64,000 nucleotides of DNA, taken from positions 434,001 to 498,000 of the forward strand of contig NC_134033.1 in the NCBI RefSeq assembly GCF_964204645.1, read 5' to 3'. Positions within the stretch are counted from its first letter, which is position 1; the number at the start of each line of letters is the position of its first letter. The notes beneath the pieces were generated by a model, which made no database searches, was not told where the DNA came from, and saw nothing but the letters and a program-made list of their open reading frames with translations. Both the position numbers and the translations under genes were made by a program. The DNA is from Tubulanus polymorphus. Lineage: Eukaryota > Nemertea > Palaeonemertea > Tubulaniformes > Tubulanidae. Below, in pieces: positions 1 through 64,000 of the stretch.

Positions 1-567
1 TACAGTAAAACTGTGAGGTCAGATAAGTAAAACTGTGAGGTCAGATACAGCAACTCTGTGAGGTCAGATACAGTAAAACTGTGAGGTCAGATACAATAAA
101 ACTGAGGCCACATACAGTACAGAGTTGTAAGTTGACAGTTTATAGATGAGAGCTCGCGTATTGAACTGTGTTGTTAGAGTCTGTGTACACGTGTGGAGGA
201 CGTGCTACAGTCGTTTCTTCAACAGACACCCTCGGTTATTTCTCACAGGGACTTGTCACAATTGATAGTGAATAAATAAAACCAGTATCGATGACAGACC
301 CCAGTATCCATGTATGATAAAAAAAACACGGATGGCAACTAATCATCAATCTGAAAATGACTTCTCCGCTTCAATCGATTGTAATTCCAAAAATCCTCAA
401 CCGATTCACATGATTACTGCCATTTTTGCTGTCCACCATAGAATCTGTACACCTCCATTTTGAGCTATCTCCCGTAAATAAACGCCGATTTCGTTTGTGA
501 GATATTTGTCGTAGAGTGATCGTTATAGGCTCGTTGGAAGCAGAAAGTCTTCTTGTTTGTATTAAAG
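1..567. repeat. Left edge: 22-bp tandem repeat and repeat-derived sequence
   Basis: About five copies of a 22-bp unit built around AACTGTGAGGTCAGATACAG occupy the first ~105 bases. Bases ~247-320 contain a decayed copy of the arm of the fold-back repeat at 845-1165 (shared words TCACAATTGATAGTGA and CCAGTATC). I see no gene in 1-567. Confidence 0.6.
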
Positions 568-796
568 CTAATTTCAAAACTGGACGCAGAGAGTCGCAAG
601 AAGCTGGATGAGATTTACTCGGAGATGCAGCGAGCTGAACAGGATGAGTTGAACAAACTGAGATCTGACAGCGAGAAAGAGTTGAACTATCAAGTGCGAC
701 TGATGAAAACGACCATGGAAAAATAGAACGCCGAATTCAAACGAGAGCAACAGCAGAAAACCGCAGCGGAATCTAACAGTCAGAAACTCAAACAGG
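568..796 (+). pseudogene. Coiled-coil exon fragment with an in-frame stop
   Basis: One reading frame between a plausible acceptor (AG ending at 567) and a good donor (CAGG/GTATGT at 796/797) encodes a highly charged Lys/Glu/Gln-rich heptad-like segment (for example KLDAESRKKLDEIYSEM) typical of a long coiled coil. The frame is interrupted once, at 724-726 (TAG), where CAG (Gln) would fit the context, after which coding-like sequence continues (NAEFKREQQQ) up to the donor. This looks like one exon of a larger plus-strand gene, or a duplicated and decayed exon. The parent family cannot be named from this fragment. No flanking exons were recognised. Confidence 0.4.
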
Positions 797-844
797 GTAT
801 GTTTTTAAAGAACTGATTCATTCTGACTGGCTCTCTTTGACTGG

Positions 845-1165
845 CTCACAGGGACTTGCCACAATTGATAGCGAGTGAATAAAATCAGTATCAATGACCA
901 ACCCCAGTATCAATGACCAACCCCAGTATCAATGACCAACCGCAGTATCAATGACCAACCCCAGTATCAATGACCAACCCCAGTATAAATGACCAACCGA
1001 AGTATCAATGACCAACCCCAGTATCAATGACCGACACCAGTATCAATGACCGACTCCAGTATCAATGTATAATAAAAAGATTATTTTTTATCATACAGGG
1101 ATACTGGGGTCGGTCATTGATACCGGTTATATTCATTCACTATCGATTGTGACAACCTAATGGTT
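845..1165. repeat. Fold-back element with a 19-bp tandem array between its arms
   Basis: The left arm (845-890: CACAATTGATAGCGAGTGAA, then CAGTATCAATGACC) reappears inverted at 1095-1160 (GGTCATTGATACCGG, then TTCACTATCGATTGTGACAA). Between the arms a 19-bp unit (AGTATCAATGACCAACCCC) is repeated about nine times with point variants. The structure is that of a fold-back or MITE-like element whose interior has become a minisatellite. Confidence 0.6.
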
Positions 1166-1504
1166 ATTTCTAGGGCAGGCGACATCGAAAACTGGAGACG
1201 GTTGACCTTAATTTCAAAGAATTTTATTATGTAATTTGTGCATATAAAAACTGGTTCGATAGACGACACGTGATACTAACCCAGACAAACGTGTGCGGAG
1301 TCGTATGATTTAGTACTAACTATCCAGGCACACAGTTTTAATCTACACTGGTAACCTGAACAACCTACTAGTATCCTGAACCTACTGGTAACCTGAACCT
1401 ACTGGTAACCTGAACCTACAGGTAGGCTAGCGAAATGGATATAAATTTCAACGGTAGAAGAGTACTCGTGACAGGTGCGGGTAAAGGTAAGTATGAATTT
1501 AACA

Positions 1505-1810
1505 CCACTAGGGGGCAGTATTTCAATGTATCTGTAATTCTAGTTTGTCCCGCTAGGGGGGGGGGTATATCTATTCTATTTTGTCTATTGATATGTATAG
1601 GTCCCGCTAGGGGGCGGTATATGTATTCTAGTTTGTCTATTGACAGGTATAGGTCCCGCTAGGGGGCGGTATATGTATTCTAGTTTGTCTATTGACAAGT
1701 ATAGGTCCCGCTAGGGGGCGGTATATTTATTCTAGTTTGTCTATTGACAGGTATAGGTCCCGCTAGGGGGCGGTATATGTATTCTAGTTTGTCTATTGAC
1801 AGGTATAGGT
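1505..1810 (+). repeat. 52-bp minisatellite in DCXR-A intron 1 carrying CTCF-like motifs
   Basis: Five copies of a ~52-bp unit containing CCGCTAGGGGGCGGTA (cores near 1549, 1603, 1654, 1707, 1759; the first has a G run instead of GGCGG) follow one isolated CCACTAGGGGGCAGTA at 1505-1520. The cores match the CTCF consensus (CCAC/GCTAGGGGGCG) on the plus strand. Each unit also contains TATTGACAGGTATAGGTC or a variant, which is the exon 2 acceptor plus the first bases of exon 2. Confidence 0.8.
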
Positions 1811-2319
1811 CGGTGTTGCGTGAAAATATTGGTTAAATGTGGAGCTTAAGTTGTGGCCTTGTCGCGTACACAATCTGACCTTGACTCACTGAAACAAGAG
1901 GTATATGACCTTCATACATTGAATGACGTCACTAATCAAACCGTGTGATGTCATAAGGGGGATTTATGGAGGCCGCCATGTTTTACCGGAATGGTATATC
2001 CAGTATTTTTGATATTTCACAGTTTTCTGATATTGAGACGATTTGTCTTGATTTGAGAGATTGGAAGAAGACACGTGACGCGATAGAGGGCGCTTTACCT
2101 ATAGATCTATTGGTTAATAATGCAGCGCTGAAAAACCCGGATGGACCTCTGTTAAACGTCACTGAACAAAGTTTCGACGAGAAAGATTTGAGACAAACAC
2201 ACATCGCGTGTCACCCGAAATCCTGAAGTGTTAAATTGTGTTTTGATTTGATTTTATTTCTAGCACGATGAACGTGAACGTAAAATCAGTGATTAACGTA
2301 ACTCAGGTAACACGTGATC

Positions 2320-2412
2320 AAACACTTACTTTTCACTTATTTAAACAGTCACGTGATCAAACACTTCTCACATATTCAAACAGTCACGTGATCAAACACT
2401 TCACACATATTT
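2320..2412. repeat. Short tandem repeat with CACGTGATCAAACACTT
   Basis: Three imperfect ~30-bp copies of CACGTGATCAAACACTT plus an AT-rich spacer lie in intron 4 of DCXR-A. Copy B has the same words at its inverted position (12340-12390), so the repeat predates or accompanied the duplication. Confidence 0.6.
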
Positions 2413-3107
2413 ACATCAACAGAGATTGTTTTGTGAATTTTCTATAGGCCTATTTTGTTTTTTGAAGGTCGTTGCTAAGAATTTGATCGATCGTAAAATT
2501 CCCGGTTCAATAGTGAATATCTCCAGTATCCTGTCGACTCGGGATTTGAATATTCCCATGGATTCTTATTCGATGAGTAAAGCTGCATTGGACGCGATGA
2601 CTCGACTTGGAGCGGTACAATTTGGACCGCACGGGGTACGTACATTACCGGGGTATTTCAGCTATTGCCGGGGCTTGACTTTGAATCCGAATGTAACGTA
2701 TGTAAATACCAAAATACCAAATCATTGGAATTTAAAACTGAAATCAACTAATAAAACTGAATAGTGAGTTCTATCTAAGGTTTCGACTTGAAACAGCGCC
2801 AGCGCTTTAAGGGGTAACAACATTTTTGGCTCCGTTAAAAGAACGTTACGATTTGCCGGGTACTAGGCCTACTGTGTAAAACTGTTTTCAGATAAGGGTG
2901 AACTCTGTGAATCCGTGCACGACTAAAACACAAATGGTTATCGATCACTTTATCGAAGGCCCGCCGGAAATGCGCAAAGCAATCGACGCTCAGGTGAAAA
3001 GAATACCTCTAGGCAAACTGGCAGGTGAGTTCACATCGCGTCATAGTGGCCGGAAAACTAAAATGTCATGTTGATGCCATTAGACGGCCAATGCGAAACT
3101 ATGGTAG

Positions 3108-3292
3108 AAGATTTCTATCTGTCACTGTTTCTATCTGTCACTGTTTCTATCTGTCACTGTTTCTATCTGTCACTGTTTCTATCTGTCACTGTTTCTATCT
3201 GTCACTGTTTCTATCTGTCATTAGTTTCTATCTGTCATTAGTTTCTATCTGTCACGGTTTCTATCTTCTATCTGTCATTATCTGTCACGTCA
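3108..3292. repeat. 16-bp minisatellite
   Basis: About ten copies of TTTCTATCTGTCACTG (later copies TTTCTATCTGTCATTA) lie in the last intron of DCXR-A. The long open frame through it is a consequence of the repeat and not a gene. Confidence 0.8.
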
Positions 3293-3547
3293 CGGCTATG
3301 TGACAGCTCTTTACTCGGTTTGTCAATTTGATGTATATATTTCACAGAGGAACAGGACATGGTTGATATGATAGTGTATTTGTTGAGTGACCGATCTAAG
3401 ATGGTTAACGGTCAGTGTATCTACGTCGATGGAGGATTCACAGCTACTTAATTCAAGAGGTTTTACATTGTGTTTCAACCTTATGTAATAATTGAGTAAT
3501 AAATAGGCAAAATATTTCAAAATTTGGTCTTGGTTTGATAGTCGTAG

Positions 3548-3945
3548 TTTCCCATTCACCGAGAGGTGGCGCTCCAGCCTGGTCGCGGAGAGGTGGCGCT
3601 CCAGCCTGGTCACGGAGAGGTGGCACTCCAGCCCGGTCGCAGAGAGGTGGTGGTTCTCCAGCCCGGTCGCGGAGAGGTGGCGCTCCAGTCCGGTTGCGGA
3701 GAGGTGGATCTCCAGTCACGGAGAGGTGGCGCTCCAGCCTGGTCACGGAGAGGTGGCGCTCCAGCCCGGTCGCGGAGAGGTGGTTCTCCAGCCCGGTCGC
3801 GGAGAGGTGGTGGTTCTCCAGCCCGGTCGCGGAGAGGTGGCGCTCCAGTCCGGTTGCGGAGAGGTGGATCTCCCGTCACGGAGAGGTGGCGCTCCAGCCC
3901 GGTCACGGAGAGGTGGCGCTCCAGCCCGGTCGCGGAGAGGCGGAG
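3548..3945 (+). repeat. 27-30-bp minisatellite with AGGTGGCGCT motif
   Basis: About 14 copies of a GC-rich unit (GAGAGGTGGCGCTCCAGCC, then C/TGGTCGCG) lie just downstream of the DCXR-A stop codon. AGGTGGCGCT resembles the core of the CTCF binding site. Units of 27 and 30 bp keep several frames open on both strands, which generates spurious Arg/Gly/Pro-rich reading frames of up to 142 codons. Confidence 0.8.
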
Positions 3946-4178
3946 CTCTAAAGGAACGGAAAAAATGTTAACCGACAACTTGAGACAAGAATGATACATT
4001 TAGAGATTTACCGAATTTATCCCAAATGACAAAAATACAGACTCTACAAATATTTACGACAGTTTTCGATTCTTTTTCAAAGTCATCGAATTCAATATCA
4101 CCGGGTTATATCTTATTCCATCTAGGTGGAACTAGAGATTAGCAAGAGCTCCTCTAACTCGAATCTGTTTAATGTTTG

Positions 4179-5549
4179 TTACAGATCACGTAGAGCTAGT
4201 GAGGTGAACATGTAACAGAAGTGGATTACTCCGAGCGTTATAAGTATAGCGGGGTAGCCGACGAATGGTTGGACGGCTCCGGCTAATATAGTCAAAACGA
4301 TACTGGTGACGCGACACATCAACAAATCTACGGCAAAAAGCGTCTCGTAGTTACCGTGGAATTTCTGATCGGTAATGTCTGACAACCAAGAGTGGAAGAA
4401 CGCTCCTAGTAAACTGAACGCCAGCGTGCACAGACCATCCGGAATACAAGCCTGCCAGATATTCCCGATAAACGGGTACGTGAATGCCGACGTCGCGGCC
4501 AGAAGGCAATAGATCAAACCGTAAATCCAGCGGTGGCTGCGAGTTTTAGAAACGATACAGCCGAATATATTCGTGCTGAAGACGAATAAGATAGCTGATG
4601 TGAGACGGACTGTGGCCAGTTGCCAGTAATCAGTAGCGACGTGTTCAATTATCCAAAACGGTACCAAACTAAAATAGACACTGCAATAAACATCAGCGAT
4701 CGTATTAAACCCCAGTAATATCAGAGTTTGAGGATCGGTCAGCATCGCTTTCACTAGACTCAGTTGAAACGGTTTTTCGATCGCGTCGGAATTCATCGCA
4801 TCGTCGCTACGATTATTGTCGATTCTAACGGCGGCGCGGATTATCGTCGTTAATCCCAGAGCCGAAAACAGGATCCAGAACGGGGCCGAACGCCCGATCG
4901 ATTGGATCACGTATAAACACACCGAATAGCCCACAGCTGCGCCTGAGAATCGACAGCTATATATGATAGCTAAAGCTATGATTCGGGTGTCTGGGTTTCG
5001 ATCGTAAGCGACTGAGACCATCGTAAGTCCGGAGTTTAGAATGAACGCGACGGAGACGCCGATGAGCGAGTAGGACGCGGCTAGGATCCACCAGTAAATC
5101 GGGAACACCGATACCAGTGTAGCTACGAGTCCGGTAATCAGGCCGCACCAGAACGGATTCACATACCCGTATTTATACGTCAGTCTACCGCAGAGGATAT
5201 TCCCGATTATCAGCCCGAAATGATAAGCGGATTGAGTCGTGCCTATTTTAACCGCGATTTGCTGATCATCGGGAGACGTTTGGTTACCGGCGGCAGTTTC
5301 GTGAAGTAAATCGGTAGTAACCGTTAAGATAGTCCCGGCCGTTAATTCAACTATGAGTAAAGCGGCACTAACGATAGTTACTATCAGTACAGGACTACAT
5401 TGACGCTGGCAGTTACAGCTGCTATCCGTCTGCTGGTGTCTGTCAGGTGACGATATCGTATCCGATATAGTCCCGTAATATTCATCGCTAGTCGATGAAT
5501 TGTCTTCTATCAAACTCTCTTTCATCCTATCAGTTTTCTGTCGAGACAT
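4179..5549 (-). CDS. SLC18-like vesicular amine transporter-type MFS protein, intronless
   Basis: A single uninterrupted frame of 456 codons starts at the ATG at 5549 (MSRQKTDRMK); the frame stays open 12 codons upstream but without another ATG. It has a ~60-residue Ser/Asp-rich cytosolic N-tail, then about twelve hydrophobic helices. Family marks are those of vesicular amine/acetylcholine transporters: an N-glycosylation site (NQT) in a luminal loop after helix 1, an MFS motif A-like GRLTYKYGY after helix 2, GRSAPFWILF in the middle, then TDPQTLILLGF, WIIEHV...WQLA, NIFG and GYPAILITLGV in the second half. By eye, Asp of helix 1 (LLLDNML in VMATs) and Asp of helix 10 (VDSSMM) are replaced (VELTAG; SLLGAFF), while Asp in helix 11 seems kept (FAVDLL). 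The substrate may therefore not be a classical monoamine. Lack of introns fits either a retrocopy or the compact VAChT-type gene. It sits between the two inverted DCXR copies, transcribed leftwards. Subfamily and substrate are uncertain. Confidence 0.72.
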   Translation of the reverse strand: MSRQKTDRMKESLIEDNSSTSDEYYGTISDTISSPDRHQQTDSSCNCQRQCSPVLIVTIVSAALLIVELTAGTILTVTTDLLHETAAGNQTSPDDQQIAVKIGTTQSAYHFGLIIGNILCGRLTYKYGYVNPFWCGLITGLVATLVSVFPIYWWILAASYSLIGVSVAFILNSGLTMVSVAYDRNPDTRIIALAIIYSCRFSGAAVGYSVCLYVIQSIGRSAPFWILFSALGLTTIIRAAVRIDNNRSDDAMNSDAIEKPFQLSLVKAMLTDPQTLILLGFNTIADVYCSVYFSLVPFWIIEHVATDYWQLATVRLTSAILFVFSTNIFGCIVSKTRSHRWIYGLIYCLLAATSAFTYPFIGNIWQACIPDGLCTLAFSLLGAFFHSWLSDITDQKFHGNYETLFAVDLLMCRVTSIVLTILAGAVQPFVGYPAILITLGVIHFCYMFTSLALRDL

Positions 5550-8172
5550 TTTATTTATCTGTTCGTTATTACGAGACTTACACAATCGATATGGGTAACA
5601 CTTATAATGTGATTCCTTTTACGTCAGGCTTTATGGTATAGGCTAACATAGATCAACGAAATACTGGTTTTCAAAACTCGAAAGTTGGAAAAAATTTTGA
5701 TACAACAAGAACCTTTAAAACCTTGAAAACAATAACGCATAGGTATATTGCATATAACACTGTGACCCGCTTTACGTCAGGATTTATGGTATATCAACGA
5801 AATACTGGTTTTCAAAATTCATAAGTTGATTTAGGAAAAAATATTATACAAAAATTAGTCTAGCATTTATGTAAAGGTCTTTCTATAAAGAAGGATTGAT
5901 ATTGAGTGTATTCACGCCACCCAGACAGATAGACATTGGTGGGGCGTCGGAGGACTGGAAATAATCTATAAACTCCCCTGGCTCCCCTCCCCTCCCTTCG
6001 AATTTTCAAAAATTGCTCGAAGGTTACAATTTCTAGAGATAACAAAATCGCTGACCACAAGAGGATTTCTTTTAGGCCTAATGATATTTATAATTGTCGA
6101 AATTCTGATATATAACAGTAATATTGTTAATAGTGTCGGAATGATGATAAAAGCCTGAGATACTAATAGCTAAACACTTACTATAGGTAGAATTAATGAG
6201 AGGTCACGGGGACGAGCAGAAAAATGGAGACTGCGAGTGGCTTTGAGCTGACGATATAAAGAGTGTCCAAATTTACATGGGTTTTATCAAACATAAAAAT
6301 ACCATTGAACAAAATACAAATACCACAAGTAGGCATGACAAAAATTACATTCGAATGATGAATTATTGGGCGGTGTCCATGGGCGCTGTTCATTGGGCTC
6401 CATCCATGGGCGCTGTCCATCGGGCTCTTTTAGGGTGACAAGGGGTATCTGTATATGAAGCCTGCAACCTGAAATACTAGGCCCAGTTCCACTGATGGTT
6501 GAAATAAGATCAGGTTCAAATTTCAAATCAACTGATTTTGACCAAAATATATTCTATAAAATCTAATTGAACGAGCAATATCCAAGCAATAACTATCAAT
6601 CATAACTATCTGTAACTATCTGTAACTATCTGTAACTATCTGTGGAACTGGCTCCCGTAAAATTGTCCTACCTGACTATCTCTTCTCACTTTCTTTACGG
6701 CAGTTTTTTATCAATGCCCTGTTGAATCAACCAGTACTCAGTGAGCCAAATTTCGTGTTGCGAAAATATCTTCCAAACGAAAACGCTTTGCGTGAAATGT
6801 TTTTAGTTTTATGTAAGTCCAAAGTGAACCCGTCAGTATTTAAATGTCATCACCGTTTAGAAAAGTTGATTTCGTCCTGAAAAAAAAAGAATAATCACAT
6901 CAGAATTTTTGAAATATAACCCGTGAAATCTGGAGAAGCCATGACGAGAAGTTTGTCGACGCTAGGCGGTGACAATTCGGGTGAAATAAGTTTGACTTCA
7001 TGCTGGACTCATCTTAAACGAAAATATTTATTTCAAAGCTCTCGTTGACAGAGGGGACACAGGGCACAAAGGGCACGAAGGAGACAGGGCTATAGGGCAC
7101 ATAGGCACACAGGGCACAAATGAGACAGGGCTACATGGCACATAGGGCCACAGGGCACACAGGAGACAGGGCTATAGGGCACATAGGTACACAGGGCTAC
7201 AGAGGGCCACTACAGGCCGGTCTAGGGGTTGCGGCGTGTGCGAGGAATTCTAGCATCGAATTGTTTTAGTTGCCACGAGTTACGCGCGTGAAGGTATTCA
7301 TGTCGCGAGGGGTAACGGACCTCACCCTCCTCTCGCTAATAGCAACTAGATTCCATTTGTTGAATTAAACACGGGCTCAATAGATTAATATCTCAACATC
7401 AAACAATAAAGTTGATGAGTTTATAATCAGACGGTGGTTCCAGTCAATTAATGATCAAATTCAATGATTTTTGATTCTAAATAAAAGCGAGAAGCCTCCG
7501 TTGATATTCACTAACCTCCTGTTTTAATCGTTTAATCCCTTAATTACCGGATAATCCCGCTTAATCCACGAGCTATAATGATTAATCACTGATGAATGAA
7601 CTTTGAACTTCGAACTGACATCGACACGGTTCCGATTGTTGCGTTGCTAGGTTACGGGAGGCGGTGACGACACGAGCAGCGCTCGGGTCGCGACGATCCC
7701 GTCGCAGTGGGATTCGAAAGTTCGAAATTGATTTCAAAAACACATTTCGACAACACTAATTCAACTTTGGACATATTTTTTGTAAATTTCAAGAATGAAT
7801 AGAAGGCAGATTCGGTCTCAGTGTAGATTATTTAATCATTAAAAAGTTAATCAGTTACTGAGTAATGGCTGTAGTGTATTCAAAACTTGACCGACAGACC
7901 GCCCCGTACACCCTTCGCTAAAGCCCGACCCCTGTAACTCTAGGATACCCCCAAGTCTCCGGCAACACGTACATAATCGCAGTTTGTTGCCGAGAAGCGA
8001 TTAGAACTGCGCAACCTACAACAATAGGTCTGCCTATACCTCACTAGTGAAATGTATTAAATAATTATACTTACTAAGTTCCGTTTATTGCCTGTTGCTA
8101 AGATGAGGCATTCCGAAGAAGAGTCCATGAAGTTTATCTGTGTTGGTGAGGGGTCTCAGTGAAGGCTGAACC
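5550..8172. other. Gene-poor interval with short repeats
   Basis: No convincing gene. It holds two diverged copies of TTTATGGTATA...CAACGAAATACTGGTTTTCA (5625-5670 and 5780-5820), a two-copy GGGCTCCATCCATGGGCG block (6370-6425), a terminal-inverted-repeat MITE (6479-6655, separate entry) and an imperfect GGGCACA/GAGACAGGGCTA tandem (about 7050-7205). Sequence from 7240 to 8170 shows no pattern I can name. Confidence 0.5.
6479..6655. mobile_element. MITE with GGCCCAGTTCCAC termini
   Basis: The left end GGCCCAGTTCCAC is mirrored by GTGGAACTGGCTCC at the right end. Just inside the right end is a short ACTATCTGTA tandem (6605-6643). It belongs to the CCAGTT-ended fold-back family found at several other places in the window. 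Confidence 0.55.
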
Positions 8173-8526
8173 ATGAGAATATATTTGGCCCCTGATTTTG
8201 TTGGGCAGCACGAATGCGCCCAGCGGAACCCAGATTGTTTGGAGTTGTCTATATTGTGTTATCCTCGGCGTTTTGACGTCGAGGTCTTTCAGATACTGAA
8301 GCCTCATCGATCAAAATACCCGTCAGATGATTCCAAACAGCAGCAGCAGTTTGTTAAACCCATGTGGTGTCGTCCAAGACGTAACACATATAGTCGCCGG
8401 CCAATCATTGGACAGGTTCGAGAGAGAGAGCGAATGTTAGGTGAAATGCGGTCAGCCATTGTGGAAAATGTTCGACTTGTTTTACACGAATTCGGGTCAT
8501 CTTCTCGTTTGAATACGTTCACATAA
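8173..8526 (+). CDS. Possible small ORF of unknown function
   Basis: A 117-codon ATG-initiated frame, basic in its middle (CRPRRNTYSRRPIIGQVRER) and ending HEFGSSSRLNTFT. It includes a short CAG run (QQQQ). Composition is less repetitive than the minisatellite frames around it. I recognise no domain, splice signals were not resolved, and a shorter frame overlaps on the minus strand. It could be a fragment of a transposon ORF, a real small gene, or chance. Confidence 0.2.
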   Translation: MRIYLAPDFVGQHECAQRNPDCLELSILCYPRRFDVEVFQILKPHRSKYPSDDSKQQQQFVKPMWCRPRRNTYSRRPIIGQVRERERMLGEMRSAIVENVRLVLHEFGSSSRLNTFT

Positions 8527-8748
8527 AACACAATAGATTTGACCTCCATCCCAACCAACAATATGTATATCAAAGTGGATATTTACTGGACATATCATAT
8601 TGTTTATAACTTCAAGATTTTTCACATATAAATGTTTACACCCCAAGCACAATAGGACCAGGACCGGTGTAACAACATAGGACCGGTCTAACATAGGACC
8701 GGTGTAACGCCATTCTTGGCTGTGCACGCCCTCCCCCCGTTTTCTGTT

Positions 8749-9831
8749 CTATTTAGAATCACACAGATAATTTATCAGTAAAATCTGTTTAGCTCTTTTT
8801 CTAAAGGCGCCGTTTGTTGCGCAATAAACGAAGAAATTTGCGGATGAGTCTAAAACACTGAGCAGAATTCCTACTTTACGCATGATCATTTGTTTATCTA
8901 AAGGTAAATTATGATGCAATCCATACACCCTTTTGAAGTTAACTAACATACGGTCCAGTGATGCGGGAATTTCACAGATAAAAAACAGAAATACAATTAT
9001 AAGAACCAGTTTTAATATTTTGAGTTCGGTAGATTTGTCACCGGGCGCCGCCGCGTCCGCGTGAAATTGTTTCTTTCGATTTAGTTTTCTAAATATCATA
9101 ATTCCGAACAAAGTTAGATTTATCACAATTAGAAAAATAAAAGGTACAAGAACAGTCATGAAAATATAGGAATTCTGAATGTATTTCTCTGAAGCACTAA
9201 GCTTATAATTAAAAGGTGTTCGATATGTTTTCGCTCCAAAAGCTCCCATTGTATATAAACGTAGCAAACAGAGTCGTGTGGTCCTTCCTGGTAAACGTTG
9301 AGGAAAATAATACGGCCAGTAACAAACAGCGGAAGAAAATGCGTTTAAAACCGACAGAAAGATGATCTGTTTTTTGTTCCAGAATCGCCTGAAATACAGC
9401 GGACTCCCGACTACCAGAAGTCTTTCAAAATTGATTATAACTACGGCCCAATTTTTTGCCATTTGAAACGTATGAAACAGTGGTAGAACCCAAATTATAA
9501 TTTCGCGTCCAAAAAGCCAATCATCGAAACGGCCGAGAACACTCGTATTTTGTAGATTATGGATAATCAATATTCGAAGTGGATAAAGAAGAAACACTGA
9601 AAATAGAAACAGTAAATCAAACCAGGCGAGAATGATTATAGTTTGATAAGTGGAGCGACCTATCTTTGTGAATACTAGAATAGAAGCAGAGTTTAGAAAC
9701 ATTCCGCAAACTGTAGCCGGAAAATATCCGTACAAGTAAATACTGTAACTGAAAACGTGTTTCCATCGTTTTGGTGGAAACCAGTCGATGCATATGCTAA
9801 CTGTAGTCGTGGTGATTGTGGTAGAATTCAT
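8749..9831 (-). CDS. Class A (rhodopsin-type) peptide GPCR, intronless
   Basis: 360 codons starting at ATG 9831 (MNSTTITTTT, with an N-glycosylation NST at the extreme N-terminus); eleven open codons lie upstream without an ATG. Seven hydrophobic segments are evident. Family landmarks: helix 2 AWFDLLFLF (the conserved Asp), helix 3 end INFERLLVVGSPL (ER in place of DRY, followed by a PL-type loop), helix 5 FIFLIVINLTLF, helix 6 VFLFFICEIPA and helix 7 SVLDSSANFFVYC, the peptide-receptor variant of NPxxY. A basic C-tail follows (FRKRAKQ). The pattern resembles FMRFamide/myosuppressin-type and other expanded protostome receptors; the ligand cannot be deduced. The single-exon structure is common for such lineage-expanded receptors. 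Confidence 0.8.
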   Translation of the reverse strand: MNSTTITTTTVSICIDWFPPKRWKHVFSYSIYLYGYFPATVCGMFLNSASILVFTKIGRSTYQTIIILAWFDLLFLFSVFLLYPLRILIIHNLQNTSVLGRFDDWLFGREIIIWVLPLFHTFQMAKNWAVVIINFERLLVVGSPLYFRRFWNKKQIIFLSVLNAFSSAVCYWPYYFPQRLPGRTTRLCLLRLYTMGAFGAKTYRTPFNYKLSASEKYIQNSYIFMTVLVPFIFLIVINLTLFGIMIFRKLNRKKQFHADAAAPGDKSTELKILKLVLIIVFLFFICEIPASLDRMLVNFKRVYGLHHNLPLDKQMIMRKVGILLSVLDSSANFFVYCATNGAFRKRAKQILLINYLCDSK

Positions 9832-11227
9832 GTTGAAGCAGACCAGTGTCTCCGCAGTAACCACGCCTCTCTCTGCTGCGTCTCTCGTCTCGCCCTATCA
9901 TCAAATCTACTCTCAACACGAGCTGTGAACTATCATCCGATGGAGAATAAAATATGAATTTAAATATACGGTGCGTAGTGCTGGAAAATGCAGATTTGAC
10001 AAAGATGAATCTCTATTATGTCGTATTTCAGTTCAGGTGACTCTCACTATACCAGATACACGTTTTGTGAAGATAAACTTGGTACAAGCCAGTCTCATTG
10101 CATTCATCCAGAAATAAAGCAGCTTTTTTTATAAAATCCATTAGAAAAACCGACACAATTATGCGTACCTCCTATACACTTTATGAACAGTCAATGAAAA
10201 ATTCCCCATCTTTTAAATAGGTAATTTATGGCGTCTGATTTGGCCCGTACTAAACAATTTTCTGTACGGCTAGATGAACAATTTCTACACTGTATATTGG
10301 GCCACGTTTTGGTTTTGTCTTTCCTCCAGCCGTAAAGAAACAATTTTAGTATGGCCCGAATCAGCAGCCACAAGTTTGACAGAAGGCCTTCAAGCCGCAA
10401 AAATGAACAAAGTTATTGCGATAAACCCACACAACTGTAGAACTGGATCCAGGGTCAAATTAAACTCACACAACTGTGGAACTGGATCCAGGGTCAAATT
10501 AAACTCACACAACTGTGGAACTGGGTTCAGAGTCAAATTAAACCCACACAACTGTGGAACTGGGTTCAGAGTCGAATTAAACCCACATAACTGTGGAACT
10601 GGGTTCAGAGTCAAATTAAACCCACACAACTGTGGAACTGGGTTCAGAGTCGAATTAAACCCACATAACTGTGGAACTGGGTTCAGAGTCCAATTAAACC
10701 CACACAACTGTCAGATTGAACTATCTTAAGACTAAAATGTGGTCTTAGGATTTAAGATCAAATTTTGGACTGTGCAGCTGAGTCCCTCGCGGTTCCCCAG
10801 TCTCCGAGTTCAGATTGTACTCTTTTAATTCTAACCCAGAGTTAACTCTAACTCACAGCTGTGGAACCGCGGGCTGGTCCAGGGTGACTGGCTGATCGGT
10901 TTCGAAGGGAACGCCGAATTAAGACACATTGATATCGGTTGTTAGCATGAAATTGTTTATTTATTTGCACTAAACAGAAGTTCGTCTCTCAAAAACTACA
11001 TTTCATAAAATATGAATAAAAAACAATCATTTATTTCACATAAAATCACAATCTATTCAACAATAATCCAGTTGTTACTATAGTGATTTTTACACTTCCG
11101 GTTTCACGAAAAGTTAAACTCAATTCAGTTTGTTGAATAGTCGCTGAAATTGGGCAATAATTCAAACTTAACCGTTTTTAGCTGGAAAACTTTTTCACGA
11201 AACCAAACCCTGTTGGGGTATTATGTT
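9832..11227. other. Interval with 39-bp minisatellite, no gene seen
   Basis: Apart from the tandem array at 10430-10715 and a degenerate CCAGTT-family fragment near 10850-10880 (GCTGTGGAACCGCGGGCTGG), I see no coding or RNA feature. The AT-rich part next to DCXR-B (10940-11227) probably contains its 3' UTR. Confidence 0.4.
10430..10715. repeat. 39-bp minisatellite
   Basis: About seven copies of a 39-bp unit built from CACACAACTGTGGAACTGGG plus TTCAGAGTCAAATTAAACC. Because 39 is divisible by three, both strands stay open (151 and 105 codons); these frames are repeat artefacts. The GTGGAACTGG word is also the terminus of the MITE family in this window. Confidence 0.85.
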
Positions 11228-13365
11228 CTAAGCAATAGTAAAACCACCGTCGACAGGGATTGACTGCCCGTTTACCATCTTAGATCGGTCGCTTAATAGA
11301 TAAACTATCATATCCACGATATCCTGTTCATCTGCGAAATATAAATAAATATATAACTGAGCTCGAAATCGACAGTTGATGTTTATAAGAGTTTACAAGT
11401 AAAAACTGAGATCACATCACATCAGTAAAACTGAGCTGAAATAAAATATCAGCAAAACTCACAGGATTTGGGTCCTCCCCCTCCCCAAGAAAATTTTGAA
11501 AATTTGAAGCGTTTTAGATGGATTTGTGTCCGACCAATGTTAGTGAATATTTCATATGAAATTTCGCTGAAATTTAATCTGATAAAAACTTTCTTCGGCT
11601 AAATTAGCGGAACACGAGATCTTGCGGGGATGTGTGTTAGCACCTAATGCACCCCCCCCCCCGGGTACGGGCTTGTGAGGATATGATCATTTATTCTGAC
11701 GGATCTTTTACTAAACTTCATCAGCAAAGAAAAACGAAAATGTTTTTTCATCGTTTTCACTGACGATGAAAATGATGATGAAAATTTGTTAAAACTCCGT
11801 GTTGGTTTTGCTCACGGTTAAGTTTGAAATACTGAGATTGATATCTGAGTATCACGTGACCTATGATACCTGCAAATCTTCCCGTCGGCGTCCGTTTCAA
11901 CTGATCGTCAAACATCGTCTGTATTTCCGGTGTGGCTGTGAGCACGTGATCTAAAACGAATCGGGTCAAGGTCGTCCCTGCTATTATAGAGTTCACTCTT
12001 ATCTGGAGACAAACAAATAAACAATAGCATCAACAGAATGATGTGTCAGATCCTCGGAGTCCCTGGTTCGAATACTTTAACCGGTGGGCCCAAAAACTGC
12101 CCCAATAATTTACGTACCCCGTGCGGTCCAAATTGTACCGCTCCAAGTCGCGTCATCGCGTCAAGGGCAGCTTTACTCATTATATAGGAGTCGACCTTCA
12201 AGTCGAACCCACGAATCGACCCGATACTGGAAATATTCACTATCGAACCGGGAATTTTACGATCGATCAAATTCTTAGCCACCACCTTCAAAATACAAGA
12301 AATAGAAAATTCACAAAAAAACTCTGTTGAAGTTTGTGAGAAGTGTTTGATCACGTGACTGTTTATATATGTTTGATCACGTGACTGTTACCTGAGTTAC
12401 GTTAATCACTGATTTTACATTCACGTTCATGATCCTAGAAATAAAATCAAATAAAACACAATTTAACACTTCAGGATTTCGGGTGACACGCGTTGTGTGT
12501 TTGTCTCAAATCTTACTCGTCGAAACTTTGTTCAGTGACGTTTAACAGAGGTCCATCCGGTTTTATCAGCGCCGCATTATTAACCAATAGATCTATAGGT
12601 AAAGCGCCCTCTATCGCGTCACGTGTCTTCTTCCAATCTCTCAAATCAAGACAAATCGTCTCAATATCAGAAAACTGTGAAATATCAAAAATACTGGATA
12701 TACCATTCCGGTAAAACATGGCGGCCTCCATAAATCCCCCTTATGACATCACACGGTTAGATTAGTGATGTCATTCAATGCATGTAGGTCATATACCTCT
12801 TGTTTCAGTGAGTCAAGGTCAGATTGTGTACGCGACAAGGCCACAACTTTAGCTCCACATTTCACCAATGTTTTCACGCAACACCGACCTATACCTGTCA
12901 ATAGACAAACTAGAATACATATACCGCCCCCTAGTGGGACCTATACCTGTCAATAGACAAACTAGAATACATATACCGCCCCCTAGCGGGACGTATACAT
13001 ATCAATAGACAAACTAGAATACATATACCGCCCCCTAGTGGGACCTATACCTGTCAATAGACAAACTAGAATACATATACCGCCCCCTAGCGGGACCTAT
13101 ACATATCAATAGACAAACTAGAATACATATACCGCCCCCTAGCGGGACCTATACATATCAATAGACAAACTAGAATACATATACCGCCCCCTAGTGGGAC
13201 CTATACATATCAATAGACAAAATAGAATAAATATACCCCCCCCCTAGCGGGACAAACTAGAATTACAGATACATTGAAATACTGCCCCCTAGTGGTGTTT
13301 AATTCATACTTACCCTTACCCGCACCTGTCACGAGTACTCTTCTACCGTTGAAATTTATCTCCAT
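11228..13365 (-). CDS. DCXR-like short-chain dehydrogenase, copy B (intact)
   Basis: Seven exons with GT-AG borders: 13365-13314, 12894-12797, 12674-12517, 12434-12392, 12285-12118, 12002-11870 and 11331-11228; 756 nt, 251 residues. This is a classical SDR of the L-xylulose/dicarbonyl reductase group (human DCXR is 244 residues), expected to reduce dicarbonyls or L-xylulose with NADPH. Motifs: TGAGKGIG (residues 13-20), ALSRTQSDLDSL after strand 2 (the Arg-Thr seen in NADPH-specific members), NNAA, NISS, and catalytic Tyr and Lys in SYIMSK. The ends PVDGGF and IVDMIVYLLSD are typical. Unusual: after strand 6 the usual NP/PG motif is replaced (NSIIAGTT, versus NSVNPCTT in copy A), so cofactor or substrate contacts there may differ. 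Intron 1 is largely minisatellite. Transcribed towards copy A. Confidence 0.85.
12895..13296 (-). repeat. 52-bp minisatellite in DCXR-B intron 1 carrying CTCF-like motifs
   Basis: Seven units with TATACCGCCCCCTAGCGGGA or the AGTGGGA variant (cores near 12925, 12978, 13031, 13083, 13136, 13189, 13240) plus one isolated TACTGCCCCCTAGTGG at 13280-13295. This is the reverse complement of the DCXR-A intron 1 array, with a different copy number. Each unit again includes the exon 2 acceptor word. Confidence 0.8.
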
Positions 13366-14759
13366 TTCGCTAGCCTACCTGTAGATTGTTGAGGTTACCA
13401 GTATATTCAGAATAGGCTACTAGTAGGTTCAGGATACTAATAGGTTGTTCAGGTTACCAGTAGGTTCAGTATAGGCTACTAGTAGGTTCAGAATACTAGT
13501 AGGATAAAGGTGCTATATGCTGTACTGTATTAGTTTAGGCTGTTTGTCAATGTATACTAAATTGAATTCCCCTCTGTAGAATTTTTAACAATTTTATGTT
13601 AGCTCATTCACAATAGTTGCTGTCATAAATATCAATGTGTGCCATTTATTCAAAAATTTGAAAACGGTATTCATTGAATTTCTTGGTAATCTATTCACAA
13701 ATCCAAACGTACATTGAATGGGCCGTTCATAAAACACAAAACGTCACTTAGAAATTCAGGAGATTAATTCTGCTTAAAAATTCAGTAAAATCCGTTGATA
13801 CATCCACTGCTCGGACCAGAGAAAAATCTGGTTTTACAAGGCATCATTTTGCAGTGTTATGAAAAACGATATTTTCATTAAATTTGAATTAAATTGAACA
13901 AATTAGTTGTGTGAGAAATGTTGACGTTAATCTAGCCGCGGTATAGGATATACTTATAACCGACTTTGTCTGTATATAACAAACAAGTGAGAGCCTGCTT
14001 GATAAAGTTATCCCTGGTTCGAACCCCATATTAAGTACTGATTATGAGTAGACCCGATGTACTTGATGTCTCAGGTTCGAATCCATATTGATACCGATTA
14101 CGAATGGTCTGCAGATAGACTGCGCGACAAACAAACACGTAAAATTAAATCCAATTATTAGAATCATGAGAAATGGCGCAAAAACGATTTCTTTTTAACA
14201 TCTAAGATTTTTGTGTTGAACTTTTCTTATCATTTATTTATTGTACAATACAATTTCTACGACCCACTTTTGTCAGAGCCTTGAAGAATTTTGGGTGTCG
14301 GAAAATGCAGACTAAATAACGAAAGAGAACGCTCCAGTTCGGAATATCAAAACCGACTAAAACTTTATTTTTACACATTGTACTAATTCATAATAGACAC
14401 AGTCACTAAAACTGGAGGAACAACGGCGGCGAGTAGTCACGTGACAACGAGACAAACAACACATTACGACAAGCTGTGCCGGAGGACAAATAATAAATCA
14501 CATGATATAAACATTTAAACATTGTAGGAATATGAAATACATATTAAATAATGTACAAGAATTTTAAATTATGTTTTGCTCTACGATGAATATTCATTCA
14601 AATGCAATGTATTTCTGTATAGTTTATACTGTATTACAATTAAGTGAAGGACACAATGAAGGAGAAACAGTTGGTGCGTATTTAAAACTTTAGAGCAAGG
14701 CACAAAATTATCGGATTTTCAAAAAAAAGGAAAAATTATTGTTTTATTGTTAAGGCGCT
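13366..14759. other. Interval between DCXR-B and the LamG-PAN gene
   Basis: About 140 bp just upstream of DCXR-B (13366-13505) contains short CTACTAGTAGGTTCAG/GGTTACCAGTA repeats shared with the promoter side of DCXR-A (1345-1425), so the inverted duplication includes the proximal promoter. The rest (13510-14759) is AT-rich with no recognisable gene; its right part is probably the 3' UTR of the LamG-PAN gene. Confidence 0.4.
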
Positions 14760-15510
14760 TCAGTTCTCGATGAGCGCGTACGTGGAATAAGTATCGAGTT
14801 CAGTGAATGAGTCTTGATTATTGAATTCATCTCTAGTAACGTTTAAAAGTGAACAGATTCTGTTACTATTGATTTTAGAAAAATAAAACGATTTACACGA
14901 AGGGTTAGATTTACAACAGAGTTTAGCGCAGTGGATCAGACTACGAGCTGGGATTTTACTGATAACATGAGAGGGGTCAACAACTCGTCCACTTCCGTAC
15001 TTCCTATACCGGCATGGTCCAGGTTCAGTAGTAGGCTCAGTAGTAGGCTCAGTAGTAGGTTCAGTAGTAGGTTCAGTGGTAGTCTCAGTTGTAGGCTCAG
15101 TAGTAGGTTCAGTAGTAGGTTCAGTGGTAGTCTCAGTTGTAGGCTCAGTAGTAGGTTCAGTAGTAGGTTCAGTGGTAGTCTCAGTAGTAGGCTCAGTATT
15201 AGGTTCAGTAGTAGGTTCAGTAGTAGGTTCAGTGGTAGTCTCAGTTGTAGGCTCAGTATTAGGTTCAGTATTAGGTTCAGTAGTAGGTTCAGTAGTAGGT
15301 TCAGTAGTAGGTTCAGTAGTAGGTTCAGTAGTAGGTTCAGTAGTAGGTTCAGTAGTAGGTTCAGTAGTAGGCTCAGTAGTAGACTCAGTAGTAGGTTCAG
15401 TAGTAGGTTCAGTAGGGGTTGGCGTAGTCGTCATCGTCGTCGGCACGATAGGGGGCGCCTTAAGTTCTGATTTAAAAAGAAAACGATAAAAATTCACCCT
15501 CCTCTCCCGC

Positions 15511-15548
<38 letters not shown>

Positions 15549-18326
15549 CCTCCCTCTCTCACCACCACGTACCTGATAAACAATCGTCGTTTATTCCTAG
15601 CAATGGTACAAAGTTTTCATACTCGTCGAATAACATAAAACAGCTCATACGACCAGTGAATCGCCTGTCACGTGCTGATGTAGGGGCGATGTAGATATTG
15701 CCCGAGGCGGTGAACGGGTCCGCGATACACCAATCAACAATAAATTCAGTGTGCAATGAAAATTCATTGGATTTAGCGTCGTAAAATATCTTAACACGAA
15801 CCCATTCGTTAGTTTTGACTACCTGATAGCTAGCTGTTGCCCTAGCGGGATACGCGTGTAATGAACCGTTAGTGCAGTAGACCGTCAGGCTTGAATTTCC
15901 CGATCCCCAACGGATCAAATCGAACGATGCCGATAACGCGTAGATATTCAACATAATCGTGAAGCTTTTTCCGGTGAAGTCCAATTTTCCGTCAGAGTTC
16001 TCGATCGTAATGGAGTTTGAACCGTCGAATTTGAAGGCGGTTTTAGGTTTATCAGTTGGACCGGGTCCGTACCCAGGGGCTTGTGAGATTCCGTTATGGT
16101 TATTGCCGGAGCTGTCTTGTAGCCCGGTAAGTTCACTCAGCAGCCATTTGCCTATCAGTATACTGTTCACTGTAAAGACAAAAGAACGCTTTAATGCTCA
16201 CCACGTTGTGGAACGTTTGTCACCGTTTCGGATGGGAAAGAGATTTTATGACATTTTTGCAGGGAAAAGTGGAAAGAGCTAATAAATATAGCCGCAAAGC
16301 AGCGATTACGGGTTTTCAGAACAGCGATAACGTGTTTTCAAAAAGGTAAATAGATACAGCCGCAAAGCAGCGATAACGGGTTTTCAGAAAAATACAATAA
16401 ATATAGCTGCAAAGCAGCGATAACGGGTTTTCTGATTTATTGCACAGTGCTAGTGAGAGGGTAAACATCATCTACACAGAGAGATCACACGCCACCTGTC
16501 GGACGAAAGGTTTGCCGCCGTGAGATGACGACTACACATTCAACACAATCCCGCACAAACCCCGCACAGCCCTGCTTTTATCAATACTATGTGAAAAAAC
16601 TTTTTTGGAACATTTCATCGATCGATATGACCTAATGAATAAATCATTTAACAGTTGCTAGCCGCCATTTTGTTAGCGTATTTTTGTCCTGTATTATCGG
16701 GTAATTTTTTCTCTTTTTATAGAACTACTTGTTTTGCGTGTTTTATCATGTTTAACTGGGAGAGAGATTAATTTCGACAGTTGAGACGAGAAGATACACA
16801 ATATCCGTGTAAGAAGATAACAAGAGAAATCCCACAATAAGTTCAGCCAAAACGAGAAACTTGAATAGAAGAGTTATATATATTTTTTATATATATATAT
16901 TATATTTATATATATATTATATTTATATATATATTTTATATATATATATATATATATTTACACAAGCGCATTCGTGAACATAAGAATGATGTAAAGAATT
17001 TTAAGCCTGAAAGCGGTGTTGCTAATCACGTATACGAAACCAGCCACAATTTTGATTTTGAAAATGCCTCCATAATTTTCCCCTGTTCAGAAAAGATTAA
17101 ACGACACATTATGGAATCGGCCCTGATTATTGAAAACTTGGAAAATTGTGTTAATTTGAATAACGGTTTTTCCCCCCACAACATTTTGATCTCCAAATTT
17201 CTCGCTTCTCTTGTACCCCCGTTATACTAATTCCCTCCATTGTTTTGCCTTTATCATAGTTTGCTTGTTTCCACTCACTCACTGATTATCGCCTTTCATG
17301 TTCCTTCTCTTTGTTTTATTTGATTACCCCTTAGCTTGTCCTCCCGTTTTAATCACTTTAGCTTGTGTCTTTGTTTATTAATTACTTTAATCTACATTGC
17401 CCCTAGTTTGCCTTGCTTACTTTAGCATTGTTTTCTAGTTGTTATGTCATTACTTTAATCTATTCCCCTTTCAATATTTTAATCACTCACTCTGCTTCTA
17501 TTGTTTTGGTCTTGTATAAATATCTTGTAATATTCTCCTGTACTCAGTACGCCTGATGATGGCTAATAGTCTTTAGCCGAAACGTTGCGCAAATATATAT
17601 AACTCTTCTATTCAAGTTTCTCGTTTTGGCTGAACTTATTGTGGGATTTCTCTTGTTAATTTCGACAGTTTTAGCAACAGTTTTCGCCGGATGCATGAAA
17701 ATTCAGGGCTCAACTGTGAAGTTCGTTATCTTTGAAATCAATTTTTGCAAAAAATCAAACATTTCAGGAATTATGCGCATAAACCCCCTTTCAAGTGAAA
17801 TTCAAAATGTAAAGATATCGTGCCTAGTTTTTATTCTATGGCTATTTAACTGTAGCTCGTCTATTATCATTCCGAATTCGGCGCTGTTTAAATATGAATG
17901 CACGCACGCCATCAACTCTGTCGCCCACTCGCAGCTCGCAGTTCTAGCTCAACTACTGCTGTCAATTTATCCGAAACCGACCACTTCATGTTACTTTTAG
18001 ATATTGTTTGAACAGTTTTCATGCTACAATTTGCAAATATTCTGACAATGCTGATAAAAAAAAAACTTGAAACAATGCATGACGTCACGATCGCAACGAA
18101 TTCAAAATAAATTCAAAAAAATAGAAAACATGAAAATTGATAAAATTTTAACATTTCATCTTTTTTTCAATGTTTTCGTTTTTTTCTACTTTTTGACCTT
18201 CGACCTTTGAAGATTTTTACACACCAATGAATATGTTTAGATAAATGCATATCGAATGAATTATTCCTCACCTGATGTAGTTAGGATCACCACACAGAAC
18301 AATACAATCATCTTTACGCCCGTCAT
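14760..18326 (-). CDS. Secreted LamG-like / mucin-repeat / PAN-domain protein
   Basis: Three exons: 18326-18272, 16169-15573 and 15466-14760 (1359 nt, 452 residues, both introns phase 1). Exon 1 encodes a clear signal peptide ([18 protein letters not shown]). Exon 2 encodes a concanavalin/LamG-type jelly-roll: [14 protein letters not shown], an [11 protein letters not shown] strand, [12 protein letters not shown], and a final [12 protein letters not shown] with Cys. Exon 3 starts with a Thr/Pro stretch, then ~35 TTEP-type units (some NTEP or TTET), and ends with a six-Cys PAN/apple module ([33 protein letters not shown]) and the stop at 14760. Expected to be extracellular, with an O-glycosylated Thr-rich spacer between two carbohydrate/protein-binding folds. 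Partners are unknown. Intron 1 contains a Penelope-like insertion on the opposite strand. Confidence 0.8.
15008..15420. repeat. Coding 12-bp minisatellite (TTEP repeat)
   Basis: About 34 copies of a 12-bp unit (on the plus strand GTAGGTTCAGTA) form the mucin-like tract of the LamG-PAN gene. Because the unit is a multiple of three and lacks stops, plus-strand frames of 137 and 179 codons (VVGS and SRFS repeats) are also open; I regard these as shadows. Confidence 0.85.
15508..15562. repeat. CT-rich microsatellite in intron 2 of the LamG-PAN gene
   Basis: A (CT)n run with CCCT interruptions lies between exon 3 (15466) and exon 2 (15573). On the gene strand it is a GA-rich stretch immediately after the exon 2 donor, so the 106-bp intron is mostly microsatellite. 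Confidence 0.8.
16290..16435. repeat. Three-copy tandem repeat (GCAGCGATAACGGGTTTTC)
   Basis: Three imperfect ~50-bp copies of AATAxATAGCCGCAAAGCAGCGATAACGGGTTTTCAGAA lie in intron 1 of the LamG-PAN gene. Confidence 0.7.
16880..16958. repeat. AT microsatellite inside the Penelope-like element
   Basis: Runs of (TA)n and TATATT units join the inverted 5' arm to the ORF remnant. They may have arisen from the element's own ATATATAT end, which sits at the inner border of both arms. Confidence 0.7.
16961..17230 (+). pseudogene. GIY-YIG endonuclease C-terminal fragment of the Penelope-like element
   Basis: 89 codons open up to TAA at 17228-17230. Signature features of the endonuclease module of Penelope-like elements: RIREHKNDV, the spacer [17 protein letters not shown], then [10 protein letters not shown], followed by a short Asn-rich tail and a terminal PPLY-type end. 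The GIY and YIG motifs and the upstream reverse transcriptase are absent, so this is a truncated remnant that cannot move itself. Confidence 0.7.
17553..17590 (+). ncRNA. Hammerhead-ribozyme-like motif of the Penelope-like element
   Basis: CTGATGA (17553-17559), a perfect 6-bp helix GGCTAA/TTAGCC (17561-17566 with 17573-17578), then GAAA (17579-17582). This is the core layout of a hammerhead ribozyme with a closed stem II, and Penelope-like elements are known to carry such ribozymes. Caveats: one extra U separates CTGATGA from stem II, and I cannot place stem III and the cleavage site with certainty. It may be inactive. Confidence 0.45.
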
Positions 18327-19790
18327 TTTTACTGAATATAGATGTATTTGCTAATAATTTATGATATCAGGAATGAAATCCAGTTTTACTACACGGGAGA
18401 CGCGAGTTAGCGGCGAGTTGTAGACACAGAGGAAGTGGTCAATGCAATGAGCTGTTTTTATACGCATTCTATTCCCCCTCTCCTCCTCTCCCCTGTCCCT
18501 CCTCCCTCTCACCGTTTTGTTTTTATGAGGGCTCTTAATTATAACAAAGCCGATATTCGACGATATCAGTGTCTCTGTGAAGTGCTCTAACCCACAGCAC
18601 AGTTGTTATTCAACAACGCGGTCAACGCCTGACATTAAACAGGGTCGGAAACTGTGGGTTCACACGTCCTGCGTCACTTTGAAAATTGTTCTAGTGCTCC
18701 AATAAAAAAATGTATCGTCAAAAACTAGCGTCCCATGACCGCACACACCACCCGAAAACAGTCCGATGATGTCAGTGAATTTTCTGTCGTAATGTTGTTC
18801 TTGTTTGTGCGCTAGCTGATGTTTGGAAGAATTCGTATCAAACTGGCCGTAGTCTAGTGTGTACTGGATCAAACGTTGAATCGCGAGTTTCAATAAGGGT
18901 CTAAGATATAGTCACTCTTCTTTTAAAAAAGGGCACATACATCGCCAAAAATAGTTTAAAGGTTTAGAAAATCCCGAAAGGCCATAAATAGTTTACAAAA
19001 ATCAAAAACAATTGCAAAGAATCGTTAAAAATGTCGATGACATATGGCCCTGACTCAATTGTGAAATTACGAATAAAAAAGGCGGGCTCAAAGTGTCAAA
19101 TATTCGATAAAAGACTTGGTTCATATTCACCCAGTCCTGGCACTGATCGTTTCCGTCATACTATCCTAATATAACCACCAACTGAGGTTTGTATTGATTT
19201 TCACAATAGGTTCTGTGAACCTGGATTTCTGGTGGCTTAAAATCGAAGTAATTCAACAGAAAATCTTCCATATTTTTTTCAAAATATCTTACGACGCAGT
19301 CGAGCATGCTAACCACTAGACCATAGACCAGTAGTGGTTGATGGAGTCTGGTCAGTGTGGTGGTCAGTCAGGCGTGGTGACTGATCTCTACTCTCGCCAC
19401 TATTGACAAAAAAGCTCCACTTGTTCCTCCGGTCGGAATGGGATTCCTGCGAATATTAGCTCAACTCAAAATACAAAACCTTTAAAGTTGAATTATCCAG
19501 GTATGTGGCAAGGGGCAAACCTCGCCAACACCTTATAGTTTATTCATATATTCACGTTCCACTGATATCAGGCTCGCATTGTTAGATTTAATTCAAGGGC
19601 ACTTTTTTATCCAAATTTCTATTGTATGATGATAGTGAATGAGACAGCTAACCAGTTGTGTTGAGTATTGCGAGTGGCCTGTAGTTTATTCGCCTCCTAT
19701 AGTGCATCATCCAATGCGCCGAATATCCACTCGGGACGGGTATCTGTGGGTTCCGGACGGGTATCTGTGGGTTCCGGATTGTATGAGGGG
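18327..19790. other. Upstream region of the LamG-PAN gene and repeat-derived DNA
   Basis: 18327-18480 should hold the promoter of the minus-strand LamG-PAN gene; I see no certain TATA box. The rest is AT-rich and shows no gene. 19295-19632 belongs to the tRNA-derived composite repeat (separate entry). Confidence 0.35.
19295..19632 (-). mobile_element. tRNA-derived composite repeat, copy 1
   Basis: On the minus strand it carries TATGGTCTAGTGGTTAGCAT, a tRNA-type A box, cut off before the B box (at ~19295). The neighbouring ~300 bp aligns by eye with the region next to copy 2 (AAGCTC...CTTGT, ATATCAGGCTC, GGxACTTTTTTATxCAAATxTC). The element is non-autonomous and degenerate. Confidence 0.5.
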
Positions 19791-20465
19791 ATGGATCCAG
19801 GCTGTATATGCCCAGATTGGATGGATCCAGGCTGTATATGCCCAGATTGGATGGATCCAGGCTGTAGATGCCCAGATTGGATGGATCCAGGCTGTATATG
19901 CCCAGATTGGATGGTTCCAGGCTGTAGATGCCCAGATTGGATGGATCCAGGCTGTATATGCCCAGATTGGATGGCTACAGGCTGTATATGCCCAGATTGG
20001 ATGGATCCAGGCTGTATATGCCCAGATTGGATGGCTACAGGCTGTATATGCCCAGATTGGATGGATCCAGGCTCTATATGCCCAGATTGGATGGATCCAG
20101 GCTGTATATGCCCAGATTGGATGGATCCAGGCTGTAGATGCCCAGATTGGATGGATCCAGGCTGTATATGCCCAGATTGGATGGATCCCGGCTGTATATG
20201 CCCAGATTGGATGGATCCAGGCTGTATATGCCCATATTGGATGGACCCAGGCTGTAGATGGCCAGATTGGATGGTTCCAGGCTGTATATGCCCAGATTGG
20301 ATGGATCCAGGCTGTATATGCCCAGATTGGATGGTTCCAGGCTGTATATGCCCAGATTGGATGGTTCCAGGCTGTATATGCCCAGATTGGATGGATCCAG
20401 GCTGTATATGCCCAGATTGGATGGTTCCAGGCTGTATATGCCCAGATTGGATGGTTCCAGGGCGA
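19790..20465. repeat. 30-bp minisatellite, ~22 copies
   Basis: A nearly perfect array of a 30-bp unit (GGATCCAGGCTGTATATGCC then CAGATTGGAT). Since 30 is a multiple of three, one 386-codon plus-strand frame (GWIQAVYAQI repeats) and several shorter frames stay open. I see no start context, splice signals or domain, and treat them as non-coding. Confidence 0.9.
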
Positions 20466-21239
20466 ACTTCGGTTATCGGAGTTAGTCGTTAGTGGTCCGG
20501 AAATGGTCGACCATGCAATTGAGCACGGTCGCTATATAGTTCCGACTACACTAGTCGACAAGCAACGAAAACCGAAGTTGGCCCAAACTGTAGATACCAA
20601 GATTGAAAGGTTCCGGACTTGGGTTGCTTCAGTTAAAGTGAGGAACAATGGAATTCTAAAATCCTGCCGACGAATAATGACTAAAATTTACAATTTTCAG
20701 ATTCAATTGTACAATTATGTTTTCAGATACGAACAGACTTATCGGTTATTACGGTACAATCCTTTTCTCATGATTCGTTTTAGAGTCCATACAGGCTAAC
20801 TGGAGTTGGACTGGAATTGGAATTAGAATTTTTCCGTATCCACGTACTAGAATTGCTCATGTTAAATACAATTGCTGTTTGGATATTTCAAAAATTTATT
20901 GCTTTTATCATATAACAACGTATTGGAAAACAATGCGATGCTTATTTGAATAAATTGACCGTTAATTCGAAATATTTCCGATCGATTTAATCAGCAAGTT
21001 GTTTTAATGCGTTAATCAATATTGATCCGGCGCATTGATACCGGATACGGAAACTTGTTTCACGGGTCAAAAAGACTGGAAAAGATTCAATAAGTTGAGC
21101 GACATACGACATAATGTATGTTTAATGTCGGCTTAAAAAAAATGACACCCGATGAAACCAACTCAAGGTATGAGACACACGCTATTCGACAAAACAGCAC
21201 GCCGTCCAGTACAATTGCCTGTTCTGAAGCCCTAGGGCT
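20466..21239. other. AT-rich interval without a recognised gene
   Basis: Unique-looking sequence follows the 30-bp array; the open frame leaving the array runs to 20799 and carries no motif. Nothing else is recognised. Confidence 0.35.
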
Positions 21240-21822
21240 TTGCTAACCCTAACCCTAGCTGTCTCGTAACCCTAACCCTAACAGGGCGGACAATCAAGCC
21301 ACCGCAACCCTAACCCTAGCCGGGACTCGACCCTCAGACCTCCTGCATACCAGTCGAGCACGCTAACCACTAGACCATAGACCAGTAGTTGTTGGTATAG
21401 TTTGACAAGTTTGTGGGGCCAGTGCGGTGACCAATTAGGTGGTGAAAAAGAAGCTCAACTTGTGCTTCGGAATGCCCAAACCATAGCCCAACTCATGCCA
21501 AACACCTCTAGAGTTAAATATCAGGGATGGGACAAGGCGTACCAGTGCGGGGCCTACAGAATAGCATCACGTTACGATACAACCTCACGTTACGATACAA
21601 CCTCACGTTACGATACAACCTCACGTTACGATACAACCTCACGTTACGACACAACCTCACGTTACGATACAACCTCACGTTACGACACAACCTCACGTTA
21701 CGACACAACCTCACGTTACGACACAACCTCACCCTTTTCGATACGATCTCTCATTCCATTAATATCAGGCTCATTATCAAGTGAAGGGTACTTTTTTATA
21801 CAAATCTCATCGTAGAACGTTT
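21240..21822 (-). mobile_element. tRNA-derived composite repeat, copy 2, with TTAGGG-like tail
   Basis: On the minus strand: TGGTCTAGTGGTTAGCGTGC (A box), then GGGTCGAGTCCCGG (B box), then CTAGGGTTAGGGTT repeats (plus strand 21240-21320, CCCTAACCCTAA). The sequence before the A box extends to ~21820 and matches copy 1; an 18-bp minisatellite (21570-21735) has expanded inside it. Probably a SINE-like element using an internal pol III promoter. Confidence 0.55.
21570..21735. repeat. 18-bp minisatellite inside the tRNA-derived repeat
   Basis: Nine copies of TCACGTTACGATACAACC, with T/C variation (GATACA or GACACA). The divisible-by-three unit creates open frames on both strands. Confidence 0.85.
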
Positions 21823-22671
21823 GAACATTACAGTCAGATTAAGCAGGGTACAAGATAAACCGGTCTAAGTGGTTTTTATCGGTTCATTAAAATTCCGATA
21901 GATGGCGATCGATGATTATGACGGTTTTGAGCATAGTACCAAAAGCGAAGTCGAGTTAAGTCAGTTCAGGGATATTCCAATAGATGGCGATCTAGTGTTT
22001 CTATAAGGATCATATGCGTGTAGGGACGTCCTAGGTTCGAGACCAATACCGTGTACCGCTAGAATTGTGCATCAACCCATTACTCTCAGGATATGATCGG
22101 TTATCAGGTTATCACTGCACCTCCCCGACAGGAACCTGTTAGTTCCAGGTTGCTCCAATCTGTAGGTCGTCTGGATGTGGCAGGTTCCAGATTGTTGGAA
22201 GGGGCTGAAGGTTCCAGGCTGCACAATGTCGCAATGCCTGGTGCAGGTAAAAGATGAAGATGAGGAACAAGGTTGTTCTAAAAGCCTGTTGCTGCCTGGA
22301 GAAATCTCAACGAAAAACTGACTCAAATTTTCTATTTCCAGATACAGATATTTGTATTTTTTCGCATACAAAATATAATGACATAATAAAATGCAGTAGA
22401 ACAGTTACACATCGATTCTTAGTCAGCCAGCACTAAACCAGCCCCGGCCAGCACTACACCAGCCCCAGCCCTTATTACATTACAACATTTTTTTTATCAT
22501 GATAAGATTTAGTTTTTTTCTAAAACAAAAAATTGTTCAATAATTCATCAATCATCATTTTCGATTTCGGATTAAAACGCGATTAAAATTATTTACAATA
22601 TTAACAAATAATCTGAGCCAGCCGCAGCAGCAGGGCCCATCTCAACATCGTTCGGAATACAAGGGGGCATC
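21823..22671. other. Interval downstream of the nucleolin-like gene
   Basis: Two copies of TAGATGGCGATC (21900, 21974) are present. 22130-22230 contains several GGTTCCAG words. The right end (22480-22671) is AT-rich and likely the 3' UTR of the nucleolin-like gene. No other gene is seen. Confidence 0.35.
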
Positions 22672-25600
22672 TCAGCGCCGACCTGAAAATATGAGACAAA
22701 ACATTATTTTAGTAAAATTTAGATCAAAAGGGAAATGATTACAGAAGATTTAGTTTTCAGGATGAATGGTCAGTAAGGGAGGGGAGAGGGGGGATTGGTT
22801 ACAGGCAGGGAATTTGTTAAGATGTTTTATATTCAGACAAATGCCTCGTTTCTGTCGTCATTAACTATTTTACAAGTTTTAGACTCGTCATCTGTTGATG
22901 TCATCATTTCATATAAAACACTCCAAAACCAAACCCCCCGGAACTGAGTGAGTTTAATCAATAATACTGACCTCCGCGACCTCCTCGGCCACCACGACCT
23001 CCGCGATAACCTCCTCGACCTCCTGAAAAATAATCAGACGCATTCATTAACAATTAGTGCGGGAGAGATCAATTCGCTGATGGCAGGGGTGACAGGTTTG
23101 TAGTATGAATCAGTCCTATCATTGTAAACAAGCTTCATTTATAAATAGCTTCAGAAAGTATTCATCATTTTCATACTTCAGTCAGAAGTCAGTTTTGAAA
23201 TGAATTTCAGTTAGAGAGTAAATAAACCTACTGTTCAAGCCACATACAGTTGAACCTCGTGAATATGATTTACGCACAGCCAAGGGCTGGTAATCCAAGT
23301 GGAAGGAAGTTGTGACAGCCTTCACTTGTGCTCACGAAAATTGTATCCACAACTAATTCAGCTGAGGAAAAACACTTACAACCCCCCCCCCCCCAAAAAA
23401 CACAATAAATACCCCTACCCCACCAGGAACAGAAGGAGGTATGAAATCAGTCCTATCATTGTATCAGCCACACGGGTCAAAATAGGCGGTGAAAGGTTCA
23501 TCATGTTTCATACCACACACAGCGCCCCCTAGAGGTGTTACTTACCAGACGGGCATTCTCTGCTGAAGTGACCGGGCTTTCCACAGTTGAAGCATCCACC
23601 GCCTCCACCACCGCCTCCACTTCCTGTAACAAACAGAACAAGAGAATATTCATTAGATTTCCTGTTGTAGTTAGTAAACGGATCAATAGATGTCGCTAGT
23701 TGTTACTTACGTCCACCGCCGCGCGAGGAGCCACCAGACGGACATTCACGACTCATGTGACCGGAACCTCCGCAGTTAAAACATTTCATACCGCCACCTA
23801 TAAACATAAAACACCGTTAAACAACGCCACCTACAACGTAAACTTGAATACCAAATACAACAACGATCAAACTGCATCTATCACAGAGATAAATACAGTG
23901 AATAAAACAGTGGAATCTCAGATTCGCTGATTCCGTGAAGTTTGTTGTGGAATCTCAGATTCGTTGATTCTGTGAAGTTTGTTGTAACGAGGTTCCACTG
24001 TACAGGAATCACACAATAAATAAAACATTTACTGTTCACACGCAGACATCACTTCACTGGATTCGTCACTATTTCTATATGCAATTCAATTGACACTCAA
24101 GTGTGAGTGATCATTTGAAGAAGTCCTCACTGAAGTCAATTCTTTATACTCCAAAGAATAATTCTTAGTCTTCATAAGGATATCAGGATTGGGACGACTG
24201 AATGAAGCATGATTATTTTAACTGGGTCGTTCGTTTATATAATGTCAAGTAACTAAATTGCTGCAGTATCAATTTATGCCGAGTTTAACCGGTTTAGCTT
24301 TAATTATGCCGAGTTTAACCGGTTTAGCTTTAACTATGCCGAGTTTAACCGGTTTAGCTTTAACTATGCCGAGTTTAACCGGTTTAGCTTTAATTAAAGC
24401 GAAGTTAAAAGCGATCATGAAAATTTGCTTAACGGAAATCTTTAAGCGCAAGCAATAATAGAGGGTAATTAGAAAGGTTTTAAATATTGTGGGGCCCAGT
24501 TGCAGCCATTAAATATAAGGATTTCAAGAACCTTTAAAGCAATTTCTGTTTTAAAGGAATTTTTTTAAAGAACTAAGGAATCTCTGGACCCTGTTGAAAA
24601 TGAAATACCAGTCATCATAGATATTCAGGATTTGAGTGAAATTAAACCGATTCGGAACTCTCTGAATTGTAATAAACCGAGGTGAGGGTGAGATCAGATC
24701 GGTTTTAAGAAACAGCAGTTAGAGCAACTGGGTCCTCATCATCATCAATGCTTGTTTTAAAACATGCGCCGAAAGGAAGCAAAGATAAAATTATAATAAT
24801 AATTCTTCATTGAGAATAAAACTAGAAGGTTGTGTATAATAATACAACATGAAAAATACAACAACTACTACTGACCGACTGACTGACTCAATATATACAA
24901 TCTGCAGCCTGCCACATCATACCTGCAGCCTGCCACATCATACCTGCAGCCTAACTCAACCCACCTACAGCCTAATTCAACCCTCTGACTGACATCTGAA
25001 CATCCACAAGCACAATACCATCAAAACATTTCTCATTGTAAAAGTTATAAATCATCTGGTTCCAGTTTAGGCAAAAAACAGCCGCTGAATAAGGCGTAAC
25101 TTCTTCGCGAAACAGGAGCCATTTTCTCTTATATCTGTGTGCAGTAGAGTTAAAGAGGGGTCGAGGGTCGCAGGCTGCAGATACAGGTATAATGATAAGA
25201 GAGTATAGTACTACTACATGTAAGCCTCAGTGTGTGTGTGTGTGAACTAACTCACTTCCACTTCCACGTGGACAATCACGTGATATATGTCCTTTCCTCC
25301 CACACGAGAAACAAGTCGTCGGACCACCTGAACACAAGAGACACGAATATCAATCATTCTTCATCTTTCAAACTACCACCGTCGACCAGTTAGCTAGTCG
25401 ACCGGCTTATTTTACCAGTCGACAAGGAACCTTCTCTATACGTACTGTCCTCCCTACCAGTAAGCTTGCCGTGTACCCCCTCCCCCGCCAGTGAGCAAAC
25501 CCCTCCCTCAAATCTTTATCTAATTTAAAGATTTATCAAATTGAATAAATCTAGTTGTTTATTTCGATACATACCGCTGCTAGGACAGTCACGTCCGATG

Positions 25601-28600
25601 TGTCCCACTTTACCGCAATTGAAACATTTTTCTGCAACACAGGAGACAGAAACGGCACTTTTAATCTAGTAACCATCTTCTAATCGGGCAATACAAAAAT
25701 CCAGCAACCAAATCTATCGATTTAGTTTAATGTTTTGTTTCTCAGAATCAATAGAGTTTCAGGCATTTAGCTCAAAGAGTTTATCAAGCACAAAAAAGCA
25801 TTTTCCATTTTTGAAGGTGAGTTTTTAACCCTTTCAGTGCATAGTGCGCCGGCACTATAGCATATATGTATTTATAGTTATTCAACACACACTAGGGTGG
25901 AATTCTTCAAAATTTTCAAATTATCTCCAGCACTATAGGATATTAATTAGTCGCCACTGAAAGGGTTAAGGTATCAGTGAGTTCTAAGAAATAATTTCAC
26001 TTCGTTTTTCTAGTAAACTTACTGGAATCTCCTCCGTATCGACCTCCTCCACCTCCTCCTCGACCTCCGCGACCTCCTTCACCTCTCTTAGCGGCGAACA
26101 TTAACTGAACTTCTCGACCGTCGATTTCTGTTCCGTTCATTTTCTCCATCGCTGCCTTCGCTTCATCGACAGAATCGAAATCAACGAAACCAAATCTATA
26201 AAAAAAAACGCAACAATGCGATAAATCCACCAGTTGTCGCCAGTGGTTACTCAGTTACCGCGCTTCAATTTCTTCAATACTACATTAAGCAGCGCTATAG
26301 CGACCCGTTTAACCAAACTTAGTTCATCTCGGACCTCAAAGGACCAGGGACTGGCTGCATAGTCACGGCTTAGACTTAAGACCAGTCTAAGACCAACTTA
26401 GTTCTATAGCCAATCTAACAGTTTAAGACCAGTCTTAAGACCACTTTTGGACTTAAGTCACGACCGTGCAACTGGCTAAAGCTGACTAGATCAGAGCCAT
26501 AGATCATTGCCCGTGGGACCAGACTAAACCTCCGAGGAGGGGGAGAAATTGAATTCTGGAGCAGTCGGAGTGAAATGGGTCAAGGTGAAGGTTGTAGTAT
26601 GAATCAGTCCTATCATTGTAAACAAGCTTCATTTATAAATAGCTTCAGAAAGTATTCATCATTTTCATACTACGCGATAATCCGAGAGACAATTGGCGCC
26701 GAGGCCGATAAGTAACCTAGCGGTAAAACGATAACCCGTAAAAAGACTTACCCTCGAGATCTGTTAGAACCGGCCTCTTTAACAACGCGAGCGTTTTGAC
26801 CGTTGAGATCGGCGAATGTCTCCGCAAGAGTTTCTTCGGTCGTATTGAACGATAGATTCTTAATCCACAGAATCTTAGATTCAGACGGGGCATCTGTAAA
26901 ATAGACAGAACAAATAGATTCAATACAACACTGCTGTCTAATAGACAGAATAGATTCAATACCACATCGCTGTCTATTAGACAGATTCAGTACACCATAC
27001 AGACACACTGTCTAATAGACAGAACAAATAGATTCAATACCACACCGCTGTCTATTAGACAGATTCAGTACACCATACAGACACACTGTCTAATAGACAG
27101 AACAAATAGATTCAATACCACACCGCTGTCTAATAGACAGATTCAATACACCGGACAACACTGTCTAATAGACAGAACAAATAGATTCAATACCACACCG
27201 CTGTCTATTAGACAGATTCAGTACACCATACAGACACACTGTCTAATAGACAGAACAAATAGATTCAATACCACACCGCTGTCTAATAGACAGATTCAAT
27301 ACACCGGACAACACTGTCTAATAGACAGAACAAATAGATTCAATACCACATCGCTGTCTATTAGACAGATTCAGTACACCATACAGACACACTGTCTAAT
27401 AGACAGAACAAATAGATTCAATACCACACCGCTGTCTATTAGACAGATTCAGTACACCATACAGACACACTGTCTAATAGACAGAACAAATAGATTCAAT
27501 ACCACACCGCTGTCTATTAGACAGATTCAGTACACCATACAGACACACTGTCTAATAGACAGAACAAATAGATTCAATACCACACCGCTGTCTATTAGAC
27601 AGATTCAGTACACCATACAGACACACTGTCTAATAGACAGAACAAATAGACTCAATACCACACCGCTGTCTATTAGACAGATTCAGTACACCATACAGAC
27701 ACACTGTCTAATAGACAGAACAAATAGATTCAATACCACACCGCTGTCTAATAGACAGATTCAATACACCGGACAACACTGTCTAATAGACAGAATAAAT
27801 AGATTCAATACACCTTAACAAACTCTGTCTATTAGACAGAGTTGTGACGGACAATCCGTCTGGTAGATTGAACACAATATGAGGTGTAATAACACAACTC
27901 AAACAAAATAGATAACATACAAACTGACTCAGAAATAGACAGTATACTGACAGGACAGACAGTCAGGGATAGACAGCATACTGACAGGACAGACAGTCAG
28001 GGATAGACAGCAGTATAAAACTGACCTGTTGCTCCACGTGATTTCCTGCGTTCTGTCGCCTTGTCGATATTAATCTCATTATCACCGATCTTCAGTCCGG
28101 CTTTCTCTTTGATGTTCTTATCGACCAATTCTTGAGTTTCAAAACGCACGTAACCAAACCTACAAAACAGTGCCAGACACACTGAATTCAAACTACTCCA
28201 CCAGGGGGAGTTATTACAGCACTAGGGAGTATCTGAATTCAAACTGCTCCACCAGGGGGAGTTACTACAGCACTAGGGAGTATCTGAATTCAAACTGCTC
28301 CACCAGGGGGAGTTACTACAGCACTAGGGAGTATCTGAATTCAAACTGCTCCACCAGGGGGAGTAACTACAGCACTAGGGAGTATCTGAATTCAAACTGC
28401 TCCACCAGGGGGAGCTGGAGTTTACAGGGGGAGCGTTGTGTAAATAAAGCCTTACTTGATATTTTTGCCCTCATTTTTAGGGGGTAGAAAAGCGCAGACG
28501 GATTCCGGGAATAATTCCATCAGTTTATCCTCGGTGATATCAGACGGCAAATTACCGACGAATAAAGATGGCTTCTCTTCGTCCGGTACTGAAAACAACA

Positions 28601-31600
28601 AACAACAACAACAATATTCAGCACACATTGTTGTAATTACCCAGCGAGTTGCCAAGCGACGTGAACGCCGGATCAAGACGTACCTTCGACTTTCTGTTTT
28701 TTAGCCGGCTGTTCGTCTTGTGATTTCCTCTTTCGTTTTCCGGTCTCTGAATCGCTTTCAGCTGAAATACAAAAAACCATCGATGAAACATTGAGCCTCA
28801 AAGCGCGAACGAGAGAGGGCGCCACCTGCCGTTTATAACGCGGTGCTGCCATCTATCAGTACGACGAGAAACTACGACGAATCTTCCGGATGATTACACT
28901 ACCTTCATCATCATCATCTTCATCATCGTCATCATCATCTCCGTCTTCCTTATCATCATCATCTTCATCGACAGCAGCTGCTGTTGTTGTTTTAACTTCC
29001 TCACTCGCCGCAGTCTCCTCCTCCTTTTCCTCTTCTATAAAAACAACACATAAAATATCAATTCACCAAATTTATTGATCTCACCTCGCCGGGCATCGGA
29101 TATCTTACCCTCATCATCATCATCGTCATCATCATCATCACCTTCCTCTTCAGCTCCATCTTCCTCATCATCATCATCATCACTTTCCTCTTCAACCTCT
29201 ACAGCTGCGGTGACTGCTGCTGTACCGTTACCGTTTAACTCAATTACTAAAACACAACCAAAAATATTCAAATATAAAACTCATACACGCCGAGGAGGAA
29301 AGTTGTCATCATTCTCTCTAAATCTCACCATCATCTTCACTTTCCTCTTCATCGTCATCGTCCGACTCTTCTACTTTCTTAGCCGGGGTTTTCTTCGCGG
29401 CTGGTGTTGCTTTTTTAGCGTTGGCCGGTTTGCTTTTAACCGGGGTCGGTTTCACCGGCTCAATTTCCATCACTATGAAATACAGATCACGTGACGCGTG
29501 AGAATTCAATCAGACCCGGAAATTATTATATATCTCTAGAAATATCTGTTTCACAACATGAGATCAGTTTGAATTTCGAAACGACGAAATTCAAACTGTT
29601 AAAATCAGACCTCGTTGAAAAGTGAAGAGTTTAATTTAGCACGATGTCTGGCCCGATAATCTATAGAGTAAAATAATCGGGAATTTATTCATGCGAAACA
29701 ACAACATGTGGAGACTAATAGGTTCCCTCAGCGACCGGTCCGATTGTTCTCAGAGTACCCTCAGAGACCGGTCCGATTGTTCTCAGAGTACCCTCAGCGA
29801 CTGGTCCGATTGTTCTCAGAGTACCCTCAGCGACCGGTCCGATTGTTCTCAGAGTACCCTCAGCGACCGGTCCGATTGTTCTCAGAGTACCCTCAGCGAC
29901 CGGTCCGATTGTTCTCAGAGTACCCTCAGCGACCGGTCCGATTGCTCTCAGTTTCCCAACTGCTTCAAGACCTCCATGACAATCACCCCCTCCCCCCACA
30001 GGGGAGAATTATTTTCAGAACTCACCCTCATCTTCCTCCTCTTGTTCGGGTACAACTTTAGCTGGTGCTGCCTTCTTCGACTGTCTTCCCTACGAATGAT
30101 AGAATAAACATCCATTTTAATTTCGAATCCTAGAAATTCCATCCAATCGTCACAAACGCGATAAACTCTTCATTCGTTTCCTCTCGGCTGAAACCTCTGA
30201 ACCTTTCAACGTTAAAACAAATCTAAAACAAATCTTTCGTTAATTATTTTCATATCAAAAGACGAAGATTTTTTTTTTGTTTACACAAAAGTTTTATTAG
30301 CGTATTCAGATTTCGAACAAACTACCGCTCTTTCGATACGCGCGCTGCTTCTCACGACCACGACAAAAATAATAAACTCTCTTTAAAACTGAGTTGAGGA
30401 GAACTTACTCACCTGAAGCGTGTAATTGTAGGAGAGGCCATTGACACCAGTATATCCATAGTAACACGTACAGTACAGCTAGCCTACACAGTATTACACA
30501 ACTGAGATTTACAACTCAAATCAGGCAATCATCATCATCAACAACTCTCGAAAAAACCATCAGTCAAACCACCTAGCCGTTATGTTGCTCGATGATTGCC
30601 AGATTTAAATCATAAATCACTCACGCCCTTGGACTTTATTAAAATCCGGCACAGTCTGGCCATTCTCTCTACGACAACTCGGACTGTCTCGCGTGAACCT
30701 ACAAATAGGCTCAACTTCTCTCGCGGTACTTCCTCTAGGTAACTAACGCCAATATTCTGACCTCGTAAAAAACCTCAAGCAGCCGTACCTCGTTAAGAGG
30801 TCAAACCTCCGGTAACACACTTTATGGTAACACCGGCCTGCCTCTCCGCAAGAGGCCAAACCTCTTTAAACTCTGTACAATGGTAGCACTCGAATAGAGC
30901 CCAAATCTCATTCATAACTCAGACACTTCTCAACTGTTCTGCCCTGTTTTACTTTCACATTCATAAAGCCTCAAAGCATTAAGAGGGTCACATTCATATC
31001 TCGAAACTCAGACCATACGTCATCATCTCTACATAGCAGTCGCCAGAGGGCAGCAGGGTAGCCGCCCCTTTACAAGGTATCTTTACATCTCATGGGTTTT
31101 ACTGTTCCCTCATCTCAGACAGAGGTATCTCCTTTCAGCAGGGGGACAGGTATCTCAGCATCAGAGGGGGGACAGGTATCTGCTCTCTCAGCATCACGGC
31201 CAAGGGGGGGGCAGGATAGCTAAGCTCTTACAACTCTAAAATTTTCTCACTGGGTCAGTGTGGCCACTTTCCATTAATTTAAGTTTTCCACAATTCTTTT
31301 CTAGATTTTGCAGATTTACAGAGTTTTCCAGGTCAGTGGCCGCCCTGACTAATTAGTTAGGCAGGTTTCACATACACTAATACATTCCAAAAGCTTCCCT
31401 TAAATTAATGGGGCTAAATCAGAAAAATTTAAAAATTCTCAAAATTCTCATCAAAATCCAACAATTCAAAACATAAAAAATATTTTTCCATAAAACGTTT
31501 TTATCAAATCTATAAATTTAAGTTTCAATTTGAATCAGGTATAATTGAATTGATGAATCTGTATGAGAACAAAAGCTCGTCCTCGTGTTCCTCACCTCGT

Positions 31601-31778
31601 GGTGTGAGGAGACCACCACACCGGGGCGTTCCTCCTCCCGCTCCCGAGACGAGAAAATTCATCACATTTAAATCATAAATATTCGTTAATTAATGAAAAA
31701 TTCGGCAGTTTTAAATACAAAAAGACGATGCACATTAATTCTAATTACCCTTCTAGCTGCTTGTTTAGTTCGTGGCAT
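22672..31778 (-). CDS. Nucleolin-like RNA-binding protein with two RRMs and four CCHC zinc knuckles
   Basis: Sixteen coding exons (high to low): 31778-31749, 30089-30026, 29472-29329, 29246-29109, 29034-28903, 28761-28684, 28588-28456, 28159-28026, 26893-26752, 26195-26023, 25631-25575, 25327-25256, 23797-23711, 23623-23546, 23022-22972, 22682-22672; 1524 nt, 507 residues, frame closed throughout. Order: basic N-terminus [20 protein letters not shown]; Lys/Pro/Ala segment; acidic Asp/Glu tracts (exons 3-5); bipartite NLS-like [21 protein letters not shown]1 (RNP2 LFVGNL, RNP1 KFGYVRF); RRM2 (RNP2 LWIKNL, RNP1 GFGFVDF); an RGG box; four CCHC knuckles ([56 protein letters not shown]); a final RGG tail ending GGRR. 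Acid tracts, RRMs and RGG are the nucleolin/Nsr1 plan, implying nucleolar rRNA processing; knuckles are not part of vertebrate nucleolin. Exon 1 is the least certain; the rest is well supported. Confidence 0.82.
23101..23177. mobile_element. 77-bp short repeat, copy 1
   Basis: Starts TAGTATGAATCAGTCC and ends ATTTTCATACT, so the ends are imperfect inverted repeats (AGTATGAA / TTTCATACT). It appears identical to 26595-26671, and a fragment is at 23440-23465. It lies in the intron between exons 15 and 14 of the nucleolin-like gene. Confidence 0.6.
23624..25255. other. Introns 12-13 of the nucleolin-like gene: repeats only
   Basis: Outside exon 13 (23711-23797) this stretch holds a four-copy 30-bp tandem (24275-24395, TATGCCGAGTTTAACCGGTT), a degenerate element ending AACGAGGTTCCACTGTAC (to ~24003), short CAGCCTGCCACATCATACCTG repeats (24900-24960) and a (GT)n run near 25235. 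No RNA gene was recognised. Confidence 0.45.
24275..24395. repeat. 30-bp tandem repeat, four copies
   Basis: TATGCCGAGTTTAACCGGTT plus TAGCTTTAAT, nearly perfect, in an intron of the nucleolin-like gene. Confidence 0.85.
26350..26477. mobile_element. Fold-back MITE (CCAGTTGCA family), copy 1
   Basis: CTGGCTGCATAGTCACGGCT...AGACTTAAGACCAGTC is mirrored at the other end as CACTTTTGGACTTAAGTCACG...GTGCAACTGGCT. The centre contains AGTTCTATAGCCAATCTAAC. It lies in the intron between exons 10 and 9 of the nucleolin-like gene. Sister copies are at 48103, 49150 and 55722. Confidence 0.7.
26595..26671. mobile_element. 77-bp short repeat, copy 2
   Basis: Appears identical to 23101-23177 by eye over its full length; in a different intron of the same gene. 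Confidence 0.65.
26900..27835. repeat. 78-bp minisatellite with paired palindromes, ~12 copies
   Basis: Each unit contains CTGTCTAATAGACAG and CTGTCTATTAGACAG (7-bp inverted arms around one base), separated by ~25-bp spacers (AACAAATAGATTCAATACC... and ATTCAGTACACCATACAG...). A 75-bp variant (ACACCGGACAACA) is interspersed. The array fills most of the 1.1-kb intron between exons 9 and 8 of the nucleolin-like gene. Confidence 0.9.
28195..28425 (+). repeat. 51-bp minisatellite with CCACCAGGGGGAG motif
   Basis: About 4.5 copies of a unit containing GAATTCAAACTGCTCCACCA and then GGGGGAGTTACTACAGCACT. CCACCAGGGGGAG is one base away from the CTCF core CCACCAGGGGGCG. It lies in the 296-bp intron between exons 8 and 7 of the nucleolin-like gene and occupies most of it. 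Confidence 0.85.
29720..29960. repeat. 33-bp minisatellite, ~7 copies
   Basis: Unit GCGACCGGTCCGATTGTTCT plus CAGAGTACCCTCA, in the intron between exons 3 and 2 of the nucleolin-like gene. Open frames on both strands are repeat artefacts. Confidence 0.9.
30090..31748. other. Intron 1 of the nucleolin-like gene
   Basis: 1.66 kb without a supported exon. A minus-strand ATG with a good donor (MASPTITRF, donor near 30415) exists but its phase does not join exon 2 in the Lys-rich frame, so I left it out. No tandem array of note. Confidence 0.4.
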
Positions 31779-32508
31779 GATTCGTTGTTGTGTAATTTGA
31801 TGAAGTTCGAAGCCAGTAAATCGTGTAGGTTCTTACTGCTGTAGAGTCTGTTATCAAAATGGACGCTTAATCGCTCCACACACGCCGTCTTCAAATATAG
31901 GTCAAAACAATACAAATTCACATTATTGCTACTCAAATCTGATAATGATTTCATAGTAAACTTATCACACTTTTATCATTATGTGTATGGTTGATCTAAG
32001 GTTGTTATTTCATAAATTCAGAACATTTGGATAATAAAGTGCAAATTGGTCCAGGGTCTGGAAATTATTGGGGTCGAATCCCACTATTATTCAACATTCA
32101 GAATCTAATTTCTAGGTGTCTTATCATTAATCCTTTCTTCTGGTAATTGAATATGCACGTAACAAATTAAGTAAAATCCGAAATTTGTTCCGATCCTCGC
32201 TTACCATGGATAGATTAATCCTCGAGCAATTTCAATTCAAATTTTGTTTATTGTTGTTGACAGATCGCGGCGGTTCGATCACTTCCTGGTTCGGATTTTG
32301 ATCGCGGGAGAGAGAGCAGTGTACAGTACTATACGGAGAACCGCCAGCAGGATTTCTGTCTCAAATGTCGCAATCTAACGGTTCGAATTTCACAGTTGAT
32401 ATTATAATCCGATTCGGATAAACTGGAGGTCGACCCTAGATCAGCGGTGCTGTGTTTGTTGTTTAATCGAGAAGGTTAAGGTAAAATCCGTTGGAATTAA
32501 TTAAGAAT
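31779..32508. promoter_or_regulatory. Probable shared promoter region, nucleolin-like gene and filamin
   Basis: The start codons of two divergent genes lie 730 bp apart. The right part (32265-32450) is richer in CG dinucleotides (GATCGCGGCGGTTCGATCAC) than the surrounding AT-rich DNA, and ACTTCCTGGTTCGG (32279-32292) contains an ETS-type GGAA core on the minus strand. Transcription starts cannot be placed from sequence alone. Confidence 0.4.
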
Positions 32509-35500
32509 ATGGTAGATATCGGGTCCCGAGCTCGGTCCCGGGAGGGTCACGCTGCCGTGTCGTTCCGCGGGTCGGTGATGGAAGGAGAATGGATTAAGAT
32601 CCAGGAGAACACGTGGACTCGTTGGATTAACGAGGAATTAGCAGCGGCCGGTCGAGTCGGGATTAAAGATCCGGCGGCTGATTTCTGCGACGGCGTGAAA
32701 CTGGTCGAACTGGTCGAAGCGTTACAACAGAAGAAAGTCGGTCGCTACGCGCAGAAACCGTTTAATACGCATCAGTATCTGATGAATATTTCGGTCGCTT
32801 TGAAAGCGCTGGAGGAAGATGGAGTTCGACTCGTTAATATCGGTAAGATTTCAGTCCGGTTTATAGTCCAGTTACGTGGTTTAGTTAGATCCAAATTTCT
32901 TAGACGCAAATGAGATGATATGATACCTTGTTTCTCCATTTCGGCCGGGTCACTTTCGTAAATTGCAATAAGATTCGTAATCAGTTCATTTCTATAACTG
33001 CCAGGTCTGATATTGAGAGCTTGATCTTGATTTTAGAAAAAGTAATGTACAGGATAGATATGCGGCCGGTCGGGTCAACTTTTAAACTCAGTAGCGCCGA
33101 GAAACATCGATTTTTAGCCTTAGATCCAACAAATTCAGTTGCGTAACTGGTGAGACTGATCGCATCTTAGCGTTTTATCTTGAGTCCAGTTTTAGGGGAA
33201 GAGTTTCATCTGAAGGATAAAAATCAACACAACATTTATTAAAACGTACTTTGAGAGCAAATCATCATTAAAGGCTTAGTTTCAGTTTGAGCCGGTTTCA
33301 CAGTTTTAAGGCTCTCATCTCATATTCACAGCTCTATTGTACCAGGAAGGCTGCTGACCTCGAAAACCTGGTGAATCAGGGAAAACTCTTCAGGAAATTT
33401 GACAAATTTTGCAAAGAACCCAGAAAACTCAGGGATTTGGATAATGTTGTCGGTCACATGTTTCTTTATGTGATTCAATGAAAAATGAATGAATTGTAGC
33501 ATTTTAAAACTAGAAATTTCTCTGGTTTTCTCTCAGGGAATTTGTGTTATAACATGAAAAAATCATGGATAAACTCAAGGGATTTATAAATGGGTGGAAA
33601 GTGGTCACCATATGTAGCTACCCTTATACATCTAGTAGCCCTAACTATTGTGGTCATCGAGGTCTATCAGTTCAAGCTGTCTCCTCGGCGCCCCCTGGTG
33701 TACCCACATAAATACTACACCCTGATCATATAGGCCTACATTGTATGGGTGTCTAAAGGGTGTAACCTGTACGGTTTTATTAGGAATGTTATTTCTAATA
33801 GTCAGTGAAATCTAGTCGTGTACCGACTGTACTCATCTATTGTGCGTTCTCAATTCTTGTTTTATTGATCGTGAAAAGCGATATTTTTTCCGGCGATTTT
33901 CGTCGCCTCTATACTATTACTCACTCCTACAGTGTGCGCTTTTTTAACTGCAGTCCACGCCCCTGAAATTCCTTCTACTGAAAACTCTTTCTTACAAATT
34001 CAACATAGGCTATAATTTGAATTTGGATAAAGATAGTTTTTAATTCAACTGACGCTCGGTGTGGTTTCCTTGATCACAAATATTCAGATTTTAAAAAATT
34101 TCGATATTGATATAAGTCGAAGATATATTTGGAATGAAGCTGGTTTTGGTGAGACTGGCCCGGTTACCCCTATAACGCTACCTGCTCCTATGCATATGTG
34201 TCTAATTGAGTTGTATAGTTAATTAGATATTGAGCTGTTTGAATATTTTATGTGCTAACAGCAGCAGCTACGCACACATTGATATAGTACTGCATACTGC
34301 AGGCTCTATAGTGGATAGAGCCCGCGGTCCATCCACCTAGCCATCCACCTACCCATCCACCTACCCATCCACCTGCCTAGGCTTACAGACCATCAACCAC
34401 GTTTCATTGGTTCAGTTATTAACAGTTTTAACTAAGACCCAGGGCCCAGTTTTATAGACTGGTATATTACCGTTAACCTAGGGTTAAACCAATTGATAAT
34501 GAATTAAGTTAACCCCCGGGTTAAGGTAATACCAGTCTATAAAACTGGCCCCAGAGGTTTTAAAAATCACCAAATAGGCTTAGTCTGGTTAAATCTGATA
34601 GGCCTATTTGAATCTAACACGGAATTCTATTCTAGGTTTAGAATTGCGTTTAAAATGTGTTTAAATCTAAGAGTTTTAGTTGTTGGGTGTCACCTTCTTA
34701 TAGCGGGGCGAGGCCCAGGTGGGTGGAGGTACGTTTGTAATAGAATTTAAAAGAAAGAAATTCTCGCCCCACTTTCACTGTATATAGACACATATTTAGA
34801 GCAATCTATTGAAAACCTGATTTATCTAAACAAATACTGGTTTTACAGCCAAACTAGATCAGTCGCATAAAGAAAGCTTAAATAACAAACACAGGCGCTA
34901 AAATAGGAGTTATAAAGCAGTTACAAAACAATCATTCTGAGAAATTTTACTTACAAAACTCTCAATAATCCACTACAGGAATAGGGTGCAGACCTAAAAG
35001 TGACTAGTCTAATACACACTCATAGCTGGAGGTCTATTGGAGTCAGCGTCCGTGAAGCATGAAATAGTGACCTCAGACACTATACATCATAAATCATAAT
35101 ATCAATGGGCGCTCGCTGAGATTGGCCTGAATTGAAAAGTGATTTTTAGAAAGATATTCCTTTTCAACCTTTTAGTTTGATTTTATTTTCATTTTATGAA
35201 TTGCAATTAAATGGATTATAAACATAAACATCAGAAATCAGAACTAGATATTATAATCTGTACTTGATTGTAATATATAGAAAATGCTACAATATTATCA
35301 AAAGAAATAATATATGGTCCGAAAATGTCTCCTTGTCGAGGTAGTGTAGTTAATAAACTACTAGCGCAAGAAAAAAATTTAAAATGTGGAATAAACTACT
35401 GGCTCAAAAATAGTTAAAATGTGGAATAAACTACTAGCTCAAAAGATTGTTAAAATGTGGAATAAACTACTAGCTCAAAAATAGTTGAAATGTGGAATAA

Positions 35501-35903
35501 ACTACTAGCTCAAAAATAGTTAAAATGTGGAATAAACTACTAGCTCAAAAATAGTTGAAATGTGGAATAAACTACTAGCTCAAAAATAGTTGAAATGTGG
35601 AATAAACTACTAGCTCAAGCATAGTGTTTTATCAATGGTTTTTATGAAGAGAAATAGATTCATTAAGAAAGTTTAGATTTGATATAGTTTAGACCTTGTC
35701 ACTGTAATATATCACTAAGTATAAACACCCGTGCTGCGACACTTTGAGATGGAATGCATGTTACAAGTGAAGTGTTGGCTTGCGACACGTCGAGATGGAA
35801 TAAATGTTTCAAGTGTTTTGCGAAATGTAGATATTTTAAATAATAATTTTCTCTATCGATTTGTTCACATCTGCTGTTACTGTTTATATTGTTTCAACTG
35901 TAT

Positions 35904-35946
<43 letters not shown>

Positions 35947-38900
35947 CCCCTACACATATCACAGCAGTAGCATGTGTATAATACTTTACTGAGGAGAAAC
36001 TGTGACACCACTTCTCTGTCTCTCACCCCCCCCCTCCCTCACCCCTCCCCCACCCTCAGCCCTATCGGTGACAAGAGGATAACAGGAAAGGGACAAATCA
36101 TTTCCTATTATCAGGACCTCTCTCCCCTCCTTCAAGGGGACACTTATGACCACACCATGATTCTGGATGCTGGTGCACCATGGCATCAAACTGCACCAGT
36201 GGACGCAGGTGCATGCAGTCCAGCTGTATCAGTAGATATGGGTGCAAGCAGTACAGCTGCACCAGTAGATGTGGGTGCAAGCTGTATCAGTGAATGCAGC
36301 TGCATGTTGTCCCACAGGTACATGCTGTATCAGTGAATGCAGCTGCATGTTGTCCCACAGGTACATGCTGTATCAGTGAATGCAGCTGCATGTTGTCCCA
36401 CAGGTACATGCTGTATCAGTGAATGCAGCTGCATGTTGTCCCACAGGTACATGTTGTATCAGTGAATGCAGCTGCATGTTGTCCCAGTCAATATAATATC
36501 AATGTAGAACTCGGAGCTGCTTTCTATAAATAGAAATTAATTTCACGGTAATCAAAAGTCATGATTAAAAATTGTGTCCCTAGCCGCAGAAATATATAAT
36601 TAAATCATAGATTGCTGTATGTGGGGGGTGAGGGCGTCAGGGAGGAGGGAGGGAGTCAGGGAGGTACTATCCGATAGCAGTTCTTAGTGCGGGTGTGGAC
36701 ACCAATGAAGTATTGATTGTGAAACAAATCATTAATTGAAAATAGAATGAATTGAAATAATTTCTGAAACAAGGAATAAAGATAAGAAAAATATATCAAT
36801 CTGACCTGACTCATATTTCAACTGTTTTATAAATGATGATCGCAGGTCATATACTAGAATTCCTTGCTATTTGATATTTGTGATGCTAAGTACAGTCTGT
36901 TGTGAGTAGTATTCTACTAGTAATTAGTAATTGAGATGTAATTAGTTAATTCAGATTGAATTTTGTTAATTAATAGATGACTGCGTTCGCACACGTGGAT
37001 TCTAGAGTTCACGTAGTGACTGTAACTGGTTTAAGTGTTGAGAAATGTTTCACATTTAAAACGGTTAAAAACCCTTCAACTATAGATCTATATATGTACA
37101 CCCCCTATAGTAGAAATATATACTCTAATCAGACTAGGAGGAAATCTGGACATCTTACCCGACCAGCTACTAGCTCCTCATTACATGACTTCATTATTTA
37201 TTCAGATCAAATACTTTGGGATAATTTTCATCTTTTATTCAGTAAAAATGTTGACACTTCACCGAGAACTCCCCGTCTCCCCATCCCCTCCCTCTCCTCC
37301 CTGGTGCCGCACGAGTCAGAAATCGATACAGCTTGCTTTGTCTCTTCTACGTTCATGATTTCAAGAGTATTTTTATAATGATGAATATATGTTCATACCT
37401 TCCCTGTACAAACCGTTATAGGTATATAGATTTCTCAAAACTAAAGCAACTCTTCACTCATAATGCGGTATATTGTTATTTCCAGGTCCTGAAGATATAT
37501 TGGAGGGTAATCTGAAGTTGATAATGGGTTTAATCTGGTTGTTGATTTTACGATATCAAATAATCGGCAAATCAAAAATACCGCCGAAAAAACTCATGTT
37601 GTCATGGCTACGAGCGGTTATACCGGAAAATCAGATTTCGAATTTTACGAATAATTGGAACGACGGGAGAGCGTTACAGTAAGTTATACAACACCTCCCT
37701 CCCCTGCTCCCCCTACCTCCCTCCACTGCCCTCCCCATAGAGCAGAATAATTGGAACGACGGGAGAGCGTTGCAGTAAGTTATAAATCACCTACCCCTCC
37801 TCCCACTCCCCTCCCCTCCTCTCCCTCCCCATAGAGCAGAATAATTGGAACGACGAGAGACTCCTAGCCTACCTCTACCTCCCCTTGAGTTCCCCTACCT
37901 CCTCCTCCCTCCTCCCACTCCCCTCCCCTACCCCTCCTCTCACTCCCCTCCCCTACCCCCCTCTGCCTCTACAGTGTTTTAATTAGTATTTAATTAATCT
38001 GTTGATCTGTTGTTTTAGTGCGTTGATTAATTACTGTCAGCCGGGATTGTGTCCGGACTGGAAAACATTAAACAAGGAAAACAAGTGAGTAGTGAAAAAC
38101 TGTCATCAGTTACAACTGTCATTGGGTCCAACTGTCATCAGCTACAACTGTCATCAGGTCCAACCAATAACATCCAGTTCTACAGTTGACTCCATCCAGA
38201 GTTCGATTAATTGAAATATAAATCATCATTTTAATTGCTGATCACATTACTGAAGTAATCTCTATTTTTGAGTCCAAATTTCTATTCGCAATTCAATTTA
38301 CAAAGTTTTGATAAGTCATCAACGCATACTGATCACATGTGACTTAAAGCAGCAAGGTTCACCGTCAGAATAAAAGATAAGATTCTTGAATTTCTATTTA
38401 ACACAGGGTAGAGAATTGTAAGGCTGCGATGTTGACAGCTGAGAAAGATTTAGATATTCCGTTGATCGTAACTCCTGAAGATATGTCGAATCCAAACCTC
38501 GATGAATTATCAGGAATGACTTATTTATCGTATTATATGAAAGATGATTCTCCGGGTTACACGGCGACCTTGAAACACACCAATAGTATATTACCGGCAA
38601 ATAAACAGATCAAGAATTTTACAGTAAGTGAAAACAATTCAATTTCTAAACACAAGTGATGAGAATGATGATATTTCAAAGTTTATCTTTCTAGCAGTTT
38701 TGGGATTTATTTAAGCATCAGGGCCCAGTTCCACGGTTGTGAGTTAGAGTTAACTCTGAGTTAAAAGTTTATTCATTTTCAATGAGTTAAAACTGGACCC
38801 AGAGAAACAATAATGAATCCGAGGGTAATATCATTTCCTTGATGATATCTCAAATTTTGAAAAATTGTCTCTCAATTTAGATAAATCTTAAAACGGTAAT

Positions 38901-41900
38901 GAATTTGACAATTTCATTAATGAAAGGTCAAGAATATGACATTAATTCCTCGATAATATCTCAAATTCTTGAAAAATTGTTTTTCAAAAATAGATAAATC
39001 TTTAAACTGTTGCATAGTGAGTTGATTGTTAAGAAGGCTGTTGATAATGTTGTACGCTGAAAATAAACGACAGTTTTATCTAAAATCCACAGTTGGTATT
39101 AAAGCGTTTATTGTCCGACAGTTTCTGAGTCTATCTAAACTCTAACACCACAGAAACCAAAAATGATTGGTAACTGTGATTATTGCAGTCACAGTTTAAT
39201 CTTGAATTGAGAGTTTGAATGTTGATGTATTTTAGACTGACTGGAATGATGGCACGGTATTGTGTGCGTTAACGGCTGCGCTAGGCGCTCCTGTATCGGG
39301 AACGCAGAATATGGAGAAATTAGAACGACTTGAGAAAGGTATATGATACATTCCACACCGATCCACCCTCTCGTGCTATCCACCCTCGCGCTATCCACCT
39401 CTCTATACAGAGAGCTACCAACTGTTTCACTGATATGATTAGATTGACAAGTTGGTCAACTGTTTCTGAATACTGATATATTAGATTGATAACTATGTTA
39501 TTGTGAATGATATCATTGAAGGTTTTAACCCTCATTGGTAACTGATACATTTGAACATTTTTCAATGAAATTTTCCTGAAAAATTCTACTTATGACAGCA
39601 CTTCAGCAGCTCTGTGCCCAATGTATATCTTCCTACAATTAGAACCTAATTTTCCATCAGTATATGCAAATGAAACACCTGCCGCAGGTGGTGTTCATTT
39701 CCACATATTCATGAGAATCTCATCAAATTAGCAAATTTTCAACGTAATTTCATAATCTCGTTACGACGCTGATTTTGTAGGTATCGAAGCTGGTAAAACG
39801 TTGGGTATAGAACCGGTCGTACCGGCTAAAGATCTCGCTGATCCCGAGGTCGATCATCTCGGTCCTATGGCATACGCCGCTTACTTCAACATGCTGAAAA
39901 AACCAACAGCGACTAAAGATAAATGTCAACTAATCGCGAATACTGATCCTGTTAAAGTAGGAGATATGGTGAGTTAGGGGAAAATAAAGCCTGCAGCCTC
40001 AAACCTGCAGCCTGTAGCCTGCACCCCCTCTCAGCCTCAAACCTGCAGCCTGTAGCCTGCACCCCCTCTCAGCCTCAAACCTACAGCCTGTAGCCTGCAC
40101 CCCCTCTCAGCCTCAAACCTGCAGCCTGTAGCCTGCACCCCCTCTCAGCCTCAAACCTGAAACCCACTCTCAGACTGCTCCAGCCCTCTCAGACTTTTGA
40201 TACTTTATCACCATTATCTCAATGTGTGAAGGGAGGGCTGCATGTAGTATTGTAGGGTGTTCTAACTCATGTAAGTCATCACATCACTGAAGTCATTCTG
40301 AGTCCCAAATTTAACTGATGCAAATTCAATTGACTAAAAGTGTAAGTCGTTATTTGAATAAGTCAACAACATAACGATCGTCATGACGACGAAGACTTCA
40401 CTGAACGTTGAGATATGTTTGATTTGTAACAAGATACGATTCAATGATATTCAATGTTTGTTAAATAAAAATGATAATTGACATTTATATAGCGCAGGTA
40501 TCCAAACTAGAATCTGTTCAAATGCGCTCCAAACTCGGTATTATTACCCCCAGCCTATAAACTCTATTCCATGTATCAGTCATCTCTCCCTGGGGAGAAG
40601 TAACATCCGAGCAGCTGCTAGGCGCTCAGGAGTCGTCTATCTTGTTTAAATGAATTTTATATCGTGCGTTTCAAATGTATTTTCAGAAAACGTTGAATCT
40701 GCAGCTGTTGGAACAAGAAGTCGATAACAATAAACTGAAAGTAGAAATTCGAGGTCCGAGTAAAACTTACAACCCGAATATAACGAGAAACGGCGATCAG
40801 GTCGATATTAGATTCAACGCTGTAGAACCAGGTTTACATCGAGTACGAATCACGTGATAATTTTAAAACCCTTCTCGCTATCGGAGACCTATCTAAACCC
40901 AGTTTAACGTGAACCGATGATCGAGATGGACCGGGTTTATTATTGTTTCAGGTATCGGTGTATTACGACGGAGTAGAAGTTGTAGGCAGCCCTGTAACTG
41001 TGAAAATATTAGCAGATAGCAGTAAGATTATATTACCTACAATCAACCCGTGCAAGGTCGGAACTGTCTCAGAGTTCAAGGTAACCCAGAGTTTAAACTC
41101 TGAAATGGATTTAGTTTTTTCATTCAGTTCTTAGATTATTTCAAATGGATTGAGATTTGAGGAGTTATAAACATCTTTCAAAATGAGCCCCAGATTTGAC
41201 ATAATTCGAATATCTAAATTTATATGATCTCAATTTAATATTTAGATCTTTTAGAGATTTAATTTGAATATCTAATTCTATTAGAGCTGATTCGAATATT
41301 CAAATCTATTTGATCCAATTTGAATATTTTGATATATTAGATCTAATTTCAATATCTAAGTCTATGTGATCTAATTTGAATATATGAATATATTAGATCT
41401 AATTTGAATATATGAATATATTAGATCTAATTTGAATATTTAAACGGGTATATTTATGTGTCTATAGATAGATGCCCGTACGGCGGGTGTCGGTGAGGTC
41501 CGCGTTGAAGCCGTTGCCCCGAGCGGACGTAGGATTGATCTACCAATCAGAGACGAGCGCGGAGTATTCGTCGCGAAGTTTACACCGACCGAAACGGGTA
41601 AGTGGCTCCACCTGTGGGTTAATACGTCAAACAAACTAACACCTAACTGTCGATGTTTGGCTGTTAATTTCGAAGAATTTCCAAAATGTCTCCGTGGCAA
41701 CACGATGAACGTCTTCTGCTTCTAAGTTCGGTCCCAGAAATATTCAAATCTATTCTTTTTATTTGTTTAGAATTTTATGGATTGCTGTGGTAAAATTAAA
41801 ACCTGCATGATTCAATAAATGTTTAATTTTAGACGATTCTCACATGACACAAAAATCTCAAACTATTTAATTTATCTCGTAGTCCAATCTTTAACTAGCG

Positions 41901-44900
41901 TAATGCACACCGACCTTTATGAACTTATTCATTGATCCAGTTCAACAGTTCAAGGTTCACTCTGTGGACCTGGGGCTGCAGTTGCTCAAAAAGTTGGTTA
42001 TAGTTTAACCAGTGGATAGTTGACATAGTAACAATTAAAAGTCCATTGTTACTATGGTATTTATCTGCCGGTTATCAACTGGCAACTGATTCCATTTCCA
42101 CTGATTTTGGCGAAACGTTCTAAATTACATCATCCACACCCGACCTGTGGAACTGTGGAACTGTGGAACTGGATTGGAACTGACTGCGGTCTGTTGTATG
42201 TTCTAATCATGTCGATTATTTCTCTATCTATGACTGTTATTATTCTATTATTCTCTAATTTCTTGTTGTAGCAAAAAAAGGTCAGTAGCAGTAAAAAAAC
42301 AACAAACACTCTCAAATTCACCCCTAAAATTCTGTCTTTTCTTATTTTTATTTCTATATTCTACCCTTCAGTCACAAACCTCAGTTCAGGAATGGCCCGG
42401 ACTGACCACTCCCTGTTCAGGAATGGCCCAGACTGACCACTCCCTGTTCAGGAATGGCCCAGACTGACCACTCCCTGTTCAGGAATGGCCCAGACTGACC
42501 ACTCCCTGTTCAGGGATGGCCCAGACTGACCACTCCCTGTTCAGGAATGGCCCAGACTGACCACTCCCTGTTCAGGGATGGTCCAGACTGACCACTCTGT
42601 TCAGGAATGGCCCAGACTGACCACTCTGTTCAGGAATGGCCCAGACTGACCACTCTTCTGTTCAGGAATGGCCCAGACTGACCACTCCCTGTTCAGGAAT
42701 GGCCCAGACTGACCACTCCCTGTTCAGGGATGGTCCAGACTGACCACTCTCTGTTCAGGGATGGTCCAGACTGACCACTCCCTGTTCAGGAATGGCCCAG
42801 ACTGACCACTCTCTGTTCAGGGATGGTCCAGACTGACCACTCTTCTGTTCAGGGATGGCCCAGACTGACCACTCTCTGTTCAGGGATGGTCCAGACTGAC
42901 CACTCTTCTGTTCAGGAATGGCCCAGACTGACCCCCTCAATGTCTCTCCCTGCTGTTATCCTGTATATGTTATTTGTTATTGTCTTGTTTAATGTCTGTT
43001 CTAATCTCAGTTTGCGAACATTTGTGGAATGTAAGATTCATTCAAACATTACCCAAAGCTAAGACTAGAGCTCTAGGGCCTCGGGCTCGGGCCTCGTGGG
43101 TCAGTTTCATATAGAACTTTAACTGAATTCAAGTTGAATTTCTAATTGAATCTTTAAACATGAATGTTGTGTTGTGTGATGTGTATCGATATGTTCAGTG
43201 TTTCTATTTCTCAGAGTTGCTGCAAATTGTTCCTGATATTCACTAATTTGTTTCTAAATTCTCCTGAGAAATTCTGATTAGAATTTGTTGGATGTGTGCA
43301 GAATATGAAGGATCTTACCGAGGGTCTTACTGAGGGTCTTACCCCAAAGATTACTGATTAATTTGAACAGTTTCTTCTATATTTCAATGAAATGCCAGTG
43401 AATATTAAGCAGTTTGCAGCAGTCCTGTCGTGTTACATCTCTGTGTTCTATATCTTAATTTCATTTCAATATCTTTTGATAATTGTTCGCTGAATCTCAA
43501 ACCGGACTCTGATGTTTGTTTATATTGCGTGATATTTCTAGGAAACTGGAAGCTGTTAGTGTCGTACGACGGCCAGGACATTCCAGGAAGTCCGTTAACC
43601 GTGCCGGTCTACGATCCGTTCCAAGTTCGCGTGGTCGGTTTAGAGATGAGGTCGGCGATCTCGGGTAAACCGTTCGAATTCAGCGGTAAGTATCTCGAGG
43701 TCATACATCTCGAGGTCTGAGCGAAATCCTGAACTGTTGTTGTCACACCTTTGCAAAAAGCTTATGAACGAACAAGAAATTTGAATGCATCGCTATAGTA
43801 ACATGACCAACTGATGACATTGTTATATCCAAAATTTAAAAGATTAAAGGCAATTGTCATCAGTGATGACATTGTTGATATTTGAGAGACTGGACTCGGC
43901 TAAACAAGAGACTCTGGAATCATAGAGCTGAATTTGACTCCAAGTTGGTGTGTTTATTGCGTGGAACTCAAATCAAAGAGTTGTTTGGGTAATTGACAGC
44001 ACTAGCAGCAGCAGACGGACGGACAGATGGACGGCCGGTGCTGTAACACTTGCACAGATAATTGATCTCTTTAAGAGCAGCAGGCTAGTACAGTCCGTAC
44101 TGGGGACAGATAATCCGTGCTGGGGAAACAGATGGGTAGTTTTAAAGGTCAATATGTCCTGTGGATATACAGCAGTACTGATACTGTATCAGTCACTTTG
44201 AGTCCTAGCTAACACAAAGTGCTGCTGCTGTTGCTATTGTTGTAAACATTATCTATCTGTGACAAGATTGAGGAATTAAAATTGTTTGAAATGCCTAGTC
44301 CTGTGAGAGGAGGTGGACCTCCGAGCGGGGTTAACTACTCTCCCAGTGGGGTTAGCTACGCACCCAGTGTGGGTAGCCACCAGCTCGGTGGAGGCCGCCC
44401 GCTCGGTGGAGGTCGCCCTCTCGATGGGGGCCGCTCGATCGGTGGATTTGGGGTCACTGCCTCGGAACCAGAATACTCAATTCAGAAACTGCATTTAAGA
44501 TTTGGTAAGTTCACAATGTGTCGACATTACCTGATTAGAACGGTGTTAATACTGAGTAGAGAAGTAACACTGTCAGATCTATAGGCTGCACTGATATATT
44601 CAGAATGATTAAATAATCATTCTACAAACTGATATCGGCTAACAGGTTAAACGGGTTAAACGGGTTAAACGGATGAACAATACAGATAAAAATCTTTTTG
44701 ATAAATGGCGGTGGCGAATGTTATAAAAATAATGAATGAGAGAGGTCTCTGATTATTGACGGCAGCTGTGAATGATTCCTGATGTTGTCATTAGTTATCA
44801 GTGGTAACCGTGAGTAACGGTGCCGTTTACTGACATCTGTCTAAATTCTATTCTCATAATACTAACAGGATACCAGTTACAGTCGCACGCGCGCGCACCA

Positions 44901-47900
44901 CTCCGGTCTATACCGGGATATGTGTGCTCTTTTATAGGATACTAGAATAGCCGGATACATGTTCTTAAAGGATAGCAGAATACCAGCTCTAAACTGGATA
45001 CCAGCCATACCAGGATATGGGCTCTTTCCGAGCGTGTTGACAGTTCTGACAGGACACCAGCCACTCACCGGAGCCTGTTGACAGTTCTGACAGGATGCCA
45101 GCCACTCACCGGAGTGTGTGGACAGTTTGACAGGATACCAGCCGCTCACCTAAGTCTGTTGACAGTTCTGACAGGATACCAGCCACTCACCGGAGCCTGT
45201 TGACAGTTCTGACAGGACACCAGCCACTCACCAGAGCCTGTTGACAGTTCTGACAGGATACCAGCCACTCACCGGAGCCTGTTGACTGATATGAAGGAGT
45301 ATAGAGGACAGCTGTTTATGTCAGCCCGGTCAATGGAAATCTTTAAGTGTGATTTATGGATAAACACTAAATCTATAGATTTCAAATCAATGCATTGTTG
45401 TCGGCCGGATATTTGAAAGCGGTATTGTCATGGTAACGGTTTCAGTAAGATACTGAAGATGATTCTGATATCATCATCCTCATCGTCAGTCCATCTGCTG
45501 CCCGCGTCTGTTCAACCATTCAGAGATGATGTCAAATACAAGAAGTTTTGTGTTTATGGTAGGCATCGAGAGAGGCAAGAACCACTTCAAACCCCTCCCT
45601 TCATGAAGGATCCATTGTGACTAACTCGCCAAGAGTTTTCTGGTGTCCTCATTGATACTAGAATTGGGGGAGTTAGGTTTTGGACCCCTTTTACACAACG
45701 CATAGAGAGCATAACATCGTATCTTAAAACATTAATCACACCTAATAAACACCTATTTTTATTCAAAGGAATAATTGTTGAATTGAGAGTTATGAATTCT
45801 ATTTATACAGAGTCAAGAATACTTGTGCTGTGCTGGTGCCGGTATGTGCTGTTTACACCTATTTTAGGACCGATCTTAAAAACCAGTTTTTCAAGTTTTA
45901 AGAGTTTTTCAGCCCTTGATGTTTAAACCTGTTTTCTGAGTATATATTTATCGGCAGAGTTTGGTGTCGTCTCGCGGGCTGTTATTATTATAGCATTCTT
46001 ACATATATGATAGAATATTATGATTTATGTAGTTTTTACATCGAAAATATACCAGTGATAACTCGCGAGACCTGCAGGATTTAAGATTGGATTTGAGATA
46101 TTTCGGATTTATTTGCATCTGATCTGAAAATGGCTCAAAGACAGTATAAAATACATGGTGATTTTGATATCAACAGAATTGTAGGTAATGTAAAAAATCT
46201 GCACATACCAAGATTAGGGTGGTACCACTATCAGGGTGGTGCCGCAATCAGGGTGGTGCCGCAATCAGGCTGGTACCACAATCAGGGTCGTACCACAATC
46301 AGGGTCGTACCACAATCAGGGTCGTACCACTATCAGGGTGGTGCCACAATCAGAGTAGTACCATGATGAGGGTCTTACCCGGATTAGGATGATGGTCAAG
46401 GTCGTACCAGAATTAGGATGGTACCAGGTTTTACCAGGTGGTACTGCACTCCACTTACCTGGTACTGTGTAGTGAGATTACTGCTGAAAATACCATCAGT
46501 ATTTGTCTCTTCAAATATATGATCTTAACTTTAAAAATCTGAACATGATTTCAATTGTTACCAGTAGTAAATAAACCTTGAATACCGGACCAGCAGTAGT
46601 TGAGAATGCAGAGTTAACGTTGCTTGACAGAGACTTTGACCGTTATGGGGGCTATATTTTCGTTTGTATGGGTTTAACAGTTGTGGAGATCAGATTGATA
46701 TTGTGAGAGTGAGAGATAGAGAGAGACCAGCTGTTATTATTGATATACAATGTATTCAACTATGACCCATCTATAAAATAGAAAAAGACATTCATATTTT
46801 TGCAGCTGATGGTAATTTGTTAATTGATTCAATATAGACGTGTCGCAATATTTTAGCTAATTCCTGGATTACAGATAATTACAGTCTCCAAACAGTTTCT
46901 GCGGTTAGAATTAAATTCATCATGAAATGAAAATAAACTAATTCTGACTAACCGAATCTCATTACTACATGTACTCCCAAAAATATCAAAACACTCCTAG
47001 AAATTTCAAATAACTTTTAGAAAATATAAAAATACTCCTAAAATATTAAGTTACTCCTGACATATCAAAATACTCGTAAGAGAGTATCAAAATACTTTTA
47101 AAAATATTAAAATACTTCTCATAAATTCGAATGATTTCTAGCTCATTTTCAATTTAACATCTATTTTCGGTGTCAAATTACTAGAATTAGAATTATAAGG
47201 TGTTGCGGTTCCTCTCAGTTAAACTGTGATATAATCTATTTGTAGCTGATGTTGGTGCGGCAGGACACGGAGATCTGAAAGTTGAAATAACCCGTAACGG
47301 TTCCCCGGTTCCAGCGTCGGTAACACGTGATACAAACGGTGTTTATAAAGTAAGCTTCACGCCGAACGGACCCGGACAATATCTGATCAGAGTCTTCTTC
47401 AATGATACTGAAGTGAAAGGTAAGAGATATTGCAGTATTCAAGGGGTCCTCGGGCATTGTGGTACCCTTGGGTGCCGTAATACCCTCGGGCGTTGTGGTA
47501 CCCTTGGGTGCCGTAATACCCTCGGGTGTTGTGGTACCCTTGGGTGCCAAAAAACCCTCGGGCATTGTGGTACCCTTGGCGCTGTGGTACCCTTGGGGGT
47601 TGTGGTACCCTTGGGTGCCATAATACCCTCGGGCATTGTGATACCCTTGGGTACCATGATACCCTTGGGCGTCATGGTACCCTAAGGCATCATGGTACCC
47701 TCGGGCGTTGTGGTACCCTCGGGCGTTGTGGTACTGTGTTACAAGTTGATATTTCTATGTGTAGGATCACCGTTTTATTTGAATGTTGCCGATGCTACTG
47801 CCGTTACCGTACAAGGTCAAGGTCTACAGACGGCGTCTCGAAGTGGAGTGGCTTCGTTCGTTATTCAAGCTCCGGGAATCAATAAAGACGATATTAAAGT

Positions 47901-50900
47901 CCTCATTAAAGGTAAATCGGATAATCCTCTTAATCCGGATTAATTCCATCGTCATTAATCTGATAATCATGCGGATTAACTGATAAATTTGCAGCCCCGA
48001 ATGGTCAACAATTAGCGGCGAGGGTGATCAGTATCGGAAACGGAGATCATAGAATTGAATATTCACCGATTGGAGTCGGTAAGATATAAAAACACGACCC
48101 GCGGGACCGGTTCCATAGTCATGACTTAGACTTAACACTAGTCTAAGACCATCTAAGTTCTATAGACAATCTAACAAATAAGACTAGTCTTAACATTAAA
48201 GACCACTTTTGGACTTAAGTCACGACTGTGCAACTGGCCCCAGCACCCGGTCTACTGGTCCCATTTATAAAGTTCTGGGACTGGAGCCCAGTACCGGATT
48301 CTCTGGAGCCAGTACCGGATTCTCTGGAGCCAGTACCGGATTCTCTGGAGCCAGTACCGGATTCTCTGGAGCCAGTACCGGATTCTCTGGAGCCATTACG
48401 GGATTCTCTGGAGCCAGTACCGGATTCTCTGGAGCCCAGTACCGGATTCTCTGGAGCCCAGTACCGGATTCTCTGGAGCCCAGTACCGGATTCTCTGGAG
48501 CCAGTACCGGATTCTCTGGAGCCAGTACCGGATTCTCTGGAGCCCAGTACCGGATTCTCTGGAGCCCAGTACCGGATTCTCTGGAGCCCAGTACCGGATT
48601 CTCTGGAGCCCAGTACCGGATTCTCTGGATCCAGATATACAGTTGTTAATATTAAACTATATTCTATACGAACAGGATGTTATATAATGGAGATCTACGT
48701 AGCTGGAACTGCCGTCCCCGGAAGTCCTTACGCCGTAGACGTATATGATAGTAATGCAGCTCGATTGGTCAATAAAAATAAAAAAGAAGGCATGGTCGGA
48801 GAGATGGCCAGTTTTGAAAGTAAGTTCTGGCAGAGTTACGGGGAAAGGGTCGCGGAGATTGTGGAGGGAGAAGGAGTGTCTATATTCTCTGTGTTTCTAT
48901 AGTTGATTGTACAGACGCTGGTCGAGCTGTTTTAGAAGTAACCGTACAAAGTCCGTCCGGTCGCGACGTCCCGTGTAACGTCTCACAGAACGGCGATCGA
49001 TACAATCTGACGTACGTTCCACAGGAATCGGGCGATTATAAAATATACGCTAAATACGGAGGAGAAGAAATAGGAGGTTAGTTCAGTGTTAGTTTACTCA
49101 AGTGTTAGTTTACTCAAGTGTTAGTTTACTCAAGTGTTAGTAAAAACCAGGGCCCAGTTGCACAGTCGTGACTTAGGTCCAAAAGTGGTCTTAAATCTTA
49201 AGACTGATCTTAAGTTGTTAGATTGGCTATAGAATTAAGTTTGTCTTAAACTGGTCTTAAGTCTAAGCCATGACTATGCAACTGGCTCCAGTTTCATTAA
49301 AACATTTAAATCTATTTAAGAGAAATGAAGTGCCAGGTTCAAGTAAGAACTGTTCTATAGCACCAACACTTTTATTACTCATTTGTTTCAATTGTTTTTG
49401 TATGTTTTTATTTGTTTTATGTTAAATGTTTATTTCGTGTTGTTTTAAGGTTTTCCTATCACTCAACACTTTATAATTGCGGCCCCGATACCCGTGCCGG
49501 TGCCCGTCCAAACGGTTCAAAGAATTGAAACGGTTCAGGTCCCTGTCCAAAGAATTGAAACTGTTCAGGTCCCGACCCAACGAGTTGAAAGAATTGAAAC
49601 TGTTCAGGTCCCGACCCAACGAGTTGAAAGAATTGAAACGGTTCAGGTCCCGACCCAACGAGTTGAAAGAATTGAAACGGTTCAGGTCCCGACCCAACGA
49701 GTTGAAAGAATTGAAACGGTTCAGGTCCCGAGCCAAAGACTTGAAACAGTTCAAACAGTTGTACGAAATGTTGAAGGTGAGATGATGAACTCTGACGTTT
49801 GCGATGAAACTAATATAGATTTAACCGATGAATAAGACTCACATAACTCTGTTGAGTTAAAGTAAAAAAAGCGCTGATTTTTACTTCAGAATCAGCACTA
49901 AGACAGGGTTACAGTCAGGCGTATGATCAGGGCTACGATCGAGGCTATGATCAAGTTGATTTTGAGGTGTTAGTTCGACAAGGTCAGTCTATAGATAATA
50001 TAGATATATACGCGCGCACAGTACTAACTGAAATACAATATAATGGACAATATACCATAAACATCTCGCACAATAGAGATTATATATATTCTATTAACCA
50101 TTTCATCGCAGTTACTCGTGGATAAGCAACATCCATGAATTAAATCTATTCAAAAACAAATCGCACGCTCGTTCAAAATGGCCGCGACTATAACTTCTAA
50201 CGTACCGGGATATTTTCTAGTTGAGTGTCAGAGTGATAATTAATCCCGCTTTCTAATAACGCCTTGTATTACTACAAATTAATGCTTCATTACGTAATAA
50301 TATATATATAGTAGATATCAATATATATATGAATTACTAGAATGATATAAATATGTATGAAGTATAAGCTTTGATATACCTCCTTACGTAGGCACTGATA
50401 ATATACAGACTAGGTACCGCCTGATAAATCATTTGTGTTTCACGTTTTGATGGCAGAACAAACTGATGTTTCATTTTCTAACAGGAATTCAGTTAGAATT
50501 CAACCCTGGGACCGAGAGCACTGACCGAGACGTTGCTACTATTAATACTAGGAGTTCTTTATCTTATTTCAGCTCAAGACATGAAAACTAAGATTTATTT
50601 TGATGACTATGGATATCTACTATGTCTCCTTGTCTAATCACTGTCTAATCAACCTGTCTAATCAACCTGTCTAATCAATCTGTCTAATTAAAGGTTCACC
50701 ACTGATACAGACAGCTAGTAAGCTGCCAGTTGCTGCTGATATTATAAAACCAGTCAATTCTAAACTTGTTCAACAAGGTTTGTTTATTTTATGTCACTGC
50801 TTCAGGTTCAGGAACTATCTGGTGTTGGCGGGTGTCTGATAGGAGGGAAACCGGTCTCAGGGCGGAGGGTGTCCAGTCTCAGGGAGGAGGGTGTCCTGTC

Positions 50901-51721
50901 TCAGGTCTGTGAGATGAGGAGGGTGTCCGGTCTCAGGGAGGAGGGTGTCCAGTCTCAGGGAGGAGGTTGTCTCAGCTCTGCGAGATGAGGAGGGTGTCCT
51001 GTCTCAGGTCTGTGAGATGAGGAGGGTGTCCGGTCTCAGGGAGGAGGGTGTCCAGTCTCAGGGCGGAGGGTGTCCAGTCTCAGGGAGGAGGTTGTCTCAG
51101 CTCTGCGAGATGAGGAGGGTGTCCGGTCTCAGGGAGGAGGGTATCCAGTCTCAGATAGGAGGGAAACCGGTCTCAGGGAGGAGGGTGTCCTGTCTCAGGG
51201 AGGAGGGTGTCCTGTCTCAGGGAGGAGGTTGTCCGGTGTTGGTTCATCCAGGTCCCGTTCCTGAAGGTGTTGGTTTCTCGCTGGTTTCAGTCTAAGTTTA
51301 GTTTCTATATTTAGATCAGGTATGTGTGTAATAATGCATGTTTATAGTTTCAGTAATTGGTAACCCGGTCCCTCGTATGAGACGTAGATCTTCAGCTTCT
51401 ATCCTTACCTCAGGTTCATTTACTCTACATTCATAGCGATGATCACGATCAGTTTGGTGATCACGCTCAGTTTCAGTGATCACGCTCAGATTTGGTGTGA
51501 TCACGCTCAGATTCGGCGTGATCACGCTCAGATTCGGCGTGATCACGCTCAGATTCGGCGTGATCACGCTCAGATTCGGCGTGATCACGCTCAGATTCGG
51601 TGTGATCACGCTCAGTTTTTATGAGGTTAAGGTTTTACTTGATCCGCTGGGAATCTTTTTCTGCTTTTTGCTTTCGTTTTATAATTTGTGCTTGCGGCTT
51701 ATTTTCATTTTCAGAAATGCA

Positions 51722-51768
<47 letters not shown>

Positions 51769-54700
51769 GAAAGATGTCAATTAATGGTGTTGAATTACCA
51801 GTAGGTTTACCCCATTACACAACAGGTATACACACATCCATACACACACAAACTACTGGGGTCACTAGTTCTGGGCCAATCCTTGCTTGATACATCAGTG
51901 ATGTACCCATAGCTGGGTACTGCGGTAACTGGGTACTGCGGTAACTGAATACTGCGGTAACTGGGTACATCAACACTTTAGAATACATATAATAAATAAA
52001 ACAATCTTTCGGAATGAACAATGAACCTCTATTTCCACCACTGTTTGGAGGATGAAATTGATTCTGATTTATTCAACCTTTTTAAACTATGAATGATTTT
52101 TATCAGGAATTCTTGAGGCTGACGACGTTTTGAAAGGAGAATGGATTTTATCATCGAGCCCGGTACAGTCAGGTGCGTCTACACACAACACCTACAGGTG
52201 GCGCCACTAAAACACAAACCTTCGATTGCTAAATTTCTCGGGTAGCAGTGAACTCTGCAGCGGTGGCACCATCTATATATTCAACAGGGAACTATGTGAT
52301 CAATACTTGTCTCACACGTCTGTCCTTACAGCATGGATCTCATCGCTATAAACACAAACTACTACAAACAACATGTCAAATCTTCCCCTATTAACACAAA
52401 CACTGACAGAGATCATTCCTTCTACTTCACTAAACAAACCTGATAATCCCTCTCTCCCGCCCCCCTCCCCCTATCTATCAGTTACTAATGGAAGAAAATG
52501 TTTTCTGAATTGTGTTCTCTAAATGTTGTATTGTATATGATCAGAGTTTCTCTTTATTTTTACAGGTTTCGATTGAGAATTAATTTCACTCACGTATTTT
52601 TACTCCCTATCATTACAAATATCTGTGTTAAATCTGCCGATTAGTTTAGATTTGACACGATGCACTGCAACTTAATGAAATATTCATTCATTGTTTATGA
52701 AATTTAGAACAACCAGCAACAACAAAAGTGATAGAAACAGAAACAATTGAGGCTGTCGTGGAGGAGGAGAAAGGTTTGTTTCATCATCATAACTGACCGC
52801 TGCTGTTGGCTACTGACCAGTGCCCTTGACCAACTGACCACTATGATATAAATCGAAACACGATCAATTAATATCCATAATCCATAACTACAAGACCAAC
52901 TAATGCCTGAACTCTTACGAGACCAAGTGACCAGTGCTCTAACCATAGCAACAAGACTGACCACTGCTCTAACCATAGCAACAAGACTGACCAGTGCTCT
53001 AAACTTAGCAACAAGACTGACCAGTGCTCTAACCATAGCAACAAGACCAAGCGAGCAGTGCTCTAACCATAGCAACAAGACTGACCAGTGCTCTAACCAT
53101 AGCAACAAGACCAAGCGAGCAGTGCTCTAACCATAGCAACAAGACTGACCAGTGCTCTAACCATAGCAACAAGACCAAGCGAGCAGTGCTCTAACCATAG
53201 CAACAAGACTGACCAGTGCTCTAACCATAGCAACAAGACCAAGCGAGCAGTGCTCTAACCATAACAACAAGACTGACCGTGCTCTAACCATAGCAACAAG
53301 ACCAAGCGAGCAGTGCTCTAACCATAGCAACAAGACTGACCAGTGCTCTAACCATAGCAAAAAGACCAAGCGAGCAGTGCTCTAACCATAACAACAAGAC
53401 TGACCGTGCTCTAACCATAACAACAAGATGAAGTGACCCATGCTCTAACCATAGCAACAAAACCATTTGTTGACCAACTGACTAGTTTCCTAATCATCAA
53501 GTCTGATTTGCATAATTGATAAAACAGCTACCCCTGGTAATCACACACTGTAACTTTATTGACTCTTAAAAACGGCCTGATTTCAGGTGGTAACCTGGTA
53601 ACCCCTTTCAGCTGTTTGTTACTTACTAATATTTATAACTGCTTGGTGTATTTTTCCTTACAGTTCATTGATAAAAAGCAGCTGCATTTTAATATTTTAG
53701 CCTCAAAAATTATTCTTTTTTTCTTGATGTTGAAATTGATGCTGTACGTTTTATTGCTTTTTTCTTCCAAATGAAATTTAGTTTATTTTAGTTAAATATA
53801 ATTGAATAAGTAAAAAGTGAGCTGAAAATTAATTAACATGACTTTAATTCAATGATATTTATTTCAGTGAAATAATTTCTAATTTTTATTTCTGAAACAG
53901 GATCACCGATAACTCAAAGGATTGACGACGGTGTAGACTATATCACGGTCACCGGAGACGGACTGATTCGGGCCGAGGAAGATAAACCCGCGTTTTTTAG
54001 AGTCGACACAAACGGACGAAAAGGAGAACTATTCGTACAGGTCGACGGTAAGAGATGGCCGCCTTTATACGATCACCCTATGACATCATCAAACTAGTCA
54101 ATTCATCCTTAGACCTATCCAGAAAAGATGTCCACCTTCATAGAATCACCCTATGACATCATCAAACTAGTCAATTCATCCTTAGACCCATCCAGAAAAA
54201 ATGTCCGCCTTCATAGAGTCACCCTATGACATCATCAAACTAGTCAATTCATCCTTAGACCTATCCAGAAAAGATGTCCGCCTTCATAGAGTCACCCTAT
54301 GACATCATCAAATTACAACTACAATATCTTAGCTTTCGAGCTGGTTATTGTAAATGAATTAGGTTATATAATTCTTGCATTTTCTTTGATGATGATGTCA
54401 TAGGGAGATTAACGTAGTCAGCCATTTGTAAATAGTCAGAATCGTTCAGTGTTTTTGGTCGGCAAAAAAACTATTCTCAATTTCGTATTATTTTTATGTA
54501 AATTTGAATCAGGAAGAAAAGGTATGAAAAACAAAAAACATAATCAGGAAAAATGAATGATTTTCCTCACGTTTTCTATTTATGTCTGCACTCAATAATT
54601 AAATAGATTATTTTGCTGTGAACTATATGAATAATTCAAGAAATACACCGGTGATTGACTCCGGGAGTCATTGACTCCGATAGTCAATTCAATAAGCATG

Positions 54701-57700
54701 CCGTACACTCTTTTCAATTAGTCGAATTATATTCATTTACAGAAATTTTCTATAATTTTTCCAGGCAAATTCGTGACCACACATAAAATCAGTAAAATCA
54801 TCTTTAATTCAGAAATAATCGCTTGCACAAATTTCGCTACTTTTTGAACAATTCCGGATGTGATTCTTTCATTTTTTGTTGATTTGAGGAAAAGAAGCTC
54901 CGATCTCGCTGCTTGAGTTTGGCTCGTTCTCGTTTTGTTTCTTACGGGTGGATTAAGAAAATCTTGTCTAAGAATATCTGAAATCGTTTTTATAAATTTC
55001 TGGTTTCGATTTCAGGGCCGAATTCGATCGCTAAATGTAATATCGAACCGGAAGGAGAAGGTGTTTACGGAGTGACCTATATACCTGTAGAGGTCGGAAT
55101 GTACGATATCACTATCAGATGGAACGGAAAAGATATACCAGGTATAGAAACTAGGATGTGGAGCCAGGCAAAATAAGTGAACAGTTTGAAATTTGTCAGA
55201 TATTACCATGATTTATCAATCAGCAAGCAGTCTGGCTGGCTGAGGGGGGCAGGCTCTAGGCTGTGAGGGGTGCAGGCTACAGGCTGTGAGGGGATGCCAG
55301 ACTATAGTTGTAATGTATTGTGTATATATTAACAGGAACACCGTTTCATCCAGCTGTTGTTGACGTGCGTAAAGTTCAAGCAGTCGGAGGCTGGAATCAC
55401 ATCATAGACGCGAACGATCAAATTCATCTGAGAGTTAACGACGAGAAAATCATTCCACTCGATACGTCGAACGCCGGTCCAGGTAACTATAGCTACCGTT
55501 ACAATAATTGAACCTGTTAGATACGAGTTGAGATGTCAGACAGGTGTTTAATGATTTGCGTTTGAATTGTAGGTAGATTACGCGCGGAAGTTGCCGGACC
55601 GACCGGCACTTTACCTGTAACTATAGACGATAAATACAATGGCATGCATCATATTAGATTCGTACCCGTAGCTGAAGGTTTGTGATTTAATACATCGCAT
55701 CAACGACTAACAGGCTTTAGAGGCTGGTTCCATAGTTGAGAGGCTGGTTGCATAGTCGAGGAGGTTTAGATCTAACACCTGTCTAAAGACCATCTTGGTT
55801 CTACAACCATTCTATCAACTTAAGACCAGTCTAAACTCATTTTGGTTCTATAACCAATCTAACAACTTAAGACCAGTCTAAACTCATTTCGGTTCTATAA
55901 AAAATCTAACAACTCAAGACCAGTCTAAGCTCATTTTAGTTCTATAGCCAACCTAACAACTTGTGACCAGTCTAAACTCATTTCGGTTCTATAAATAATC
56001 TAACAACTTAAGACCAGTCTAAGCTCATTTTGGTTCTATAGCCAACCTAACAACTTGTGACCAGTCTAAACTCATTTCGGTTCTATAAACAATCTAACAA
56101 CTCAAGACCAGTCTAAGCTCATTTTGGTTCTATAACCAATCTAACAACTCAAGACCAGTCTAAACTCATTTTGGTTCTATAAACAATCTAGCAACTTAAG
56201 ACAAGTCTAAGCTCATTTTGGTTCTATAACCAATCTAACAACATGAGACTAGTCCTAAGATTAAAGTCCACTAAATGGCTCAAGTTTTGACTGTGGAACC
56301 AGCCTGCTCAGGCACAGAATTTGTTCGCTGCCCCCTTCCTGAGTTAGCTGAACAATCTCTGCTCTATCGTGTGAACTATGATTCAGTCTCATATTTCTGG
56401 AGAATTTTAATACTTTTAAAACTTAATGAAATAAATGTTGATTTCAGGAAAACACATAATCAAAATCTATTGGTCGGATATCCCGTTACCAAGGACACCG
56501 TTAACAGGGATCGCTGTCCGTCAAGAATTACCCGTCGATCATACTAAAGTCGTTTTGATTGGTCGAGGTTTGAAGGAGGCTCGAGTTAAAGAAGAGGCGG
56601 AGTTTATGATTGACGGCAGTGAGGCGGGGCCTGGTCAACCGGAGGTGAAGATGTCCGGAGTTAAAGCAGATATCGACGTTAAAACAGTTCCGATCGGTGA
56701 CGACAAATACAGATGTACTTATATTCCGGTTCTACCAGGTCAGTGGAAAAATATTATCATTTTATTGAATCGTTGAAGTCATCGAGAATGAGAAGGTCCT
56801 TATCAGTAACTAATCATAATTTTACTGAATCATTGAAGTCATTGAGAATGAGAAAGTCATCATCAGTAACTAATCATAATTTTACTGAATTGTTGAAACT
56901 GATTGTATGTATTTCAGGGGCGTATCTATTAAACATACACTGGTCCGATCGACAGGTTCGTGGATCTCCGTTTAAAGTTAACGTCAGTCCGATGAGCGAC
57001 GCCAGTAAAGTTCTCTGCGCTGGGGAAGGTTTAAAAACCGGCGTTTTGGGTAAAGACATAAAATCATTGATCGATACAAGAAGAGCTGGACCAGGTACGA
57101 AAATATAACAGCTTCCATTAATCCCCCTATGACATCATCAAATTATTTTCTGGTTATTTGATCTTTAAAAACATTCAGAAAAGATGGCTGCCTCCATTAT
57201 ACCCCCTATGACAAAATCAAATTATTTTCTAGTTATTTGATCTTTAAGATCGCCCAGAAAAGATGTCTGCCTCCATAAATCTCTCTATGAGATCATCAAA
57301 TTATTTTCTGGTTATTTGATCTTTAAAGAACATTCAGAAAAAATGTATGCCTCCATAAATCCCCCTATGACATCATCAAATTATTTTATAGTTATTTGAT
57401 CTTTAAGAACATTCAGAAAAGATGGCTGCCTCCATAAATCTCCCCAATAACTAAGTAGCTAATAAATTGATGTAATAATATTATGTAGGTGAATTGACAG
57501 CTCATTGTATGGGTCCACACGATGTTGCGTATTGTGAACTATACGATCACCGCGACGGAACGTTTACACTGAATGTAAAACCACAGGAACCGGGACGACA
57601 CGTATTAACTGTTAAATACAGCGGTGAACACGTACCAGGTACAGAGATCTTATCGTTAGATATCAGAGAATTATCAAACCTTCTAATACAGGGTGGCGCC

Positions 57701-58574
57701 ACTGACCTCAACAACTCGGGGAAACAGAAAAATTCAGGGGTTTTAACAAATTTTAACCAAAAAACCTGGAAAACTCAGGGGAATTCAGATATTGCTATTG
57801 ACCACGTGTTCCTTGATCATAAACACTACACTAATCCGATTGATTGTATGTCTATTCAGGAAGTCCGTTTGTACTGCGGGTTTCTGGTGCTCCCGACGCG
57901 TCTAAAGTACGAGTGACCGGTCCCGGGGTCGAGGCAGGAATCTTACCGAAATTTCAGAGTCGATTCATCTGTGAAACTCGCGGTGCTGGAGCAGGACAAC
58001 TTACAGTTCGTATTCGAGGACCTAAAGGTGAGGAGAGATAGATTTCGTTTATACTCTGTATGAGAGAGAGGGGGAGAGGGAGAGAGGGAAGGATAGAGAG
58101 AGAGGGGAGAGGGAGAGGGAGGAGAGGGAGAGGAGAGGGGAGAGGGAGAGGGAGAGGGAGAGGGAGAGGATAGATAGAGAGGGAGAGAAGTGTAGGAGAA
58201 AGGAGAGAGGGAGGGAAGGAAAGGAGAAGGAGAGGGAGAGGAGAGGGAGAAGAGAAAGGGATTAAGTTGTGAGGATTGAGGAACAGTCGTAACTGTTGTT
58301 AGTAATGACGCTAATGATGAATCTGTGTTTGTTAATTTCAGGTGCTTTTAGAGTTGAAATGCAGCGTGAAAGTCAGAAAGATCGAACGATTCTGTGTCGT
58401 TACGACCCGTCGGAGGTCGGAGAGTACGTGATACACGTAAAGTGGTCCGGGGACCACGTGCCCGGTAGTCCGTTTCATGTTCATATATTCGATACAGAAG
58501 ACGAACTATCTCGATTTATCGATAATAATCCGTTACAGAATAATCATCATCGCTCGTGGAACGCCGAGATATAG
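32509..58574 (+). CDS. jbug: Filamin-type actin cross-linker, jitterbug-like (3 CH domains, 10 filamin repeats)
   Basis: 31 exons: 32509-32842, 37486-37678, 38019-38084, 38407-38623, 39236-39338, 39781-39968, 40687-40842, 40952-41080, 41468-41597, 43542-43685, 47246-47419, 47765-47911, 47995-48078, 48676-48819, 48903-49076, 49450-49776, 49890-49982, 50694-50777, 51354-51413, 51715-51825, 52107-52172, 52708-52773, 53901-54047, 55016-55141, 55336-55482, 55573-55677, 56448-56738, 56918-57094, 57489-57638, 57860-58027, 58342-58574; 4734 nt, 1577 residues. CH1 (~28-137: KIQENTWTRWINEEL, GNLKLIMGLIW), CH2 (~143-245: NNWNDGRALHALINYCQPGL) and a shorter CH3 (~250-352: TDWNDGTVLCALTAALGAP, AGKTLGIEPVV). 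Five Ig-filamin repeats follow (~360-794), a 270-residue hinge (13-residue VERIETVQVPTQR repeats, a 16-Gln run, RRRSSAS), then five repeats ending GSPFHVHIFD. Repeat marks are GSPxxV and AGxGxL. Three CH domains match Drosophila jitterbug rather than vertebrate filamins. It should bind F-actin and link it to membrane partners. Small hinge exons 18-22 are the least certain. Confidence 0.85.
34443..34551. mobile_element. Fold-back MITE (GGCCCAGTTTTATAGACTGG family)
   Basis: ~109 bp with long near-perfect terminal inverted repeats: GGCCCAGTTTTATAGACTGG at the left, CCAGTCTATAAAACTGGCC at the right. Inside, AACCTAGGGTTAA / TTAACCCCCGGGTTAA extend the pairing. No coding capacity. Confidence 0.75.
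35360..35620. repeat. ~32-bp minisatellite in filamin intron 1
   Basis: About eight copies of AATAAACTACTAGCTCAAAA plus ATAGTTGAAATGTGG. Confidence 0.85.
36280..36490. repeat. ~43-bp minisatellite in filamin intron 1
   Basis: About five copies of a unit containing TATCAGTGAATGCAGCTGCA and TGTTGTCCCACAGGTACATG; every unit carries a CCCACAG/GTACATG acceptor-and-donor-like word. Preceded by an older GGTGCAAGCAGTACAGCTG repeat (36190-36290). Confidence 0.8.
37740..37870. repeat. Partial tandem copies of the 3' end of filamin exon 2 with its donor
   Basis: AATAATTGGAACGACGGGAG...GCGTTGCAGTAAGTTATA at 37745-37785 repeats the last ~30 bases of exon 2 (to 37678) together with the splice donor; a third, shortened copy (AATAATTGGAACGACGAGAG) is at ~37840. 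The spacers are C-rich CTCCCCTACC repeats. The copies lack an upstream acceptor and are unlikely to be exons. Confidence 0.75.
40000..40165. repeat. ~39-bp minisatellite in filamin intron 6
   Basis: Four copies of AGCCTCAAACCTGCAGCCTG plus TAGCCTGCACCCCCTCTC. Confidence 0.85.
41180..41445. repeat. AT-rich degenerate tandem in filamin intron 8
   Basis: Many imperfect copies of TTAGATCTAATTTGAATAT with BglII-like AGATCT words, ending just before exon 9. Confidence 0.7.
41976..42095. mobile_element. Degenerate fold-back MITE in filamin intron 9
   Basis: CAGTTGCTCAAAAAGTTGGT...CATAGTAACAAT is mirrored by ATTGTTACTATGG...GTTATCAACTGGCAACTG. The flanking sequence (GGACCTGGGG, TGGAACTGG) resembles the CCAGTT family. 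Confidence 0.5.
42385..42935. repeat. 33-bp minisatellite in filamin intron 9, ~17 copies
   Basis: Unit CTGTTCAGGAATGGCCCAGA plus CTGACCACTCC, with G/A and CCC/TCC variants. Confidence 0.9.
44291..44504 (+). CDS. jbug: Candidate alternative first exon 1 of filamin (Gly/Pro/Ser-rich leader)
   Basis: ATG at 44291 opens a 71-codon frame (MPSPVRGGGPPSGVNYSPSG... GGRPLGGGRPLDGGRS... SEPEYSIQKLHLRF) that ends at a good donor, TTTG/GTAAGT, in phase 1. The next phase-1 acceptor is filamin exon 11 (47246, ADVGAAGHGDL). Splicing there would give a form without the CH domains and without repeats 1-2. Shorter, CH-less products are known for jitterbug-type and other filamins. The short tandem codons (GGGRPLGGG) suggest a repeat-grown leader. 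Confidence 0.55.
45040..45295. repeat. 41-bp minisatellite in filamin intron 10
   Basis: About six copies of GTTGACAGTTCTGACAGGAT plus ACCAGCCACTCACCGGAGCCT. Confidence 0.85.
46130..46184 (+). CDS. jbug: Candidate alternative first exon 2 of filamin (short leader)
   Basis: ATG at 46130 opens 18 codons (MAQRQYKIHGDFDINRIV) and ends at GTAG/GTAATG in phase 1, again matching the acceptor of exon 11 at 47246. The non-repetitive residues and correct phase support a start exon for a CH-less form. The donor is weaker than that of the exon at 44291. Confidence 0.45.
46205..46375. repeat. 17-bp minisatellite in filamin intron 10
   Basis: About ten copies of ACCACAATCAGGGTCGT or ACCGCAATCAGGGTGGT, directly after the alternative first exon. 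Confidence 0.85.
47440..47735. repeat. 18/36-bp minisatellite in filamin intron 11
   Basis: Alternating GTGGTACCCTTGGGTGCC and ATAATACCCTCGGGCGTT units. Nearly the whole 345-bp intron is repeat; exons on both sides are unaffected. Confidence 0.85.
48103..48241. mobile_element. Fold-back MITE (CCAGTTGCA family), copy 2
   Basis: GGACCGGTTCCATAGTCATG...GACTTAACACTAGTC is paired with CACTTTTGGACTTAAGTCACG...TGTGCAACTGGCCCC; the centre is AGTTCTATAGACAATCTAAC. In filamin intron 13. Confidence 0.7.
48275..48630. repeat. 21/22-bp minisatellite in filamin intron 13
   Basis: About 16 copies of CCAGTACCGGATTCTCTGGAG, some with one extra C. It begins directly after the MITE and ends ~45 bp before exon 14. 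Confidence 0.9.
49150..49290. mobile_element. Fold-back MITE (CCAGTTGCA family), copy 3
   Basis: GGGCCCAGTTGCACAGTCGT...TTAGGTCCAAAAGTGGTCTTAA is mirrored by TTAAGTCTAAGCCATGACTATGCAACTGGCTC. The best preserved, roughly symmetrical copy. In filamin intron 15. Confidence 0.75.
49510..49745 (+). repeat. Coding 39-bp minisatellite in filamin exon 16
   Basis: Encodes ~5 copies of a 13-residue unit (VERIETVQVPTQR) plus shorter starters (VQRIETVQVPVQ) in the hinge between filamin repeats 5 and 6. The unit length keeps the frame, and a 102-codon frame (LKRFRSRPNELKE) is open as a shadow. Confidence 0.8.
50820..51245. repeat. Complex GGTCTCAGGGAGGAGGGTGTCC minisatellite in filamin intron 18
   Basis: Imperfect 20-21-bp units grouped into a larger ~125-bp repeat (TGAGATGAGGAGGGTGTCC marks the joints, near 50910, 50985, 51016, 51108). 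Open frames here have no phase-compatible splice sites. Confidence 0.8.
51455..51615. repeat. 21-bp minisatellite in filamin intron 19
   Basis: About seven copies of GTGATCACGCTCAGATTCGGC. Confidence 0.9.
51720..51767 (+). repeat. CAG/CAA run coding 16 glutamines in filamin exon 20
   Basis: Fifteen CAG and one CAA codons directly follow EM at the start of exon 20; the reading frame is confirmed by the downstream RKMSINGVELPVG and the phase-1 borders. This is a possible length polymorphism in the hinge. Confidence 0.75.
52920..53465. repeat. ~29/60-bp minisatellite in filamin intron 22
   Basis: Alternating AGTGCTCTAACCATAGCAAC + AAGACTGACC and + AAGACCAAGCGAGC units, about 17 copies. Confidence 0.9.
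54050..54310. repeat. ~73-bp tandem repeat in filamin intron 23
   Basis: Three to four copies of CACCCTATGACATCATCAAA + CTAGTCAATTCATCCTTAGA + CCTATCCAGAAAAGATGTCC. It shares CCCTATGACATCATCAAA and the preceding GATGGCCGCCT word with the array at 57110. Confidence 0.8.
55722..56306. mobile_element. Fold-back MITE (CCAGTTGCA family) whose interior became a minisatellite
   Basis: The left end (AGGCTGGTTCCATAG, with an adjacent duplicate CTGGTTGCATAGTCGAGG) and the right end (CTGTGGAACCAGCCTG) are inverted. The interior that other family members have once (GGTTCTATAACCAATCTAAC plus AACTTAAGACCAGTCTAA...) is repeated about ten times in ~48-bp units. In filamin intron 26. Confidence 0.75.
57110..57450. 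repeat. ~79-bp tandem repeat in filamin intron 28
   Basis: Four to five copies of GATGGCTGCCTCCATAAATC + CCCCTATGACATCATCAAAT + TATTTTCTGGTTATTTGATC. It is related to the 54-kb array and to GGATTTATGGAGGCCGCCATG in intron 2 of both DCXR copies. Confidence 0.8.
58060..58262. repeat. GA-rich low-complexity block in filamin intron 30
   Basis: GAGAGGGAGAGGGA-type polypurine tract of about 200 bases between exons 30 and 31. Confidence 0.9.
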
Positions 58575-59214
58575 CTGATTAACTATCTCGATATATCAAC
58601 CGAGATCTCACCGGGATATCTCGATATATCTACTGAGAAACCACAGAACTATCTCTCGATATATCGACCGAGATAACATTGAACTATCTCAATTAATCGC
58701 AGATCTGAGTTATCTCAATTTATCTATCATCAATGAAATGAGATCTGAAAGACGTATCTCGATATATGGACATGATGAGATCTGACTGCGAACTATCTCG
58801 ATATATGGAACTGTGAATGACGGGAAAAAACTATATAAAGCTTCAATCAAATATTTATTCAATGATGAATTAAGAATCTGCAGCTACTTAAAAATGAATT
58901 CACTTCAGAAGTGGAAATAGTTAAATAGAGTTTAATGAATTCTAGTTGTAAATATTTCTCTAATATAATTCCATGATTTTGTACGTGATTCACAATCACT
59001 GATTAAAGTGTATATATATATATTATATATTGGTTATAGGGTTAAGGGTTTAGAATTATTACCCGAATTTCTCATCTTTCCATCCATCAATTTATTTACT
59101 TACGTAATTTTACCGTCCTAATATAAAAACATTCCTTCTTCCAAACTCTTAAACAATAGTTTGTAATACTTCTAGACGTCCATGTTCTAATGCAATAGTT
59201 TCATTAATTTTGAG

Positions 59215-59480
59215 GTTAAGATCTCTTAGACCTGGGTTTAGGTCTCTACATGCTGTGACTGTAGGGTGAGGTCTCTTTAACCTGGGTCTCTATAGATTTA
59301 GGTCTCTATGTGCTGTGTAGGTTGAGGTCTATTTAACCTGGGTCTCTATAGATTTAGGTCTCTACGTGCTGTGTAGGTTGAGGTCTCTCTAACCTGGGTC
59401 TCTATAGATTTAGGTCTCTATGTGCTGTGTAGGTTGAGGTCTATTTAACCTGGGTCTCTATAGATTTAGGTCTCTATGTC
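59215..59480. repeat. ~60-bp tandem repeat
   Basis: About four copies of AACCTGGGTCTCTATAGATT + TAGGTCTCTATGTGCTGTGT + AGGTTGAGGTCT. Confidence 0.8.
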
Positions 59481-59944
59481 TCGCGGAATGTCTAGGTGTC
59501 TGTAATACCAAAGCGATCATTCCTTCCTTTAATCTCTATGTAAATTTGGTTAAGTTTTTTGTTGTTTTACTGCTCAACTCGATATCATTTATTTATTTGC
59601 TTATATCGATAATGTGTGTTCCTAAACACGTCTAATATCAGTGTTTCTATACAAGAAATGTAATTAAGTCTCTGCTGCAGAGCAAATTTCCTAATTACCA
59701 GGGTTTATTAATTTAGAAATAGCCGTCATATTTGAAGGACCAACCTGGTTAAATTCTACTATACACTTTCTAACATTGTTTATGTACACATAATATATTT
59801 TATTACTAATACTTTGGCTGTAGTGCCCTCTATTATCACTTGTTAAAACTAACTGTACAGTTTATTCACATTAATTCCATTTTTGCTCCGTCCATATATG
59901 TTACATAAAGTAAAATATAACTATTAATTATGATAAATATTAAT

Positions 59945-60370
59945 CTGGACCCAGTTCTACAGTTACTGAACCCAATTCCACAGTTCTGGATCCAGTTCCA
60001 CAGTTACTGAACCCAATTCCACAGTTCTGGATCCAGTTCCACAGTTACTGAACCCAATTCCACAGTTACTGAACCCAATTCCACAGTTCTGGATCCAGTT
60101 CCACAGTTACTGAACCCAATTCCACAGTTACTGAACCCAATTCCACAGTTCTGGATCCAGTTCCACAGTTACTGTACTCAGTTCCAAAGTTCTGGATCCA
60201 GTTCCACAGTGACTGGACTCGGTTCCACAGTTACTGAACTCAGTTCCACAGTTACTGGACTCGGTTCCACAGTTACTGAACTCAGTTCCACAGTTACTGG
60301 ACTCCGTTCCACAGTTACTGGACTCAGTTCCACAGTAACTGGATTCAGTTCCACAGTAACTGGACTCAGT
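59945..60370. repeat. ~20-bp minisatellite made of the MITE terminal word
   Basis: About 21 copies of CCAGTTCCACAGTTACTGAA or CTGGACTCAGTTCCACAGTT. The unit resembles the CCCAGTTCCACAGT end of the window's MITE family, so the array may have grown from a MITE end. Confidence 0.8.
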
Positions 60371-61939
60371 TCATTTGGGTAGTATATACGAATAGATCTT
60401 GTTATAAGTAAGTGAGAGGAGAGGGTACGAGTGAGTGAGTTCTGGGATATGAAGGTGACTTAATGATTTATATTACTGACAGCTGTTAGATGAGTTCTCA
60501 CCGTACAGCTATTAAATGACTTTACATGTATGCCTATATCATATCGATCTTCAATATACATTCGGTTTCAATTCCAAGGTTAAAACTTTTTTTACTGATT
60601 TTAACATTCGACTTCCATATTTATAGATATCTCTCTTGTGCTTATTACTGATTTACACTGATATGAATTAAAGGGGGGGGGGGGTGAGAGAGAGATGGTG
60701 ATGAATCAGTGAAATTGTAGCCCGCAAAATAAAAAAACTGCTATAACTTTCAATTTGCTGCTACACTTAATATACTACGCCATTATATACTAATATTAAT
60801 CATTATAATGATAAATCTTGTATAAACCTTTTTTATTTAAAATTTAAATATTATAGCAACGATACGTACTGTTAACTGCTGTTTTAGATTGTAGAGAAAA
60901 TAAAATGGAAAATGGTTAAAATATGTTCTATTTTTGTTAGTTGTCTAGCAATACGTGGGGGGGGGGGGGTATTCGAGATGGCTGTAAGCGTTGATGGCTA
61001 GAAAACTTCATATTTCATTTCTCATATCTGCCGAGCCTAAAAATCATGATCAATCTAACAATAACAGTCCCGGCAGTTATAGAAATGAACTGATTACAGT
61101 TTACAAAATGACTCTTAGGCCAATTAGGAGAAAACAGGTGACATATTTTGCCTGAAGTATTTCAGACACAGTTATATGAACAAAAGAAGATATTGATCGA
61201 AGGCTTTGAAATCTACAGCAGCCCAGGGAACCAGACACCTGTGGCTTCACTAGGTCTTTAACTCCAATTCCCACCGACATTCAGTTTCTGATCTCAGAAA
61301 CATTAACCCCTGATTTGTATAATCCTCCACGCGCTCCTAAGACTGGGGTTTATTGAACTGAAAACCAATAGATAGGTTGAAAGATCCAGATTTTCCTGGC
61401 TACTTATGCCGCTGAAGATTGATTGTTAATTGATGGGTTAGGGTGTACTGCACTGATTTCCAATAGATTGGTTGGAAGATCCAGATTTTTCTGGCTACAT
61501 ATGGTCCTGAAGATGATGTATTCAATCTGAATAGAATGATTTAAGAATACTGAACTGATTTCCAATGGATGTACACAGAGTAGCACAATTTCAATGAAGA
61601 AAAGAACAGCAGGTTTCTGTAGTTGGATGCAGCTTTATATTTAACAATATCCGACACACGTTTGAACAATTTTATTACGAAAAGACACACTTTCTACTCA
61701 TTATACACAAAATCAATTAGATTAAAACATTCGAATAGTTTACGATATCAAACAAAAACATGATTGCAGTTTAAACATAGACGACACAGTTCAGAAACAG
61801 TCCTATTGACTATTTATAACAATTTGTACTCGTGAAGAGATTGGTGCATATAATAATAAACACACCTCACAAAGCCAAATATCTTATATACCCTGAGTTA
61901 ATAGTTTTCATCTGAATGATGGAGAATTCAATCCAACTA

Positions 61940-63245
61940 AGAGGGTAGGTTATCCCTCCCTAGGACTGACTCTCTTAGTTCAACCAGTAGGGTACCGGTA
62001 TGTTATCCCTCCCTAGGACTAACTCTCTTAGTTCAACCAGTAGGGTACCGGTATGTTATCCCTCCCTAGGACTAACTCTCTTAGTTCAACCAGTAGGGTA
62101 GGTTATCCCTCCCTAGGACTAACTCTCTTAGTTCAACCAGTAGGGTAGGTTATCCCTCCCTAGGACTGACTCTCTTAGTTCAACCAGGAGGGTAGGTTAT
62201 CCCTCCCTAGGACTAACTCTCTTAGTTCAACCAGTAGGGTAGGTTATCCCTCCCTAGGACTGACTCTCTTAGTTCAACCAGTAGGGTAGGTTATCCCTCC
62301 CTAGGACTAACTCTCTTAGTTCAACCAGTAGGGTAGGTTATCCCTCCCTAGGACTAACTCTAGTCCAACCAGTAGGGTAGGTTATCCCTCCCTAAGACTA
62401 ACTCTCTTAGTTCAACCAGGAGGGTAGGTTATCCCTCCATAGGACTGACTCTCTTAGTTCAACCAGTAGGGTAGGTTATCCCTCCCTAGGACTGACTCTC
62501 TTAGTTCAACCAGGAGGGTAGGTTATCCCTCCCTAGGACTAACTCTCTTAGTTCAACCAGTAGGGTACCGGTATGTTATCCCTCCCTAGGACTGACTCTC
62601 TTAGTCCAACCAGGAGGGTAGGTTATCCCTCCCTAGGACTAACTCTCTTAGTTCAACCAGTAGGGTAGGTTATCCCTCCATAGGACTGACTCTCTTAGTT
62701 CAACCAGGAGGGTAGGTTATCCCTCCCTAGGACTAACTCTAGTCCAACCAGTAGGGTAGGTTATCCCTCCCTAAGACTAACTCTCTTAGTTCAACCAGGA
62801 GGGTAGGTTATCCCTCCATAGGACTGACTCTCTTAGTTCAACCAGTAGGGTAGGTTATCCCTCCCTAGGACTGACTCTCTTAGTTCAACCAGGAGGGTAG
62901 GTTATCCCTCCCTAGGACTAACTCTCTTAGTTCAACCAGTAGGGTACCGGTATGTTATCCCTCCCTAGGACTGACTCTCTTAGTCCAACCAGGAGGGTAG
63001 GTTATCCCTCCCTAGGACTAACTCTCTTAGTTCAACCAGTAGGGTAGGTTATCCCTCCATAGGACTGACTCTCTTAGTTCAACCAGGAGGGTAGGTTATC
63101 CCTCCCTAGGACGGACTCTCTGAGTTCAACCAGTAGGGTAGGTTATCCCTCCCTAGGACTTACTCTCTTAGTTCAACCAGTAGGGTATGTTATCCCTCCC
63201 TAGGACTGACTCTCTTAGTCCAACCAGGAGGGTAGGTTATCCCTA
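61940..63245. repeat. 47-bp minisatellite with a 379-bp higher-order repeat
   Basis: ~27 copies of GTTCAACCAGTAGGGTAGGT + TATCCCTCCCTAGGACTAAC + TCTCTTA. Variants (AGTCCAACC, CTAAGACT, TACCGGTATG, CCATAGGACTG) recur in the same order: the block beginning TAGTCCAACC at 62361 is repeated from 62740, an offset of 379 bp (about eight monomers). Confidence 0.9.
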
Positions 63246-63479
63246 TATCTCTCTCAGTAAGGCTTACTCCAGGACAGAGTCCCAGGCTACACCCATTGTT
63301 TACGATGAAAGTACAGCGTATAAAGAGACATTTCAATTTATTCGATTTCAGAAGCAAAGTTTACGGTTTATCTTGATATTAATATATAGTTTATTTTAGT
63401 AGCTAAAATATATAGCCCTGAGCTTATACTATTCTTGTTAGGTTTTTCAGTTTTCAATGTGCCAATGATAGGGAATAGT

Positions 63480-63660
63480 CACCACACCACACCACACCTG
63501 ACTGGTCACTCACAGTCAGTCACTACACTGACCAGCCAAACATCCTAACTCAGCCAATCTATGGTCTAGTGGTTAGGACACAGGGCTGACAAGTCAGAGA
63601 CCCAGGTTCAAATCCCAGCAAGGCTAGGGTTAGGGTTAGGAGGATACCCCAGGATTAGGG
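63480..63660 (+). mobile_element. tRNA-derived composite repeat, copy 3
   Basis: Plus strand: TATGGTCTAGTGGTTAGGAC (A box, 63561-63580), then CCAGGTTCAAATCCCAGC (B box, ~63602-63619), then GCTAGGGTTAGGGTTAGG. The preceding CACTGACCAGCCAAAC... region corresponds to the pre-A-box part of copies 1 and 2. I find no acceptor-stem pairing, so it is not annotated as a working tRNA. Confidence 0.55.
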
Positions 63661-64000
63661 ATATCACTGAGGTTCGTGGTGGTTAGGGTTATCATAAAGA
63701 TTTCGGAGTTCTCCCTAAAAAAATTTCTTTTTAGTCCGACTATCTCTGGACCGGGGCCAAATCGATTCTGTATTGTATGTTAACTAGGCCTAATAAAAAC
63801 CGAATTAATGAAACTTAAACCACAATGCAGGATGAATACTGCACATTTAGGTTGGATTTCACGCCGTGAATTCAAACGATGTAATTTATATGAATCAACG
63901 CGACCGAGACAGATGATTCATCCTCACCGAATGACCTTCACCTTCACCGCACAGCAGACGACACGTAAAACGACCTCCGACAAAAATGAAAAAGAGAATA
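63661..64000. other. Right edge, no feature recognised
   Basis: No ORF with a domain, no array. Sequence near the edge (63895-63960) is CG-richer but cannot be interpreted without the continuation. Confidence 0.3.

Follow-up and report, generated by a model that had tools for sequence, protein, structure and literature searches.

Tandem arrays of CTCF-like sites in the first introns of an inverted DCXR gene pair in the nemertean Tubulanus polymorphus

The first introns of two neighbouring, inverted copies of a DCXR gene in Tubulanus polymorphus each carry a head-to-tail array of strong matches to the CTCF motif, and we consider it probable (about 70%) that these arrays arose from a single intronic site, were copied along with the gene and face each other as a result of its inversion. 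The ancestral DCXR would have held a lone CTCF-like site in a very short first intron, and a 52-bp segment reaching from this site across the 3′ splice site and 9 bases into exon 2 would have been duplicated in tandem to produce the head-to-tail array. Duplication of the gene would then have carried the array along, giving the inverted pair DCXR-A and DCXR-B as well as a truncated DCXR fragment on another chromosome, and the 5′ halves of DCXR-A and DCXR-B would have been homogenised recently, most simply via gene conversion. Convergence of the two arrays across an MFS transporter gene and a receptor gene would be a product of the inverted duplication. The sites would be bindable by the CTCF protein of the host and, if bound, could serve as clustered directional insulators. 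We infer the order of events, the conversion and the binding from sequence.

The window, by which we mean the whole stretch of 64,000 nucleotides analysed here, is C9:434001-498000 of a 267.8-Mb genome. A CCCTAA array opens C9 (the telomere repeats are CCCTAA/TTAGGG), which places the window ~0.43-0.50 Mb away from the chromosome end. Both strands were scanned with a vertebrate (human) rather than a nemertean CTCF matrix, JASPAR MA0139.1. In all, 17 matches reached 16 bits or more. Among 100 dinucleotide-Markov shuffles the average was 0.14, with a maximum of 1; the reversed window had none, and column-permuted matrices gave a mean of 0.24 in the window. Twelve of the 17 fall inside the two DCXR intron arrays (Table 1). 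Matches above 14 bits number 22 in the 64-kb window and 2 in 60 kb of local control sequence, and tandem repeats cover 22% of the window compared with 7.5% of control stretches. Genome-wide, the strict core CCRSYAGGGGGCRSTR occurs 156 times, more than 100-fold above composition expectation, whereas the same pattern read backwards, of equal composition, occurs 0 times.

Table 1. Features of the DCXR region, the rest of the window and the dispersed carrier element. Positions are those of the window unless a chromosome is named; scores are matrix scores.
Feature	Position	Strand	Details
DCXR-A	1435-3451	+	7 exons: 1435-1486, 1803-1900, 2023-2180, 2264-2306, 2468-2635, 2892-3024, 3348-3451
CTCF-like array A	1502-1775	+	DCXR-A intron 1 (1487-1802); 6 motifs: 1502, 21.3 bits; 1601, 1653, 1705 and 1757, 17.5 bits each; degenerate unit at 1547, 8.6 bits
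52-bp tandem repeat	1547-1811	+	5.1 copies
27-bp minisatellite	3561-3948	+	Downstream of DCXR-A; 14 units
MFS transporter ORF	4179-5585	-	Single exon; between the arms
7TM-receptor-like ORF	8749-9864	-	Pfam 7tm_1, E 2.3e-05, below gathering score; between the arms
DCXR-B	11228-13365	-	7 exons; intact 251-aa frame; every donor and acceptor present
CTCF-like array B	12922-13298	-	DCXR-B intron 1 (12895-13313); 8 motifs, 7 scoring: 13280, 21.3 bits; 13182, 13026 and 12922, 20.5 bits; 13130, 13078 and 12974, 17.5 bits; degenerate unit at 13250, <8 bits
Single CTCF-like site	23520-23538	-	19.9 bits
Third CTCF-like array	28182-28417	+	51-bp period; 5 sites, 13.8-19.8 bits; spacer unrelated
Single CTCF-like site	28817-28835	-	16.5 bits
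Single CTCF-like site	31037-31055	+	16.4 bits
Single CTCF-like site	33686-33704	-	20.5 bits
Single CTCF-like site	52188-52206	+	15.8 bits
Carrier elements of the 154-bp repeat (L162-L167)	e.g. C2:15790705-15793857

Of the 14 motifs in the two introns (6 on the plus and 8 on the minus strand), 12 score at least 17.5 bits, and each array has one degenerate unit. An initial annotation, made from the letters of the window, had described CCACTAGGGGGCAGTA at 1505 and five CCGCTAGGGGG units at 1550, 1604, 1656, 1708 and 1760, all on the plus strand, in DCXR-A intron 1, and eight units on the minus strand at 12937-13295 in DCXR-B intron 1. It had taken these motifs for matches to the bilaterian CTCF consensus and had supposed that tandem duplication built a CTCF cluster here. 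The units are as described, the degenerate ones being the CCGCTAGGGGG unit at 1550 and one of the eight in DCXR-B. The scan bears out the match to the consensus (17 against 0.14), and tandem duplication as the source of both clusters is well supported. Absent from that annotation were the array at 28182-28417 and the five single sites.

The 52-bp unit duplicates the intron-1/exon-2 junction: after the CTCF core come the 3′ end of the intron with its ACAG acceptor and then 9 nt from the start of exon 2 (GTATAGGTC). Since it spans the exon-2 acceptor, the copies carry additional 3′ splice-site sequence. Units end in TTGACAG joined to GTATAGGTC, although some in arm B read TTGATATG joined to TATAGGTC instead, and the AG has since been lost from several arm B units. 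A 45-bp edge unit at the array start aligns to the 52-bp unit, and therefore looks like the founder of the array.

A further minisatellite, downstream of DCXR-A, had been counted as CTCF-like at 3548-3945. Its 14 units and plus-strand orientation stand, but the CTCF-like identity does not. The exact AGGTGGCGCT is kept in 8 of the 14 units, and only the first (3556-3574) exceeds 6 bits, scoring 14.4 because its left flank differs (TCACCGAG). The remaining 13 score from -3.9 to 5.5 bits, so that by this matrix the array does not count as a CTCF cluster. No further copy of it was found in the genome.

The protein encoded by the gene pair is a short-chain dehydrogenase close to L-xylulose reductase, as judged by Pfam and solved structures, and L-xylulose reductase is matched by the DCXR-A-based protein. 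Codon 33 of the spliced DCXR-A frame is a stop, and exon 3 is followed by GA where a GT donor is expected; DCXR-A is probably a pseudogene. A motif like CCATAAATCCCCCTATGACATCATC near ATGGCGGCC lies in DCXR intron 2 (1935-1990 and 12700-12760), and a variant of this CCATAAATCCCCCTATGACATCATC/ATGGCGGCC type is found inside two large minisatellites of the window (54053-54312 and 57114-57445). Elsewhere, C2:6116725-6130694 holds eight tandem intronless short-chain dehydrogenase ORFs with 46-50% identity to the multi-exon DCXR of the window.

Identity between the two arms is 91-100% over the segment that begins with the promoter repeat and closes with intron 4. It drops to 83% in exon 5 and to 43-45% (near chance) over the stretch holding introns 5-6 together with exon 6, and stands at 77% in the final exon; within the inverted duplication lies a conversion-like block of 97% identity. 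This step would most simply reflect recent conversion of the 5′ halves between older inverted paralogs, a reading taken from the identity profile. Genome-wide, the 52-bp unit is confined to the two loci in the window and to C8:3.38 Mb. In the fragment there (C8:3.383 Mb), the upstream repeat of 17 bp and exon 1 lead into a degenerate array, beyond which the sequence is unrelated. Presence of the array in DCXR-A, DCXR-B and this fragment makes it older than at least three copies. At C8:12.18 Mb lies a DCXR copy without an array; its single site occupies the matching place in intron 1 and is disrupted by an insertion of one base. An insertion that looks LINE-like, read by eye, is found in the same intron, so that an array may have been lost rather than never present. 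Membership of the intron arrays in one dispersed repeat family was rejected, as the 52-bp unit occurs at three loci only and the spacers of other arrays are unrelated.

A CTCF gene is present in this genome. The best match of the human CTCF fingers lies at C3:3430376-3431720 (62% and 52% identity), and the joined exons align with all 11 fingers of human CTCF (E 3.6e-110). At helix positions -1, 2, 3 and 6, ZF3, ZF4 and ZF5 are identical to human, whereas ZF6 differs at three positions and ZF7 at two. Upstream of the fingers, DMDMSIYDFKEE aligns with DVDVSVYDFEEE of human CTCF (216 onward), and the YDF it contains corresponds to human residues 226-228; the 30-aa YDF segment alone had no PDB match, and a longer query matched. 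In the work of Li et al. of 2020, the YDF motif reportedly binds cohesin SA2-SCC1. A passage of PMC10656103 likewise attributes the contact role of YDF to Li et al. 2020. Together, the conserved fingers, the YDF motif and the count of 156 cores against 0 make binding plausible, and the intron array sites are good candidates for it.

Amplification of CTCF-like sites extends beyond DCXR. Same-strand pairs of strict cores number 20 at periods of 20-50 bases and 21 at 51-81 bases, at ~16 places genome-wide (the two window arrays and ~14 elsewhere) with mostly unrelated spacers, and many of these places hold genuine arrays whose periods range from 27 to 61 bases; closely spaced convergent and divergent pairs number 0 and 0 across the genome. 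Two very long arrays, each on one strand, lie at C1:31733000-31735100 (61-bp unit, 20.7 copies; L028) and C31:76200-77600 (53-bp unit, 17.8 copies; L041). Strict sites are strongly subtelomeric, with 26 of 74 loci on C1-C8 less than 1 Mb from an end, against 7.8% expected. Separately, a 28-bp tandem unit, AAGATGGCGGCCGGAAGTGACGTCATCC, which resembles joined YY1, ETS and CRE motifs, was seen at C3:12982181, C3:15484153, C3:15487780, C4:16012698, C4:16037659, C7:11151338 and C12:10447305.

Divergence pooled over 13 CTCF-like arrays is 4.7% in the motif and 4.5% in the spacer, with single arrays varying (L029 departs from the pooled picture in one direction, L030 and L036 in the other). The arrays were found via the motif, which biases the comparison towards a conserved motif, yet no conservation is seen, and purifying selection on the motif within arrays is unsupported. 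With the 154-bp family described below left out, 9 of 62 site loci lie in tandem arrays, compared with 5 of 60 control positions tens of kb away (p = 0.22); with that family included, the count is 16 of 69 (p = 0.02). Tandem pairs per site are about equal for the CTCF core (20/156) and for an unrelated YY1-like 13-mer (14/109). Preferential amplification of CTCF sites is thus at most about two-fold, and non-significant without the 154-bp family. Given the equal divergence, the control-like array rates and the YY1-like ratio, amplification looks passive, and the DCXR history suggests how one site can give rise to a CTCF-like cluster with no selection on the motif in evidence.

The same observations bear on a possible but doubtful alternative, namely that the arrays evolve neutrally as minisatellites, with a CTCF-like core that is not bound in vivo, or has ceased to be, and with a unit that expanded in a repeat-rich subtelomeric region. 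The high tandem repeat content of the window, the equal divergence of motif and spacer, the tandem ratio shared with the YY1-like word and the array rates outside the 154-bp family are all in keeping with it. Against it, the core exceeds its composition expectation by more than 100-fold and CTCF is present, so that a genic site of 17-21 bits is a good binding candidate. The intron sites are genuine motif matches; on the reading that we prefer, a single site amplified within DCXR, they were amplified passively, and a role in looping is possible.

The two arrays face inward, plus-strand on the left and minus-strand on the right, ~11.1 kb apart. The initial annotation had seen here a convergence across MFS and GPCR genes of the kind that favours loop anchoring. 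The layout, with the MFS ORF and a weak 7TM ORF in between, was confirmed; the meaning drawn from it is weakened, since the layout follows from the inverted duplication and the motif showed no signature of selection inside arrays. The clusters are convergent because array orientation is fixed within DCXR and the copies lie tail-to-tail. We regard it as unlikely that the arrays are a selected loop-anchor pair, in which tandem copies would act as strong cohesin barriers and their convergent layout would enclose the MFS and receptor genes in an 11-kb loop, in vertebrate fashion. High matrix scores, convergent orientation and a host CTCF whose core fingers are conserved and which has the YDF cohesin-contact motif speak for such a pair, as do the mammalian tandem CTCF sites that serve as insulators (PMC7087399) and the CTCF sites reported at squid TAD borders (PMC10658181). 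However, inverted duplication explains the orientation, as an inverted pair can only be convergent or divergent; DCXR-A has the look of a pseudogene; the motif is no better conserved than the spacer within arrays; opposite-strand sites are scattered elsewhere in the window too; and echinoderm TAD boundaries and loops do not show the orientation rule of vertebrates (PMC13317027). In spiralians, the rule has almost no direct support (PMC10658181). The broader proposal that tandem expansion of CTCF sites recurrently makes strong directional cohesin barriers in this animal, that the convergent rule holds beyond vertebrates and that the DCXR pair anchors a small loop isolating the MFS and receptor genes is very unlikely. 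That the repeat matters for splicing rather than for CTCF, by offering 5-7 competing 3′ splice sites, is highly improbable: each 52-bp unit does end in the exon-2 junction, with acceptor and 9 exon bases, but 52 is not divisible by 3, so that most upstream acceptors shift the frame, the AG is gone from several arm B units, and the same core occurs in unrelated arrays elsewhere without an exon-2 junction.

CTCF-like cores are also dispersed by another route. Seven of 60 sampled single sites sit in a 154-bp repeat that is found on every large chromosome, with 2549 first-look candidates genome-wide, 40 of which were scored; most units reach ~20 bits with a CTCF-like core. The window holds no copy. 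The carrier element is ~1.1-1.3 kb long with sharp ends, and contains 2.9-3.9 tandem 154-bp units, subterminal CCCACTTGGG/CCCAAGTGGG, a GACG-type microsatellite and a 3′ GGGACTAAAGTCCC palindrome. Its layout resembles that of the HINE/Helentron non-autonomous elements of oyster with embedded 140-180 bp satellite repeats, as described in part of PMC7492417, the shared traits being subterminal inverted repeats, a 3′ palindrome, a short-unit microsatellite and tandem units; in contrast, that part of the source makes no mention of a CTCF-like core per unit. By structure only, the carrier appears transposon-like and HINE/Helentron-like. It is separate from the DCXR arrays, and could seed thousands of CTCF-like sites.

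Near-identical inverted arrays and dense same-strand clusters make this a natural test locus for the orientation dependence of CTCF outside vertebrates, and several mammalian arrays invite comparison. The CTCF-bound DXZ4 macrosatellite (PMC3491370) is likewise a tandem array, although it is large, lies on the mammalian X and is unrelated to the DCXR arrays in sequence and scale. The protocadherin and Igh tandem CTCF insulators (PMC7087399) also have many sites in the same orientation, but these are spaced over gene-cluster promoters and were tested by editing, whereas the putative sites described here lie 52 bp apart in one intron. A further parallel is DXPas34 at mouse Tsix, a minisatellite with a CTCF site in each monomer (PMC3149622), in which short CTCF-site monomers also run head to tail within a gene; the likeness extends to copy number and site content, which differ among related species. 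DXPas34 has a 34-bp CpG-rich unit and a role in X inactivation, in contrast to the 52-bp intron-exon junction unit of an inverted gene pair. CTCF-bearing minisatellites are therefore already known from DXPas34 (PMC3149622), and the DCXR arrays are a further case.
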